From assembly GCA_029267445.1 (NCBI GenBank), contig JAJUIU010000010.1, forward strand, positions 1 through 64,000: a DNA stretch of 64,000 bases, written 5' to 3'. This DNA comes from Rhodospirillaceae bacterium (GTDB lineage: Bacteria; Pseudomonadota; Alphaproteobacteria; Azospirillales; Azospirillaceae). The translations under genes were made by a program, and so were the position numbers. Of the stretch, positions 1 through 64,000 are shown one piece after another (the first letter of the stretch is position 1; each line of letters opens with the position of its first letter). The notes beneath the pieces were generated by a model. It made no database searches. It saw nothing but the letters and a program-made list of their open reading frames with translations, and had not been told where the DNA came from.

Positions 1-2
1 CG

Positions 3-2540
3 CACCGCCGGCTGGCCGCTACCGGCCAGCCGGCGTCGCCTGTCCCCGCGCCCGCGACGCCGCCGCAGCAGGTCGCGGCCTCACCCCAGGCGCCGACGGC
101 GGTCGTCCCGCCGCCGCGCACGGCTCAGCCTGTGGCGGCGCCCCCGGCCGAGGCGGCCCCGCCCGCCGCCATGCCGGAGCCCCTGACGGTCGCCTTCGAG
201 ACGGGCGAGCCGACGGCGGCCGCCGTGTTCGAACGGGCGGGCTTCCTCTACATCCTGTTCGACCGCCCGTTGGCCGACGACTTGGCCCCGCAGCTCTCGG
301 CCCAGGCCGACATGGCGGGCCCGGTCGAGCGCCTCACCCACGAGCTGGGCACCGGGTTCCGCTTCGCCATGCCCCTGGTGCTGGAGCCGATGGTGGAGCG
401 CGACGGCACGCTCTGGCGCGTCAGCATGCGTCGCCCCGGCGAGGCGGAATCGGGCGAAAGCCTGCCGGTGGTGCCGGAACCGGAATTCGCGCTGGGGCCG
501 CGCCTCGTCATCAAGGCGGCCGAGGCGGGCGAGGTGATTGCCTTCAACGACCCGGTCGTCGGCGACAAGATCCAGGTCGTCCCGCTGCCGACGCCCGGCC
601 AGCGCATTGCCGCACCCCTGCGCTACAAAGAGGCGCAGCTGCTGCCGACGGCGCAGGGTGTCGTGGTGCGGCCGCTGGATGACCGGCTGCTGGTGCAGTC
701 CGTGCGGGACGGGGTGGAGGTCACGGTTCCGGGCGGACTGCGCCTGTCGCCGCCGGAGGACGTGGCCGCCGCCCTGCCGCCGCCGCCGCCGAAGGAACCG
801 GACAGCCTCTATGACTACGCCGACTGGGGCCTGAGCCAACCGCGCACCCTGATCCGCGACCGGCAGAACCGCTGGAACGCGCTGGGCGAGCTGCCGCAGG
901 ACGACCGCGCGCGGGGCCGGCTGGCGCTGGCGCGGTTCTATGTCGCCAACGGGTTCGGGCCGGAGGCGCTGGGCCTGCTGGAGCTGGTGCTGGAGGAGCA
1001 GCCGGACCTGGACCGCCGGGCCGAGTTCCGCGCCGTCCGCGCCGGTGCCCGGCTGCTGTCCGGCGATCCGGCGGGGGCCGCCCGCGACCTGCGCCACCGC
1101 AGCCTGGAGAATGAGCCCGACGCCCGCATCTGGCGCGCGGCCGCGACCGCCCTGAACGGGGACTGGGCCACCGCCTACACCCAGTTCCAGGACGTGATGG
1201 AGCAGCTGCGGGAGTATCCGGAGCCGCTGTTCAGCCGCCTGGGCCTGATCGCGGTGGAGGCGATGCTGAAGGCGGGCGACACGGCGGCGGCCCAGCGGCT
1301 GCTGGACCGGATGGACCGGCGCGGCGTGGACGAGGGGCCCCGCGCCGCCGCCTTCGCCTATTTCCAGGGCGAGGCGTTCCGGCAGGCCGGCGACACGGCG
1401 AAGGCCCGTCGCGCCTGGGAGCCGCTGCTGACTGGAACGGACCACCTCTACCGGACGCGGGCGCAGAAGGACCTGATCGAGATGCGCCTCGCCGCTGGCG
1501 AGATCGACGCCAAGCGCGCCGCCGACCAGATGGAACGGCTCCGCTTCGCGTGGCGCGGCGACCAGCTCGAACTCGCCATCAACCGGCGGATCGGCGACCT
1601 GCACGTCGCGGCGGGGAACTACGCCCAGGGCTTCGACACGATGCGGCGCACCGTGTCCCTGTTCCCCGAGGATCCTCAGGCGGCCGAGATCACGAAGGAA
1701 CTGTCGGACACCTTCGTGAACCTCTTCATCAATGACGGGGCCGCCCATCTGGCGCCGCTGGAGGCGCTGGCCCTCTACGAACAGTACCGGGAGCTGACGC
1801 CGCCCGGTCCCCAGGGCGACCAGCTGATCCGGCGGCTGGCGGAGCGGCTGGTCGAGATCGACCTGCTGGACCGCGCGGCAGAGCTGCTGGACCACCAGGT
1901 GCAGTTCCGTCTGGCGGGGGTGGAGAAGGCGCAGGTCGGCACCCGGCTGGCCGGGATCCGCCTGCTGAACTCGCAGCCCGGGGAGGCGATCGCCGCGCTG
2001 GACCGGAGCGAGCAGGCCGGGCTGTCGCCGGAACTGGCCGAGGAGCGGCGCCTGCTGCGCGCCCGCGCCCTGTCGCAGACCGACCGCAGCGGCGACGCGG
2101 TGAAGCTGCTGGCCGCCGATCAGTCGCGTCCCGCCAATCTGTTGCGGATCGACATCGCCTGGCGGGACCGGCAATGGGCGGCCGCGGCCCAGGCCCTGGC
2201 CGATGTGATCGGGCCGCCGCCGCCCGCCGGGCAGGCGCTGCCGGCCGAGACGGCGAAGCTGGTGGTGAACCGGGCCGTGGCGCTCGCCCTGGCGCAGGAC
2301 GGGGCCGGGCTGAACCGGCTGCGCGACGAGTTCGGCCCCGCCATGGAGCAGACGCGTGAGGCGACGGCCTTCCAGGTGCTGACACGGCCGTCGGAATCGA
2401 CCGGGCTGGTGGACGCGGCGACGATCCAGGCCCGCATGGCCGAGATCGACATGTTCCGCAGCTTCCTGGACACCTACCGCACCCGGCAGGAGGCGGCCGC
2501 ACCGTCCCCAACGCCGCCACCAGCCCCGACGGTGAACTGA
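3..2540 (+). CDS. TPR-rich protein beside flagellar genes (5' partial)
   Basis: The reading frame is open to the left edge, so the true start lies outside the window; GTG at 132 and ATG at 171 are only internal possibilities. The first ~60 visible residues are Pro/Ala-rich linker. A mixed beta region follows, and from about visible residue 290 onward there are degenerate helical TPR-like pairs rich in Leu, Ala and Arg. It ends in another Pro-rich tail. No catalytic motif is visible. The gene converges on fliP, so a scaffold role in flagellar assembly or the motor is a guess from context only. Identity as a helical-repeat protein is fairly secure; the function is unknown. Confidence 0.75.
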   Translation, partial: HRRLAATGQPASPVPAPATPPQQVAASPQAPTAVVPPPRTAQPVAAPPAEAAPPAAMPEPLTVAFETGEPTAAAVFERAGFLYILFDRPLADDLAPQLSAQADMAGPVERLTHELGTGFRFAMPLVLEPMVERDGTLWRVSMRRPGEAESGESLPVVPEPEFALGPRLVIKAAEAGEVIAFNDPVVGDKIQVVPLPTPGQRIAAPLRYKEAQLLPTAQGVVVRPLDDRLLVQSVRDGVEVTVPGGLRLSPPEDVAAALPPPPPKEPDSLYDYADWGLSQPRTLIRDRQNRWNALGELPQDDRARGRLALARFYVANGFGPEALGLLELVLEEQPDLDRRAEFRAVRAGARLLSGDPAGAARDLRHRSLENEPDARIWRAAATALNGDWATAYTQFQDVMEQLREYPEPLFSRLGLIAVEAMLKAGDTAAAQRLLDRMDRRGVDEGPRAAAFAYFQGEAFRQAGDTAKARRAWEPLLTGTDHLYRTRAQKDLIEMRLAAGEIDAKRAADQMERLRFAWRGDQLELAINRRIGDLHVAAGNYAQGFDTMRRTVSLFPEDPQAAEITKELSDTFVNLFINDGAAHLAPLEALALYEQYRELTPPGPQGDQLIRRLAERLVEIDLLDRAAELLDHQVQFRLAGVEKAQVGTRLAGIRLLNSQPGEAIAALDRSEQAGLSPELAEERRLLRARALSQTDRSGDAVKLLAADQSRPANLLRIDIAWRDRQWAAAAQALADVIGPPPPAGQALPAETAKLVVNRAVALALAQDGAGLNRLRDEFGPAMEQTREATAFQVLTRPSESTGLVDAATIQARMAEIDMFRSFLDTYRTRQEAAAPSPTPPPAPTVN

Positions 2541-2560
2541 CGCGGCGGTGAGCCGACGCG

Positions 2561-2582
2561 GCGTCCGGCACGCGCCGGACGC
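2561..2582. terminator. hairpin between convergent genes
   Basis: A perfect 9-bp stem (GCGTCCGGC / GCCGGACGC) with an ACGC loop lies between the stops of the TPR gene and fliP. There is no T-tract, but the position fits a shared terminator. Confidence 0.5.
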
Positions 2583-2587
2583 GGCTG

Positions 2588-3388
2588 TCAGGATGTGCCG
2601 AAGCTTCGGACGAGGCTGCCGACCACCAGGTACCAGCCGTCCACCAGTACGAAGAAGATCACCTTGAACGGCAGGGCGATGATGGTCGGCGGCAGCATCA
2701 TCATGCCCATCGACATCAGCACCGACGACACGACCATGTCGATGACGAGGAAGGGCACGAAGATCAGGAAGCCGATCTCGAACGCCCGCTTCAGTTCCGA
2801 CAGCATGAAGGCCGGGATCAGGACCTGGAGCGGCACGTCCTTCGGGTCCGCCGGGGCGGGCGTGCCCGCGATCTCCAGGAACAGCTGCAGGTCGCGTTCG
2901 CGCACATGCTCCATCATGAAGCCGTGGAATGGGGCGACCGCCCGCTGGAACGCGGTCAGCTCGTCGATGTCCTCGTTGATCAGCGGCGCGATGCCGTTGG
3001 TGTAGGCCTCCTGCAGCACGGGCGCCATGATGAAGAAGGTCAGGAACAGGGCGAGGCTGACCAGGACCTGGTTGGGCGGCACCTGCATGGTGCCCAGCGC
3101 CTGGCGCAGGAAGGACAGCACGATCACGATGCGCACGAAGCAGGTCATCATGATCAGGATGCTGGGCGCCAGCGTCAGGACCGTCAGCAGGGCGACCAGC
3201 TGGATGATGCGGCCGGTGTTGGTGCCGCTCTCGTCGCCGAGGTCGATCTGAAGGCTCTGGGCCTCCGCCGGACCGGCGAGCAGCAGGCAACCGGCCGTCA
3301 GCAGCGCCAGCAGCGCCGCCAGGGCGGGCCGGGGAAGGCTGGAAGGGGGCGGGGTAGGGGGCTGTGGTTCGGTCATGGCCCGCGTCAT
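2588..3388 (-). CDS. fliP: flagellar type III export protein FliP
   Basis: 266 aa, a normal length for FliP, which with FliQ and FliR forms the core export gate in the basal body membrane. There is a hydrophobic signal-like segment near residues 20-45. The first membrane segment follows (about 60-85, LTLAPSILIMMTCFVRIVIV), then the soluble loop and two C-terminal membrane segments with MSMGMMMLPP. The start at 3388 overlaps the fliO stop as ATGA, which supports this ATG over the internal one four codons later. It is the last gene of a leftward operon with fliO and two small genes. Confidence 0.95.
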   Translation of the reverse strand: MTRAMTEPQPPTPPPSSLPRPALAALLALLTAGCLLLAGPAEAQSLQIDLGDESGTNTGRIIQLVALLTVLTLAPSILIMMTCFVRIVIVLSFLRQALGTMQVPPNQVLVSLALFLTFFIMAPVLQEAYTNGIAPLINEDIDELTAFQRAVAPFHGFMMEHVRERDLQLFLEIAGTPAPADPKDVPLQVLIPAFMLSELKRAFEIGFLIFVPFLVIDMVVSSVLMSMGMMMLPPTIIALPFKVIFFVLVDGWYLVVGSLVRSFGTS

Positions 3389-3723
3389 GTCGGTGTCGCC
3401 TGCGACCCGGCGCGGGACAGGGCCTCGCCGAAGCCGGGCCGCGCTGCGCCCGTCGCCCCGTCGCGGATTCCGCTCTCCACCACCAGATCGTCCGTCGCGC
3501 CCAGCAGCAAGAGATGTTCCACCCCGTCGCGGCGGACGAGCACGAGGCGCCGGCGGGCGTCCAGCGCCAGCACCTCCACCACACCGAGGCGCCGTTCGGC
3601 CCCCTTGCGGATGGGCACGCCCGCCATCGGGCCGAACCGGCGCAGCAGCAGGGCGAACAGGCCGACCAGCGCCAGCACGAAGGCGAGTGCGAGGAAGACG
3701 TTGAGGAGGTTCACGACATCCAC
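3385..3723 (-). CDS. fliO: flagellar biosynthesis protein FliO
   Basis: 112 aa from a GTG start preceded by GGAGGAG at 8 nt; this start places the single membrane helix (about residues 5-28) at the N-terminus as in other FliO proteins. The soluble tail has the family pattern of a short beta-rich domain: RRLGVVEVLALDARRRLVLV followed by a segment ending in LLLLGA. FliO assists FliP assembly into the export gate. Its stop overlaps the fliP start by ATGA, so the two are translationally coupled. The call rests on this domain pattern and its position. Confidence 0.88.
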   Translation of the reverse strand: MDVVNLLNVFLALAFVLALVGLFALLLRRFGPMAGVPIRKGAERRLGVVEVLALDARRRLVLVRRDGVEHLLLLGATDDLVVESGIRDGATGAARPGFGEALSRAGSQATPT

Positions 3724-3772
3724 GATGCCGGCTCCTCCGCTCTGGTTGGGCGGACCGTCCGGGGCGGCGGAG

Positions 3773-4105
3773 TCACGATCCCTCCGGCTTGCGATAGGCG
3801 GCGGCGGCGCGGATGCGGCGGCTCGCCGTCTCGGGCGTGGCGGCAGCCCCGTGCGTCGCCCGGATGTCGTCCTCCAGCGCGTCCAGGGCGGCGACCATGC
3901 GGTCGAGGACGGGCAGCAGCCCGCGCGCCTCCGGTGCCGGCAGGGCCAGCGCCGTCTCCAGCAGGGTGCCGAGTTCGCGGTCGAGACCGGACAGGTCCAC
4001 CATGTCGCCGCGCCGCACCATGGCGGCACTCTCCGCCAGGACCCGTTCCAGGTCGGACAGGGCGGCCGCGATGTCGGCGCCGGTGGGACGGGGGGCGTCG
4101 GTCAT
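3773..4105 (-). CDS. small helical protein in the flagellar operon
   Basis: 110 aa, almost entirely helical by composition, with no membrane segment or cysteine. It overlaps the upstream gene by ATGA and lies 49 nt before fliO, so it belongs to the same transcript. Size, charge and position resemble FlgN- or FliT-type export chaperones, but no diagnostic motif is visible. Chaperone function is therefore only an inference from context. Confidence 0.7.
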   Translation of the reverse strand: MTDAPRPTGADIAAALSDLERVLAESAAMVRRGDMVDLSGLDRELGTLLETALALPAPEARGLLPVLDRMVAALDALEDDIRATHGAAATPETASRRIRAAAAYRKPEGS

Positions 4106-4404
4106 GGCGCCGCCTCCGCCCCAGCCTCGATCCGGCCGTTGGCCCGGTAGACATGGATCAGGATCTCCGCCACGGCGGCGATCGCCTCCACCGGGATTTC
4201 CGTGTCGATGTCCACCGCCGCCAGGATTTCCGCGAGGTCCGCGTCCTGGCGGACCTTCACCCCGTTGGCGAAGGCCAGTTCCAGGATCTGCTCCGCCGCC
4301 GCACCCCGGCCGCTGGCCACCACGGTCGGCAGATCGCCGCGCGCCGCGTCGTATTCGAGCGCGACCGCGATCTGGCGGCGGGGCTTGTCGGGCGTGTCGG
4401 TCAA
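4102..4404 (-). CDS. FhlB-like protein (FlhB cytoplasmic-domain homologue)
   Basis: 100 aa from a TTG start. The sequence aligns by eye with the C-terminal part of FlhB: VALEYD, then VVASGRGAAAEQI, ending EIPVEAIAAVAEILIHVYR (compare EIPTEHYQAVAQVISYVYK in the flhB product of this window). It has no membrane segments, and the autocleavage Asn-Pro-Thr-His is absent. Stand-alone FlhB C-domain proteins (FhlB/FlhX) are known to support or replace the cleaved FlhB fragment in some bacteria. First gene of the leftward fliO-fliP operon. Confidence 0.85.
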   Translation of the reverse strand: MTDTPDKPRRQIAVALEYDAARGDLPTVVASGRGAAAEQILELAFANGVKVRQDADLAEILAAVDIDTEIPVEAIAAVAEILIHVYRANGRIEAGAEAAP

Positions 4405-4460
4405 GGCGGGGCTCGCTCCGGTCTCGGCATGGAGATTATCAGAAGGAAACGGGCCGTAAA

Positions 4461-4474
4461 CCCTACGGGTAGGG
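4461..4474. promoter_or_regulatory. palindrome in divergent flagellar intergenic region
   Basis: CCCTACGGGTAGGG has perfect 6-bp arms (CCCTAC/GTAGGG) around GG. It lies about 57 nt upstream of the fhlB-like start and 230 nt upstream of flgB. It could be an operator for the leftward operon; the binding protein is unknown. Confidence 0.4.
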
Positions 4475-4576
4475 GCTGATCTAACTTCTTACCCTAAATG
4501 TCGAGTTATGGTACACAGAATCACTGCATCTTTGTCTGTCGCCTGTCATAGGGCGGACGACACCGGCCGGAATTCC

Positions 4577-4590
4577 GGCCCGGTCCTTGC
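4577..4590 (+). promoter_or_regulatory. sigma54-type promoter for the flgB operon
   Basis: CGGCCCG-N4-TTGCA matches the sigma54 consensus TGGCACG-N4-TTGCA except for two positions. The essential GG (4577) and GC (4589) are separated by exactly 10 nt. It predicts transcription starting near 4602, about 100 nt upstream of flgB. Flagellar rod and hook operons in several alphaproteobacteria are sigma54-dependent, so motif and context agree. Confidence 0.65.
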
Positions 4591-4703
4591 ATGGGAAATG
4601 CCGAGTTCAGCGGTTGGGTCATCGAGCAGGAGCAAGCCAAGCGCCACATTCCCCGGGCGCGAACCGAACCGGGGCGGGCGCGCAGTGCTGAGGAACGGAC
4701 GCC

Positions 4704-5114
4704 ATGGACCTGTCGAAACTGGGTATCTTCCGCCTGATGCGGGACAAGATGGCCTGGCACGGCCAGCGGCAGGAAGTGCTCGCGCAGAACATCGCCAATG
4801 CCGACACGCCGGAGTTCAAGCCGCGCGACCTGGTCGACTTCGATTTCCGCAAGGAGATGCGCAAGGCCTCGCAGATGGACGTGGCCGCGACCTCGGCGCA
4901 GCACCTGTCGGGCACGATCCCGAAGGGCGCCGATTTCAAGGACGGCGCGCGCGGCGCCTACGAGACGGCACCCGACGGGAACCAGGTGGTCCTGGAGGAG
5001 CAGATGATGAAGCTGGGCCAGAACGCCGTGGACTATCAGACGATCACCAATCTCTACCGCAAGCAGCTCGCCATGCTGCGCACGGCCATCGGCCGTGGCG
5101 GCGGCGGACAGTGA
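4704..5114 (+). CDS. flgB: flagellar proximal rod protein FlgB
   Basis: 136 aa, standard length. It carries the rod/hook family N-terminal signature: AQNIANADTPEFKPRDL at about residues 29-45. The C-terminal helix ends with the usual NLYRKQLAMLRTAIG. FlgB polymerises as the first part of the periplasmic rod after export. It opens a tightly spaced operon with flgC, fliE, fliQ, fliR and flhB. Confidence 0.97.
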   Translation: MDLSKLGIFRLMRDKMAWHGQRQEVLAQNIANADTPEFKPRDLVDFDFRKEMRKASQMDVAATSAQHLSGTIPKGADFKDGARGAYETAPDGNQVVLEEQMMKLGQNAVDYQTITNLYRKQLAMLRTAIGRGGGGQ

Positions 5115-5136
5115 CGCGCGGGACGGAGGCTGAGCC

Positions 5137-5547
5137 ATGGACCTGAAGAACGCGATCGCCCTTTCCGCCGCCGGCATGAAGGTGCAGGGCACCCGCCTGC
5201 GCGTGATCGCCGAGAACCTCGCCAACGTGAACTCCACCGCGCAGAGCCCGGGCGACCTGCCCTACCGCCGCAAGGTGGTGCTGTTCGAGAACGCGCTGAA
5301 CAAGGAGCTCGGCCTGGACGCGGTGAAGGTGAAGAGGATCGACGTCGACCGCAGCGACTTCCAGCGCCGCTACGACCCAGGCCACCCCAGCGCAGACGCC
5401 GACGGTTACGTGCTGCTGCCGAACGTCAATTCGCTGATCGAATCCATGGACATGCGCGAGGCGCAGCGGTCCTACGAAGCCAATCTCGGCGCGATCGACG
5501 CCAGCCGGCAGATGATCCAGCGCACCCTCGACATCCTGCGTGGCTGA
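5137..5547 (+). CDS. flgC: flagellar proximal rod protein FlgC
   Basis: 136 aa. It has the flagellar basal-body rod signature near residue 26 (AENLANVNSTAQSPGDLPYR). The helical C-terminus carries the conserved SYEANLGAIDASRQMIQRTLDIL. Starts 22 nt after flgB with GGAGG-like spacing. It builds the rod next to FlgB and FliE. Confidence 0.97.
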   Translation: MDLKNAIALSAAGMKVQGTRLRVIAENLANVNSTAQSPGDLPYRRKVVLFENALNKELGLDAVKVKRIDVDRSDFQRRYDPGHPSADADGYVLLPNVNSLIESMDMREAQRSYEANLGAIDASRQMIQRTLDILRG

Positions 5548-5575
5548 GGCCGCCACCGCTCCGGAGTGAACCGCC

Positions 5576-5881
5576 ATGGTCGTCCCCTTCGCCAACGCCG
5601 CCGCCGCCTACGCCGCCACCGCGCGGGCGCCCGCCACACCCGGTCCGGCCGCGGCTCCGCAGGGCCCCTCGTTCGGCGAAATGCTGCGCGACGTGGCGCA
5701 GGAAAGCATCGAGACGATGAAGCAGGGCGAGCAGAAGTCGATCGAGGGTGCGCTCGGCCGCGCCGACCTGACCGACGTGGTGACGGCGGTCGCCAACGCC
5801 GAGACCACGCTGCAGGCCGTGGTGGCCGTGCGCGACCGGGTCATCACCGCCTATCAGGAAATCCTGCGGATGCCGATGTGA
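5576..5881 (+). CDS. fliE: flagellar hook-basal body protein FliE
   Basis: 101 aa. The Ala/Pro-rich N-terminus is followed by the FliE core: SFGEMLRDV, then a helical stretch, then DLTDVVTAVANAETTLQAVV, and a C-terminal Y-E-I motif (VITAYQEILRMPM). FliE connects the MS ring and export gate to the rod. It sits between flgC and fliQ as in other alphaproteobacterial clusters. Confidence 0.95.
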   Translation: MVVPFANAAAAYAATARAPATPGPAAAPQGPSFGEMLRDVAQESIETMKQGEQKSIEGALGRADLTDVVTAVANAETTLQAVVAVRDRVITAYQEILRMPM

Positions 5882-5885
5882 GGCC

Positions 5886-5903
5886 GGGGCCGGCATCGGT
5901 CCC
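5886..5903. repeat. hairpin, copy 1 of a recurring motif
   Basis: GGGGCCG-GCAT-CGGTCCC forms a 7-bp stem with one G-T pair, between fliE and fliQ and just before the fliQ ribosome site. Hairpins with the same stem and a GNAT loop occur at 24172-24189 and 61015-61032. Confidence 0.45.
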
Positions 5904-5914
5904 GGAGGTCGCGG

Positions 5915-6193
5915 ATGAGCGAGACGGACGTCATCGAAATCGCGCGCACGGCCCTGATCGCCACCATCGTGGTGGGCGGGCCGCTGATGCTGATCGCGCT
6001 GGTGGTCGGCCTGATCATCTCGCTGTTCCAGGCCCTGACGCAGATCCAGGAGCAGACGCTGACATTCGTTCCGAAGATCGTCATCCTGTTCGCGGCCATG
6101 GTCGTCCTGCTTCCCTTCATGCTGGGGCACATGCGGACGCTGACCATGGATCTGACGGATCGCATCGTCGCCATCGGCCTCAGCGGGGAATGA
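5915..6193 (+). CDS. fliQ: flagellar export protein FliQ
   Basis: 92 aa with two membrane helices (about 16-40 and 52-76) and the family's LISLFQALTQIQEQTLTFVPKI-type central segment. FliQ is a subunit of the FliPQR export gate. The start is 33 nt after fliE with GGAGG upstream; fliR follows within 5 nt. Confidence 0.97.
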   Translation: MSETDVIEIARTALIATIVVGGPLMLIALVVGLIISLFQALTQIQEQTLTFVPKIVILFAAMVVLLPFMLGHMRTLTMDLTDRIVAIGLSGE

Positions 6194-6197
6194 CGGC

Positions 6198-6962
6198 ATG
6201 GACCTGGGCCAGTTCGTCGGCGGTCAGGTCTACGCCTTCCTGCTGATCTTCGTGCGCCTGGGGTCCGCCTTCCTGATCCTGCCGACCCTGGGGGAGGCGT
6301 TCGTACCGGCGAACGTGCGTTTGCTTTTTGCATTGCTGGTCGCCTTGCTGATAACACCGATCGTCGGATCGACCCTGCCGCCGCAGCCGGCGGCACCGGG
6401 CGACCTCGTGCTGCTGATCCTGGGGGAGGTCCTGATCGGCCTGTTCATCGGCACCATCGCCCGCATGCTGATGTCGGCGCTGGAGACGGCGGGGTTCATG
6501 ATTTCCCAGCAGCTCGGCCTGTCGGCGGCCCAGTCCTTCAACCCGGCGCTGGCCGCCCCCGGCAACCCGGCCGGCGCCCTGATGGGCATCATGGCGCTGG
6601 TGCTGATCCTGGCGACGGACCTGCACCACATGCTGATCCTGGCCGTGGTGGACAGCTACAGCCTGTTCACCCCGGGGCAGGCGCTGCCGCTGTCCGACAT
6701 GTCGGAGCACATCGTCCGCACCTTCACGAAAAGCTTCGCCATCGGCATCCAGATCGCGGTGCCGTTCATCATCCTCGCCCTGCTGTTCTATCTGGGGCTC
6801 GGCCTGATCGCTCGGCTGGTGCCGCAGATCCAGGTCTTCTTCGTCGGCCTGCCGCTGCAGATCCTGTTGGGCACGCTGCTATTCGCGGGCAGCCTGTCGG
6901 CGCTGCTGATGCTGTGGCTGGGCCATTTCGAGGACCAGCTGATCCAGCTGCTGCGGCCGTGA
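6198..6962 (+). CDS. fliR: flagellar export protein FliR
   Basis: 254 aa integral membrane protein with at least six hydrophobic segments spread over the length. It has the FliR pattern: an R-L-G-S-A motif in the first helix, and the conserved GLPLQILLG segment in the C-terminal third. It completes the FliPQR gate and packs against FlhB, the next gene (10 nt gap). Confidence 0.96.
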   Translation: MDLGQFVGGQVYAFLLIFVRLGSAFLILPTLGEAFVPANVRLLFALLVALLITPIVGSTLPPQPAAPGDLVLLILGEVLIGLFIGTIARMLMSALETAGFMISQQLGLSAAQSFNPALAAPGNPAGALMGIMALVLILATDLHHMLILAVVDSYSLFTPGQALPLSDMSEHIVRTFTKSFAIGIQIAVPFIILALLFYLGLGLIARLVPQIQVFFVGLPLQILLGTLLFAGSLSALLMLWLGHFEDQLIQLLRP

Positions 6963-6972
6963 GGAGGCGCCG

Positions 6973-8052
6973 ATGAGCGAGGATCAGGATCCAGACAGCA
7001 AAACAGAACAACCGACCGACAAACGCCTGCGCGACGCCCGCGAGAAGGGGCAGGTGGCGAAATCGCAGGAGGTCGGGCACCTGTTCATCGTCGGCACCTC
7101 GCTGGCCCTGCTCACCCTGATGCTGCCCTGGATCATGGAGCGGATCGGCGCCACCCTGGTGCCCTTCCTGGAGCGGGCGGACCAGTTCCCGACCGACCCG
7201 GCCGCCATTGGACGGCTGCTGACCGGCGTGCTGGCGGAGGTCGGCATCGCGATGGCCTTCCCTCTGTTGCTGCTGGTCGTCGCGGCCCTGGCGGCCACCT
7301 TCGTCCAGGTCGGGTTCCTGTTCAGCACCGAACAGGTGTTCAAGCTGAACCTGAACAAGCTCAACCCGCTGAAGCAGCTTCAGCACAAGTTCTCGCTGCG
7401 GAACCTCGTCGAGTTCCTGAAGTCGCTGCTGAAGCTGACCATCGTGGGCGTGGTGGTGACCGTGCTGCTGCTTCCGCTCTGGGGGTCGGTCGAGCACATC
7501 GTCTCCCTCCCGCTCGAGGCCGTGGTCGCCAAGACCATCGACTACGCGGCGCGCATCCTGTTCGCCGTGCTGCTCGTCATCCTGCTGCTGGCCGGGCTGG
7601 ACTACATGTACCAGCGCTTCGAGTTCATGAAGCAGATGCGCATGTCCCGGCAGGACGTGAAGGACGAGTACAAGCAGACCGAGGGCGACCCGACGGTCAA
7701 GGCGCGCATCCGGCAGCTCCGGATGCAGCGCGCGCGGTCGCGCATGATGGCGAACGTGCCGAAGGCGGACGTGATCGTCACCAACCCGACCCACTTCGCC
7801 GTGGCATTGGGCTACGATCCGGCCAGCAACGCGGCCCCGGTGGTGCTGGCCAAGGGGGCCGACCTGATCGCCGCCAAGATCCGCGAGATCGCAGAGGAGA
7901 ACCGGATCCCCATCGTCTCGAACCCGCCGCTGGCGCGCGCCCTCTACGCCACGGCCGAGATCGACGAGGAGATCCCGACCGAGCACTACCAGGCCGTCGC
8001 CCAGGTCATCTCCTACGTCTACAAGCTGAAGCGCAAGCCGTTGCCAAACTGA
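6973..8052 (+). CDS. flhB: flagellar export switch protein FlhB
   Basis: 359 aa. The charged N-terminus (SKTEQPTDKRLRDAREKGQV) is typical. Four membrane segments lie between about residues 30 and 215, followed by the cytoplasmic domain. The autocleavage NPTH is present with Asn at residue 271. FlhB changes export specificity from rod/hook to filament substrates. A separate FlhB C-domain homologue is encoded at 4102-4404. Confidence 0.97.
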   Translation: MSEDQDPDSKTEQPTDKRLRDAREKGQVAKSQEVGHLFIVGTSLALLTLMLPWIMERIGATLVPFLERADQFPTDPAAIGRLLTGVLAEVGIAMAFPLLLLVVAALAATFVQVGFLFSTEQVFKLNLNKLNPLKQLQHKFSLRNLVEFLKSLLKLTIVGVVVTVLLLPLWGSVEHIVSLPLEAVVAKTIDYAARILFAVLLVILLLAGLDYMYQRFEFMKQMRMSRQDVKDEYKQTEGDPTVKARIRQLRMQRARSRMMANVPKADVIVTNPTHFAVALGYDPASNAAPVVLAKGADLIAAKIREIAEENRIPIVSNPPLARALYATAEIDEEIPTEHYQAVAQVISYVYKLKRKPLPN

Positions 8053-8140
8053 CGCCGGCGGCACAGCCTGTTAAGCTGTCGGCGAATTCCCGGCGGGACG
8101 TGCAGGCCCCGCTCCGGGCGCGCAGCAGCAGGACCCGTCG

Positions 8141-10588
8141 GTGAGCCAAGCCCAGACACGCCCAGCCCCCGCCGTCACGGCCCCGGCGGCCCCTCCCGTC
8201 CGAATCGCCGCCGCAGGCTTGGCGGCCATGGCGGCCATCGGCCTCGGCGGGCTGTGGCTCGCGGCTTCGGGCATGGAGCTGGCGGTGGTGGCCTGGCTGG
8301 TCTCTGGCGGCCTCGGCGTCGCCGGCCTCGCGACCGTGGCGAGCCTGAAGCGTGCCATCGCGGCCGCGGATCGGCAGCGCTCGCTGCTCGCCCGCGCGCT
8401 GGAGGTCAGCGCCGATCCCCAGGTCGTGGTCGGGCCCGACGGGGCGCCGGTGCATTACAATCCGGCCTTCCGCGATCTGGCGCAGCCGGGCGCGCGCCTG
8501 CCGCTGGCGGCTCTGGCGGACGCGTCGCCCGGCCCCACGGCCGCCCTGGAGATCAGGCGCGCGGCGGCGGCCGTCGCGGATGGGCGCGCGGCCGTGATGG
8601 AACTCCCCGTCCGGTTCGGGGGCGAGTCCGTCCTCGCCCGGGTGGAGGCGAGCCCGCTGTCCGGCTGGCCGGGCCACGCCCATTGGCGCGTCGTGGCCGG
8701 CCGGGGCGACGCCGCCCTGCGGGCCGTCGCGTCGCTCCTGCCGCGAGCGGTGGCGATCGCCGATGCGGGCGGGCGGATCGTCTTCGCCAATCAAACGCTG
8801 GCCGATTGGGTCGGCCATCCGGTGGCGGCGCTGACCGATGGGACGGTCGCCCTGCGTTCGCTGGTAGAACCTGCGGCGGAGCATGGGGAGCCATGGTTCC
8901 TCGGTCCCGCCGGGGGGCCGGAGTTCGAGATCGGCCTGAAGGGGGAGGGCGGGGCGGTGCGCCCCTGCGCGGTCGTGCAGGTGGAGCTGGCGCCGATCGG
9001 TCTTGGAACCGGCGTGCTGACCCTGTTCCGGGACGTCACGGTGGAAACCACCCAGCGCGACGCCCTGAAGCGGGCCGAGGTCCGATTCGAGCGGTTCTTC
9101 AACTTGGCACCCATCGGGGTCGGGCTGATCGACGCGGAGCTGCGGCTGGTGGAGTGCAACGCCACGCTGCTGACGCTCGCCGGACAGTCGCTGGAACAGG
9201 TCCAGGGCCGGTCGGTGGGGCTGCTGGTGCAGCGCGAACAGCGGGCAGAGCTGCTGGGACGGCTGATGGAGGTGATGGAAGGGCGGAACGGCGGCGCGCC
9301 GGTGGAGGTGCGCATGCGCGACGGCGGCGGGCCCGTGGTCCACGCCTATGCCCGGCGTTACGACGCGGAGGCGGGCGGCGCGCCGGGCCTGATCCTGCAT
9401 GTGGTCGACGTCACGGACCAGAAGAAGCTGGAGGCGCAGTTCGTCCAGTCGCAGAAGATGCAGGCGATCGGCCAGCTGGCGGGCGGCGTCGCGCACGATT
9501 TCAACAACCTGCTGACCGCCATGATCGGCTTCTGCGACCTGCTGCTGCTGCGGCACAAGCCGGGTGACCAGTCCTTCTCGGACATCATGCAGATCAAGCA
9601 GAACGCCAACCGCGCCGCGAACCTCGTGCGTCAGCTCCTGGCCTTCTCGCGCCAGCAGACCTTGCAGCCCCGGGTGCTGGACATCGGGGAGGTCCTGGCG
9701 GAGCTGTCGAACCTGCTGCGCCGCCTGATCGGCGAGAACATCGAGCTCAAGATGATCCATGGCCGCGACCTCGGCCTGATCAAGGTGGACCAGGGCCAGC
9801 TGGAGCAGGTGATCATCAATCTCTGCGTCAACGCCCGCGACGCCATGGCGGGCGGCGGGCGGCTGACCATCGTCACCAGCAACTTCGCCACAGAGGTGCC
9901 GGTGCGCCGGGCGACGGAGGAGATGCCGCCCGGCGAGTATGTGGTGATCGAGGTCGTCGACACCGGTGTGGGCATCCCGCCGGAGAACCTGCAGCGCATC
10001 TTCGAGCCCTTCTTCTCGACCAAGGAGGTCGGGTCGGGCACCGGGCTCGGGCTGTCGACGGTCTACGGCATCGTGCGGCAGACGGGCGGCTTCGTCTTCG
10101 TCGACTCGGCACCCGGACAGGGCGCCAAGTTCACGGTCTATCTGCCGCGCCACCTCGAGCAGCCGGTGGCCGCCCTGCCGGCGGACGTGCGGGAGCGCGC
10201 GGCCGACCTGACCGGCATGGGCACCATCCTGCTGGTGGAGGACGAGGACGCCGTGCGCACCTTCGGCGCCCGGGCACTGCGCAACAAGGGCTATCAGGTG
10301 ATGGAGGCCCGCAGTGCCGAGGCGGCGCTCGACCTGCTGCAGGGGGCGGGCGGCCCCCAGGTGGACCTGATCGTCACCGACGTGGTGATGCCGCAGAAGG
10401 ATGGGCCGACCCTGATCCGCGAGGTGCGGCAGTTCCGCCCGGACGTAAAGGTGATCTTCATCTCCGGCTACGCTGAGGAACGGTTCCGCGACAGCCTGGG
10501 TGAGGGCGCGGTGGTGGAGTTCCTGCCCAAGCCCTTCAGCCTCAAGCAGCTCGCCTCCAAGGTGAAGGAGGTCATGGGCGGGGTCTGA
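8141..10588 (+). CDS. cckA: hybrid histidine kinase CckA
   Basis: 815 aa from a GTG start. Two membrane helices lie in the first ~75 residues, then two to three PAS-like regions. The dimerisation domain has the phospho-acceptor His at residue 452 ([14 protein letters not shown]), followed by an ATPase domain with the N, G1 and G2 boxes. A C-terminal receiver has its acceptor Asp at residue 747 (IVTDVVMP). This architecture and the HDFNNLL box match CckA, the top kinase of the CtrA phosphorelay controlling cell cycle and motility. Placement right after flhB is common in Rhodospirillales. The first ~20 residues are low-complexity, so the start is less certain. Confidence 0.9.
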
Positions 10589-10743
10589 CCCGGCCCCGGC
10601 CGCCACCACTGGCACTGCCACTGCCGGCGCTTGTCCAGCCCGCCCGAATCGCCCATATGGCGTGTCTTCCGCGGCCGTCCCGGTCCAGCGTTCCCAGTCC
10701 CGCAAGCCATCCCGAAAACGAGAACGAACCGGCAACAATTCTG

Positions 10744-10773
10744 CTTGCCGGAGAAGAACAAAATGCGTACATA
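10744..10773 (+). promoter_or_regulatory. recA promoter with overlapping SOS box
   Basis: TTGCCG (10744-10750 region) and TACATA (10768-10773) are separated by a 17-nt spacer. Inside it and reaching the -10 lies GAAC-N7-GTAC (10756-10770), one base away from the alphaproteobacterial LexA operator GAAC-N7-GAAC. A bound repressor would block the promoter. Position about 100 nt before recA supports the call. Confidence 0.65.
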
Positions 10774-10869
10774 TGGGCTGCCGGTGACGTGAACGACGCC
10801 CGGCCGCTGCGATGGAGGAGCTGTATGGACGGCTCCGGGGCCGTATGCGAGAAGAAGGGATGGACTACG

Positions 10870-11946
<1,077 letters not shown>

Positions 11947-12040
11947 TGTCCCGACCATTCAGTAGGGTATTGACGTGAGTTCCGGGCGCGGCACCTTAGC
12001 GGGTGTCGCGCCCCTTCATTTTCCAGGGAGAAGCATTCTG

Positions 12041-12829
12041 GTGTCGCGGTCTGCCGATGGTCCCCGCAAGGGCGCCACGCGCCGGTCGGACATTCCGGCC
12101 GACGTGCTGGCGGCGTTGCACGAGGGGACGCTGGAGACGGCGACCCTGGCCGAGGGGCTGGCCATCGACTTCGCCCTGCTGTTCCGCGCCGCCGTCCCCC
12201 AGGCGGGCCCCCGCGCCGCGGAGATCATGGCCGCGGCGGCGGAGGAGGGGGTGTCCCGGCGCATGGCGCTGGCCGGGGCCCTGCTCCTGGAGTTCCTGGA
12301 TGGCGAGCGGATCGACGCGCTCGCCCGCCATCCCTCCGACACGGTGCGCGGTTGGGCCGCCTATGCCTGGTGCGCGTGGCCGGGGCTGACGCTGGCGGAA
12401 CGGCTGGAGCGGCTGCGCCCGCTCGCGGACGATCCGCATTTCGGGGTGCGGGAGTGGTCCTGGATGGCGCTGCGTCCGCATATCGCCGAGGACCTGACCG
12501 GCGCCATCGCCCTGCTGGTGCCCTGGACGACCGAGCGCTCACTCTATCTCCGCCGCTTCGCATCGGAGGCGACGCGCCCGCGCGGGGTCTGGTGCGCGCA
12601 TCTGGAGCGGCTGAAGCAGGACCCCGGCCTCGGCCTGCCGATCCTTGAACCGCTGCGGGCCGACCCCTCCCACTATGTTGAGGACAGCGTCGGCAACTGG
12701 CTGAACGACGCGGCCAAGAGCAAGCCGGACTGGGTCCGGCGTCTGTGCGCCCGCTGGGCGGTGGAAAGCCCGGTCGAGGCGACCTCCCGCATCCGTGCAC
12801 GCGCGCTGCGCACGGTCGGGGCGAACTGA
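12041..12829 (+). CDS. AlkC/AlkD-type DNA alkylation repair protein
   Basis: 262 aa from GTG 12041 (AGGGAG upstream); GTG 11975 is an alternative giving 284 aa. The protein is a chain of HEAT-like helical pairs with DTVRGWAAYAW, GVREWSWMALRP, LRRFASEATRPRG and YVEDSVGNWLNDAAK. These resemble the COG4335 alkylation-repair family, which lifts alkylated bases without flipping them. It lies just downstream of recA on the same strand, consistent with a repair role. The exact substrate cannot be read from sequence. Confidence 0.72.
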   Translation: MSRSADGPRKGATRRSDIPADVLAALHEGTLETATLAEGLAIDFALLFRAAVPQAGPRAAEIMAAAAEEGVSRRMALAGALLLEFLDGERIDALARHPSDTVRGWAAYAWCAWPGLTLAERLERLRPLADDPHFGVREWSWMALRPHIAEDLTGAIALLVPWTTERSLYLRRFASEATRPRGVWCAHLERLKQDPGLGLPILEPLRADPSHYVEDSVGNWLNDAAKSKPDWVRRLCARWAVESPVEATSRIRARALRTVGAN

Positions 12830-12972
12830 GCGTCCGACCGCCGTACAGGGTCCCCTGGCCCTCGGCGTGGACATCGCCCATCTCCCCACGGTAGAACCGC
12901 CCTTCGCGCCGCGTGGGCCGACCCTGTGCGCGCGAAGCCGTCCACCCCCTGCCTGCTGCGAGTCCGGTGTCC

Positions 12973-15666
<2,694 letters not shown>

Positions 15667-15692
15667 TGGCGCGACAGGAGGACTCCGCTTCC

Positions 15693-16547
<855 letters not shown>

Positions 16548-16566
16548 GGCCACCCACCCGACACCG

Positions 16567-17430
16567 TTAGGCGGCGGCCAGTCCGGCGATCCGGGGCCAT
16601 GCGGCGCGGCAGCGTTCGGAGAAGACGCGCAGGTGGCCGATGGCCTTGAGCCCGAACTCGCCCGGCGCGATCTCCACATTCTCGATCTCGGCGTGCGGAT
16701 AGAAGGCGGCGAGGTCCCGCACTACCGGCGGCGGGATCATCTCGTCGTCGGCGATCCCGATCAGCCGGACCTTGCCCGTCACCCGCGTCGGGTCCGGCTG
16801 CGGCAGGGCGTTGCCCCAGTCCACCCGGTAGAAGGTCCGTGAGGTGCACCAGCGCCGCCACTGCCAGTAGACCGGCCCCGGCAGGTCGGCGCCCAGGCCC
16901 AGCAGGCGGCCGGGCATGTAGCCCTTGAGGCGTGTCGCCAGCGGGCCCGCCAGGAACCAGAAGGCGATCACCTGGGGGAGGAAGCCGGGCGGGTGCCGCC
17001 GCCAGAAGGCGGGACCCGAGGCCACGGCCGTCAGCTGCCGCACCCTGTCCGCCCGGTCGTGGAACGACAGGAACATGCCGCCCAGGCTGTGGCCCATCAC
17101 CTCCACCGGCAGGTCCGGCCAGGTGGCGCAGGCGAAGTCGAGAGCCGCCCCCTGATCCAGAACGCCCCAGTCGCCCATGCTGACGCGCGACGCCCGAACC
17201 GGGCCGCGGGCGGAATGGCCACTGTCCCGGTAGTCGTAGGTGAGCACGGCGGCGGAGCGCGCCTCCGCCAGCCACTGGGCGAAGGCGGCGTAGTAGTCGC
17301 GCGGCACGCCCGTGGCCCCGTGCAGGACGATGACGAGACCCGGCGGCGCGTCGGCCGGTTCGAACAGGCGGGCGGCGAGCCTGACCCCGTCTCCGCAGGC
17401 GATGTCGAGCAGGCGGTCGGTCGTCGGCAT
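16567..17430 (-). CDS. alpha/beta hydrolase
   Basis: 287 aa. Nucleophile elbow GHSLGG about residue 113, oxyanion-side HGATG near residue 37, and C-terminal acidic and His residues in the expected order (late GIADDEMIPP and GLKAIGHLR). Cap segments are hydrophobic, as in serine aminopeptidase/monoacylglycerol lipase-like enzymes. AGGAG lies 5 nt before ATG 17430. A palindrome overlaps its likely promoter. Substrate unknown; probably an ester or lipid. Confidence 0.85.
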   Translation of the reverse strand: MPTTDRLLDIACGDGVRLAARLFEPADAPPGLVIVLHGATGVPRDYYAAFAQWLAEARSAAVLTYDYRDSGHSARGPVRASRVSMGDWGVLDQGAALDFACATWPDLPVEVMGHSLGGMFLSFHDRADRVRQLTAVASGPAFWRRHPPGFLPQVIAFWFLAGPLATRLKGYMPGRLLGLGADLPGPVYWQWRRWCTSRTFYRVDWGNALPQPDPTRVTGKVRLIGIADDEMIPPPVVRDLAAFYPHAEIENVEIAPGEFGLKAIGHLRVFSERCRAAWPRIAGLAAA

Positions 17431-17459
17431 GGCGGCTCCTGGTTGGTCGCTGAAATAAA

Positions 17460-17473
17460 CACGAACGGTCGTG
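17460..17473 (-). promoter_or_regulatory. TetR-like operator upstream of the hydrolase
   Basis: CACGAACGGTCGTG is a near-perfect palindrome (6 of 7 pairs) of the ACGA-N4-TCGT kind often bound by TetR-family repressors. It lies 30 nt before the hydrolase start, next to a TTTATT that could be its -10. The regulator is not in the window. Confidence 0.4.
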
Positions 17474-17653
17474 CTAAAGCAAGACCGATGCAGCCGTCAT
17501 CGCGTAGCCCGGCGGTCTCTCGCGACATCGGCGCCGTGGGTATCGGGGCGAGAGTGGTAACCATCAAATTTCCGTGACGGGTGGCCATTCGGGGTCGCTT
17601 CCCGCGTGTTCCGATGTAGCTTTCCCAGGACTGATGAAGTTGGAGCCCGCGTG

Positions 17654-18904
17654 ATGCCCGATGTCGCCGTCCCGCCGTTCCGCGCCCTGGACCTCGCCGC
17701 GCGGCTAGCGGCTGCGCGTCAACGGTCCCTGGCGCTGACGGACGGCCTCACGGCTGAGGACATGGTCGTGCAGTCCATGCCGGACGCCAGCCCGGTCAAA
17801 TGGCATCTCGCCCACACGACCTGGTTCTTCGAGACGTTCGTGCTGGTCCCGCTGGCCGGTCTGGCGCCATTCGATCCGGATTTCGGCTACCTGTTCAACT
17901 CTTACTACGACGCCGTCGGCGACCGGCATCCCCGGCCGAAACGGGGCCTGCTGACCCGGCCGCCGCTGGAGCGGGTACTGGCGTGGCGGGCGCATGTGGA
18001 TGCCGCCCTGGCCCGCTACCTGGACGATGGGCCGTCACCGAACGCCGTGACGCTGCTGGAACTCGGGCTGAACCACGAGCAGCAGCATCAGGAGCTGATC
18101 GTCACGGATCTCAAGCACCTGTTGTCCCAGAACCGGCTGGAGCCCGTGTTCCGCCCGCGCGGCGCCGATCCCGACCTGCCGGTGCCGCCGCTCGGCTGGG
18201 TGCCGCATCCGGGCGGTCTGCTGGAGATCGGCCATGCCGGCCCCGGTTTCGCCTTTGACAACGAGGGGCCGCGCCACAAGGTCTGGCTGGAGCCGTTCCG
18301 TCTCGCCGACCGGCCGGTGACCTGCGGCGAGTGGCTGGAGTTCATGGCGGACGGCGGGTATGCCACCCCGTCCCTGTGGCTGTCGGACGGGTGGGCCGCC
18401 GTCCAGGCGCACGGCTGGGCGGCACCGGACTATTGGGAGCGCGACATGGATGGCGGCTGGTCGCAGTTCACCCTGTCCGGCCGCCGCCCGGTCAACCAGG
18501 CCGAGCCCGTCACCCATGTCAGCTTCTACGAGGCGGACGCTTTCGCCCGCTGGGCCGGCGCCCGGCTGCCGACCGAGGCGGAGTGGGAGGTGGTCTGCCG
18601 GGACCGTCCGGCGAGGGGCGGGGATGGCGACACCGACCGGTTCCACCCCGCACCGCTGGCCGGCCCGTCCTGGCACGGCGAGGTCTGGGAATGGACCGCC
18701 AGCGCCTACCTGCCCTATCCGGGGTTCGCCACGGCGGCGGGGGCGGTCGGCGAGTACAATGGCAAGTTCATGAGCGGCCAGATGGTGCTCCGCGGCGGCT
18801 CCTGCGCCACCCCGGCGGGGCATGCGCGTCCGACCTACCGGAACTTCTTCCCCCCGCAGGCGCGCTGGCAGTTCACCGGCCTGCGCCTGGCGGGGAGCGC
18901 CTGA
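17654..18904 (+). CDS. egtB: ergothioneine biosynthesis protein EgtB (sulfoxide synthase)
   Basis: 416 aa from ATG 17654 (GGAG at 8 nt). N-terminal DinB-like iron domain with WHLAH (His51) and HEQQH (His141, His145), the three iron ligands known from mycobacterial EgtB. The C-terminal FGE-sulfatase fold contains ARLPTEAEWE and WEWTASAYLPYPGF, ending in RPTYRNFFPPQARWQFTGLR. It joins hercynine to a thiol donor using O2. The donor choice (gamma-Glu-Cys or Cys) cannot be settled here. egtD follows after 2 nt. Confidence 0.93.
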   Translation: MPDVAVPPFRALDLAARLAAARQRSLALTDGLTAEDMVVQSMPDASPVKWHLAHTTWFFETFVLVPLAGLAPFDPDFGYLFNSYYDAVGDRHPRPKRGLLTRPPLERVLAWRAHVDAALARYLDDGPSPNAVTLLELGLNHEQQHQELIVTDLKHLLSQNRLEPVFRPRGADPDLPVPPLGWVPHPGGLLEIGHAGPGFAFDNEGPRHKVWLEPFRLADRPVTCGEWLEFMADGGYATPSLWLSDGWAAVQAHGWAAPDYWERDMDGGWSQFTLSGRRPVNQAEPVTHVSFYEADAFARWAGARLPTEAEWEVVCRDRPARGGDGDTDRFHPAPLAGPSWHGEVWEWTASAYLPYPGFATAAGAVGEYNGKFMSGQMVLRGGSCATPAGHARPTYRNFFPPQARWQFTGLRLAGSA

Positions 18905-18906
18905 CG

Positions 18907-19884
18907 ATGGCGGGCCCCGCCATGCGCGGCGCGCGCGCCGCCTTCCTGGACCTCGCGCCGAAGGTGGAGACCTTCCGCGATGCCGTGATCCGAGGCCTGA
19001 CTTCGCGGCGCAAATCGCTGCCGGCCAAGTTCTTCTACGATGTCGAGGGCTCCGCCCTGTTCGACCGGATCACGGCACTTCCGGAGTACTACCCCACCCG
19101 GACAGAGATCGGCATCCTGGAGCGCTGCGGGCCGGAGATCGCCGCCGTCCTGGGGCCGGGGGTGCAGCTGGTGGAGCTGGGCAGCGGATCGTCCGTCAAG
19201 GTGCGGCTGCTGCTTGACCGGCTGGCCGGTCCCGCCGGCTACGTCGGCATCGACATCAGCCGGGAGCATCTGCGCGCCGCCTGCGATCGGCTGGCGGCGG
19301 AGTATCCGGGGCTGGAGGTCCTGGCGCTGTGCGCCGACTACATGGCGGAGCTCGTCGTGCCGCCGCCGTCCACCGGCACGCGGCGGCGGGTCGCCTTCTT
19401 CCCCGGGTCCACCATCGGGAACCTCGATCCGGAGGAGGCCCAAGGCTTCCTCGCCCGCTGGCGGCCGGAACTCGCGGGCGGGGGCATGCTGGTCGGCGTG
19501 GACCTGAAGAAGGCGGAGGCCACGCTCGATGCCGCCTACAACGACGCGGCCGGGGTGACGGCGGCGTTCAACCTGAACATCCTGGCCCGCATCAACCGGG
19601 AGCTGGGCGGCACATTCGACCTCTCCGCCTTCGCGCACCGCGCCTTCTACAACGGGGCCGAGGGCCGGATCGAAATGCACCTCGTCTCCACACGGCCGCA
19701 GATCGTCTCGGCCGCTGGGCGGCGGTTCAGCTTCGCCGAGGGGGAGACGATCCATACCGAGAATTCCTACAAGTTCACCGTGCCGGAGTTCCAGAGGCTG
19801 GCCCGAGGTGCTGGATACCGGCCGGAGCGCGTGTGGACGGACCCTGACGGCTTTTTCAGCCTGCACTGGCTTGTGGCGGGCTGA
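18907..19884 (+). CDS. egtD: L-histidine N-alpha-methyltransferase EgtD
   Basis: 325 aa, the usual size. It has LPAKFFYDVEGSALFDRIT, the SAM-binding VELGSGSSVKVRLLL, FFPGSTIGNLDPEEA and the substrate-side NSYKF and FSLHWL motifs of the DUF2260 family. It trimethylates histidine to hercynine, the EgtB substrate. Starts 2 nt after egtB, so both form an operon. No egtA, egtC or egtE is present in this window. Confidence 0.95.
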   Translation: MAGPAMRGARAAFLDLAPKVETFRDAVIRGLTSRRKSLPAKFFYDVEGSALFDRITALPEYYPTRTEIGILERCGPEIAAVLGPGVQLVELGSGSSVKVRLLLDRLAGPAGYVGIDISREHLRAACDRLAAEYPGLEVLALCADYMAELVVPPPSTGTRRRVAFFPGSTIGNLDPEEAQGFLARWRPELAGGGMLVGVDLKKAEATLDAAYNDAAGVTAAFNLNILARINRELGGTFDLSAFAHRAFYNGAEGRIEMHLVSTRPQIVSAAGRRFSFAEGETIHTENSYKFTVPEFQRLARGAGYRPERVWTDPDGFFSLHWLVAG

Positions 19885-19891
19885 TATCCCC

Positions 19892-19919
19892 CGAAATGGG
19901 GGTGCCCGCCCTCATTTCG
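19892..19919 (+). terminator. strong hairpin after egtBD
   Basis: An 11-bp stem with one G-T pair (CGAAATGGGGG / CCCTCATTTCG) closes a 6-nt loop, 8 nt after the egtD stop. No T-tract follows. It probably ends the egtBD transcript before the cyclase gene. Confidence 0.55.
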
Positions 19920-19983
19920 CCAGGATCGGCGGCGACGGATGATGTAGAACGAAGCGGAACACCAAGGTCCCGGGCACACAGCG

Positions 19984-21342
19984 ATGGTCCATCATTTGTC
20001 GGATCGCCAGGAGGCGCGCATCGGCGCCGCCCTGCTTGGTGAGCAGAAGCGGGGCGTCCGGCTGGCCGCCGTGGCCCGGCTGGTGGCACTCACAGTGATC
20101 CTCCTGTGGGTCCTGGCGATCGACCGGACGTACGAGAACGTGCTGGTCTATGGGATCATCGGCATCCTGGGCGGCCTGTCGTTCCTGACGGTGTGGATCG
20201 CCACGCGCGACATCTACCAACCCTGGATGCTCTATCCCCTGGTGCTGATCGAGCATCTGCTGATCGCCTATGGCCTGCTGTTCGTGTCCACCTATGGCGG
20301 GGAGCCCTTTCCGGGGCCGATCATGCTGCGCAGCGTGTGGTTCGCCGTCTTCTTCCTGTTCATCTCCAGCGCCGCGCTGGCGCAGTCGCCGGCGCTCGTG
20401 CTGTGGAGCGGCTTCTGCGCCGCGGTGGCGTGGTGCGGTGGCGCCCTGATCATCATGGCGGATCCGGCGGTGAGGATCACCGACCTCACCTTCGGCGGTG
20501 CCACGCGGATGGCTGAGGTTCTGGCGATCGTGCTCGACCCCATGTTCGTCGACTGGGTCGGCTGGATGAGCCAGGCGCTGCTTCTGATGCTGGTCTCCGC
20601 GACCCTGGCCGTGGCGGTGATGCGGTCGCGCCGGATGATGGCCGACCAGATCGCGGCGGAGCGGGAGCGCGCGAACCTCGCCCGCTATTTCTCCCCCGAC
20701 ATGGTGGACCGGCTGGCCGCCATGGACAGCCCGCTCGCCCAGGCGCAGACCAAGTCGGTCGCCGTGATGTTCGCCGATCTGGTCGGTTTCACCCGGCTGT
20801 GCGAACTGGAGCCGCCCGAAGCGGTGATCGAGTTGCTGCGCGGCTTCCGCGCCCGGATGGAACGCTGCGTCTTCGCCAATGGCGGGACCATCGACAAGTA
20901 TGTCGGCGACTGCGTGATGGTGACCTTCGGAACCGTGCAGACCAGCCCGCAGGACCCGGCCTCCGCTCTCGCCTGCGCGCTCGACATGGTCCAGGCGGTG
21001 GAGACCTGGAACCGCGAGCGGCTGGCCGAAGGCAGGCTGCCCCTGCGCCTCGGCATCGGCATCCACTACGGCGAGGCGTTGCTGGGCGACATCGGCGGGG
21101 ACCGCCAGATGGAGTTCACGGTCATCGGAGACACGGTGAACGTGGCCAGCCGTCTGGAGAAGGTCACCCGCGACCTCGGCGCCGACATCGTGGTCAGCGA
21201 CGATCTGGCCGAAGCGGCCAAGAACGCCGTGGGGGAGGGCATCCTGCGCAGCTTCCAGCGCGCCGACGCGGTGTCCCTGCGCGGACGCAGCGGCAGCATC
21301 GGCGTCTGGTACCATACCCGCGTCGACCAGCTCGCCGCCTGA
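19984..21342 (+). CDS. membrane-bound class III adenylate/guanylate cyclase
   Basis: 452 aa. About six membrane helices lie between residues 20 and 215, then a short coil with ERANLARYFSPDMVDRLA. The catalytic domain follows: VMFADLVGFTRL with the first metal Asp, IDKYVGDCVMVTFG with the second Asp, and GDTVNVASRLEKV with the transition-state Asn. The active residues appear intact, so cyclic nucleotide synthesis is likely; base choice cannot be read. The N-terminal sensor is not a named domain that I recognise. The VWA gene follows after 13 nt. Confidence 0.9.
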   Translation: MVHHLSDRQEARIGAALLGEQKRGVRLAAVARLVALTVILLWVLAIDRTYENVLVYGIIGILGGLSFLTVWIATRDIYQPWMLYPLVLIEHLLIAYGLLFVSTYGGEPFPGPIMLRSVWFAVFFLFISSAALAQSPALVLWSGFCAAVAWCGGALIIMADPAVRITDLTFGGATRMAEVLAIVLDPMFVDWVGWMSQALLLMLVSATLAVAVMRSRRMMADQIAAERERANLARYFSPDMVDRLAAMDSPLAQAQTKSVAVMFADLVGFTRLCELEPPEAVIELLRGFRARMERCVFANGGTIDKYVGDCVMVTFGTVQTSPQDPASALACALDMVQAVETWNRERLAEGRLPLRLGIGIHYGEALLGDIGGDRQMEFTVIGDTVNVASRLEKVTRDLGADIVVSDDLAEAAKNAVGEGILRSFQRADAVSLRGRSGSIGVWYHTRVDQLAA

Positions 21343-21355
21343 CGGGACTCCGAAG

Positions 21356-22546
21356 ATGTTCACCACCTTCTTCTACGAGCTGCGCAAGGCCCGCGTGCCG
21401 GTGAGCCTGAAGGAGTATCTGGCCCTGATGGAGGCCATGCGGGCCCATGTCGCCGGCTACCGGGTGGAGGATTTCTACTACCTGTCCCGGGCCGTGCTGG
21501 TGAAGGACGAGCGCAACCTGGACCGGTTCGACCAGGTGTTCGGCCATGTCTTCAAGGGGCTGGAGGGGGATGCCGCCGTGACGGGGGAGGACCTCGTCCG
21601 CGAGCTGCCGGAGGAGTGGCTGCGCAAGCTGGCCGAGAAGCTCCTGACGGACGAGGAGAAGGCGCAGATCGAGGCGCTTGGCGGTTGGGACAAGCTGATG
21701 GAGACGCTGGCCAAGCGCCTGGCCGAGCAGCAGGGCCGCCACCAGGGCGGCAGCAAATGGATCGGCACCGCCGGCACCAGCCCGTTCGGCGCCTACGGCT
21801 ACAATCCGGAGGGCGTGCGCATCGGCCAGGCGGAGAGCCGCAATCGCCGGGCCGTGAAGGTCTGGGACAAGCGGGAGTTCCGGAACCTGGACGACAGCGT
21901 CGAGCTGGGGACCCGCAACATCAAGGTCGCCCTGCGCCGCCTGCGCAAGTTCGCCCGCCAGGGCGCGGCCGAGGTGCTGGACCTGCCGGACACCATCACC
22001 TCCACCGCGCGCAACGCCGGCTGGCTCGACCTGAAGATGGTGCCGGAGCGGCACAACGCGGTGAAGGTGCTGCTGTTCCTGGACATCGGCGGCAGCATGG
22101 ACGACCACATCCGCATCTGCGAGGAGCTGTTCAGCGCCGCGCGGACGGAGTTCAAGCATCTGGAGCATTTCTACTTCCACAACTGCGTCTACGAGACGGT
22201 GTGGAAGGACAACCGCCGCCGGGAGGCCGAACGGATCAGCACCTGGGACGTGCTGCACACCTACGGGCCGGACTACAAGCTGGTCTTCGTCGGCGACGCC
22301 AGCATGAGCCCGTATGAGATCGTGCAGCCGGGCGGCAGCGTGGAGCACTGGAACCAGGAGGCGGGGCAGGTCTGGATGCAGCGCCTGCTGGCGACCTGGA
22401 AGCACGCGATCTGGCTGAACCCGACGCCGGAGAAGTACTGGGGCTACACCCAGTCGATCGCAATGCTCCGCCAGCTGATGGACGGCCGCATGTACCCGCT
22501 GACCCTGGAGGGGCTGGACGCGGGCATGCGGGAGCTGAGCCACTGA
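21356..22546 (+). CDS. VWA domain protein, CoxE-like (MoxR partner)
   Basis: 396 aa. The N-terminal helical part has RVPVSLKEYLALMEAM. The VWA region around residues 235-385 carries the MIDAS-like FLDIGGSMDDH (D-I-G-G-S rather than the canonical D-x-S-x-S) and later VGDASMSPYEI. Such proteins normally follow a MoxR ATPase gene; here the MoxR is at 15693-16547. Likely cytoplasmic. The reaction they assist in this organism is unknown. Confidence 0.88.
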   Translation: MFTTFFYELRKARVPVSLKEYLALMEAMRAHVAGYRVEDFYYLSRAVLVKDERNLDRFDQVFGHVFKGLEGDAAVTGEDLVRELPEEWLRKLAEKLLTDEEKAQIEALGGWDKLMETLAKRLAEQQGRHQGGSKWIGTAGTSPFGAYGYNPEGVRIGQAESRNRRAVKVWDKREFRNLDDSVELGTRNIKVALRRLRKFARQGAAEVLDLPDTITSTARNAGWLDLKMVPERHNAVKVLLFLDIGGSMDDHIRICEELFSAARTEFKHLEHFYFHNCVYETVWKDNRRREAERISTWDVLHTYGPDYKLVFVGDASMSPYEIVQPGGSVEHWNQEAGQVWMQRLLATWKHAIWLNPTPEKYWGYTQSIAMLRQLMDGRMYPLTLEGLDAGMRELSH

Positions 22547-22706
22547 GCGACCTCCGGTGGGCCCATCCCGCCACACCCGGCGCGACATCCGCCGGACGCA
22601 ACCCGACCCATCCTTCCGCCGGATTGAATCCCGAATCGGCCGCGACTAGTCTGCCGCCCGCCCGGATACCCCCGTTGGATGGGGAGTGGCGACAGAGGAT
22701 GAGACG

Positions 22707-24161
22707 ATGAGCGGTGAACCCACCCCGATCACCATCGCCCGGGGCGATGGCATCGGCCCCGAGATCATGGACGCGACCCTGGAGGTCTTGCAGGCCAGCG
22801 GCGCCAACCTCGCGTTCGAAGAGATTCAGATCGGCGAGAGCGTCTACAAGCGCGGCATCCTGAACGGCATGGAGCCGTCCGCCTGGGACTCCTTGCGCCG
22901 GACCAAGGTGTTCCTGAAGGCCCCGATCACCACGCCCCAGGGCGGGGGCTACAAGTCGCTGAACGTGACGATCCGGGGTGCCCTCGGCCTGTTCGCCAAC
23001 ATCCGCCCCTGCGTCTCCTACCACCCGTTCGTCAACACGAAGCACCCGCAGATGGACGTGGTGATCGTGCGCGAGAACGAGGAGGACCTGTACGCCGGTA
23101 TCGAGTACCGGCAGACCCAGGACGTGACCCAGGCGGTGAAGCTGATCTCCCGGCCGGGGTCGGAGAAGATCATCCGCTACGCCTTCGAATACGCCCGCGC
23201 CAACCACCGTCACAAGGTCACGGCCTTCGTGAAGGACAACATCATGAAGATCAGCGATGGCCTGTTCCATCGCGTCTTCGACGAGATCGCGGCGGAGTAT
23301 CCGGAGATCGAGCACGAGACGATGATCGTCGACATCGGCGCGGCCCGTCTGGCCGACACGCCGGAGCAGTTCGACGTCATCGTCACCCTGAATCTCTACG
23401 GCGACATCATCTCGGACATCGCGGCCCAGATCACCGGCTCCGTCGGGCTGGCGGGATCGTCCAACATCGGCGACCAGTGCGCGATGTTCGAGGCGATCCA
23501 TGGGTCGGCCCCCACAATCGCCGGCAAGGGCATCGCCAACCCGTCGGGCCTTATCCTGGCCAGCGTCATGATGCTGGTCCATATCGGGCAGGCGGAGGCG
23601 GCCGAGCGCATCCATAACGCCTGGCTGAAGATGATCGAGGACGGCATCCACACGGTCGACATCTTCAAGCGCGGGGTCTCCAAGGCCCGCGTCGGCACCC
23701 GCGACTTCGCCCAGAACCTGATCGACCGGCTGGGCGACCGGCCGACGACGCTGACCCCCGCCAGCTACGAGGTGGGGGCGAAGGCGAGCTTCGCCGGGAT
23801 CGAGCTGAAGAGCCGCAAGGACACGACCAAGCGCCTCGTCGGCTGCGACATCTTCGTGGACCACACCGGCGGCGACGGCGACGCCATGGCGCAGCGCGTG
23901 CTGCCGCTGGTGAAGGACGGGCTGAAGCTGATGGTCATCTCCAACCGCGGCCAGAAGGTCTGGCCGGAGGGGGCGCCGGAGACCTTCTGCACCGACCACT
24001 GGCGCCTGCGCGTGATGGGGGAGGCGGACGCCACCGTCACCCAGAACGCCATCGCCGAACTGATCGTGCGGATGGCCGACGCGGGCTTCGACATCGTGCA
24101 GACAGCCCGGCTCTATACCTTCGACGGGGTGCCGGGATTCTCGCTCTCCCAGGGACAATAA
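22707..24161 (+). CDS. icd: NADP-dependent isocitrate dehydrogenase, Thermus/Rickettsia-like long form
   Basis: 484 aa from ATG 22707 (AGAGGA at 7 nt); GTG 22686 would add seven residues. ITIARGDGIGPEIMDATLEVL opens the protein; RENEEDLYAGIEYR, VKDNIMKISDG and DIISDIAAQITGSVGLAGSSNIGD form the catalytic core. A C-terminal extension of about 150 residues is typical of the long bacterial form. It oxidises isocitrate to 2-oxoglutarate in the TCA cycle. A second, unrelated-looking isocitrate dehydrogenase lies 2 kb away on the other strand. Confidence 0.88.
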   Translation: MSGEPTPITIARGDGIGPEIMDATLEVLQASGANLAFEEIQIGESVYKRGILNGMEPSAWDSLRRTKVFLKAPITTPQGGGYKSLNVTIRGALGLFANIRPCVSYHPFVNTKHPQMDVVIVRENEEDLYAGIEYRQTQDVTQAVKLISRPGSEKIIRYAFEYARANHRHKVTAFVKDNIMKISDGLFHRVFDEIAAEYPEIEHETMIVDIGAARLADTPEQFDVIVTLNLYGDIISDIAAQITGSVGLAGSSNIGDQCAMFEAIHGSAPTIAGKGIANPSGLILASVMMLVHIGQAEAAERIHNAWLKMIEDGIHTVDIFKRGVSKARVGTRDFAQNLIDRLGDRPTTLTPASYEVGAKASFAGIELKSRKDTTKRLVGCDIFVDHTGGDGDAMAQRVLPLVKDGLKLMVISNRGQKVWPEGAPETFCTDHWRLRVMGEADATVTQNAIAELIVRMADAGFDIVQTARLYTFDGVPGFSLSQGQ

Positions 24162-24170
24162 GGGGGTGTC

Positions 24171-24190
24171 CGGGGCCGGAATCGGCCCCG
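24171..24190 (+). terminator. terminator after the first isocitrate dehydrogenase
   Basis: CGGGGCCG-GAAT-CGGCCCCG forms a perfect 8-bp stem followed within 6 nt by CTTTTCCC. It lies 10 nt after the stop codon. It is also copy 2 of the GGGGCCG-GNAT-CGGCCCC hairpin. Confidence 0.7.
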
Positions 24191-24386
24191 GCACAGCTTT
24201 TCCCGAGGCTTATCCAAGGAGTTATGCACAGAAATATCGCACCCCCCATCTACCCAATCCGTCGCAAGTCTGGTAGCGTATGTCAAACGCGGCCACAAGA
24301 TGTTGTATCTTGGGCAAGGCGGGCATGACGGGTCCACGCCTGGGGAGGCGGGCCCGGATCGGACACTGGGAGCGTGGAGGTGTTCA

Positions 24387-24743
24387 ATGTGGACGGATGA
24401 GCGGGTCGAGAAGCTTCGCGAACTCTGGGGCCAGGGCATGAGCGCCAGCGAGATCGCGGACGCGCTGGGTGACGTCACCCGCAACGCGGTGATCGGGAAG
24501 GCCCACCGATTGGGCCTGTCGGGCCGTCCGTCCCCGATCAAGAAGAAGCCGACCCGCGGCGCCACGATCCTTTCGCTGACCGAGCGCATGTGCAAGTGGC
24601 CGGTCGGCGACCCCAAACACCCCGACTTCCATTTCTGCGGCAAGGCCGCCGCCCCCGGCATGCCCTACTGCGCGGAGCATGCCGCACTGGCCTACCAGCC
24701 GGCCAAGAAGCGCGACGAGGACCGGAAATACGGCGTCGCCTGA
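24387..24743 (+). CDS. gcrA: cell cycle regulator GcrA
   Basis: 118 aa from ATG 24387 (GGAGG at 6 nt), giving the family start MWTDERVEKLRELW. The HTH has SASEIADALGDVTRNAVIGKAHRLGLSGR. The C-terminal part carries CKWPVGDP-(8)-FCG and MPYCAEHAA, the Cys/His pattern that binds sigma70 domain 2. GcrA activates promoters carrying methylated GANTC sites. It is shorter than the ~170 aa Caulobacter protein because the linker is brief. A GAATC lies upstream at 24179, within the preceding hairpin. Confidence 0.95.
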   Translation: MWTDERVEKLRELWGQGMSASEIADALGDVTRNAVIGKAHRLGLSGRPSPIKKKPTRGATILSLTERMCKWPVGDPKHPDFHFCGKAAAPGMPYCAEHAALAYQPAKKRDEDRKYGVA

Positions 24744-24761
24744 TCGGCGCGGCACCTGTCT

Positions 24762-24786
24762 CCCCCGGCGCTCCGTGTGCCGGGGG
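24762..24786 (+). terminator. hairpin after gcrA
   Basis: CCCCCGGC and GCCGGGGG form a perfect 8-bp stem with a 9-nt loop, 18 nt after the gcrA stop. There is no T-tract. Confidence 0.5.
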
Positions 24787-24892
24787 CGCCGGCTGGACAT
24801 GCGTCTCCGGCCGCTTGAGTTCCAGCGCCACCCATGCCACTTGTGTGGATGTTCCGGGCGGCGTGCCCGGTCCGTCTCAGGATTCCTGGGCG

Positions 24893-25306
24893 ATGTGGAG
24901 TGGGTTGGCCCGCCGGGGCCTCGCGATCCTGCTGAGTCTGTCCCTGCTGTTCGGCGGGGTCGCTGCGGTTCGCACCGTCGCCTTCGATGTCGCGACCGCC
25001 TCCGCCGTCGCGGATGGCGCGGGCGCCCCTGAACTCTCCTCTCCCGGCATTTCCCTGCCCAAGGTGGTGGAAACCCAGCCGCTGCGGGTCCAGGTCCAGC
25101 CGCCAAAGCGCGATCCCCGCCCCACAACGGGGACGGGGGACGACCTCAAGGCCCTGCTGCTGATCGTGCTTCTGGCGGCGGGGTTGCTGATCCCGGCCGC
25201 CCGCGGATCGGCCCATCCCGTCCCCGTCGCCGGCCACAGGCTGCCGGGCGGGCGGGACTTCGGCAGCCGCTGCCCCACGGGGCCGCCACGCATCACCCTG
25301 GCCTGA
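24893..25306 (+). CDS. small membrane protein, unknown
   Basis: 137 aa from ATG 24893 (weak AGGA at 10 nt). A signal-like or membrane segment lies at residues 8-25 ([17 protein letters not shown]), then a Pro-rich periplasmic-type linker, then a second hydrophobic segment ([17 protein letters not shown]). No known domain is recognised. Codon bias fits this frame better than the overlapping minus-strand frames, but coding status is moderate. Confidence 0.5.
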
Positions 25307-25451
25307 CGGCCTCATCACGGCAGCACCGAGCGCCGCCCCCGCCCAATCGGGCCGGGGACCAGGCGCACGGTTCCGATGTCAATGCGTCCCGCCTGCGGGA
25401 TGGATCCCGTGCGCTTGCGCGGCCCGGGGCGGGCTGTCCAGGGGTGTCTCA

Positions 25452-25619
25452 ATGGGTGCGTTCAGTCTCTGGCACTGGATCGTCGTCCTGACGGTCGTGC
25501 TGATCCTGTTCGGCAGCGGCAAGCTGCCGACCGCCATGGCCGACATGGCCAAGGGCATCAAGGCCTTCAGGAAGGGCCTTTCCGATACCGGCGAAGGCGC
25601 CGGGGAGGGGCGGTCATGA
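25452..25619 (+). CDS. tatA: TatA/E-like twin-arginine translocase subunit
   Basis: 55 aa. Short N-terminus (MGAFSLWHW), one membrane helix ([11 protein letters not shown]), the F-G-x-G-K-L-P hinge, then the amphipathic helix [16 protein letters not shown] and a Glu/Gly-rich tail. This is the TatA/E pattern, in a compact form. CAGGGG lies 7 nt upstream. The stop overlaps the next start by ATGA. No tatB or tatC is nearby; its neighbours are two unknown small genes, so it may be a secondary TatA. Confidence 0.85.
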
Positions 25620-25936
25620 GCCCCGCCGTGAATTTCGACGCGGTGTTCGACCGGCTCGAAACCGGGCTCATGTCGATGCTGACCGCCGGGGACGAGGCGC
25701 AGACCCGGCATCTGGTGGTGGTCGAGCGGCTCTGCGCCCTGGCCCGGACCACGCTGGCCGGCGACAATCTGGCGGAAGCCGCCCTGTCCGGCATCGCCGA
25801 GCGGGCGCCGCTGATCGCCGGCCTGATGATGGTGCCGGACGGCATGCGGGAGCTGGCCTTCTCCGACTGCGTGCGGCTGCTCTCTGAGCTCCGCACCCAT
25901 CTCGACCGCCAGCGGCGTGGCCGGGAGGTCGCCTGA
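25616..25936 (+). CDS. small helical protein coupled to tatA
   Basis: 106 aa, soluble and mostly helical, with no signal or membrane segment. It contains two Cys and a Leu-rich C-terminal helix ending [19 protein letters not shown]. Translation is coupled to tatA (ATGA) and to the following gene (TGATG). I do not recognise the family. Confidence 0.8.
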
Positions 25937-26127
25937 TGAGCCGGTTGACCGTCTATCTCGGCATGCATCTGGCCTTCGCCCTGATCCTGGCGGCGGACAT
26001 CGTCGTCCGTCTCCTTCGGCGCAAAGGCGGACTGGCCGAGTGGGGCAACGACGCCCTGCTGATCGGCCTCGTCTTCATTGTGGCGCTGACCGGCGCGATG
26101 GCCGCGATGCCGGCCGAAGCGGCCTGA
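25936..26127 (+). CDS. two-helix membrane protein, unknown
   Basis: 63 aa. Two hydrophobic segments (about 3-24 and 40-58) are joined by a basic loop (RLLRRKGG). Starts within the stop of the preceding gene, so tatA and these two genes form one three-gene operon that ends at the hairpin 19 nt downstream. Function unknown. Confidence 0.75.
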   Translation: MSRLTVYLGMHLAFALILAADIVVRLLRRKGGLAEWGNDALLIGLVFIVALTGAMAAMPAEAA

Positions 26128-26145
26128 CGCCGGCGCATGCGAAAA

Positions 26146-26170
26146 GGGCGGTGCCACGATGGCACCGCCC
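26146..26170. terminator. bidirectional terminator
   Basis: A perfect 11-bp stem (GGGCGGTGCCA / TGGCACCGCCC) with a CGA loop, preceded by AAAA and followed by TTCGTCGTTC. It lies between the convergent tatA operon and the leftward isocitrate dehydrogenase. Confidence 0.85.
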
Positions 26171-26204
26171 TTCGTCGTTCTGGGTGACGGGGGTGAAGGG
26201 GGCC

Positions 26205-27422
26205 TTAGAGGCCCATCTCCCGCTTAAGGTTCTCGTCGATCTTGGCCAGGAAGTCCTGGGTGGTCAGCCAGGGCTGCTCCGGACCGATCAGCAGGGCCAG
26301 GTCCTTGGTCATGAAGCCGGCCTCCACCGTCTCCACGCAGACGCGCTCCAGCGTCTTGGCGAACAGCACCACCTCCGGCGTCCCGTCGAACTGGCCGCGG
26401 TACTGCAGGCCGCGGGTCCAGGCGAAGATGCTGGCGATGGGATTCGTGCTGGTGGGCTTGCCCTTCTGGTGGTCGCGGAAGTGTCGGGTGACGGTGCCGT
26501 GGGCTGCCTCCGCCTCCACCGTCTTGCCGTCCGGCGTCATCAGCACCGACGTCATCAGGCCAAGGCTTCCGAAGCCCTGGGCCACAAGGTCGGACTGCAC
26601 GTCGCCATCGTAGTTCTTCGCCGCCCAGACGAAGTTGCCATGCCACTTCAGGGCGCTGGCAACCATGTCGTCGATCAGCCGGTGCTCGTAGGTCAGGCCC
26701 TTCGCCTCGAACTGGTCCTTGAACTCGGCCTCGTAGACCTCCTGGAACAAGTCCTTGAAGCGGCCGTCATAGGCCTTGAGGATCGTGTTCTTGGTCGACA
26801 GGTAGACCGGGTAGTTGCGCAGCAGGCCGTAATTCATGCAGGCCCGGGCGAAGCCGCGGATCGAGTCGTCGACATTGTACATGCCCATGGCGACACCCGG
26901 CCCGTCGAAGTCGAAGACGGTGTGGCGGATGTTGCTGGAGCCGTCCTTGGCCGTGAAGGTGATGGACAGGCGGCCGGCGGCCGGCACGATGAAGTCGGTC
27001 GCCTTGTACTGGTCGCCGAAGGCGTGGCGGCCGATGACGATCGGGGCCGTCCAGTTCGGCACCAGGCGTGGCACGTTCTTGCAGATGATCGGTTCGCGGA
27101 AGACGGTGCCGCCCAGGATGTTGCGGATGGTGCCGTTCGGCGACTTCCACATCTGCTTGAGATTGAACTCCTTCACCCGCGCCTCGTCCGGGGTGATGGT
27201 CGCGCACTTGACGGCCACGCCGTACTTCTTCGTGGCTTCGGCGGCGTCGACGGTCACCTGGTCGTCGGTGGCGTCCCGGTGCTCGATGCCGAGGTCGTAA
27301 TACTTCAGGTCGACATCGAGATAGGGGATGATCAGGCGGTCCTTGATGAACTGCCAGATCACGCGGGTCATCTCATCGCCATCCATCTCCACGATGGGAT
27401 TCACGACCTTGATCTTCGGCAT
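26205..27422 (-). CDS. icd: NADP-dependent isocitrate dehydrogenase, eukaryotic-type
   Basis: 405 aa from ATG 27422, giving [21 protein letters not shown], the standard start of the short dimeric form. It has the substrate loop [19 protein letters not shown], the metal region [22 protein letters not shown] and the NADP segment [17 protein letters not shown]. These are the hallmarks of the mitochondrial/alphaproteobacterial type. It is clearly a different subfamily from the gene at 22707. Having both within 5 kb is unusual. Confidence 0.95.
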
Positions 27423-27556
27423 GTGGGCGAACTCCCGGGTTATGCGTGCGGGCGGCCGTCTGCGGCGCCTTCGTTTCAAGCGCGCCCAATAAAGCCGAGC
27501 CGGGGCGCGGACGCAACGGCGCGGTCCGGCCTATCGCCGTCGCGGTGGAGGGTGGA

Positions 27557-28141
27557 TCAAAGCCGCGCGATGTCCGGGCGAACCGCCGGGGCGTGCGCCC
27601 GGCCGAGGACGGGCAGCACATCCTCCACGCCGTCGACCACAGTGTAGAGCATATGGATGTCGCCCCGGCCGAACCCCGTCTCCCGGATGTGGTCCAGCAG
27701 GTCGATCAGCGGCTGCCAGTACCCGTTCTCGTTGACGATCACGATCGGCTTGTCGTGCAGGCGGAGCTGGCGCCAGGTGATGATCTCGAACGCCTCGTCC
27801 AGGGTGCCGAGCCCGCCCGGCAGGACGACGAAGGCGTCGGAGCGGGCGACCATCATGGCCTTGCGCGTGTGCATGCTGTCGACGACATGCAGCTCGGTCA
27901 GGCCGGTGTGGTCGACCTCCAGCGCCTGGATGTGCTCCGGGATGATGCCCACCACCTCGGCGCCCGCCTTCAGCGCCGCGTCGGCGACGATCCCCATCAG
28001 CCCGACGCGTCCGCCGCCATAGACCACCCTCATTCCCGCCTCCCCCAACGACTCGCCGAGGCGGTGGGCGGCGCGCTTGTAGCGCTCCTCCACATTCCCG
28101 GAGGAGCCGCAGTAGACGCAGACGGACGAGACTGTGTGCAT
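27557..28141 (-). CDS. LOG family nucleotide-ribohydrolase
   Basis: 194 aa from ATG 28141 (AAAGG at 8 nt). It starts SSVCVYCGSSGNVEERY, followed by VYGGGRVGLMG; the family signature pair MHTRKAMM and PGGLGTLDE is intact. LOG proteins cut the N-glycosidic bond of nucleoside 5'-monophosphates, including cytokinin precursors. Upstream in-frame starts add unrelated residues. Monocistronic; physiological substrate unknown. Confidence 0.92.
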   Translation of the reverse strand: MHTVSSVCVYCGSSGNVEERYKRAAHRLGESLGEAGMRVVYGGGRVGLMGIVADAALKAGAEVVGIIPEHIQALEVDHTGLTELHVVDSMHTRKAMMVARSDAFVVLPGGLGTLDEAFEIITWRQLRLHDKPIVIVNENGYWQPLIDLLDHIRETGFGRGDIHMLYTVVDGVEDVLPVLGRAHAPAVRPDIARL

Positions 28142-28386
28142 GCCGGAAACCTTTGTCGGAGAGGCGGGAGCGGCTTGAAACGGTAACGGTGGGTGGTCAA
28201 TGTGGACCCTGGTTCGAGGCGGGTACACCAAGCCTTGTCGGATAACAACCCGCGCGACCGCATGGCGGGCTGCGAGGGGACGGCAGGGTCGCCGTTTCGA
28301 TCGGGGCACACCATATTCGTGGCGCGCGCGATCCGTCCGTTCCGAAGGATCGCGGGCAGGCTCAACGGGAATCGGGAGAGGCGATG

Positions 28387-28866
28387 ATGGCGCGTGAGGC
28401 TGGTCTGAAGCGTACGATGATCCGCATGGCGGGTGCCGCCCTGCTGGCGGGCGGCATCCTCGGGTCCGGCATCGCCGTCGCCCAGGACAACATGGCCGTG
28501 ATCGAGGCCCGCAAGGAGGCGCTGAAGCGCGCCGGCGCCTCGATGAAGGCGATCCAGGGATTCGTGCGGGAGGGCAGCGGCTCCGCCGAGGATGTCCAGA
28601 AGGCCGTGGCCGTCCTGGTCGAGGTCAGCGGCGGCATGCCGACCTGGTTCCCCGAGGGCACGGCACAGGGCGTGGGCAAGAGCGAGGCGCTGCCCGCCAT
28701 CTGGCAGAACCGTGCGGATTTCGACAAGAAGGTCGTCGCCTTCCAGACGGAAGCCAAGAACTTCGTGCCCATCGCCGCGGGTGGCGACCGGGCCGCGATC
28801 GGCAAGCAGCTGGGCGCCGTCGGCGGCACCTGCAAAGCCTGCCACGACAGCTACAAGGCCGACTGA
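28387..28866 (+). CDS. cytochrome c' (periplasmic)
   Basis: 159 aa from ATG 28387 (GGGAG at 8 nt; ATG 28384 adjoins). A signal peptide ends near SGIAVAQ. A four-helix bundle follows, with haem-binding C-K-A-C-H about ten residues from the end, as in the cytochrome c'/Cytochrom_C_2 family. These proteins bind NO or act as small electron carriers. A cytochrome b561 gene follows after 18 nt, the usual partner. Confidence 0.93.
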   Translation: MAREAGLKRTMIRMAGAALLAGGILGSGIAVAQDNMAVIEARKEALKRAGASMKAIQGFVREGSGSAEDVQKAVAVLVEVSGGMPTWFPEGTAQGVGKSEALPAIWQNRADFDKKVVAFQTEAKNFVPIAAGGDRAAIGKQLGAVGGTCKACHDSYKAD

Positions 28867-28884
28867 CGGCCGGTGGAGCCGACG

Positions 28885-29550
28885 ATGACGGAACGCCGGG
28901 TCAAGGTCTGGGACCTGCCGACCCGGCTGTTCCACTGGGGTCTGGTGGTGGCACTCGCCGGCTCCTGGTGGACGGCCGAGAACGACGATCTGGAAACCCA
29001 CATCCTGTTCGGGTACGCGGCGCTGGCGCTGGTGATCTTCCGCCTTGTCTGGGGCGTGGTCGGCAGCGAAACCGCCCGGTTCTCCGCCTTCGTCCGGGGG
29101 CCGGGCGCCGCCATCGCCCATCTGCGGGAACTGGCGGCCCCCGGGCCGTTGCACCGCCACGCCGGGCACAACGCCCTGGGCGCCTATGCGGTGCTTCTGC
29201 TGCTCGCCCTCGTGCTGGTGCAGACGGTCACCGGCCTGTTCAGCAGCGGGGGGGACATCTTCCTGGTGGCCGGACCGCTCAACGACCTCGTCGATACGGC
29301 GACGGAGGGCTGGATGGAGACGGTCCACGAGGTGACCTTCGACCTCATCCTGATCGCCTCAGCCGTGCATGTGGCGGCCATCCTGCTCTACGCGGTCGCC
29401 AAGCGGCTGGACCTGATCGGCCCGATGATGACCGGCAGTGCCCGCCTGCCGGAGTCGGAGGCGGCACCCCGTCTCGCGTCCCCCGTGTTCGGCCTTCTGC
29501 TGATGGCCGGTGCGGCCGGGCTCGTCTGGCTCCTGTCCCTGCGCGGATGA
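28885..29550 (+). CDS. cytochrome b561-type membrane protein
   Basis: 221 aa from ATG 28885 (GGAG at 6 nt). Four main membrane helices carry His residues placed as haem ligands (TRLFHWGLVV near the N-terminus; HRHAGHNALGAYAV; METVHEVTFDLILIASAVHVAAI), plus a final C-terminal helix. The family also supplies hydrogenase b-subunits. Co-transcribed with the cytochrome c' gene, it probably moves electrons between quinone pool and that protein. Confidence 0.92.
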   Translation: MTERRVKVWDLPTRLFHWGLVVALAGSWWTAENDDLETHILFGYAALALVIFRLVWGVVGSETARFSAFVRGPGAAIAHLRELAAPGPLHRHAGHNALGAYAVLLLLALVLVQTVTGLFSSGGDIFLVAGPLNDLVDTATEGWMETVHEVTFDLILIASAVHVAAILLYAVAKRLDLIGPMMTGSARLPESEAAPRLASPVFGLLLMAGAAGLVWLLSLRG

Positions 29551-29661
29551 ACCGGCCGCCCCGACCGTCTTTCCCCTGACCGGCGGGGGCGACAGCGCCG
29601 GCGATTTGGCGTAGCTTCGGCGCGCCCGGCGGATTTGGACCCGGCCGGAGGTGGAGGCGCG

Positions 29662-30699
29662 GTGAACCGGTCCCTCATCATCGCTGGCGGCGCGCTGGCC
29701 GTCGCCATCATCGTCGGCGCGGCGCTCCTGTTCTCGGGCGGCGACACGCCGCCGGAGCGTGTGGAGGCGCGTCCGCCCGCCGCCGCGGGCACGACCCCGT
29801 CGCAGGCGGTGGCGCCGGAACAATCGGCGCCTGTCCCGCCCAGCTTCGACATCGTGCGGATCGAGCCGGACGGCTCGGCCGTGATCGCCGGCCGCGCCGC
29901 CCCTGGCGCCCGTGTCACCATTCTGGACGGCGGCAAGCCGCTGGGCGAGGTGACGGCCGACCAGCGGGGGGAATGGGTGCTGCTTCCGGGGGACGCGCTG
30001 CCGCCGGGCGGTCGCGATCTGACCGTGGAGGCGACCTTGCCCGACGGGGAGACGCTGCGCGGGCGCGACACGGTCACGCTGGTGGTGCCGCAGCCCCGCC
30101 GCGACATCGCCGGCCGCACGCAGCCGGAAACCGGCGAGCCGCTTGCCGTGCTGACCCCCGAGTCGGGGCCGACGCGCATCCTCCAGGCCCCGGCCGCCGC
30201 CCCGCGGGCAGGCGGAGCCGCCCTTCCGGCGGGCGAGGCCACCATCGACACCATCGATTACGACCGCGAGGGACGCTTCACCGTCGGCGGCCGCGCGCGG
30301 GCCGGCACCGAGGTGCAGCTCTATGTCGACAACACGCTGGTCGGGCGCACGACGGCCGACCCGGCCGGGCGCTGGTCGCTGTCCCCGGACCGGGCGCTGG
30401 AGCCTGGACGGTTCACCCTTCGGGCCGATCAGGTCGGGACGGACGGCAAGGTCGCGGCGCGTGCCGAGGTGCCCTTCGAACGGCGCGAACTCGGCGATGA
30501 CACGCTGGGCGGCCGGGCCGTCGTGGTGCTGCCGGGCAACAATCTCTGGGCCATCGCCCGGCGGAGCTATGGCGCCGGGCTGCGCTACACGGTGATCTTC
30601 GAGGCGAACCAAGAGCAGATCCGCGACCCGGACCTGATCTATCCGGGCCAGATCTTCATCCTGCCGGCCAAGGACCCCCAGCCGTCGGGTCAGAGATAG
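29662..30699 (+). CDS. membrane-anchored LysM protein with Ig-like repeats
   Basis: 345 aa from GTG 29662, which follows GGTGGAGG and puts the hydrophobic anchor at residues 4-23. A Pro/Ala linker leads to two Ig-like beta modules (VIAGRAAPGARVTILDGGKP; FTVGGRARAGTEVQLYVDN). The C-terminal LysM has NNLWAIARRSYGAGLRYT and LIYPGQIFILPA. It is likely anchored to the inner membrane and binds peptidoglycan. The 3' end overlaps the next, convergent gene by 10 nt. Confidence 0.88.
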   Translation: MNRSLIIAGGALAVAIIVGAALLFSGGDTPPERVEARPPAAAGTTPSQAVAPEQSAPVPPSFDIVRIEPDGSAVIAGRAAPGARVTILDGGKPLGEVTADQRGEWVLLPGDALPPGGRDLTVEATLPDGETLRGRDTVTLVVPQPRRDIAGRTQPETGEPLAVLTPESGPTRILQAPAAAPRAGGAALPAGEATIDTIDYDREGRFTVGGRARAGTEVQLYVDNTLVGRTTADPAGRWSLSPDRALEPGRFTLRADQVGTDGKVAARAEVPFERRELGDDTLGGRAVVVLPGNNLWAIARRSYGAGLRYTVIFEANQEQIRDPDLIYPGQIFILPAKDPQPSGQR

Positions 30700-31151
30700 C
30701 GGCCGAGCAGCCGCAGGTAGGGCCGCGCCTCGCGCAGGAACTCCACCGTCTCGTGCATCAGGTCCGTCAGAGTCAGGCTTCCGGGGACGTCCCGCTGGCC
30801 GAGGACCAGAATCTTCTGGCATTCGTCGACGTGGAACCGGGCATGGTCCAGGCTGTCCGCGGCGCGCAGGATCGCGCCCAGCGTGCGCCGCTTCTCCGGC
30901 GCCTCGATCGTGTAGGGGAGGTAGCCGACCTCCGCCCAGATCTGGAACAGGGTGGCGCCCGGACGGGGCGTGATGGACACCCTGAACAGCAGCCCGTCCA
31001 GGAAGAAATGGTGGCGGGAGGCGGGGGGCGGGCGCCGCACCTCGACGGAGCCGTCCACGCCGATGCGGATGGCGCCCGGCCCCACGGGCAGGCCGAACTC
31101 GACCTCCCGCGCCAGCCTTCCGACATGCTCCAGGGCCTCGCCCATCGCCAT
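30690..31151 (-). CDS. conserved-looking cytoplasmic protein, unknown
   Basis: 153 aa. A mixed alpha/beta protein with an N-terminal helix, a beta-rich middle (IRIGVDGSVEVRR; HHFFLDGLLFRVSI) and C-terminal helices. The fold size is reminiscent of YbjN- or secretion-chaperone-like domains, but no motif settles this. ATG 31151 or the ATG two codons later are both possible. Convergent overlap with the LysM gene. Confidence 0.65.
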   Translation of the reverse strand: MAMGEALEHVGRLAREVEFGLPVGPGAIRIGVDGSVEVRRPPPASRHHFFLDGLLFRVSITPRPGATLFQIWAEVGYLPYTIEAPEKRRTLGAILRAADSLDHARFHVDECQKILVLGQRDVPGSLTLTDLMHETVEFLREARPYLRLLGRYL

Positions 31152-31336
31152 TCCCGGCTCAACTCCACTGTTTCGCAATGTAGGGCAAAAACTGCCGGGG
31201 CAATATGCGCCTGCGCGTCCTGGAATGGGACAAACGGGCGCTGGATGGGCGCCTGAATGGCGGAATACGGGGCTTTGGCGCTGGCATGGGCCTTGCTGAC
31301 CGGTAGGGCGGAACCACCGCCCACGGGCCGTTCGCC

Positions 31337-31888
31337 ATGCTTCAGGACCTCGCACAGCCGCTGTTCGTCTTCGATCTGGTGCTTCTGGGCGCCGTTCTGC
31401 TGCTCTACGTCTGGCGAATCGTGGCCCGCGCCTGGGGCCGGGACGCCACGGACGAACTGATCCGGCGGCAGATGGAGGAGGGCGGCGCCTTCTCCGCGAA
31501 GGAGCGCGAGCTCGCCATCGCCGAGATCGAAGCCCAGCGGCTGGCCCAGCAGGTCGGGCTGCTGCGGCGCCAGTTCGCCAAACTGAAGGCCGACTCGGAC
31601 AAGGTCGCGCGGGGCCACTTCGACATCGTCCACCTCGTGGGCGAACCGGGCGGCGACCGCCACCGGTTCGAGGGCCGCCTGCATGTCCCCGGCGGTCCCG
31701 CCGGGCTTCCGGCACGGGTCGTGCTGGCCAGCCACATCGTGGTCGTCTTCGCGGAGGGCCTTTCCGCCGCCAAGCGTCTTCTGGAGGTGAGCTACAACGG
31801 CCGCACCGGCTACAGCGTCGGCCCCCTGGCCGATCGCAACGCTGCACCCCCGGCCGAGGCGTCCGCCCTGAAGGAGGCCGCGCGATGA
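31337..31888 (+). CDS. membrane-anchored coiled-coil protein (first of a pair)
   Basis: 183 aa. One N-terminal membrane helix (about 9-27), then a charged coiled coil (about 50-95, ERELAIAEIEAQRLAQQV). A compact beta-rich end follows: FEGRLHVPGG, VVLASHIVVVFAEGL. Not recognised. It overlaps the next gene by ATGA; that product has the same anchor plus coil layout, suggesting the two form a complex. Confidence 0.75.
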   Translation: MLQDLAQPLFVFDLVLLGAVLLLYVWRIVARAWGRDATDELIRRQMEEGGAFSAKERELAIAEIEAQRLAQQVGLLRRQFAKLKADSDKVARGHFDIVHLVGEPGGDRHRFEGRLHVPGGPAGLPARVVLASHIVVVFAEGLSAAKRLLEVSYNGRTGYSVGPLADRNAAPPAEASALKEAAR

Positions 31889-32433
31889 TGACGCTCGCAG
31901 CCTTCCTGCTGGCCGCCACGCTGCTCGCCGCCGCCGCCGCCCTCTACGCCGACATCGAGAGGATCCGGTCCACCGTGGCCCGCCGCCGGCGGAAGCTCGC
32001 GGCTGCGCTGGAGATGCGCAACCGCTCCATCGGTGCGATGGACCTGCGTCTGCAGCGCGTCCAGTCGGAAAGCGCCGACCTCAGGACCGAGCTGCAGTCC
32101 CTGCAGGAGCAGGTGGCGAAGGCGGAGGTCGATCTGCAGCGGATCGAGCAGTCGCCCCGCGACATGCTGATCGTCTTCGACAAGGCCTCGCTGTCGCGCG
32201 AGAAGCTCTGGGAAGTGCGGATCGCCAACCCCGAATTCGCGGCCCGCGCCGCCAAGGAGCAAAGCGCCGACAGGCTGATGACGGGCTGGCGTGAAGGGCG
32301 CATCTATCTGCTGGGTGCCGCAAGCGCGGCGGAGGCCAAGGACCGCTGCGCCGCGCGTTTCCCGGCCCATCTGGGGTTCCAGGTGCTGGACGCGGTCGCC
32401 TCCCGTCTCGACGCGGCCCGGTCCGCCGCCTGA
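31885..32433 (+). CDS. membrane-anchored coiled-coil protein (second of a pair)
   Basis: 182 aa. N-terminal membrane helix (about 3-22), then a long coiled coil (25-95, basic RRRRK followed by heptads). A C-terminal domain of about 80 residues has a single Cys. Translation is coupled to the upstream gene. Not recognised; the shared topology and overlap suggest a two-component membrane complex. Confidence 0.75.
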   Translation: MMTLAAFLLAATLLAAAAALYADIERIRSTVARRRRKLAAALEMRNRSIGAMDLRLQRVQSESADLRTELQSLQEQVAKAEVDLQRIEQSPRDMLIVFDKASLSREKLWEVRIANPEFAARAAKEQSADRLMTGWREGRIYLLGAASAAEAKDRCAARFPAHLGFQVLDAVASRLDAARSAA

Positions 32434-32523
32434 CAGACGCCATCCGGGTGACCCCGGTGTCGCGGCCCGTTCACGCGCGATTCACATTGGGCATCGGCGG
32501 CGGCGCGGTTATGATCCGCGCCC

Positions 32524-32814
32524 ATGATGGTGAGCTATCCCGACGTATCGCTTCTGCCCGAGGATCTTGGCCAAGCCGTCTGCAGGATGGTGCGGCTGGT
32601 CAACCAGATGCATGACCGCTTCCCGGAACTTGACCGGTTCGCGCTGGCCGCCGAGACGGACATCGACCGGCGGGCCGCCGAGATCGTGTCCCACCATGTC
32701 GCGCGCCTGGGTCTGGGCTTCGAGATGTTCGTCAGCCCCTACGATCCGCAACACCTTCCCCATGTCGGGGCGGCCGTGGCGGACGCGCCACGCCGCGACG
32801 GCACGCCGGGCTGA
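32524..32814 (+). CDS. small protein, unknown
   Basis: 96 aa, His- and Asp-containing, mostly helical, no membrane segment. ATG 32524 and 32527 are both possible and neither has a good ribosome site. It ends 15 nt before the convergent stop of the next gene. Coding is likely from codon bias; function unknown. Confidence 0.55.
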   Translation: MMVSYPDVSLLPEDLGQAVCRMVRLVNQMHDRFPELDRFALAAETDIDRRAAEIVSHHVARLGLGFEMFVSPYDPQHLPHVGAAVADAPRRDGTPG

Positions 32815-32829
32815 GCGTCGGTCGGGCTG

Positions 32830-33102
32830 CTATTCGCTTCGTTCCTCGTCGCGCTCCTTGGCGATCTCGTCGGCCAGTTCCACCGCCATGTCGGCGAAGA
32901 TGGCGGCATCGGCGCCCATGCCTTCGCGCTCCATGATCCGCATGAAGACGCGGTAGGCGTGCATGATCGCGACGTCGAGGATGGCGAGGTCGCCTTCCTC
33001 CGAGCCGCGATCGCTGATCCCGCGCTCCTGGAGTGCGGTCTTCACGTCCTCGGCGGCCGCCTTCAACACGGCGTCCATGGCCTGTCGGTGGAGATCGGAC
33101 AT
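32830..33102 (-). CDS. small acidic helical protein, unknown
   Basis: 90 aa from ATG 33102 with GGGAGG at 7 nt. Acidic, all helical by composition (MSDLHRQAMDAVLKAAAEDV; C-terminal DEIAKERDEERSE). No domain recognised. Monocistronic. Confidence 0.7.
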   Translation of the reverse strand: MSDLHRQAMDAVLKAAAEDVKTALQERGISDRGSEEGDLAILDVAIMHAYRVFMRIMEREGMGADAAIFADMAVELADEIAKERDEERSE

Positions 33103-33215
33103 CGTCGGCCCTCCCTGGCCTCGGGGCCGGCCGGGGCGGGATGCTGCCGGGCCGGGAAACGGCGGCTCTAGCGCATCACCCGTGTCCCGCGCAACCGTCG
33201 CGTCGGTCACACCCG

Positions 33216-33884
33216 TCAGGCCGCGACTTCGCCCGGCACGGTAAGCGGGACCGCCGGAGCGGGCGGCAATCCAAGCAGCACCCGGGCATGGGCGAGGGCG
33301 AGGTCGAAGGGCAGGGCCACCACCCGCGCGGCCGGTTCCGCCTCGCTGACGGCGGCGCAGGCGCGCAGCAGGTCCGCATGGTCCGCCATGGCCCGCCGCT
33401 CCAGCGCCTCGCGGCTCCTGCCACCAAGGCGGCGGCGCAGTGAAAGCCGCCGCGCGCACTCGTCCGGCGGGGTCGCCAATCGGATCAGGTGCAGCCGGTG
33501 CAGCGTGGCGATGTGGGCGGTGCGCCGCACCTCGCGGCTGAGGACCAGCCCCTCCAGCAGGACGTCGCTCCCGTCGCGCGCGAATGCGGCCGCCAGGTCG
33601 AAGATCATCGGCAGGCCGCCGTCCCGCGCCCGGATCGTGTCACAGCCGCCGCAGGTCCGCTCGTAATGGCCGATGACCGCGAGGGGGCGCCCGCCCAGGG
33701 GGTGCGGAAGCCGGTATGCGATGGGCTGGGCGCGGCCCGGCAGGGTTTCCGGCGTGATGCCGCCGGCGTCGGGCCAGCCGTAACCGCGCAGGATCCGCCG
33801 GGCGAGCTCGGTCTTTCCCGAACCGCCGATGCCCCGGATGTTGAGGATCATCCCCCCGCCGCCCGTCTTCGCCCAAGACCGCAT
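33216..33884 (-). CDS. P-loop ATP-binding protein (kinase-like)
   Basis: 222 aa from ATG 33884 (AAAGG at 7 nt); ATG 33851 would start directly at the P-loop strand MILNIRG. Walker A is GIGGSGKT. CGGCDTIRARDGG and LLEGLVLS are further ATPase- or kinase-like motifs, and there is an Arg-rich lid (RRLSLRRRLGGRSREALERR). It resembles small zeta-toxin or kinase-like P-loop proteins, but its substrate is unknown. No antitoxin-like partner overlaps it. Confidence 0.72.
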   Translation of the reverse strand: MRSWAKTGGGGMILNIRGIGGSGKTELARRILRGYGWPDAGGITPETLPGRAQPIAYRLPHPLGGRPLAVIGHYERTCGGCDTIRARDGGLPMIFDLAAAFARDGSDVLLEGLVLSREVRRTAHIATLHRLHLIRLATPPDECARRLSLRRRLGGRSREALERRAMADHADLLRACAAVSEAEPAARVVALPFDLALAHARVLLGLPPAPAVPLTVPGEVAA

Positions 33885-34029
33885 GTGCCTGCCTTTCCCC
33901 GCGCCACCGTCGGGCCCATCCAAGCAAGGGACCCGAGCTGGGTGAACCCCCGATCGGGCAGCCGCTTTCGATTTCCGGGGTTGACATCCAGGGCTCGACG
34001 GACGCGGCCATCGCGCCATCTTCGAGGAC

Positions 34030-34413
34030 ATGCCGAAGTCGCCCGCCTTCATCCGGATCAAGCGCGACGTGCTGACCATCATGGCGGCCGTTCCGCCGGG
34101 GCGCGTCGTCACCTATGTCGATGTCGGCCGCCATCTGGATATCGCACCCCGTCACGTCGCCTACATCCTGTCCACGCTCGATCCGCTGGAGAAGGCGGGG
34201 CTTCCGTGGCATCGCGCGGTGGCCGGGGATGGCGGCCTGGGCGTTCCGAAACATGACGGCGACGGCCGGTCCCAGGCCGAGCTGCTGGAGGAGGAGGGGG
34301 TCGCGGTCGGGCCGGGCCGCCGCCTGCGCGACCTTCCCGCCCATATCGTGCCGTTGGAATCCCTGCCGCACGGCGTTCCGGTCCAGACGCGCCCGGGTGG
34401 CACGGGGTGTTGA
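34030..34413 (+). CDS. alkyltransferase-like (ATL) DNA-binding protein
   Basis: 127 aa. It matches the DNA-binding half of O6-alkylguanine methyltransferases: MAAVPPGRVVTYVDVGRHLDIAP with the recognition helix, then LPWHRAVAGDGG. At the position where MGMT has the catalytic Cys in PCHRV, this protein has Trp (P-W-H-R-A). ATL proteins bind alkylated guanine and flag it for nucleotide excision repair rather than repairing it. Confident on the Trp substitution. Confidence 0.9.
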   Translation: MPKSPAFIRIKRDVLTIMAAVPPGRVVTYVDVGRHLDIAPRHVAYILSTLDPLEKAGLPWHRAVAGDGGLGVPKHDGDGRSQAELLEEEGVAVGPGRRLRDLPAHIVPLESLPHGVPVQTRPGGTGC

Positions 34414-34555
34414 ACGGACGGCCGGCACCACCGTCTCCGGCCGTTGGGCCGCTCGTTTCCGCCCGCATCGCGGTCGCCCTGCGCACCTCCGACGGGGACG
34501 GTTGGCAAGTGGGCGACAAGTCGGGCAGGATGGATTGGCCAGCCCGGAGAAAGCC

Positions 34556-35113
34556 ATGTCCCAGGCGCCCCACATCAGACCCGCGACCGCCGCCGACGCG
34601 GCTGGAATCGCGCGGGTGCATGTGGCGAGCTGGCGGTCCACATATCCCGGCATCCTGCCCGACCGGTTCCTGGTGAACCTGTCGCCCGAGTCCTACACGC
34701 GACGCTGGCGGGCGTTGCTGGGCGGGGGTGTCCGTGGGCGGCGCACCTTCGTCGCCGTGGACCCGACCGATGGCGTGGTCGGTTTCGCATCCTGCGGGCC
34801 GCAGCGCACCTCCATCCCCGGCTATGACGGGGAGTTCTACGCCATCTATCTGCACGACCAGGCCCATGGCCAGGGCTGGGGCCGCCGGTTGATGGGGACC
34901 ATGGCGGCGGAGCTGGTGGGGGAAAACCGGCGGTCGGCCGTCGTCTGGGTCCTGCGCGACAACCCGTCGCGCTGGTTCTACGAGCGGCTGGGCGGGCAGC
35001 GCCTCGCGGAACAGCCGATCAACTTCGCGGGCGCGCGGCTGTCCGAGGTGGCCTACGGCTGGATGGACCTGCTGCCGCTGGCCCGTCAGGCCGCCGATCC
35101 CCGCGTGCGCTGA
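34556..35113 (+). CDS. GNAT family N-acetyltransferase
   Basis: 185 aa from ATG 34556 (GGAGA at 5-6 nt). IRPATAADAAGIARVHVASWRSTYPG is the GNAT alpha1 signature. The acetyl-CoA loop is HGQGWGRRLMGTM and a late WVLRDNPSRWFYERLGGQ completes motif B. Acceptor substrate unknown. The last codons and stop lie inside a 15-bp tandem repeat. Confidence 0.88.
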   Translation: MSQAPHIRPATAADAAGIARVHVASWRSTYPGILPDRFLVNLSPESYTRRWRALLGGGVRGRRTFVAVDPTDGVVGFASCGPQRTSIPGYDGEFYAIYLHDQAHGQGWGRRLMGTMAAELVGENRRSAVVWVLRDNPSRWFYERLGGQRLAEQPINFAGARLSEVAYGWMDLLPLARQAADPRVR

Positions 35114-35147
35114 GCCGGCGTGCGCTGAACCTGCGTGCGCTGACCAT
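35103..35147. repeat. 15-bp tandem repeat across a stop codon
   Basis: Three units of GCGTGCGCTGA plus four variable bases follow one another at 35103, 35118 and 35133. The first contains the GNAT stop TGA, and the next two repeat the same Val-Arg-stop codons outside the gene. Confidence 0.8.
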
Positions 35148-35250
35148 CCAGGCCCGACTGCGACCTCTCGCCCCAGCCGCCACGCCTTGTCCGGGGGGCG
35201 GCCAGGGACATCTCTCGGCGGATCGCATGCTATCGGACCGAGAGAGCGCC

Positions 35251-35901
35251 ATGATCCGTCACCTGCCCTATGCCGTGGGCGCCTTCATGCTCATTCCGCT
35301 CGCCCTGTGGGGCGGGTTGCAGCTCGCCATTCCCGGTGCGGCGTCCGGGTTCGACGATCCGGTGATGGTCTCCCTCTTCGCGCTGTCGTTGCCGCTGGTC
35401 GCTTGGTTCTACCTGCGGAACCTGGGCGGCATGGCGAACAGCATGGCGGGCGAGAGCGAGTTCGCCCGGCCCCGCAATCGCGCCGTCCGCCGCATGCTGG
35501 GGCTGCTGCCGGGCGTGTCGCTGGGCATCGGAATCGCGGTGCTGGCCCTGTTCTCCAGGACCGATCCAGCCACCGGAACCCTGGCCGCGGTGGCCGCCGT
35601 CGCCCTGCTGGTGCCGTTCGTCATCTGGCGGGGGGAGCGGTCCGGCCGCAGGCAGGCGAAGCGCCTCGCCGACACCGCCCCGGCGCCGACCGTCGACGAG
35701 ACGGCGGCCGCGACGGGCGTCGACGATGACGTCGCGGGCGAGCAGTGGGCCGTCGGCCTGTGCAACCTTGTGCTGCTCGTCGCCATCGGCAGCTGGGCCT
35801 GGGGCCCTGCGGTGGCCCTCTACGCGGCGCTGGCGGGCGTCCCCACCGCCTTTGGACTTCTGCTGCTGGTGGCGTGGCGCGGCACCCGGCGGGTCGGCTG
35901 A
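35251..35901 (+). CDS. integral membrane protein, unknown
   Basis: 216 aa from ATG 35251 (GAGAG upstream); ATG 35227 is an alternative. About five hydrophobic segments: residues 8-25, 43-56, 88-104, 110-126 and 175-210. The long soluble loop between the last two is rich in Ala, Thr and Asp. No family recognised. It precedes guaA by 137 nt with a hairpin between. Confidence 0.7.
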   Translation: MIRHLPYAVGAFMLIPLALWGGLQLAIPGAASGFDDPVMVSLFALSLPLVAWFYLRNLGGMANSMAGESEFARPRNRAVRRMLGLLPGVSLGIGIAVLALFSRTDPATGTLAAVAAVALLVPFVIWRGERSGRRQAKRLADTAPAPTVDETAAATGVDDDVAGEQWAVGLCNLVLLVAIGSWAWGPAVALYAALAGVPTAFGLLLLVAWRGTRRVG

Positions 35902-35920
35902 GCCCCCGCCGTTTCGGTAT

Positions 35921-35956
35921 CGATGCCCCGCGCCGGGCGCTGCTTGCGGGGCATCG
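35921..35956 (+). terminator. large hairpin before guaA
   Basis: Perfect 11-bp arms CGATGCCCCGC and GCGGGGCATCG enclose a 14-nt loop, 20 nt after the membrane protein stop. Most likely its terminator, although a leader structure for guaA is possible. Confidence 0.5.
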
Positions 35957-36038
35957 GACCGTCGGTTAGGGTGCGGCGCACTTTCCGCCGCGCCCGCCGC
36001 CTCCAGTCCGGCGCGCCAACCCGCAGGAACGTGCGCCC

Positions 36039-37616
36039 ATGACAGCCCAGACCGCTTCCGCCGCCCTCCACAAGGACCGGGTCCTGATCCTGGATTTCGG
36101 GTCCCAGGTCACACAGCTGATCGCCCGGCGCGTGAGGGAGGCGGGGGTCTACTGCGAGATCCATCCTTTCAGCGCCGACGCGGACCGCATCCAAGCCTTC
36201 GGCCCGCGCGCCATCATCCTGTCCGGCGGCCCCGCCAGCGTGACGGAAGCGGGCAGCCCCCGGGCGCCCGAGGCTGTCTGGACCCTGGGCGTGCCGGTGC
36301 TGGGCATCTGCTACGGCCAGCAGACCATGTGCGAACAGCTGGGCGGCAAGGTGGAGCCGGGGGAGGTGCGGGAGTTCGGCCGCGCCTTCGTCGACGTGAA
36401 GGAGCCCTGCGCCCTGTTCGAGGGGGTGTGGACGCCCGGTGCCCGCGAGCAGGTCTGGATGTCCCACGGCGACCGGGTGACCAGGCTGCCGGACGGCTTC
36501 CGCATCGTCGCCCAGAGCGAGGGCGCGCCCTACGCCATCATCGCCGACGATCTGCGCCGTTTCTACGGCGTGCAGTTCCACCCCGAGGTCGTGCACACGC
36601 CCCATGGCGACGCGCTGATCCGCAACTTCCTGTTCAAGGTGGCCGGCATCGCCGGCGACTGGTCCATGGCCGCATTCCGGCAGGAGGCCGTGGCCCGCAT
36701 CCGCGCCCAGGTCGGCACGTCCAAGGTGATCTGCGGGCTGTCGGGCGGGGTGGACAGCTCCGTCGCCGCCGTGCTGATCCACGAGGCCATCGGCGACCAG
36801 CTCACCTGCATCTTCGTGGACACCGGCCTGATGCGGGCCGGGGAGGCGGAGCAGGTGGTCACCCTGTTCAGGGATCACTACAACATCCCGCTGGTTCACG
36901 TTGACGCGGCTGACATTTTCCTGGGTGAGCTGGAGGGTGTTTCCGACCCGGAGGTGAAGCGCAAGACCATCGGCCGCCTGTTCATCGAGGTGTTCGACCG
37001 GGAGGCGGCGAAGGTCGGCGGGGCGGAGTTCCTGGCCCAGGGCACGCTCTATCCGGACGTGATTGAATCCGTGTCCTTCACTGGCGGGCCCAGCGTGACC
37101 ATCAAGTCCCACCACAATGTCGGCGGCCTGCCGGAACGGATGAAGCTGAAGCTGGTGGAGCCGCTGCGGGAACTGTTCAAGGACGAGGTGCGCGCCCTTG
37201 GGCGCGAGCTCGGCCTGCCGCACAGCTTCGTCGGCCGCCACCCGTTCCCCGGCCCAGGCCTCGCCATCCGCGTGCCGGGCGAGATCACGCGCGAGAAGCT
37301 GGAGATCCTGCGCAAGGCGGACACGATCTACCTGGAGGAGATCCGCAACGCCGGCCTCTACGACGCCATCTGGCAGGCCTTCGCCGTGCTTCTGCCGGTG
37401 CGCACCGTGGGCGTGATGGGCGACGGCCGCACCTACGACTACGCCTGCGCGCTGCGGGCGGTGACGTCAGTGGACGGCATGACGGCCGACTACTACCCGT
37501 TCGACCACGGCTTCCTCGGCCGTGTGGCGACCCGCATCATCAACGAGGTGCGCGGCATCAACCGCGTCACCTACGACATCACCAGCAAACCCCCCGGCAC
37601 GATCGAGTGGGAGTGA
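36039..37616 (+). CDS. guaA: GMP synthase (glutamine-hydrolysing)
   Basis: 525 aa, full length. The N-terminal class I amidotransferase has catalytic Cys91 ([15 protein letters not shown]) and His/Glu in [11 protein letters not shown]. The ATP-pyrophosphatase domain has [12 protein letters not shown]. The C-terminal dimer domain ends in the conserved KPPGTIEWE. Converts XMP to GMP. The intact 3' end abuts a low-GC segment; guaA is an established integration site for mobile islands. Confidence 0.97.
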
Positions 37617-38960
37617 GGGGAAATATCAGCAATGCGCCATTCAATAGAATGTAATTAGTCTTAGCTTTCGCTTGCTTGGTATGTATTCAAAAGACGCCAT
37701 AAGCCGTGTCGGAATGCTGCCGAACTCCAGCACGGTGTTAAATTTAGTTACATTGTGTTCCGTGTGAGCTATATTATAGATATAGCTCATTCGTAATTTA
37801 CTCTTTATCAAATGAGACAGAACATCTTGATCGAGGTGATCTATGCCTGCTCTTTGTAGCGATGCCCCCTTGTTCTTCTTAAGGTAATCCATTTTTTCAG
37901 CTGCAATATCAACTTCGAAATCATACAATCCAGAACTTTGCGTTCGCACTGAATTGATCGTCATCTCTGTGTCGACTTCGAACCCCGAATGCACTGGGCG
38001 CTCGATCTTATAGGATAGGAATACGCCAGCCAAATCATCAGATATACTGATGCATCTATAGCCATTTTCCTCAAAGTTGTACCCACTCAAGTTAACATTC
38101 TCACTTTCATCTCTATCCGGCTCATGGCCTTGTATGATGTAGCTCTTGTGCTTTATGAAAGACGGCACTAACATCGTTGAAAGAAGAACTTTGAAGTCGC
38201 TTTGATATGTCATATCGGCGTACCCACAGTAGCCCGGATATGATTTTAGGTTCTCGTTGAATTCAACGAACATAGCGTCAGAAAGATTATTTATGTATAC
38301 AATGAAGAATTGCGTTGGATGACTATACGTCACGTTTCGACATAGCACCACCTTTTGCTCAAACGCCTCAAATAGTTTCGGAGAGTTTCTGGGCCTGTTT
38401 AGATAGTCACCGCAAAGAACGCTGTGCGAAGAGTCGCGGTGAAATAGCGGTATTATTTGACAGAAAACTTCGTGACCGTACCAGGAGTTTTCGGTAAAAT
38501 CGGTGTCAAACACCAATGCAATTTCTTTTCTGTTTTGGGATGGTGTTAAGGCTGTTCGCAGCTCACTATATTTAACACCTTTTTTGAGTAGTAGCGCCTC
38601 AAGAGTGTCTCTCATACTTTGGATGCTGAGAAACATTCCTTCGCTGTCCAGCTCTAGAATATCCTTTAAGAATTCCAGCATGATGTTGTCGCGTGCATTC
38701 AAAGTATGTATGCTTTTTGGTTCAAACATGCGTTTTTCCCAAGAGATGGATGACTTAGAATACACGCAAATCGGTGTGCGTCAAGTTCCAAGGGTGCGCG
38801 CGATACAAGTAAGCTTTATCAAGATGAATCTTTTATTGCAGAAACCTCCTAAGTAATGCTGATTGCTCAGCAGCTTGCTCGCTACGAAGATGAGAAAAAG
38901 TGCGGGTTAGTTGCTGCCAGATTCCAAGTAACACCTTGGCCATTCGTCTGTTTATGCCCG
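37617..38960. mobile_element. AT-rich foreign segment at the guaA 3' end
   Basis: Base composition drops abruptly after the guaA stop to roughly low-40s percent GC by eye and recovers near 38950, while everything around is near 70%. It holds one gene (37641-38729) and a non-coding AT-rich stretch (38730-38960). No integrase, transposase or exact boundary repeat was found, so it looks like the remnant cargo of an island or a single transferred gene. Confidence 0.6.
37641..38729 (-). CDS. orphan low-GC protein, unknown
   Basis: 362 aa from ATG 38729 (GGGA at 7 nt); an ATG at 38765 lacks a ribosome site. Codon use is AT-rich and rich in Asn, Tyr, Ser and Lys, unlike neighbours. The protein is soluble, with a helical N-terminus (residues 5-45), a mixed alpha/beta middle with many aromatic residues and a single-His motif region near AHTEHNVTKF. 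I see no nuclease, ATPase or HTH motif and do not recognise the family. Transferred cargo; a defence or accessory role is only a guess from location. Confidence 0.85.
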   Translation of the reverse strand: MFEPKSIHTLNARDNIMLEFLKDILELDSEGMFLSIQSMRDTLEALLLKKGVKYSELRTALTPSQNRKEIALVFDTDFTENSWYGHEVFCQIIPLFHRDSSHSVLCGDYLNRPRNSPKLFEAFEQKVVLCRNVTYSHPTQFFIVYINNLSDAMFVEFNENLKSYPGYCGYADMTYQSDFKVLLSTMLVPSFIKHKSYIIQGHEPDRDESENVNLSGYNFEENGYRCISISDDLAGVFLSYKIERPVHSGFEVDTEMTINSVRTQSSGLYDFEVDIAAEKMDYLKKNKGASLQRAGIDHLDQDVLSHLIKSKLRMSYIYNIAHTEHNVTKFNTVLEFGSIPTRLMASFEYIPSKRKLRLITFY

Positions 38961-39004
38961 GTACGCGACGCCCCCGAGTCGCATCCATCCGGGAGACTAT
39001 GCCC

Positions 39005-39517
39005 ATGCCCAGCCACCAGGACATCCTGATCGACTATCTGCGCGACGCCCATGCCATGGAGCAGCAGGCGCTCAGCATCATCGACCGGCAGCTCGACCGG
39101 CTGAAAAGCTATCCGGAGCTGAGCGCCCGCCTGCAGCAGCACCGGCAGGAGACCGAGAGCCAGGCGGAGCGGCTCGAGGCCTGCCTGCACCGGCTGGGCA
39201 CCGACACCTCCGCCATGAAGACCGGGATGGCCAAGCTGTCGAGCAACCTGCAGGCCATGATGAACACCTTCGCCGGCGACGAGGTGATGAAGGACATGAT
39301 CTCGAACTACACGTTCGAGCATTACGAGGTGGTCAACTACAAGATCCTCGCCACCACCGCCGATGCCGCCGGCCAGCCGGAGGTCGCCCGGGTCGCCCGG
39401 GAAATCCTGGCGGAGGAGGAGCGGATGATCCGCTGGCTGGACGAGAACCTCGATTCCATCACCCGCCAGTACCTGGCGCGCGACGCCGACATGCAGCCCC
39501 AGGCCGCCAAGCGCTGA
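39005..39517 (+). CDS. DUF892 (YciE/YciF-like) ferritin-like stress protein
   Basis: 170 aa from ATG 39005 (GGGAG at 9 nt); ATG 38999 is too close to the site. Four-helix ferritin-like bundle with DYLRDAHAMEQQALSIIDRQL, YTFEHYEVVNYKIL and EEERMIRWLDENL carrying the E-x-x-x-H/E pattern of DUF892. Members are general stress proteins. A hairpin terminator follows 23 nt downstream. Confidence 0.85.
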   Translation: MPSHQDILIDYLRDAHAMEQQALSIIDRQLDRLKSYPELSARLQQHRQETESQAERLEACLHRLGTDTSAMKTGMAKLSSNLQAMMNTFAGDEVMKDMISNYTFEHYEVVNYKILATTADAAGQPEVARVAREILAEEERMIRWLDENLDSITRQYLARDADMQPQAAKR

Positions 39518-39540
39518 CGCCGTCCCGCTGTTCCCGGCGT

Positions 39541-39566
39541 GGAGCCGGCCCGAAGCGGCCGGCTCC
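39541..39566 (+). terminator. terminator after DUF892 gene
   Basis: Perfect 10-bp stem GGAGCCGGCC / GGCCGGCTCC around CGAAGC, 23 nt after the stop. No T-tract. Confidence 0.6.
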
Positions 39567-39584
39567 GGCCTGCGGCGGGAGATG

Positions 39585-39609
39585 AGAACAAAGAAGCAAC
39601 AAAGCCGTT
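39585..39609 (+). promoter_or_regulatory. near-consensus EcfG-type promoter for the 57-aa gene
   Basis: AGAAC-N16-CGTT, one mismatch from GGAAC-N16-CGTT, lies 68 nt upstream of the small gene at 39678 and on the same strand. Confidence 0.45.
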
Positions 39610-39677
39610 GACGTTCCTGTTCCGTTCGCGCAATCTGCCGGTCCGAGACAGACGGACATGATGGAGAGGGCAGTCAC

Positions 39678-39851
39678 ATGATCGCGTCCATGGCCACGCA
39701 TTCCGGCATCCGCCGCCCCGTCCATATCGACCTGGCGGAGCGCCCCTCCGCCCGCCGCCCCATGGCGTTCGTGCGGGACTTCGCGGCGCTGACCGGCCTG
39801 TTCGGCGTGCTCTACGGCTGGTTCTGGGTCGGCTCCGCGCTGGTGGCCTGA
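39678..39851 (+). CDS. 57-aa single-pass membrane protein
   Basis: 57 aa from ATG 39678 with GAGGG at 7 nt. A basic, polar N-terminus (RRPVHIDLAERPSARRP) precedes one hydrophobic segment (FAALTGLFGVLYGWFWVGSALV). No known family. A near-consensus EcfG promoter upstream and stress-type neighbours on both sides suggest a stress-induced small membrane protein. Confidence 0.7.
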   Translation: MIASMATHSGIRRPVHIDLAERPSARRPMAFVRDFAALTGLFGVLYGWFWVGSALVA

Positions 39852-39866
39852 CGGGGGCGAGCGGGG

Positions 39867-39892
39867 GGAACCGCCCCGGCGTCCCCACGGTT
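39867..39892 (+). promoter_or_regulatory. weak EcfG-like promoter for the baeRF gene
   Basis: GGAAC-N17-GGTT, one base from the CGTT form and with the 17-nt spacer also seen in this promoter class, lies about 60 nt before the gene at 39954. Confidence 0.35.
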
Positions 39893-39953
39893 GGCAGGCA
39901 GGCGGCGGGGCGAAACAGCACCCGCCAGCCCCAACCGCCAGCCGAGGACGCCG

Positions 39954-41126
39954 ATGTTCAGCCGCGACGATCTCCAGGTCCTGCTCGCCGAGACGCAGGG
40001 TCCGGCCGTGTCGATCTTCCTGCCCACCCATGTCGCGGGGCGGGAGGTCCGGCAGGATCCGATCCGGATGCGCAACCTGCTCAACACGGCGCGATCCGCG
40101 TTGGAGGAGGGCGGACTGGACGGGCGGGACGCGATGGCGGTCCTCCAGCCCGGCTACGATCTCGTCGAGGACGGGGAGTTCTGGTGGCACCAGGCAGAGG
40201 GTCTCGCCGTGTTCCTGGCGAACGGCCGCACGCTGATCCACAAGCTGCCGGTTGCGGTGGACGAGGCGGTGCATGTCGACGACCGATTCCATGTCAGGCC
40301 GCTTCTGCCCGTGCTGGAGGCCGACGGGCGCTTCGCCGTCCTGGCCGTGAGCCTGAAGAACGCGACGTTCTACGAGGCCACGCGGTACGGGATGGAGCCG
40401 GTTCCCGTCGACCGCCTGCCGCGCGGCATGGAGAATCTGTTTGGCGGAGGGCCCGACGTGATGGGCGAGGGGCGGGAGCGGCCCGACGACCGCACCGTGC
40501 GGACCCCCGAAACGGCGAACGCCTGGGACGCGCCCGCCTATGCCGGCGACGGCAGCCAGCGCCTGACCACCAATGACGAGCTGGTCCAGTATGTGAAGCA
40601 GCTGGCGGCCACCGTGGACTCGTACCTGGGCGGGACCGGCGTTCCGCTCGTGCTCGTGGCGGACGAGCGGGTGCTCGGCCACTTCCGGGCGGTCAACAAG
40701 TATGATGGGCTGGTCCAGCCCGACATCCCCCTGCAGCCGGACAGCCTGGACGATGGCGAGCTGCACGCGAAGGCCTACGCGGCGGTGCGCCCGGCCTTCG
40801 AGCGGTCACGGTCGGACGCCCTGGACCGGCTCGGCATGCTGACCGGCGATGGCGGCGGGCGCGGGGTCACCGATCCGGCGGCCATCGTGACGGCTGCGGT
40901 CAACGGGCGCGTCGAAACGTTGTTCCTGCGCGAGGGGGCGGACTGCTGGGGCCGCTACCATGTCGACACGGACCACACCGACATCCATGCGGAGTCGATG
41001 CGCGGCGACCGGGAACTGCTGGATTTCACCGCCGGCAACGTCCTCGCCAAGGACGGCCGGGTCTACACCGTCCCGGCGGACCGGATGCCGGGTGACACGG
41101 CCATGGCGGCCACTCTCCGCTGGTGA
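39954..41126 (+). CDS. baeRF-family protein (bacterial release-factor-like fold)
   Basis: 390 aa from ATG 39954 (GAGGA at 5 nt). N-terminal SIFLPTHVAGREVRQDPIRMRNLLN is typical of bacterial archaeo-eukaryotic release factor homologues. The central domain has LAVSLKNATFYEATRYG, and the C-terminal third (TAAVNGRVETLFLREG) matches the L7Ae-like half. No GGQ motif is visible, as usual for the baeRF group. Postulated roles are in ribosome rescue or stress; none is proven. Position after DUF892 suggests a stress locus. Confidence 0.75.
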   Translation: MFSRDDLQVLLAETQGPAVSIFLPTHVAGREVRQDPIRMRNLLNTARSALEEGGLDGRDAMAVLQPGYDLVEDGEFWWHQAEGLAVFLANGRTLIHKLPVAVDEAVHVDDRFHVRPLLPVLEADGRFAVLAVSLKNATFYEATRYGMEPVPVDRLPRGMENLFGGGPDVMGEGRERPDDRTVRTPETANAWDAPAYAGDGSQRLTTNDELVQYVKQLAATVDSYLGGTGVPLVLVADERVLGHFRAVNKYDGLVQPDIPLQPDSLDDGELHAKAYAAVRPAFERSRSDALDRLGMLTGDGGGRGVTDPAAIVTAAVNGRVETLFLREGADCWGRYHVDTDHTDIHAESMRGDRELLDFTAGNVLAKDGRVYTVPADRMPGDTAMAATLRW

Positions 41127-41157
41127 TGGGGCGCTGCTAGACGCGCGCCGAAACCGA

Positions 41158-41181
41158 AAGGGCCCCGTCGCCGGGGCCCTT
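41158..41181. terminator. bidirectional terminator
   Basis: Perfect 10-bp stem AAGGGCCCCG / CGGGGCCCTT with a TCGC loop, between the convergent baeRF and HTH genes, followed by TTGTCGCG. Confidence 0.75.
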
Positions 41182-41193
41182 GTCGCGTGCGGG

Positions 41194-42318
41194 TCAGCCG
41201 CGCGGCTGCTGCGGCGCCGGCTGGTTCAGCCGGTATGCCGGGATGGGGACCGGGCGCTGTTCCTCCCGCCGGCTGGCGGACATCTCGATCTCCATGCGCG
41301 CGATCACCTTGCGCATCTCGTGCAGCGCGTCGGACAGGGCCTGCATCCCGTCCTCGCCGCCATTCGCCTTCCAGGTTCGGTACAGCTCGGCGCAGGTCTT
41401 GGCGGCCGCGTCCATACGCTGGTCGGCGGGCTCGGACGGCGTCTCCTGCGCCTCCTGACGGGCCGCGTTGCGCTGCTGGCGATAAGGATAGGCGGCATGA
41501 CCCGCCGGCCGGTTGAAGCGGCCGATGTCGGAGAAATCCTCCGCATCCTCCTGCGAATGCCGCATGTCCCCATATCGCGCGTCTCGCATCGGCCGGTGGT
41601 CATCGCGCGGTGGGCGATTGTCATCGCGGGGCGGGCGGTTGTCATCGCGCGGCGGCCGGTTGCCGAATCCGCGCTGCTCGCCACGCGCCTCGCCCTGGCG
41701 GCCCTCGAAGCCGCGCTCCTGCTGCGGGCGTTGCGGCCGCGCATCCTGGCGCCCCTCCGGCCGAGGATCGCCGGAACGGCCGTCGCTGTGCCGGATCTCG
41801 GGCGGGCGGGCCTGCTGGGGCGCACCGGCCGCACGGCCTTCCGCCGGGTGTGGATCGGGGCGGCGGCCTTCGCCCTCGGAACGCGCCGGCGCCTGTGGGT
41901 GCGGACCGTTGGCGCCCATGGTCAGCGGGCGGCGCTCCTGGCGCTCCGGTCGTGCCTCCCGCATCGGCAGGTCCTGCTGCTCAGGCCGGCGCTCGGGCGC
42001 CCGCTCGGGGGGCGGCGCGGCCTGGCGGGCAGGCGCCTCGGTCGCGGGCCGGTCGCTTCCGCCCGCGCCCTCATCGTGGCTGGTATCGGCCCCACCGTCC
42101 GCACCCCCGGACTCCGCCTTGCGCAGGATGTAGGAGATGGCGCTCGGCGTGCACTCGAACTCGCGGGCGATGGCCGACAGGGTGGCGCCGCCCTTGTACA
42201 TCTCGAGTATCCGGGGCCAGGAGGACTGCGGGATGCGTCCACGACGCTTCGGGCCGTCGCCCTCGGCACCGGCTTCGACGGAAATGTCACTGGGCTGCCA
42301 GATAGGCTCTTGCGTCAT
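41194..42318 (-). CDS. HTH protein with long disordered region
   Basis: 374 aa from ATG 42318. Residues ~28-70 form a homeodomain-like HTH (RIPQSSWPRILEMYKGGATL then IAREFECTPSAISYILRK). About 200 residues of Pro/Arg/Gln/Glu-rich disorder follow, including three tandem NRPPRDD-type repeats. The helical C-terminal domain starts near DQRMDAAAKTCAELYRTWK and carries a Leu/Met heptad helix. It looks like a DNA-binding regulator with a flexible linker. No family recognised beyond the HTH. Confidence 0.8.
   Translation of the reverse strand: MTQEPIWQPSDISVEAGAEGDGPKRRGRIPQSSWPRILEMYKGGATLSAIAREFECTPSAISYILRKAESGGADGGADTSHDEGAGGSDRPATEAPARQAAPPPERAPERRPEQQDLPMREARPERQERRPLTMGANGPHPQAPARSEGEGRRPDPHPAEGRAAGAPQQARPPEIRHSDGRSGDPRPEGRQDARPQRPQQERGFEGRQGEARGEQRGFGNRPPRDDNRPPRDDNRPPRDDHRPMRDARYGDMRHSQEDAEDFSDIGRFNRPAGHAAYPYRQQRNAARQEAQETPSEPADQRMDAAAKTCAELYRTWKANGGEDGMQALSDALHEMRKVIARMEIEMSASRREEQRPVPIPAYRLNQPAPQQPRG
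41600..41662 (-). repeat. 21-bp tandem repeat inside the HTH gene
   Basis: Three 21-bp units (each beginning TCATCGCG on the plus strand) at 41600, 41621 and 41642 encode repeated Asn-Arg-Pro-Pro-Arg-Asp-Asp. Unit copy number could vary by slippage. Confidence 0.8.
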
Positions 42319-42766
42319 GAGGCGCGTTCGCTCGCAGGTTGGTTGACGGAACCGGTGGCCGGACCGCCACCGATCTGGGTTCAGGCGCACCACCACGGGA
42401 GCCGCGCCGACACGCGGGCTTGCTTGGGTGGATTGTTGTCGTCCGTGGGCGGCGGGCCGCTTCGCGGGTCCGGCGTCGGTGCCGGAACGTGACGGGGCGG
42501 CGTGCTCGGGCGCCCGAAGGCTCGCCCGCCATATTGTCCAAAACAGCGCGGATTGCTAGTGCCAGAATCGCGCCCACTGACGAATATCCGGGTCGGGGCG
42601 CGTGATCCGCCCGATGTCATAGGCGGTAAGGCGGGGGGCGCACCCGGATTCCCCCGGCGGTGCTTGCCGCCGCCAAGGCGGCGCGGTGCCGCGCGTAAAT
42701 CGAACCGGGGCGTTTTAAAGAAACGGCGCGCGAATCGGGTCCGGATTTTAAAATGATCGGCCGGTT
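42319..42766. other. intergenic region, no convincing gene
   Basis: 447 nt upstream of the HTH gene and downstream of the ROK kinase. Frames are open only by composition. An AT-rich patch at 42710-42760 holds the palindrome ATTTTAAAAT. It probably contains the HTH gene promoter, but no clear promoter elements were identified. Confidence 0.5.
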
Positions 42767-43726
42767 TCAAACAGCCGGGGGTTGGGCGGCACCGGCGGTA
42801 TCCGGCCCCCACAGCCAGGCGGCCCCGCGCACCCCGCTGGAATCGCCGTGCAAGGCCCGCCGGACAGGCGTCTCGATGCCGTCTGAGAAGCACCAGGCGG
42901 CCAGCCGCTCCGGCAGCTTCGCATAAAGCGCCTCCACGTTGGACATGCCACCGCCCAGGACGATGACATCCGGGTCGAGCAGGTTGATCACGGTGGCGAG
43001 CCCCCGCGCCATCCTGTCGACATAGCGGTCGAGGCTGGCCAGCGCGGTGGCGTCACCCTCCGCGGCGGCCGCCACGATGGCCGGGGCGTCGAGCGTCCGC
43101 CCGGTCACCCGGGCATGGTCCTCCGCGAATCCGGGGCCCGAGATCCAGCGCTCCAGGCAGCCGGTCCGACCGCAGAAGCAGGCCGGTCCCGGCCATTCCC
43201 CGGCATCGGGCTGGGGCCAGGGCAGGGGATTGTGGCCCCATTCGCCGGCGATGGCGTTGCGGCCGGTCAGCGGCCGTCCGTCGACGACGATGCCGCCGCC
43301 GCAACCCGTGCCGACGATGACGCCGAACACGAGGCGGGCGCCGGCGCCGGCGCCATCGGTCGCCTCCGACACGGCGAAGCAGTTGGCATCGTTCTCCAGC
43401 CGCACGGGCCGGCCCAGGCGCTCCGCCAGATCGCGATCGAGCGGGTGGCCGATGAGCCAGGTGGAATTGGCGTTCTTCACCAGCCCCGTGCGCGGCGAGA
43501 TGGTGCCGGGGATGCCCACGCCCACGCTTGCCCGGCCGGTCGTGCCGGGAACCGCCTCCAGCGCCTCCGCCTCCAGCCGTCCAGCGAGCTCCGCGATGGC
43601 GCGCACCGTCCCGTCGTAATCGTGCCGTGGGGTGGGCACGCGGCGGCGGGCGCGTTCTGTGCCGTCCGGGCCGAGGGCGACGCCTTCGATCTTCGTGCCG
43701 CCAAGGTCGATTCCGATGCGGATCAT
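42767..43726 (-). CDS. ROK family sugar kinase
   Basis: 319 aa from ATG 43726, giving MIRIGIDLGGTKIEGVAL, the phosphate-1 ATP motif. ENDANCFAVSE holds the catalytic Asp. The ROK signature and zinc site are in AGEWGHNPLPWP and CFCGRTGCLERWISG (Cys residues). Enzymes of this type phosphorylate fructose, N-acetylglucosamine or N-acetylmannosamine; fructokinase or NagK are both plausible. Monocistronic. Confidence 0.93.
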   Translation of the reverse strand: MIRIGIDLGGTKIEGVALGPDGTERARRRVPTPRHDYDGTVRAIAELAGRLEAEALEAVPGTTGRASVGVGIPGTISPRTGLVKNANSTWLIGHPLDRDLAERLGRPVRLENDANCFAVSEATDGAGAGARLVFGVIVGTGCGGGIVVDGRPLTGRNAIAGEWGHNPLPWPQPDAGEWPGPACFCGRTGCLERWISGPGFAEDHARVTGRTLDAPAIVAAAAEGDATALASLDRYVDRMARGLATVINLLDPDVIVLGGGMSNVEALYAKLPERLAAWCFSDGIETPVRRALHGDSSGVRGAAWLWGPDTAGAAQPPAV

Positions 43727-43930
43727 GTCACGCCGTCGCTGTTGAACCGGGCGCGCGCCGTCCGTCCACCGCCCGGGCGGAGCCCCCTCCCCACGGACCA
43801 TAGTCCGGAAGGGGACATCCGTCAGCCCGCACTTGCCCCGGCCGGGGCGCTTGGGCAAACTCCAGCCGCGAATCCGCCACGGAATCTCCCCGCTTCCGGG
43901 GCGTCGCGAACGGCACCGAAGGACCATGCC

Positions 43931-44497
43931 ATGTCACGTACCGCGCGTATCGCCCTGACGGCCCTGGTGGTGGGTACCCTCGGCCTTCCGGCCGCGGCCA
44001 AGACGCCCTGCTACACCCAGGCTGAAGCAGAAGCCGAACAGGCCATCCGCCTGCATACGGAGATGATGGTCGTCGGACTGACCTGCGCCGCCATGAACCC
44101 GGCCACGGGGCCCAGCCTGTTCGCGCAGTACAAGGAGTTCACGCTCCGCCACAAGGATGAGATCGGGCGCTGGGAGAAGGCGCTGATCGGCCACTTCAAG
44201 CGCCACGCCAAGGGCAACCCGACTCGCCATTTCGACACCTACCGGACCCGGCTCGCCAACGAGATGTCCCAGCGGGCGATCGCGCTGACCACGCCGGTCT
44301 TCTGCGACAGCCATGTGCCGGTGGTCGCCAAGGCGGGGGCGCTGTCGACGGACGAGCTGAAGCGTCTGGTGAAGGCCGAGGATACGATCAGGCTCACCGT
44401 CGCCCCACGGTGCGAGGCGCCGGCCAGGCGCGTGGCGGACGCTGGCGCGTCCGGTGCCGCGGCGTCCCCGGCCACGGCGACCGCGCAGGCGCGCTGA
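43931..44497 (+). CDS. secreted protein, unknown
   Basis: 188 aa. Signal peptide MSRTARIALTALVVGTLGLPAAA, with cleavage before KTPC. The mature part is helical, with four Cys (in TPCYTQ, LTCAAMN, FCDSH, PRCEAP) that could form two disulphides, and a disordered Ala/Thr tail. It resembles small periplasmic proteins of alphaproteobacteria, but no domain is recognised. azlC follows after 8 nt. Confidence 0.75.
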   Translation: MSRTARIALTALVVGTLGLPAAAKTPCYTQAEAEAEQAIRLHTEMMVVGLTCAAMNPATGPSLFAQYKEFTLRHKDEIGRWEKALIGHFKRHAKGNPTRHFDTYRTRLANEMSQRAIALTTPVFCDSHVPVVAKAGALSTDELKRLVKAEDTIRLTVAPRCEAPARRVADAGASGAAASPATATAQAR

Positions 44498-44505
44498 GCC
44501 TGCCG

Positions 44506-45258
44506 GTGTCGGCGGAACGCCCGGGCGGGCGCCTCCGCACGGGGCTGGCCGGCGTGCGGGAGGCGTTCGGCGCGCCCGGCCTGATCCTCGCCGCGAGTTT
44601 CCTCGGATTCGGCTCGCTGGTGCGGGAGAGCGACCTTTCCGTCTGGGTCGGCCTCGCGACCACGGTGCTCGTGTGGGCGCTTCCCGGACAGGTGGTGATG
44701 GTGGAGACCTACGCCGTCGGCGCCTCTCTTCTGGTCGTCGCGGCGGCCGTGGCCCTGACCAACGCCCGCCTTCTGCCGATGACGGTGACGCTGCTGCCCT
44801 GGCTGCGACGCCCCGGCACGCCCGCTTGGAAGCTCTATCTCGCCGGGCACTTCGTGGCGGTCACAGCCTGGGCGAACAGCATGCGGATCGTACCGACCCT
44901 GCCGGAGCATCAGCGGCTGGTCTGGTTCTTCTCCTTCGCCGCCACCCTTTGGCTGATGTCGATCGCCGGGACGGCCGTGGGCTTTTTTCTGGCGGGTGCC
45001 GTGCCGCAGCCGGTGACGCTGGCGCTCGTCTTCCTGAACCCCGTCTACTTCCTGTTGCTGCTGATCGGGGACCTCACCCAGCGGCCCCGCACGGTGGCGC
45101 TGGTCGCCGGGGCGGTTCTGGGCCCCGTCTTCCATCTGATCGATCCCGACTGGGGCCTGCTGCTGACGGGACTGGTCGCCGGGACGGTGGGGTTCGCGGC
45201 CGGCCGGGGGAGGCCAGGAACGGCCGCGACCGCCAGGGTGGAGCCGGCCGATGACTGA
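44506..45258 (+). CDS. azlC: AzlC-like branched-chain amino acid exporter, large subunit
   Basis: 250 aa from GTG 44506 (weak site). Seven to eight membrane segments. It has the AzlC N-terminal pattern (FGAPGLILAASFLGFGSLVRES), WALPGQVVMVETYAVGAS and NARLLPMTVTLLPWLR. It forms a transporter with the small AzlD subunit, whose gene overlaps this one by 8 nt. Substrate by family: branched-chain amino acids or analogues. Confidence 0.88.
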   Translation: MSAERPGGRLRTGLAGVREAFGAPGLILAASFLGFGSLVRESDLSVWVGLATTVLVWALPGQVVMVETYAVGASLLVVAAAVALTNARLLPMTVTLLPWLRRPGTPAWKLYLAGHFVAVTAWANSMRIVPTLPEHQRLVWFFSFAATLWLMSIAGTAVGFFLAGAVPQPVTLALVFLNPVYFLLLLIGDLTQRPRTVALVAGAVLGPVFHLIDPDWGLLLTGLVAGTVGFAAGRGRPGTAATARVEPADD

Positions 45259-45580
45259 GGCCTGGATTCCCTGGATCGTGGTTCTGATCGCCGCCGCGGT
45301 GACGTACTTCTCGCGCGGGCTCGGCGTTCTCGCGGGCGGGCGCATCGATCCGTCCGGCCCGTTGTTCGAATGGGTGTCCTGTGTGGCCTACGCCCTGCTC
45401 GCAGGGCTGGTGTCCCGCATGATCCTGCTGCCGCAGGGGCCGCTCGCCGACGCGCCGCTGGCCGTGCGCCTCGCCGGTGTCGCGGTAGCCCTTGTGGCGT
45501 TCTACGCGTCGGGCCGGAACCTGCTGGCGGGGATCGGGGCGGGCCTCGTCTGCCTGGCCTTGCTGACCATCCTGGTCTAG
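45251..45580 (+). CDS. azlD: AzlD-like small subunit
   Basis: 109 aa with four hydrophobic segments and the AzlD start (WIPWIVVLIAAAVTYFSRGLG). Overlaps azlC by 8 nt. Its TAG stop shares the palindrome CTAG with the stop of the convergent gene at 45577. Confidence 0.9.
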   Translation: MTEAWIPWIVVLIAAAVTYFSRGLGVLAGGRIDPSGPLFEWVSCVAYALLAGLVSRMILLPQGPLADAPLAVRLAGVAVALVAFYASGRNLLAGIGAGLVCLALLTILV

Positions 45581-45822
45581 CCGGTCGATTCCAGCCCGAA
45601 TCCGGCAGCCGTGGCACCCGGCAGGGGGGGCGTGGCGGAGGGCGCCCGCTGTTCGCAATGGCGCAGGACAGCGCGCCAGAACACGGCGGCCGGAAGATCG
45701 TCCGCCGCGATCGTCTCGACCAGGCGGACCTTGCTGGCGGCGACCGCCCGTTCGCCCAGTCGCTCGATGAGCTGCAGGGCCACGGTCAGGCTGTCGTTCC
45801 AGGGTTCATGTTCGTGTGGCAT
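45577..45822 (-). CDS. small helical protein, EcfG-type promoter
   Basis: 81 aa from ATG 45822. It starts MPHEHEPWNDSLTVALQLIE. Helical and mildly acidic, single Cys near the end, no membrane segment. It shares a CTAG with azlD at the stop. A perfect GGAAC-N16-CGTT lies 10-34 nt upstream, so this looks like a general-stress gene. Family not recognised. Confidence 0.7.
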   Translation of the reverse strand: MPHEHEPWNDSLTVALQLIERLGERAVAASKVRLVETIAADDLPAAVFWRAVLRHCEQRAPSATPPLPGATAAGFGLESTG

Positions 45823-45831
45823 GCCGATCAG

Positions 45832-45856
45832 AACGCGTCGCGCCTGTCCGCGTTCC
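45832..45856 (-). promoter_or_regulatory. EcfG-type promoter (perfect match)
   Basis: Minus-strand GGAAC-N16-CGTT, directed at the gene ending at 45577. It is paired with a divergent copy 15 nt to the right. The -10 lies only 10 nt before the ATG, implying a very short leader or an internal start. Confidence 0.7.
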
Positions 45857-45870
45857 CGGCCTCCTGACGG

Positions 45871-45895
45871 GGAACCTCTCCAAGAACAAGGCGTT
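45871..45895 (+). promoter_or_regulatory. EcfG-type promoter (perfect match)
   Basis: GGAAC-N16-CGTT at 45871-45895, 43 nt upstream of the small gene at 45938 and oriented toward it. Confidence 0.75.
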
Positions 45896-45937
45896 GGCCG
45901 GGAGGGGAGTGGGCACGCGGCCAGGGGAGCGCAGGGG

Positions 45938-46153
45938 ATGCGGCGACGCCGGAGGGAGCTCGCGGAAGGGCAGCGCTTCCGCAAGCTCGGCGCGGGCACG
46001 GGTGTCTGGGAGGTGATCGGCCTCAGGAAGGATGAAGGCGGCGCGCTCCACGTCCGGCTGCGGCGGGTCGACGACCCGAAGACGCTGAAGACGCTGGCGG
46101 CGGCGGTCCTTGACGATCCGAGGCAGTTCGTCGCGGTGGATGAGGGCGGCTGA
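45938..46153 (+). CDS. small basic protein, EcfG-type promoter
   Basis: 71 aa from ATG 45938 (GGGGAG at 8 nt). Arg-rich start (MRRRRRELAEGQRFRKLG). A compact beta-type body follows (WEVIGLRKDEGGALHVRLRRVDDPKTL). Unknown family. The upstream perfect EcfG promoter supports stress induction. Confidence 0.75.
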   Translation: MRRRRRELAEGQRFRKLGAGTGVWEVIGLRKDEGGALHVRLRRVDDPKTLKTLAAAVLDDPRQFVAVDEGG

Positions 46154-46334
46154 TGGCGCCTCCAGTGTCGGGGGCTTCACCGTGCCCGTCGCGTTTCAAT
46201 TCATGCCGCCGGCCGGCCTGGACCAAGGTCGTAGCCGCATGCGCCGCCCGGTGGATGGCGGATGCCCTTGGCGTTGGCTAGACAGGGCGGCGCGCCAACC
46301 GGCCCGCCCATGGACGCACAGGGGCTCACCCACT

Positions 46335-46544
46335 ATGGACAAGACCAGCGCTCCCCCGGCATCCGCTCCCGGCTTCGTGATCGAGGTCGGCGAAGAGGCG
46401 TTCGGCCTTGCCGTGCCGGAACGCCAGGGTGGGCTCACCTTCCACGCGGTGCATCCGGCCGCGCTGCCGCTCCACGGCGAGCGCTTCGAAGACACGGTCG
46501 ACGCCGTGCGCGCCGCCCGCGCCCTGTGGCGGCGGGCCGCCTGA
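46335..46544 (+). CDS. small protein, unknown
   Basis: 69 aa from ATG 46335 (AGGGG at 10 nt). Beta-hairpin-like middle (FVIEVGEEAFGLAVPERQGG) and a C-terminal helix ending ARALWRRAA. No family recognised; soluble. Confidence 0.65.
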   Translation: MDKTSAPPASAPGFVIEVGEEAFGLAVPERQGGLTFHAVHPAALPLHGERFEDTVDAVRAARALWRRAA

Positions 46545-46763
46545 AAGACCGCACGCGGACCGATCGATCGGAGTAATCCGCAAGGCGGGTTGGCGCCTGC
46601 CACATTCCTGCCAGCTTGAGTTGCCACATCCTTTTCTGTAACTCTTTCGCGCGGACGTGCCGGTCGACGGCGCGTCATTCGACGCGCCTGCACGGCTGAC
46701 CCGGCGAAAGGGCCGAAGGGAGCCGCCCCGCCCGGGGCGAGCCGAGGAGAAGGATAAACAACG

Positions 46764-47831
46764 ATGAAGCTTCGCCATCTGCTGATGGGAACGGCCATCG
46801 CACTGGCCCTGCCCGCAACCGCAATCGCGCAGACCCCCACCGAGGGGTTCTATGTCGGCGCGCAGGCGGGCAAGTCCTGGGTGGACAGCACCGAATTCTC
46901 GGTGCTCGGCATTTCCAACGAGGTCGAGTTCGAGAGCGCCTGGACCGGCGTGGTCGAGGCGGGTTACCGCTTCGCCCAGGGCTTCCGCCTGGGTGTCGAG
47001 GTGGGTTACGCGTCGCATGACGTCGACGGCATCACTGGCGGGCCTGCCGGCCGCACCGGCGGGGCCGGTGAACTCGCGCTGCTGTCCTACATGGGCGTCG
47101 GCTACATCGACTTCGATGCCGGCAACAACATCCGCCCGTACATCGGCGGCGGCCTGGGCCTGCTTCAGGCGGATCTGGACAATGTCGGCCCCTCGCTCGG
47201 CCTGAACACCTTCATCAATTCCGATACGGACAAGTTTGCCTACCAGCTGGGCGCGGGTGTCGGCTATGCCGTGTCCCCGAACCTGGAGCTGAGCGTCGGC
47301 TACCGCTTCCTGACCGCCGACGGCATCGAGGTGGCGGCCGCCGGTACCCGCCCCTCCTTCAACTACGACGTCACCAGCCATTCGGTGCTGGTCGGCCTGC
47401 GCTACACGTTCGGCGCGCCGCCGGCCCCGCCGCCGCCGCCGGTGACCCCGGCCGCCGCACCGGCCCAGACACCGCCGCCGCCCCCGCCGCCGCCGGCGAT
47501 CACCCGGAACTTCATGGTCTTCTTCGACTTCGACAAGTCCGACCTGACGCCTGACGCGCGCCAGGTGCTGGACAATGTCGCCGCCGAGGCGCGCAACGGC
47601 CGGATCACCGCCGTGCAGGTGACCGGCCATGCCGACCGGTCCGGCTCCGACGAGTACAACCAGCGTCTCTCCGTCCGCCGCGCCGAGGCGGTGCGGGAGT
47701 ACCTGGTCGGTCTGGGCCTGGGTGCGGGCCAGATCGCCATCGACGGCAAGGGCGAGACCGAGCCGATGGTGCCGACGGCCGATGGCGTGCGTGAGCCGTC
47801 GAACCGCCGCGCGGTCATCATCTTCCCGTGA
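46764..47831 (+). CDS. OmpA family outer membrane protein
   Basis: 355 aa. Signal peptide MKLRHLLMGTAIALALPATAIAQ, then an eight-strand beta-barrel to about residue 215. A Pro-rich linker (residues ~215-245) leads to the OmpA C-domain: FFDFDKSDLTPDARQVL and VTGHADRSGSDEYNQRLSVRRAEAV bind peptidoglycan. It anchors the outer membrane to the cell wall. Monocistronic, ending at a strong hairpin. Confidence 0.95.
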   Translation: MKLRHLLMGTAIALALPATAIAQTPTEGFYVGAQAGKSWVDSTEFSVLGISNEVEFESAWTGVVEAGYRFAQGFRLGVEVGYASHDVDGITGGPAGRTGGAGELALLSYMGVGYIDFDAGNNIRPYIGGGLGLLQADLDNVGPSLGLNTFINSDTDKFAYQLGAGVGYAVSPNLELSVGYRFLTADGIEVAAAGTRPSFNYDVTSHSVLVGLRYTFGAPPAPPPPPVTPAAAPAQTPPPPPPPPAITRNFMVFFDFDKSDLTPDARQVLDNVAAEARNGRITAVQVTGHADRSGSDEYNQRLSVRRAEAVREYLVGLGLGAGQIAIDGKGETEPMVPTADGVREPSNRRAVIIFP

Positions 47832-47880
47832 TCGGACAGGGGCCGCGCCCCTTGGCGCGGCCCACCCGCCGGAATTGACA

Positions 47881-47906
47881 AGGGGCGCCCCGTCGGGGGC
47901 GCCCCT
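47881..47906 (+). terminator. terminator after the OmpA gene
   Basis: Perfect 11-bp stem AGGGGCGCCCC / GGGGCGCCCCT with a GTCG loop, followed by TCGTCTTCC. It also faces the stop of the convergent LuxR gene. Confidence 0.75.
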
Positions 47907-47947
47907 TCGTCTTCCAGGCACCGGCGCGGCTGGGCCCGCGCGTTGGC

Positions 47948-48604
47948 TCAGGCCACCAGCGGCGCGATCCCGTTGTCGATGGCCCAGACGGCCGCCTGGG
48001 TGCGGTTGGCGGCCTTGATCTTCCGCATCACGTTCTTGAAGTGCATCTTCACGGTTGATTCCGTGATGCTGAGGCGGCGGGCGATCGCCTTGTTCGACTG
48101 GCCGCCCAGGAGGCAGGCCAGGATCTGCATCTCCCGGGGGGAGAGGTGGGAGGCACCCGGCGACCGGGACGTCGTCAGCACCAGATCGCCCCACAGACCG
48201 GTCGCCTGGGCGGGGTAGACGCTCTGCCCCAGACGCACGAGATGGAGGGTCCGCCGCACCATCTCCAGCGAGGCGGACTTCGCGAGATGCGCGTCGACCC
48301 CATGCCGGAGGCTGGCCTGCAGCGCCTGCGCTCCGGTGTCGTTCGACAGCACCACGAGGCCGGCGCGCGGTGCCGCCGAACGCAGACGCGCGAGGATATT
48401 CCCCCGTTCCCCCGGGCTCACGGGGCCGGGATCGACCAGGATGAAGTCCGGCTCCTCGCCCGCGTCCAGTTCGGACAGCGCGGCGTCGGCGGCCGCGAAG
48501 ACCCCGACCACGACCATGTCGCCGGCCAGAAGCGTGGTCAGCGCCGCGCCGAACAGCCGGTCGCGGTCAATCAGCAGCACCCGTTCCCGCATTGTCCGGT
48601 TCAT
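47948..48604 (-). CDS. LuxR/NarL-type response regulator (atypical receiver)
   Basis: 218 aa. The receiver domain has acidic DRDR near residue 13 and Asp in FILVDPG where the phospho-site is expected. HTH: LSPREMQILACLLGGQSNKAIARRLSITESTVKMHFKNVMRKI. ATG 48604 follows AAGGAGG. Divergently transcribed from a second LuxR-type gene across a 248-nt AT-rich gap; no kinase gene adjoins. Confidence 0.9.
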   Translation of the reverse strand: MNRTMRERVLLIDRDRLFGAALTTLLAGDMVVVGVFAAADAALSELDAGEEPDFILVDPGPVSPGERGNILARLRSAAPRAGLVVLSNDTGAQALQASLRHGVDAHLAKSASLEMVRRTLHLVRLGQSVYPAQATGLWGDLVLTTSRSPGASHLSPREMQILACLLGGQSNKAIARRLSITESTVKMHFKNVMRKIKAANRTQAAVWAIDNGIAPLVA

Positions 48605-48852
48605 CTTCCCTCCTTGAAAGATAAAATTTTATCAAAATAAGAAACGAAATTCACAGCGATTTTGAATATTGCCATATCCGGCGCTCTTCTCTTCCCTAAT
48701 CTGGTCTCTTAACTCGATATTTCCGGCGAATATAGCGCCAGAATAACGATTTTGAACAGGGGAAACTTGCCAAGGGTATCGAAATGGGTATTCTCCTTTG
48801 GCGAGGGGCGCCGTGAGCCCCGGTTCGCACGAGGACGGCGAGGAGGTCGGTC
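48605..48852. promoter_or_regulatory. AT-rich divergent control region between two LuxR genes
   Basis: This gap is much richer in A and T than its surroundings. It holds a perfect 14-bp palindrome GATAAAATTTTATC at 48620-48633, beside the leftward start. Two direct GGGTAT copies 12 nt apart lie near 48770-48790. Likely operators for one or both regulators. Confidence 0.5.
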
Positions 48853-49638
48853 ATGAGCGTTCTGGTCCGCCGGGCTCCAACCCGGGATGCTTCCCAAGCT
48901 TCCGACTATCCGGACACCGGGCGGGAGCCCGCCGTGGCGCTGGTCCGCCACGGGGGGCGGCGCGGCGTCTGCCTCCTGATCGAGCCGCAGGCCATGGTGC
49001 GGCGGGGGCTGGCCCTGATGCTGGCGGGGCACCGCTCCGGGATCGAGGTGCAGGAGGCCGCGACGGTGGAGCAGGGGATCGCCATGGCGGCGCACGCGGC
49101 CGTGGACCTCGTTCTGGTGGATATCGCCGCATTGCCCGGCGACCGCATGGAGGAGCTGCGGCGCCTGTCGCGCATGGTGCAGCCGGCGGCCATCCTGGTG
49201 ACCAGCGGGGAGGGGGCCCCGCATCTCGCCCGTGCCTGCCTTGCCGCCGGGGCGCGTGGCTTCGTCGCCAAGTCGGACCCGTCGGCCGTGCTGGAGCTTG
49301 TGGCCGATCTCCTGCTTCAGCGGGGGGAGCGGGGGGATGTCGCCTATGTGCAGATCCCGCGCTGGGCGATCGGCGGCGGGACCTCCGCAGGCGGAGCCGC
49401 TGCGGAGGATGCCGGTGCCGCCGGGGCGCTGGAGGCCTTGACGGCGCGCCAGCGGGAAATCTTCCACTTGCTGGAAGCTGGCTGCTCCAACAAGGAGATC
49501 GCCCGCCGGCTGGGTGTGCTGGAAGGCACGGTGAAGGTGCATGTTCGGGCGGTCATGGGCCGCCTGGGCCTGCGCAACCGCACACAGGTGGCCATCCTCG
49601 CGGCCCGCGCCGCCGGCCGGCGGAGCGAATCCGCCTGA
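48853..49638 (+). CDS. LuxR/NarL-type response regulator (second)
   Basis: 261 aa from ATG 48853 (GAGGAGG at 6 nt). The receiver starts about residue 39 (VCLLIEPQAMVRRGLALML), with Asp in LVLVDIAALPG and Lys in GFVAKSD. A Gly/Ala linker precedes the HTH (LTARQREIFHLLEAGCSNKEIARRLGVLEGTVKVHVRAVM). It has a longer disordered N-terminus than the divergent partner. Paralogous pair. Confidence 0.9.
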   Translation: MSVLVRRAPTRDASQASDYPDTGREPAVALVRHGGRRGVCLLIEPQAMVRRGLALMLAGHRSGIEVQEAATVEQGIAMAAHAAVDLVLVDIAALPGDRMEELRRLSRMVQPAAILVTSGEGAPHLARACLAAGARGFVAKSDPSAVLELVADLLLQRGERGDVAYVQIPRWAIGGGTSAGGAAAEDAGAAGALEALTARQREIFHLLEAGCSNKEIARRLGVLEGTVKVHVRAVMGRLGLRNRTQVAILAARAAGRRSESA

Positions 49639-49657
49639 GGCGCCCGCTGGGGGCGCC
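49639..49657. terminator. hairpin between LuxR and cheZ
   Basis: GGCGCCC and GGGCGCC form a 7-bp stem with a GCTGG loop directly at the stop codon, in a convergent gap. Confidence 0.45.
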
Positions 49658-49665
49658 CGGCCCTG

Positions 49666-50385
49666 TCAGTCGAACAGCGCGTCGATATCCGCCTGGGTCA
49701 CGGTCTCGTTCGGCTTCGCCGGACCGTGCAGGTCCAGCCCCGCGTCCTTGCGGTGGACCGCCGGCGGCAATGGCAGGGCCTCGAACTCCTTGCGGTTCCA
49801 AAGCGACATCATCGCGTCGATCCGCTCCTCGATGAAGGCGAGGGCCTGGACGACCTTGGTGATGCGCTGCCCGGTCAGGTCCTGGAAGTTGCACGCCTCG
49901 TAGATGCGCAGGACGACCTCGTTCAGGTCGTTGAGGCGGGAGTTCTGATATCCATCGGGAAGCTGCGAGCGGACCTCGGACACGATGTCCTCGATCTGCT
50001 CGGCCGCGCCGATGATGGTGTTGGTCGCCTGCTCCGTTGCCTTCACCACCGCCATGAGTTGCTCGCTCGCCTCCTGGAACCGGTCTTCGGAGGAGAGCGG
50101 ATGGCGGATCGCCGCCATCTCCAGCTTGGTCGCCTTGATCCGGCCCGCGATGTCCTGGATCTCGGCCTGCACCTGCTCGATCTTCACATGGTCCTGGCTG
50201 AGGAAGCGGTCCAGCTTCGTGCCAAGCGCGTCGATCGCCGCCAGCACCTCCGTGTTGTCGGCCGGGGCGGGGATGGCTGCCGGGGCGGTGGGGGGCGCCG
50301 CTGGTCCGGCGGTGGCGGTCAGGCGCGCGTTCCGTTCCGCCAGCTGGCGCTCCGCCATGAAGGGCCGCTTACCTGGACCGGTCAT
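49666..50385 (-). CDS. cheZ: chemotaxis phosphatase CheZ-like
   Basis: 239 aa from ATG 50385 (GGAGG at 5 nt). The long central helices include the catalytic ACNFQDLTGQRITKVVQAL with the acid/Gln pair. The C-terminal peptide TQADIDALFD is the CheY-binding tail. It would dephosphorylate CheY-P to reset the motor. No other che genes are in the window. CheZ is present in only some alphaproteobacteria, which matches a Rhodospirillales placement. Confidence 0.88.
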   Translation of the reverse strand: MTGPGKRPFMAERQLAERNARLTATAGPAAPPTAPAAIPAPADNTEVLAAIDALGTKLDRFLSQDHVKIEQVQAEIQDIAGRIKATKLEMAAIRHPLSSEDRFQEASEQLMAVVKATEQATNTIIGAAEQIEDIVSEVRSQLPDGYQNSRLNDLNEVVLRIYEACNFQDLTGQRITKVVQALAFIEERIDAMMSLWNRKEFEALPLPPAVHRKDAGLDLHGPAKPNETVTQADIDALFD

Positions 50386-50509
50386 CCGCGCCTCCGTCGT
50401 CCGTCCGGGTCGCAGTCAGCCCGGGCGCCCGGCAAGGATGCCCCGGAATTTCTGAAAATTGCATTGAGAATCGCGACAGGTCGGGCGGCAGGGGCGCCGC
50501 GTCGCGCCG

Positions 50510-50863
50510 TCAGCCCCTGAACACCGTGTAGGACCAGGGGCTGACGACAAGGGGAACGTGATGGTCCTGGTCGGCATCCGCGATGGAGAGGCGGACGGAG
50601 ACGACGTTCAGGAACCGGGGTTCCGCCTCGACGACCGCGTTCTCCCGGAAATAGGCGCCCATGTGGAAGCGCAGCTCGTATTCTCCCCGCTCGAACTCCT
50701 CACCGGCCATCAGCGGTTTCGTCGTCCGCCCGTCCTCGCCGGTCACCATCTCCCGGATCGGGTGGATGGCGTCATTGGGGCCGAGCCAGAACACCTCCAC
50801 ATGGACACCGTCGGCGGGGCGCCCGTGCAGGGAGTCGAAAACCTGTGTGGTGAGGATGGCCAT
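50510..50863 (-). CDS. hiuH: 5-hydroxyisourate hydrolase
   Basis: 117 aa, transthyretin-like. N-terminal TTQVFDSLHGRPADGVHV with His; middle T-G-E-D-G-R-T; late DADQDHHVPLVVSPWSYTVFRG. It hydrolyses 5-hydroxyisourate in uric acid breakdown. The C-terminal tetrapeptide is F-R-G rather than the common Y-R-G-S. No other purine breakdown genes adjoin. Confidence 0.9.
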   Translation of the reverse strand: MAILTTQVFDSLHGRPADGVHVEVFWLGPNDAIHPIREMVTGEDGRTTKPLMAGEEFERGEYELRFHMGAYFRENAVVEAEPRFLNVVSVRLSIADADQDHHVPLVVSPWSYTVFRG

Positions 50864-50956
50864 GTGCCCGGTCCGTTCGCAGCCGGGGAAGATGAAAACG
50901 GGGGCGGCGGCTTGTCAATCGGTCTCTCGGCGCATGACGGACGGCGCGCGCGGCGG

Positions 50957-50981
50957 GGAACCGTCGGTGCTGCGGGCCGTT
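50957..50981 (+). promoter_or_regulatory. EcfG-type promoter (perfect match)
   Basis: GGAAC-N16-CGTT with the -10 64 nt upstream of the DUF2892 gene at 51045, on the same strand. Confidence 0.75.
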
Positions 50982-51044
50982 GCCAGGACGAGGCGCCTTC
51001 CGGCGTCCTGCTTGCCGCCGATCCGACATCTTTGGGGAACGCAT

Positions 51045-51491
51045 ATGTCGAGCGACGCCGGTCTGGTTTCCGATTTCCTGCCCATCGGCGAGGTGAATGT
51101 CGGCCCGACGGAGCGGTTCGCCACCGCCGGGATCGGTGGCGCGCTGCTGCTCGCCGGGCTTGCGCGCGGGCAGGCCGGCGGCATCGCCATGGGCGTGCTC
51201 GGCGGCATCCTCCTGACCCGCGCGGTCACCGGCCACTGCCCGGCCTACCAAGCCCTGCGGGGCGGGCGGGGACGGGAACCGCTCGCCCTTCCGCCGTCCG
51301 ACCGCTACGGCTGGCAGGGCGGGCCCCGGTACGAGCGGGCGCGGTCGGACGATGTGGCGGAGGTGCTGGGCGGTCCGCACCCGGACACGATGCGCCAGAG
51401 CGCCCGCACGGCGCGGGACGACGTCACCCGCGACAGCGAATACTCCTTCCCGGCCAGCGATCCGCCCGGCTGGCGGGACGACAGCCGTTGA
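51045..51491 (+). CDS. DUF2892-like inner membrane protein with disordered tail
   Basis: 148 aa from ATG 51045 (GGGGA at 6 nt). The N-terminal NVGPTERFATAGIGGALLLAG and VLGGILLTRAVTGHCPAYQAL form the two-helix YgaP-type membrane domain. An acidic, Arg-rich tail with Pro follows. Such proteins are frequent general-stress genes; the perfect EcfG promoter supports that. The stop abuts the convergent rlmJ stop with no gap. Confidence 0.82.
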   Translation: MSSDAGLVSDFLPIGEVNVGPTERFATAGIGGALLLAGLARGQAGGIAMGVLGGILLTRAVTGHCPAYQALRGGRGREPLALPPSDRYGWQGGPRYERARSDDVAEVLGGPHPDTMRQSARTARDDVTRDSEYSFPASDPPGWRDDSR

Positions 51492-52346
51492 TCAGGAGGC
51501 GGGCCGTTCCTCGCCCCTGATCCAGTCCACGGCGGCGCCACCGGCGGCGGCGCCCAGGGACAGGTGCAGGGCGGGGAGCAGTTCGGCCAGGATGGCGTCC
51601 AGCTGCCAGGGTGGGTTGACCAGCACCATGCCGGACCCGTTCAACCGGTCGTGCCGGTCCTCTCCGCCCCAGGTCAGCTCGGCGGCGAGCATCTTCGGGA
51701 TGCCCGTATCCTCGAGCGCCTGATGCAGGCGCCAGACGGCGGCCCTGTCCTTGATCGGGTGCCACAGGGCGAACTGCCCCGTCGGCCAGCGCCGGTGGGC
51801 GAGGCGCAGCCCCTGTACCAGCCGGTCCAGATCGTCCGGCGCCTCGAACGGCGGGTCGACCAGGACGAGGCCGCGTTTCTCCGCCGGCGGTAGGAAGGCC
51901 TTCAGCGCCAGCCATCCATCCATGTGATGCACGGCCGTCCGCCCGTCGCCCGCGAACTCGCGCCGCAAGGCCGCCGCGTCGTCCGGGTGCAGCTCCGCCA
52001 GCACCAGCCTGTCCTGGTCGCGCAGGAACGCGCGGGCGAGGCGGGGGGAACCCGGATACCAGCGGATACCTTCCCCCCCGGTGTTGAACGACCGCACCGC
52101 CGCCAGATAGGGGGCCAGGGCCGGATGCGCCCGCGCATCGCCCAGGACGCGGCGGATGCCGGCGTCCGCCTCCCCGGTGCGGCGGGCCGCGTCGGCGGTC
52201 AGGTCGTACCGCCCGATCCCGGCATGGGTGTCCAGCACGCAGAAGGGGGCCGGCTTCGCCCGCAGCCGTTCCAGCAGCAGGCACAGCACCGCGTGCTTCA
52301 TCACGTCGGCCGCGTTCCCGGCATGGAAGGCGTGGCGGTAGTTCAT
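51492..52346 (-). CDS. rlmJ: 23S rRNA m6A2030 methyltransferase RlmJ
   Basis: 284 aa. Family start MNYRHAFHAGNAADVMKHAVL; SAM motif VLDTHAGIGRYDL; catalytic GLVLVDPPFEAPDD (the D-P-P-F motif). It methylates A2030 in 23S rRNA. The upstream EamA transporter gene ends 4 nt away on the same strand. Confidence 0.95.
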   Translation of the reverse strand: MNYRHAFHAGNAADVMKHAVLCLLLERLRAKPAPFCVLDTHAGIGRYDLTADAARRTGEADAGIRRVLGDARAHPALAPYLAAVRSFNTGGEGIRWYPGSPRLARAFLRDQDRLVLAELHPDDAAALRREFAGDGRTAVHHMDGWLALKAFLPPAEKRGLVLVDPPFEAPDDLDRLVQGLRLAHRRWPTGQFALWHPIKDRAAVWRLHQALEDTGIPKMLAAELTWGGEDRHDRLNGSGMVLVNPPWQLDAILAELLPALHLSLGAAAGGAAVDWIRGEERPAS

Positions 52347-52350
52347 GGGC

Positions 52351-53304
52351 CTAGGGCAGCTCCCCGCGCAGCTTTGTCGGCGGCGCCGTGGCGACGCCGA
52401 GCTTGATCTCGCGCAGGGTGATGTAGACGCCGCTCGCCACCACCACCAGGGCGCCGATCGCGACGAACAGGTCCGGCACCTCCCCCCAGATCAGGAAGCC
52501 CCAGGCCGTCGCCCAGATCATCGCGGTGTAGTCGAATGGCGCGATCACGGCCACCGGCGCCTGCCGGTACGCCTGGGTCAGCAGCACCTGGGCGATGCCC
52601 CCGATCAGGCCGATGGCGATCAGCAGGGCGGCGTCCGCCGGGTCCGGCATCACAAACTGGAATGGCAATACCAGGCCACTGGCCAAGGCCGCCGCGACCA
52701 TGAAGTAGAAGACGATGGTCGTGCTGGGCTCCGTCGTCGACAGCCGCCGGATGGAGATCATCGCCAGTGCCGCGAGGCAGGCGCCGGTGAGCGCCAGGAC
52801 GCTGCCCAGCGGCAGCCCCCCGTTCGTCAGCCCGTCGGCGGCACCGGCCGCATCCGGGCGCAGCATGATCATGACCCCGGCGAATCCGACGATCAGCGCA
52901 AGCGTGCGGCGCCAGCGCACGCGCTCGCCCAGGATGATGACGCCGAGAAGGGTCGTGAACAGCGGGGCCGTGAAGCCCAGCGCCACGGCGTTCGCCAGCG
53001 GCAGCAGCGTGATCGCCGTGAAGCCGCAGGTCATCGCCGCGACACCGGCGGCGCAGCGCCAGGCATGGCCCCAGGGGCGCCCGGTCTTCAGCGACGCGAC
53101 CCCACCCGCCGCCGCGATCAGCGGCCAGATCGCCACCAGCGCGAAGACCGCGCGGAAGAACACGATCTGGCTGACCGGGTAGGTGTCCCCCAGCCACTTG
53201 ATCATCGCGTTCATGGTGGAAAACAAGAAGATGGCCGCCACCATGCTTCCGATCGCCCGGACGAGGCTCGGCGACGCGGCGGATTGCAGCGGGGCGGTTG
53301 TCAT
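52351..53304 (-). CDS. EamA/DMT family transporter
   Basis: 317 aa from ATG 53304. Ten hydrophobic segments in two repeated five-helix halves. The first half has IFLFSTMNAMIKWLGDTYPV and the second QAYRQAPVAVIAPFDYTAMIW. It ends in a short cytoplasmic tail. Family members export metabolites such as amino acids or drugs; the substrate is not deducible. Confidence 0.92.
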   Translation of the reverse strand: MTTAPLQSAASPSLVRAIGSMVAAIFLFSTMNAMIKWLGDTYPVSQIVFFRAVFALVAIWPLIAAAGGVASLKTGRPWGHAWRCAAGVAAMTCGFTAITLLPLANAVALGFTAPLFTTLLGVIILGERVRWRRTLALIVGFAGVMIMLRPDAAGAADGLTNGGLPLGSVLALTGACLAALAMISIRRLSTTEPSTTIVFYFMVAAALASGLVLPFQFVMPDPADAALLIAIGLIGGIAQVLLTQAYRQAPVAVIAPFDYTAMIWATAWGFLIWGEVPDLFVAIGALVVVASGVYITLREIKLGVATAPPTKLRGELP

Positions 53305-53440
53305 GCGCGGCGGGGAAGCGGTGGTCAGGCGGCAATGCGCCCAACAGTTGGTCCACGCGGGCGCCCGCGGCAAACACGAAGTTCGGCATGGCAGGGCCGC
53401 GCCGTCACCATGGCCGTCGATGCCGCGCAGGAAACGCCGC

Positions 53441-54292
53441 TCAGCTCAGCGGCTTGGCGTTCACCGCGTCGAAGGCGCGACGGGTCGCCTCGGCGATCAC
53501 CGGCTTGCCGGCGGGCTTGCAGCGCGATGCGTCGAAAAGGTCGGCGGACGGGGCACCGAGTGCCGTCAGCTGGCTCAGCACCTTGCACTGGTACAGCCGC
53601 CCCTTGCCGTTCGTGCCGCCGTTATAGCGCGCGACGGCCCCGGCCCAGCTTCCCGTCTCGCCACGCAGGCGGACCAGGTACCGGGCGGCGAACCGCACGT
53701 TGGAGCGCGGCTCAACGATCTTCTCGACCGGGCGGAAGCTGTTCTTGTGGTGGGAGAGCGACAGCTGCATGCAGCCGGCCATGACGCCGCCGCGCAGCCG
53801 TCCCTGCGGGTCGCGCAGATAGCGCGCTGCATCGGCCTCGTTCTTGGCGTAGATGGCCCGCCCCCGGATGTTGAGCGCGAAGGGGGCGGGATAGCCGCCG
53901 CGCCCGCTTTCCACCAGCGCGATGCCGAGCAACAGGCCGCGCGGGATCCCGAACTCGGTCTCCATGGCCAGGATGCTCTCCAGGCAGCTGCCGGACGTCT
54001 CCGCCGGCTGCGCCGGCCTCGTCTGCGGCGCGGGGCCCTGGCGGCGGACGCTGGCGGGCGCCACGGCCGGCTTCGCGGCAGGCGCCACGGCCGGCTTCGC
54101 GGCGGGCAGCACGGTGGCCGGAACGGCGGTCGGGCCCGAGGATGCGCTTGTTGTGGGGGCGGGTGTCGAGGCGAAACCGGTGGCCGGAAGCATGGCGGCC
54201 AGCGCCAGGGCGGTCGCGGCGAACGCCGTGCGGACTCCACGGAAGGATTCGGGGCGGGGAAGGGCGGGGCGAACTGCCGGCGCTGTCTTCAT
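53441..54292 (-). CDS. SLT-domain lytic transglycosylase-like protein
   Basis: 283 aa from ATG 54292 (GGAG at 7 nt). A hydrophobic signal segment lies about 28-42; the linker contains a duplicated AAKPAVAP repeat. The goose-type/SLT core has LLLGIALVESGRGG with the catalytic Glu, then MAGCMQLSLSHHKNSF and AVARYNGGTNGKG. It would cut peptidoglycan in the periplasm, perhaps for a secretion or flagellar structure. Two late Cys may pair. Confidence 0.87.
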   Translation of the reverse strand: MKTAPAVRPALPRPESFRGVRTAFAATALALAAMLPATGFASTPAPTTSASSGPTAVPATVLPAAKPAVAPAAKPAVAPASVRRQGPAPQTRPAQPAETSGSCLESILAMETEFGIPRGLLLGIALVESGRGGYPAPFALNIRGRAIYAKNEADAARYLRDPQGRLRGGVMAGCMQLSLSHHKNSFRPVEKIVEPRSNVRFAARYLVRLRGETGSWAGAVARYNGGTNGKGRLYQCKVLSQLTALGAPSADLFDASRCKPAGKPVIAEATRRAFDAVNAKPLS

Positions 54293-54621
54293 GATCCCAC
54301 TCCACGCTCCGGACAGGATGGGCCATCCCGCCATGGTTCCGCCCGCCTGCGCCGGGCTTCGTTCCAGGCCGCCGCTACCGATGCGGCGACCGCTCCCTCG
54401 ATCGTCGGCACGCACCATGCGCCCGCCGCATACCGATCCCAGAAATATCGAATGGGGTCAATGTGGATTCGGGGCCGCGCCGTTACCCCGAAAGCACACT
54501 GCCGATGGCGGAGGGACCGCGCGCCGGGGTTGACCTGCGTCAATGTCCGCCCAGGCCCGGCCGGGAGAGGATCGGACCGTCGACGGCCGCGCCGTCCAAG
54601 GAGAAACCAGGAGTCAGTCCC

Positions 54622-54867
54622 GTGACCGACAAGCACGACCTGCTGCACGAGTTCCCCGAGCATCGCGAGCGGATCCATCTGCTGAAGACGTCCAACGCCC
54701 ATTTCGCCCGCCTGTTCGCGGAGTATCACGAGGTCGATCACGCGGTCCGCCGCATGGACGACAACACCGAACCCGCCTGCGACGAGCGGATGGAGGAGGC
54801 CAAGCGCCGCCGCCTGCATCTGAAGGACGAACTTTATGCGATGATCCGCGCCCAGGCGGCGGAGTGA
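54622..54867 (+). CDS. YdcH/DUF465 family protein
   Basis: 81 aa from GTG 54622 (AGGAG at 8 nt). Helical hairpin: HDLLHEFPEHRERIHLLKTSNAHFARLFAEYHEVDHAV, then RLHLKDELYAMI. This is the DUF465 pattern; function unknown in the family. The start choice avoids an upstream frame with no ribosome site. Confidence 0.88.
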   Translation: MTDKHDLLHEFPEHRERIHLLKTSNAHFARLFAEYHEVDHAVRRMDDNTEPACDERMEEAKRRRLHLKDELYAMIRAQAAE

Positions 54868-54923
54868 CCGGTCGCTGAGTTGTCCCGGCCGGCGGGCTTG
54901 CCCCGCCGGAAGGCCTAGGCCAT

Positions 54924-56333
54924 ATGTCCGAGCGGTGTCCGGCCCTTGCCGGGCGCCGTGCTCGTTCAGGGCCGACCGCTTTGCCTGATCCCATCACTAC
55001 GACCGCCGACCTGCTTCCCGAAGGCAGCGCCGCCACCCGGTTCGCGCAAGCCGAGGCGGCGCTCGCGGCGGCTTACGACGCGCTCGACGCGGGCGACCGG
55101 GAGGCGGCCGAGGCGGCACTCCGCCGGGCGCTGGCGGTCGATCCTGCCTTCCACGAGGCGCATGGCGCCCTGGCGGAGCTGCTGGCGGAGGCCGGCCGGC
55201 ATGGGGAGGCCGTACCGCATTACCGCGCCGGGCTGCAGGGCGATCCCGGCCGCACCGCATGGCATCGTGGCCTCGCCGCCGCGCTTGAGGCCACGGGACG
55301 CGTCGAGGACGCGCTGGCCGCCTGCCGCACCCTGCTGGACAGGCGACCGGACGACGCGCCCACCCATCGCCGCCTCGCCCGCCTGCTCGCCGTAGCCGGG
55401 GAGGGGGAGGCGGCGCTCGACCATGCGCGCGAGGCCCGGTTCCTGGACGGGGACCGGCTGCCCGCCCTGGTCGAGATCGCGGAGGCCCTGCTGCTCGCGG
55501 GCGAACCCTTGCAGGCGGTGGAACTGCTGGAGCCGGCGCTGCGCCGCGCACCCGGGGACGATCCGGCGGGGCGCGAGGGGACCATCCTGCAGGCGCGCTG
55601 CTGGGCTGAGCTTGGCGAACCGGACAAGGCGCGCCGGGCCCTTGGCGCCTTGTCGCCGTTGGATGACTCGCCGCAGATCGCGGCCGTCCGTGACCGCATC
55701 GCGCGGGCCGAGGCCGACCTCGCCCCCGCCTTCGTCCGCGCCTTGTTCGACCGCTATGCCGACCGGTTCGAATCCGACCTCGTCGGCAAGTTGGACTATC
55801 GGGGCCCCGCGCTGATCGCGGCGGCCTTGGACAGGGTGGGGGTAGGCCGGGACCTGCGGGTGCTCGACGCCGGCTGCGGCACCGGGCTGGCGGCCCCGAT
55901 CCTGCGCGACCGGGCGGCCCGGCTGGACGGCTTCGACCTGTCGCCCCGCATGGTGGAGAAGGCGCGGGCGCGCGGCCTGTACGACGCGCTGGAGGTGGGG
56001 GATCTCGTCGCGGTGATCGGGCGGTACGCCGCAGACTGGGACCTGATCGTGGCGGCCGACGTGCTGGTCTATGTCGGCGCCCTCGGGCCCGTGTTGGCGG
56101 CGGCGGCGCGGGCGCTCCGGCCCGGCGGCCGACTCGTTGCCACGCTCGAAGCCTGCGAGGGTGCGACCTTCCGTCTGCAGGAAAGCCGCCGCTACGCCCA
56201 TGCCCCCGCCTATGTCCAGGAAACGGCGGCGGCGGTCGGGCTCACCGTGGAGCTGCTGGAGGCCTGTTCGGCCCGGCGGGACCGGGGGGCGCCCGTGCCC
56301 GGCCTGCTCGTCTGCCTCCGCCGCGCGGCCTAG
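54924..56333 (+). CDS. TPR-containing class I SAM methyltransferase
   Basis: 469 aa. TPR-like repeats fill residues ~35-265 (AAEAALRRALAVDPAFHEAH and similar). A methyltransferase domain of about 180 residues follows, with motif I VLDAGCGTGLAAP, DLIVAADVLVYVG and LRPGGRLVATLEA. This fusion type often methylates polysaccharide, lipid or protein targets; none can be named. Its TAG stop shares CTAG with the convergent lrgB stop. Confidence 0.88.
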   Translation: MSERCPALAGRRARSGPTALPDPITTTADLLPEGSAATRFAQAEAALAAAYDALDAGDREAAEAALRRALAVDPAFHEAHGALAELLAEAGRHGEAVPHYRAGLQGDPGRTAWHRGLAAALEATGRVEDALAACRTLLDRRPDDAPTHRRLARLLAVAGEGEAALDHAREARFLDGDRLPALVEIAEALLLAGEPLQAVELLEPALRRAPGDDPAGREGTILQARCWAELGEPDKARRALGALSPLDDSPQIAAVRDRIARAEADLAPAFVRALFDRYADRFESDLVGKLDYRGPALIAAALDRVGVGRDLRVLDAGCGTGLAAPILRDRAARLDGFDLSPRMVEKARARGLYDALEVGDLVAVIGRYAADWDLIVAADVLVYVGALGPVLAAAARALRPGGRLVATLEACEGATFRLQESRRYAHAPAYVQETAAAVGLTVELLEACSARRDRGAPVPGLLVCLRRAA

Positions 56334-57046
56334 CGCAGCAAGTCGAACAGCGCCGGCACCAGCAGGGCCGTCAGGAAGGCGTTCAGCGCCATGGCGATGC
56401 CGGAGAAGGTGCCGGCCAGCGACGTCTCCTGAAAGGCGGCGGCCGTGCCGATGCCGTGCGCCGCGGTACCCAGGGCAGCACCCCGCGCGCGGGCGTCGCG
56501 CACCCGCAGCAGGTTCAACAGCGCCGCGCCGGTCATCGCCCCCGTGATGCCGGTGAGGATGACGAGCGTGGCTGTCAGCGACGGCAGCCCGCCGATCTGC
56601 TCCGCGATGCCCATGGCGACCGGCGCCGTGACCGATTTCGGCGCGATGGAGGCCACGGTGCCGGGGCTGCCGCCCAGCCATTCCGCCAGCAGCACTGCGG
56701 AAACCAGCGCCGTCAGCGATCCGGCCGTCAGCGCCGCCGCAAGGGGCAGGGCCGACCTGCGCACCGCCCTGCGGTGCCGCCAGATCGGAACGGCCAGGGC
56801 CACCGTCGTCGGTCCCAGCAGGAAATGCACGAACTGCGCCCCGTCGAAGTAGGTGGCATAGGGCGTGTCCGTCGCCAGCAGCACCAGGATCAGCAGGACC
56901 ACCGCGATGGCGACCGGGTTGGCCCAGGCCCGCCGGCCGCTGCGTTCGAACAGCCGCACGCCGACCAGGTAGGCCGCCAGCGTCGCCGTCAGCCACAGCA
57001 GCGGGCTTGCCGCCAGATAGACCCAGATGTCGTCAAGCCCGCTCAT
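56330..57046 (-). CDS. lrgB: LrgB/CidB-like membrane protein
   Basis: 238 aa from ATG 57046, within the lrgA stop (ATGA). Multiple membrane helices. LrgB features: FVHFLLGPTTVALAVP, LAPKS-like IAPKSVTAPVAMGIAEQIGG and GTAAHGIGTAAAF. It works with LrgA in holin-like control of cell wall turnover or of small-metabolite export. Confidence 0.92.
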   Translation of the reverse strand: MSGLDDIWVYLAASPLLWLTATLAAYLVGVRLFERSGRRAWANPVAIAVVLLILVLLATDTPYATYFDGAQFVHFLLGPTTVALAVPIWRHRRAVRRSALPLAAALTAGSLTALVSAVLLAEWLGGSPGTVASIAPKSVTAPVAMGIAEQIGGLPSLTATLVILTGITGAMTGAALLNLLRVRDARARGAALGTAAHGIGTAAAFQETSLAGTFSGIAMALNAFLTALLVPALFDLLR

Positions 57047-57411
57047 TCCGGCGGCTCCCCCGGCACTGGCTCCCCCTCCGGCCCCGCCAGCAGGCGGAAC
57101 ACCAGCCCCGTCACCGCCAAGGTCGCCAGCGTGCTCACCAGCAGGGCCGCGACGATCGCCGGCCACTCGGCGCCGATCCGGCCCGCATGCAGCAGCACGC
57201 CCGTCCCGGCCGGAACGAACAGGAGCGACAGGTTGGCCAGAAGTCCGTCCGCGACCCGGTCCAGCTCCGCGTCCGGGCCGCCGTGCCGCAGCAGCCAGAG
57301 GAACAGCAGCGCGGCACCGATGACCGGCCCCGGAACCGGAAGGCCGAGGCCGCGCGCCGCCAGCTCGCCGATCAGCTGGCAGATCAGGAGTGCGGCGACG
57401 GCCCGGATCAT
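57043..57411 (-). CDS. lrgA: LrgA/CidA-like holin-like protein
   Basis: 122 aa with four hydrophobic segments: LLICQLIGELAARGLGLPVPGPVIGAALLFL is the CidA/LrgA signature, and LSLLFVPAGTGVLLH a second. Coupled to lrgB by ATGA. Confidence 0.92.
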   Translation of the reverse strand: MIRAVAALLICQLIGELAARGLGLPVPGPVIGAALLFLWLLRHGGPDAELDRVADGLLANLSLLFVPAGTGVLLHAGRIGAEWPAIVAALLVSTLATLAVTGLVFRLLAGPEGEPVPGEPPE

Positions 57412-57456
57412 GGGAACCCTCCCTTCAGGTCCGGGCCGAAGCCTAGCACGCCCACG

Positions 57457-58947
57457 TCACAATGCAGGCAGCGGCAGACGCAGGGGGGATGGCCCGGACT
57501 CCGCCTGCCACTCCGCCAGCAGGCTCCCGTCGGTCTGGCCCGCCAGCGACAGCCAGTTGCGGCAGCGCAGGATACGGCGGCCCGTCTCCGGGAAGGCGTG
57601 CATCTCCAGGTCGAGCCCGTCGAACAGCGTCTCCCGGCCGGAGGCCGCCCGCTCCATCATGTCGAGCGCGAAGCCGCCGGGCGGGGGATGCACGATGCCG
57701 GAACTGACCAGCTGCCGCATGTCGAGGTCGAGGCCCCGGATGCCCCCGCTGGCGCCGAAATGCACCTCGCCCGACAGCACCGTCACGCGGCAGCGGGTCT
57801 CGCGCGTGAAGCCGGCCAGCAGGCGCACCAGCCGCCGCCACTCCTCCCGGTGGGTGGGGCTGCGCCACTGGTCGCGCAGATCGTCCTCCAGGCGCTGACG
57901 CCCCGGCAGCCAGGACAGCAGGCGCTCCGCCAGTCCGAATCCTGGGAAGACCACCGGGACGCTGGACATCAGCAGCAGGTGCCGGCAGTCCCGGAAACGC
58001 TCCAGCCAGCCCGGCAGCAGGGCCCAGCTCTCGGCGGACAGCACCCGGTCCGGCCGCCGCTCCGCCCTGAGGTCGAGGGCGAGGATGCCGGTGCCGTCCA
58101 GGCGGATCGCCTGGGTGTGCGTACCGGGCGGACCGCACAGCGTCTCCGGCGGGTCGTCCGGCGACATGCCCAGCTGGAAATGCCGGAAGGCCCGGCGCGC
58201 GGACCTGTAGATCGCCTGATAGACCGGACTGTCGAGCAGGTCGGCGGGATGGGAGCCCCAGCCATCGATGATGTCGTGGTCGTCCCACATGCAGAAGGCG
58301 GGCAGTGAGGCCAGGACCGCCGCCGGCTCGGGCTGGCCCCAGCCGCGGCGGTAGACCTCCAGGTACCAGCGGTCGAGCTGTCCCTCGAGTTCCGGCGGGG
58401 CGTCCGCCGCCGCGCGCCTAGCGTCGCTGAGCCCCGCCAGGGGGGAAAGCCTCTGCACGCCCGTCCACAGTCCGTCAGCGTAGACCTGGTCCCCGCCCAT
58501 CAGCAGCAGATGGAACGGCTGCGCCCTGTGGCGCCCCAGCAGTCCACCCCAGAGCGTGTTGCGCGACAGACCCGCGGCGGCGATCTCCGCCTCGTCCTCG
58601 CAGCCGCCGCACGCGGCGAAGGCGATGCGGGGCGGCAGGACCGTGCCCTGCACGGGGAAGTGCCAGCTCCGGGGATCGTCGACGAAGCCGTAGGAGCAGC
58701 GGCTCTCCTGCGGTCCGCGCGGCACGGCGAAGTCGTAGCGCCAGAGGGTCTCGCCGCCATAGTCGTGCAGGAAGCGCGGGGGGATCGCGATCCGAACACC
58801 GTCCGCCCGCATGTCGGGCGGGTCCCTGTCGCCCGCGACCAGCACCGTGGCCGACACGCGCCAGCGATCCCCCTGGGTGCCGCGTGCGTGCAGGATGGGC
58901 CCAAGGCGCAGATCCGGCCCGGCGCGGCGGTGTCGTCGGCTCACCAT
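57457..58947 (-). CDS. PhoD-like metallophosphatase
   Basis: 496 aa. Metal-site motifs in order: HLLLMGGDQVYADG (about residue 165), FCMWDDHDIIDGWGS (about 233) and VTVLSGEVHFG (about 396). A short beta-rich N-domain precedes them. No signal or lipobox is visible, unlike classical secreted PhoD, so this is probably a cytoplasmic member. Substrate unknown. Confidence 0.87.
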   Translation of the reverse strand: MVSRRHRRAGPDLRLGPILHARGTQGDRWRVSATVLVAGDRDPPDMRADGVRIAIPPRFLHDYGGETLWRYDFAVPRGPQESRCSYGFVDDPRSWHFPVQGTVLPPRIAFAACGGCEDEAEIAAAGLSRNTLWGGLLGRHRAQPFHLLLMGGDQVYADGLWTGVQRLSPLAGLSDARRAAADAPPELEGQLDRWYLEVYRRGWGQPEPAAVLASLPAFCMWDDHDIIDGWGSHPADLLDSPVYQAIYRSARRAFRHFQLGMSPDDPPETLCGPPGTHTQAIRLDGTGILALDLRAERRPDRVLSAESWALLPGWLERFRDCRHLLLMSSVPVVFPGFGLAERLLSWLPGRQRLEDDLRDQWRSPTHREEWRRLVRLLAGFTRETRCRVTVLSGEVHFGASGGIRGLDLDMRQLVSSGIVHPPPGGFALDMMERAASGRETLFDGLDLEMHAFPETGRRILRCRNWLSLAGQTDGSLLAEWQAESGPSPLRLPLPAL

Positions 58948-59016
58948 GGGGGTGTTATGGGGACGAACTCCGGCGGACGGAAGGGGCCGCCGCGCCCTGG
59001 CCTCTCGCGGCGGGTG

Positions 59017-59235
59017 TCAGTCCGGCTTCCCGGCCCGGCCCTGCAGGATGCTGAGCATGGCCTCGGGCACGGGTTCGTCCAGCACCGAATCGTAGAGCCG
59101 GTGCAGCTCCTCCACCTGCCTGCGGTAGCGGTTGAGCAGCGCGCGCGCCTGCGGATCGCTCTCCAACGCGGCCTCGATCTCGCGCCGTTCGGTGTCCGAC
59201 AGGGCGCCATCGAGGTAGGCGTTGATGTCGTTCAT
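59017..59235 (-). CDS. short anti-sigma factor without membrane segment
   Basis: 72 aa from ATG 59235; ATGs at 59250 and 59256 are alternatives. It has the anti-sigma N-domain layout: INAYLDGALSDTERREIEAAL, ALLNRYRRQVEELHRLYDSVLDEPVPEAM. The usual downstream membrane helix and periplasmic domain are missing. The EPVP end also recalls NepR-type anti-sigma factors. No Zn-binding HxxxCxxC is visible. A perfect EcfG promoter precedes it, and an ECF sigma gene lies 1.1 kb away. Confidence 0.72.
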   Translation of the reverse strand: MNDINAYLDGALSDTERREIEAALESDPQARALLNRYRRQVEELHRLYDSVLDEPVPEAMLSILQGRAGKPD

Positions 59236-59322
59236 GTCCAACCGCTTCATCAACATTGTCCGGACCACCCATTCGCCTTCGCCCGCCCATCCAGCGCGCG
59301 TTGCTGTCCGGGGCAACGCATC

Positions 59323-59347
59323 AACGGCGGACGCGACATGTTGTTCC
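59323..59347 (-). promoter_or_regulatory. EcfG-type promoter (perfect match), anti-sigma gene
   Basis: Minus-strand GGAAC-N16-CGTT about 90 nt upstream of the anti-sigma start. Its -35 is back to back with the SDR promoter -35, forming GTTCC-C-GGAAC. Confidence 0.75.
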
Positions 59348-59348
59348 C

Positions 59349-59373
59349 GGAACGGCGTCCGCCACCCGCTGTT
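59349..59373 (+). promoter_or_regulatory. EcfG-type promoter (one mismatch), SDR gene
   Basis: GGAAC-N16-TGTT, divergent from the perfect copy on the other strand, 32 nt upstream of the SDR start. Confidence 0.6.
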
Positions 59374-59404
59374 GTCCGCTGCGAACATGGCGGTGGAGAT
59401 GACG

Positions 59405-60280
59405 ATGGTCCCGGACGCAGGAATTCCCGATCCCAAAGGACAGCCGGCGCAGCATCAACAGCGGCAGCCGGGCCGCGAATCCGAGATGCAACCCAAGCCT
59501 GTCGTCATCCATGACGACTACCAGGGAAGCGGCCGGCTGACCGGCAAGGTCGCGATGATCACCGGCGGCGACAGCGGCATCGGCCGCGCCGTGGCCGTCC
59601 ATTTCGCCCGCGAGGGCGCGGATATCGCCATTGGGTACCTCGAAGAAGACCGCGACGCCGAAGAGACCCGCCGGATGGTGGAGGCGGAGGGACGGCGCTG
59701 CATCGCCTTCAAGGGCGACCTCGGATACGAGGAGCGCTGCCGGGAGTTCGTCGCGAAGACGCTGGAGGCGTTCGGGCGCATCGACATCGTCGTGAACAAC
59801 GCGGCCGAGCAGCATGCCCGCGAATCCATCGCCGAGATTTCCGCCGATCAGCTGGAGCGGACCTTCCGCACCAACATCTTCGCGCACTTCTACCTGACCA
59901 AGGCGGCGCTGCCCCATCTGAAGTCCGGCGCCAGCGTCATCTGCACGACCTCGATCACCGCCTATCGCGGCAATCCGCAGCTGATCGACTATTCCGCCAC
60001 CAAGGGCGCCATCGTGACCTTCGTGCGGTCCCTGGCTGCCAGTCTCGCCGACAAGGGCATCCGGGTGAACGGCGTCGCCCCCGGCCCGATCTGGACGCCC
60101 CTGATCCCGGCGACGTTCCCGGAGGAGAAGGTTGCGAAGTTCGGGACGGGTGAGCCGCTGGGCCGGGCGGGCCAGCCGGCCGATGTCGCCCCGAGCTACG
60201 TGTTCCTGGCTTCGCGCGACGCGAATTACATCACCGGACAGGTGCTGCATCCCAACGGGGGCGAGCCGGTCGGCGGCTGA
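59405..60280 (+). CDS. stress-type short-chain dehydrogenase/reductase
   Basis: 291 aa from ATG 59405, which follows GGTGGAG. A polar Gln/Pro-rich N-extension is seen in YhdF/Ydad-type stress SDRs. Rossmann motif MITGGDSGIGRAVAVHFAREGAD; NNAAEQ; catalytic Ser in CTTSITAYRG; Y-S-A-T-K. NAD(P)-dependent oxidoreductase, substrate unknown. Expression from an EcfG-like promoter is probable. Confidence 0.88.
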   Translation: MVPDAGIPDPKGQPAQHQQRQPGRESEMQPKPVVIHDDYQGSGRLTGKVAMITGGDSGIGRAVAVHFAREGADIAIGYLEEDRDAEETRRMVEAEGRRCIAFKGDLGYEERCREFVAKTLEAFGRIDIVVNNAAEQHARESIAEISADQLERTFRTNIFAHFYLTKAALPHLKSGASVICTTSITAYRGNPQLIDYSATKGAIVTFVRSLAASLADKGIRVNGVAPGPIWTPLIPATFPEEKVAKFGTGEPLGRAGQPADVAPSYVFLASRDANYITGQVLHPNGGEPVGG

Positions 60281-60297
60281 CAGGCGGCTGCGAGGCG

Positions 60298-60322
60298 GGC
60301 GGGGCCCACCACGGGCCCCGCC
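60298..60322. terminator. terminator between SDR and ECF sigma genes
   Basis: Perfect 10-bp stem GGCGGGGCCC / GGGCCCCGCC with an ACCAC loop, between convergent stops. Confidence 0.65.
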
Positions 60323-60334
60323 ACCCGTCAGGGC

Positions 60335-60808
60335 TCAGGCGTGCATGATGCTGTTCAGCCGCTCGCGGGCCCGGCACAGGCGCGAGCGGATGGTGCCGAT
60401 CGAGACGTTCAGCCTTTCCGCCGCCTCCTGGTAGGGGCGCCCCTCGATCGCCACCAGCTTCACCACTTTGCGCTGGCAGGGCGTCAGGCTCTTGAAGGCG
60501 CGGTCGACGTCCCGGCAGACGAGGCGGGACAGCTGAGTCGCCTCGACCGACGCGGCGTGGTCCCACAGCTCCACCTTGGTCATGTGCTTGTCGCGCTGGA
60601 GATTGTTGAAATGCAGGTTCTTCAGCATGGTCGTCAGCCACGCCTGCATGTTGGTGCCCGGCTCGAAACGGTGCGAGCGGGACAGGGCGCGCGCGACGCA
60701 GTCCTGGGTCAGGTCCTCCGCGGCGGTGGCGTCGCGGGTCAGCTTGCAGGCGTATCGGTGCAGGGCCGGAATGCAGGTCACGAGTTCATCGCTGAACGAG
60801 TAGGACAT
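60335..60808 (-). CDS. ECF sigma factor, EcfG-like
   Basis: 157 aa from ATG 60808 (CGGAG at 6 nt). Region 2 has LTRDATAAEDLTQDCVARALSRSHRFEPGTNMQAWL. Region 4 has LTPCQRKVVKLVAIEGRPYQEAAERLNVSIGTIRSRLCRARERL. The layout resembles the EcfG/ECF15 general-stress sigma factors more than RpoE types. Perfect EcfG promoters in this window make it a candidate reader, but phyR and nepR proper are not here, so assignment is provisional. Confidence 0.85.
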   Translation of the reverse strand: MSYSFSDELVTCIPALHRYACKLTRDATAAEDLTQDCVARALSRSHRFEPGTNMQAWLTTMLKNLHFNNLQRDKHMTKVELWDHAASVEATQLSRLVCRDVDRAFKSLTPCQRKVVKLVAIEGRPYQEAAERLNVSIGTIRSRLCRARERLNSIMHA

Positions 60809-60867
60809 GTATGGCTCCGTTGCTTCATGACAGCCTGATGGCTAGGGCTGGATTGGCGATTGCTTCG

Positions 60868-60892
60868 GGAACTCCCTCCTCGGCACGTCGTC
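60868..60892 (+). promoter_or_regulatory. EcfG-like promoter, no gene downstream
   Basis: GGAAC-N16-CGTC, one base from consensus. Directed rightward into the gap before glgP, away from the sigma gene. Confidence 0.4.
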
Positions 60893-61014
60893 ATCACCTC
60901 CTCGCGCCAGACGCTTCGATCCGGGCGCACCCCCGCCGTTCGCGGCGGGTGGTCCCCGTCCGCGCCGGATCGGCGGCGCTGATCGTCATGGCTGGATGCG
61001 GATCAGGATGTCGT

Positions 61015-61032
61015 GGGGCCGGGATCGGCCCC
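61015..61032. repeat. hairpin, copy 3 of a recurring motif
   Basis: GGGGCCG-GGAT-CGGCCCC, a perfect 7-bp stem, same stem and GNAT loop as at 5886 and 24172. No T-tract follows. Confidence 0.45.
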
Positions 61033-61583
61033 GCAGTCCTGTCGCGCGACGCAGGGTGGAACCCACTGGGCGTCTGTCATTGTGGCCTCCCGGACACGGT
61101 TGAACACGCAGTGGAAACGACTCGTGACTCTGAAGTGCTAAGGCAGTTGTTGATTGCCTCGGAAACGGGCCGCGCGTGGCGGATGTTCCGATACCGCTGC
61201 AAGAATTCCCACTACATGCCTGACGAATCGAATGTTCCTGAATCAGCCGCCCGATCGGGCTGGCAGGGTCGTCCGACCTCCCGACCGAAGGTGCTTGCCC
61301 GTGCGCGACGGTCCTCCGCGCAACGATGCAATCACCGTCCGTTCCCGGTGCGGGCGGGGGTGCGGGCGGCCGTGAGCGGCGTGAGAAAAAGTATTGCCAA
61401 CGAACGGTCGCCGGTGCGCAATGGCGGCCAACGGCCGGAGGGTGGGCGGCGGGAAACGCAACCTTAACCCTCTTCCCGCACTGCTTCGCGACAGGGGTGC
61501 GCGGGCGGGCGGGCTCCCGGACAACCCGGGGCGGGCAGCCATCGGCCCCGCCCGGCCAGTGACAACGTCAGGATCGCATCGGT

Positions 61584-64000
<2,417 letters not shown>

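Follow-up and report, generated by a model that had tools for sequence, protein, structure and literature searches.

A recurring promoter-like signal in the stretch of DNA analysed here (64,000 nucleotides; hereafter, the window) raises the question of whether it marks a genuine set of stress-gene promoters and, if so, which sigma factor reads them. The initial annotation had listed four perfect matches to GGAAC-N16-CGTT, put the chance expectation below one per 64 kb, and described the sites as an EcfG-type regulon. A pattern search of the window reproduced the coordinates and strands of all four, each lying upstream of a correctly oriented gene at 10 to 73 nt from its called start (gene starts are from our own gene calls with a fixed codon model). 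The computed expectation is 0.34, and none of 100 shuffles gave six matches, which is the true number in the window rather than four. The additional pair, 22055-22079 (-) and 40902-40926 (-), lies antisense within coding genes; both were rejected as promoters and are probably due to chance. The four sites and the genes that follow them are listed below.

45577-45822 (-): gene for an 81-aa protein
45832-45856 (-): predicted promoter of the 81-aa gene, GGAAC-N16-CGTT, 10 nt from the start (pattern match)
45871-45895 (+): predicted promoter of the 71-aa gene, GGAAC-N16-CGTT, 43 nt from the start (pattern match)
45938-46153 (+): gene for a 71-aa protein, conserved in the family
50957-50981 (+): predicted promoter of the YgaP-like gene, GGAAC-N16-CGTT, 64 nt from the start (pattern match)
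51045-51491 (+): gene for a YgaP-like transmembrane protein (formerly DUF2892), 148 aa (PF11127)
59017-59250 (-): gene for a putative 77-aa soluble anti-sigma factor with a zf-HC2 N-terminal part and a NepR-like C-terminal part
59323-59347 (-): predicted promoter of the anti-sigma gene, GGAAC-N16-CGTT, 73 nt from the start (pattern match; C/TGTT counterparts in relatives)

When any base was allowed before GTT at spacings of 16 or 17, six of ten window matches were intergenic and no more than 150 nt from a start, against two of 33 at 19 other spacings used as a control (p = 0.0008). Pattern searches combined with fetched stretches of the genome gave 36 N16 matches genome-wide versus 20 for the reversed pattern, and 23 N17 matches versus 11. 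These correspond to 57 distinct matches, of which 38 are intergenic, 16 antisense and three sense; the intergenic expectation, taken from the coding share of the window, is ~16%. Matches are mostly intergenic, and the genome-wide excess is moderate; much of what matches perfectly outside the window is therefore background. The pattern alone is therefore a noisy guide, and conservation is required. Other intergenic perfect matches lie 43-78 nt before genes on contigs C52, C161 and C56 of genome G000 and in loci L065, L067 and L056; judged by eye, the genes that follow encode entericidin-like, inositol-phosphate synthase, PHA-synthase-like, DUF2934-like, CBS-domain and response regulator proteins.

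An ECF sigma factor gene has a predicted promoter of its own, the sole N17 CGTT match in the window, which was absent from the earlier list.

60335-60808 (-): gene for an ECF sigma factor of 157 aa, candidate reader of the promoters (family orthologues 76-94% identical)
60809-61163 (-): predicted long leader of the ECF mRNA, following the promoter and extending 355 nt past the -10 box
61003-61080 (-): short ORF in the leader, 25 codons, with a Shine-Dalgarno-like sequence (from leader comparison)
61164-61189 (-): predicted promoter of the ECF gene, GGAAC-N17-CGTT, 356 nt upstream (pattern match, conserved in orthologues; autoregulation predicted)

A perfect GGAAC-N16/17-CGTT is present on the same strand, 185-409 nt upstream, in all 34 named orthologues of this gene, which derive from Azospirillum, Skermanella, Oleisolibacter, Aerophototrophica, Arenibaculum, a record titled Roseomonas genomospecies 6 and one MAG. 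The 403 kb of orthologue loci contain just 37 such matches in total, so that few occur outside the ECF promoters. A perfect promoter in 34 of 34 orthologues points to positive autoregulation of the gene. By our own count, 31 of 35 leaders have the short ORF at a fixed position (0.35 expected per leader); in most of them it starts 83-90 nt past the -10 box, and in one clade 45 nt past it. Its start signal is kept, yet the three codon positions vary alike, with no third-position excess; a conserved leader peptide was rejected on this ground, and any role of the ORF is thus not attributable to the peptide. The ECF gene is adjoined by a glycogen phosphorylase gene (61584 to beyond 64000, +), a neighbourhood that is kept in relatives, even in ECF-less ones (L217-L219).

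Imperfect matches also occur, four of which, at 39585, 39867, 59349 and 60868, had been named in the initial annotation.

38928-38952 (+): weak site GTAAC-N16-TGTT upstream of the DUF892 gene 38999-39517 (one-mismatch sites in relatives)
39585-39609 (+): weak site AGAAC-N16-CGTT upstream of the 57-aa gene 39678-39851 (one-mismatch sites in relatives)
39867-39892 (+): predicted promoter of the baeRF gene, GGAAC-N17-GGTT (near match, conserved)
39954-41126 (+): gene for a baeRF-family protein, ribosome-hibernation-factor-like (family match)
59349-59373 (+): predicted promoter of the SDR gene, GGAAC-N16-TGTT, divergent from the anti-sigma promoter (near match)
59389-60280 (+): gene for an SDR oxidoreductase, start uncertain (ATG 59389, 59401, 59407 or 59486, judged from homologues)

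The sites at 39867 and 59349 stand. The baeRF promoter is found with a spacing of 16 or 17 in eight of eight homologues (GGTT in seven, TGTT in one), and the 59349 site is present in those relatives that keep the SDR gene at this place; the anti-sigma and divergent SDR genes of relatives have GGAAC-N16/17-C/TGTT promoters. The site at 39585 is weak, as is that at 38928, each having a one-mismatch counterpart at a similar position in all four homologous loci, and 60868 was discarded as a promoter, there being no gene in the right direction nearby. In the close clade, the promoter of the YgaP-like gene is present in five of five members, its spacing being 16 or 17 and its second element CGTT or TGTT.

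The 81-aa protein has no Pfam or NCBIfam match, and no family match was obtained for the 71-aa protein. With a promoter only 10 nt from its start, the mRNA of the 81-aa gene would be nearly leaderless. This gene was found in 33 of 33 genomes with the 60335 ECF, plus one without it, and its promoter motif in 15 of the 15 loci first examined; the 71-aa gene's own promoter is restricted to close relatives. Among the 35 genomes bearing the 71-aa gene, the motif beside the pair is present in all 30 with the ECF and in none of the five without it, although the compared genomes are kin and hence not independent, so that Fisher p values overstate the case, and the losses may represent two or three events. 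A 55-aa gene nearby (46377-46544, +) has a counterpart at the same place in genome G002; the 55-aa gene itself showed no promoter motif.

A short pattern in a GC-rich window might produce all of these matches by chance, and the reversed pattern does yield about half as many matches in the genome, while two of the six window matches are antisense in genes. This explanation is nevertheless highly improbable, as many species keep the signal in front of the corresponding genes; conservation refutes chance for 45832, 50957, 59323, 61164 and 39867, though not for 22055, 40902 and 60868. To judge from these comparisons, the repeated signal is a real set of predicted stress-gene promoters, which the Azospirillum family retains at the same genes. 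The cross-species conservation, and the fact that motif and sigma factor are missing together, also give good support to the earlier proposal of one regulon, with the 60335 ECF as its likely sigma factor.

Is this ECF an EcfG? The site consensus equals the published EcfG consensus, given as GGAAC-N16-CGTT for Rhizobium etli (PMC3892343) and as GAAC-N16,17-C/GGTT for Methylobacterium (PMC4814048), and conservation bears out target promoters of the EcfG form, GGAAC-N16/17-CGTT. In the phylogenetic tree, the canonical EcfG clade (Bartonella plus four sequences defined by synteny) received support of 100/99, and the 60335 ECF lies outside it, the tree giving its own clade no firm attachment. Scores against Bartonella EcfG, which we take 5uxx to be, were 157 bits for a syntenic EcfG, 98.7 and 84.4 for paralogues on contigs C13 and C49, and 82.9 for the 60335 ECF, which is no closer than an ordinary paralogue and finds no support as a canonical EcfG orthologue. 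Promoter and architecture thus support calling it EcfG-like; membership of EcfG is unsupported by the tree and the scores. The term EcfG-type accordingly suits the promoters and, in part, the circuit; for the sigma factor it lacks support, given its place outside the clade and its low bit score, and phyR is unlinked and without a promoter of this type.

The 77-aa protein scored above the Pfam cut-off for zf-HC2 and 0.8 bits short of it for NepR (24.9 vs 25.7). All 18 members of its family match both zf-HC2 and NepR (best NepR, 1.4e-7), and the sole convincing sequence relative of the family profile among solved structures is the NepR of a solved PhyR-NepR pair (3t0y_B, E 4.6e-6). The family has the NepR core of helix, EPVP and helix; the window protein is more than a short NepR part, having in addition the zf-HC2 part and four predicted helices (model pLDDT 83.5). 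In the fold comparison of this model, the best matches were anti-sigma domains, individually weak (E about 1 or more), and nothing was found at E <= 0.001. It might therefore be an ordinary soluble anti-sigma-domain protein with no tie to PhyR, its NepR match being fortuitous or a general feature of the helix before an EPVP turn. This reading is possible but rather doubtful: the predicted fold and best weak structural matches, the near-miss NepR score and the position of phyR outside the regulon favour it, whereas the six anti-sigma proteins compared that belong to other ECFs, here and in relatives, all lack a NepR match, against 18 of 18 matches in the family, and the family's distribution is identical to that of PhyR. 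Apart from these six, a 131-aa paralogue matched NepR weakly; it is encoded downstream of a C13-type ECF in a relative (L222:1428-1823).

A PhyR gene is located on another contig (C116, L024:1275-2087, -), unlinked to the ECF locus, in which the NepR-like gene lies near the ECF gene on the same strand. In its product, PF22029 and PF00072 scored above the cut-off and sigma region 4 just under it, giving the combination of sigma-like and receiver domains expected of PhyR; its best PDB matches are, we presume, full-length PhyR structures. PhyR (counted at E <= 1e-50) and the 77-aa family (E <= 1e-20) have one and the same distribution: of 59 genomes, 36 have both and the others neither. An EcfG-type promoter was found in just one of 30 regions upstream of phyR, and phyR was rejected as a regulon member.

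We consider it probable that the 60335-60808 ECF reads the sites as a single regulon, with its own gene activated, the 77-aa anti-sigma factor as inhibitor and PhyR as antagonist of the latter. The ECF would activate its own gene from the promoter 356 nt upstream, and its targets would include the genes for the anti-sigma factor, the SDR, the YgaP-like membrane protein, the baeRF protein and the two small conserved proteins. By binding the ECF, the anti-sigma factor would keep it inactive until stress leads to phosphorylated PhyR, encoded elsewhere, which would pull the anti-sigma factor away.

Instead, a different ECF paralogue, e.g. that on contig C13, may be the main reader of the promoters or an additional one, the 60335 ECF being one reader among several. 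Genomes G034, G048 and G053 retain PhyR, the anti-sigma gene and its TGTT promoter, yet a threshold of E <= 1e-50 gave no 60335 ECF orthologue in them; this promoter may thus have a different sigma factor as its reader. The C13 ECF is also closer to Bartonella EcfG, and beside it (5322-5960) lies a DUF1328-like gene (L229:4951-5115) with GGAAC-N16-TGTT upstream; several EcfG paralogues with common promoters are known in Methylobacterium (PMC4814048). We regard this alternative as unlikely, since no such promoter was found upstream of C13-type genes in the loci examined, against 34 of 34 for the 60335 gene, and the five genomes without the 60335 ECF also lack the motif at the 71-aa gene.

The proposed regulon under the 60335 ECF resembles the PhyR-NepR-EcfG (ECF15) system of Rhizobium etli, Methylobacterium extorquens and Caulobacter in its consensus, N16/N17 spacing and C/GGTT variant (PMC3892343, PMC4814048), in the self-activation of sigma and anti-sigma genes (here predicted from promoters), in its NepR-like anti-sigma factor and in a genome-encoded PhyR with sigma-like and receiver domains. 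It differs in a sigma factor outside the canonical clade, an anti-sigma factor with an additional anti-sigma-domain portion, and a phyR gene that is neither linked nor preceded by the promoter; moreover, ecf and the anti-sigma gene each have a promoter of their own, and an SDR gene often lies between them. A canonical locus also exists in the family: in G001 and G021, ecf, phyR-like and 64-69-aa NepR genes, encoding the same three kinds of protein, are adjacent. The ECF there groups with Bartonella EcfG, unlike the 60335 ECF, which these genomes lack, and matches to the hybrid anti-sigma family are absent or weak. The C49 ECF, with its larger partner-encoded anti-sigma factor (in the genome and relatives), is a small ECF of similar length whose anti-sigma factor has a similar YLDG-type N-terminal part; unlike it, the window anti-sigma factor has just 77 aa, carries the NepR motif and does not share an operon with its sigma factor. 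Tentatively, the 77-aa protein might be an intermediate between an anti-sigma domain and NepR, holding a non-canonical ECF by its anti-sigma-domain fold and being removed by PhyR through its NepR-like end. The hybrid bears on the origin of NepR: if the intermediate reading is true, NepR would represent an anti-sigma domain that became shorter, and a second lineage of sigma factors would be subject to the partner switch.

A divergent response-regulator-like pair in the window (47948-48604, - and 48934-49638, +) is probably the counterpart of the LuxR-type RC1_0848/0849 of Rhodospirillum centenum, of which RC1_0849 has been reported as a target of CgrA during cyst development (PMC4681086). Counting called genes in G002 from the pair taken as RC1_0848/0849, the R. 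centenum orthologue of the 60335 ECF is, by gene numbering, probably RC1_0862. This sigma gene is reported to change in expression when cysts form (PMC4340629). This orthology, if right, could tie the regulon to encystment. Azospirillum and its relatives are plant-growth bacteria in wide use, and the open-access papers searched did not yield an account of a general stress response dependent on PhyR in them. The present analysis supplies specific candidates for the sigma factor, the anti-sigma factor and PhyR of such a response, together with a list of predicted targets.
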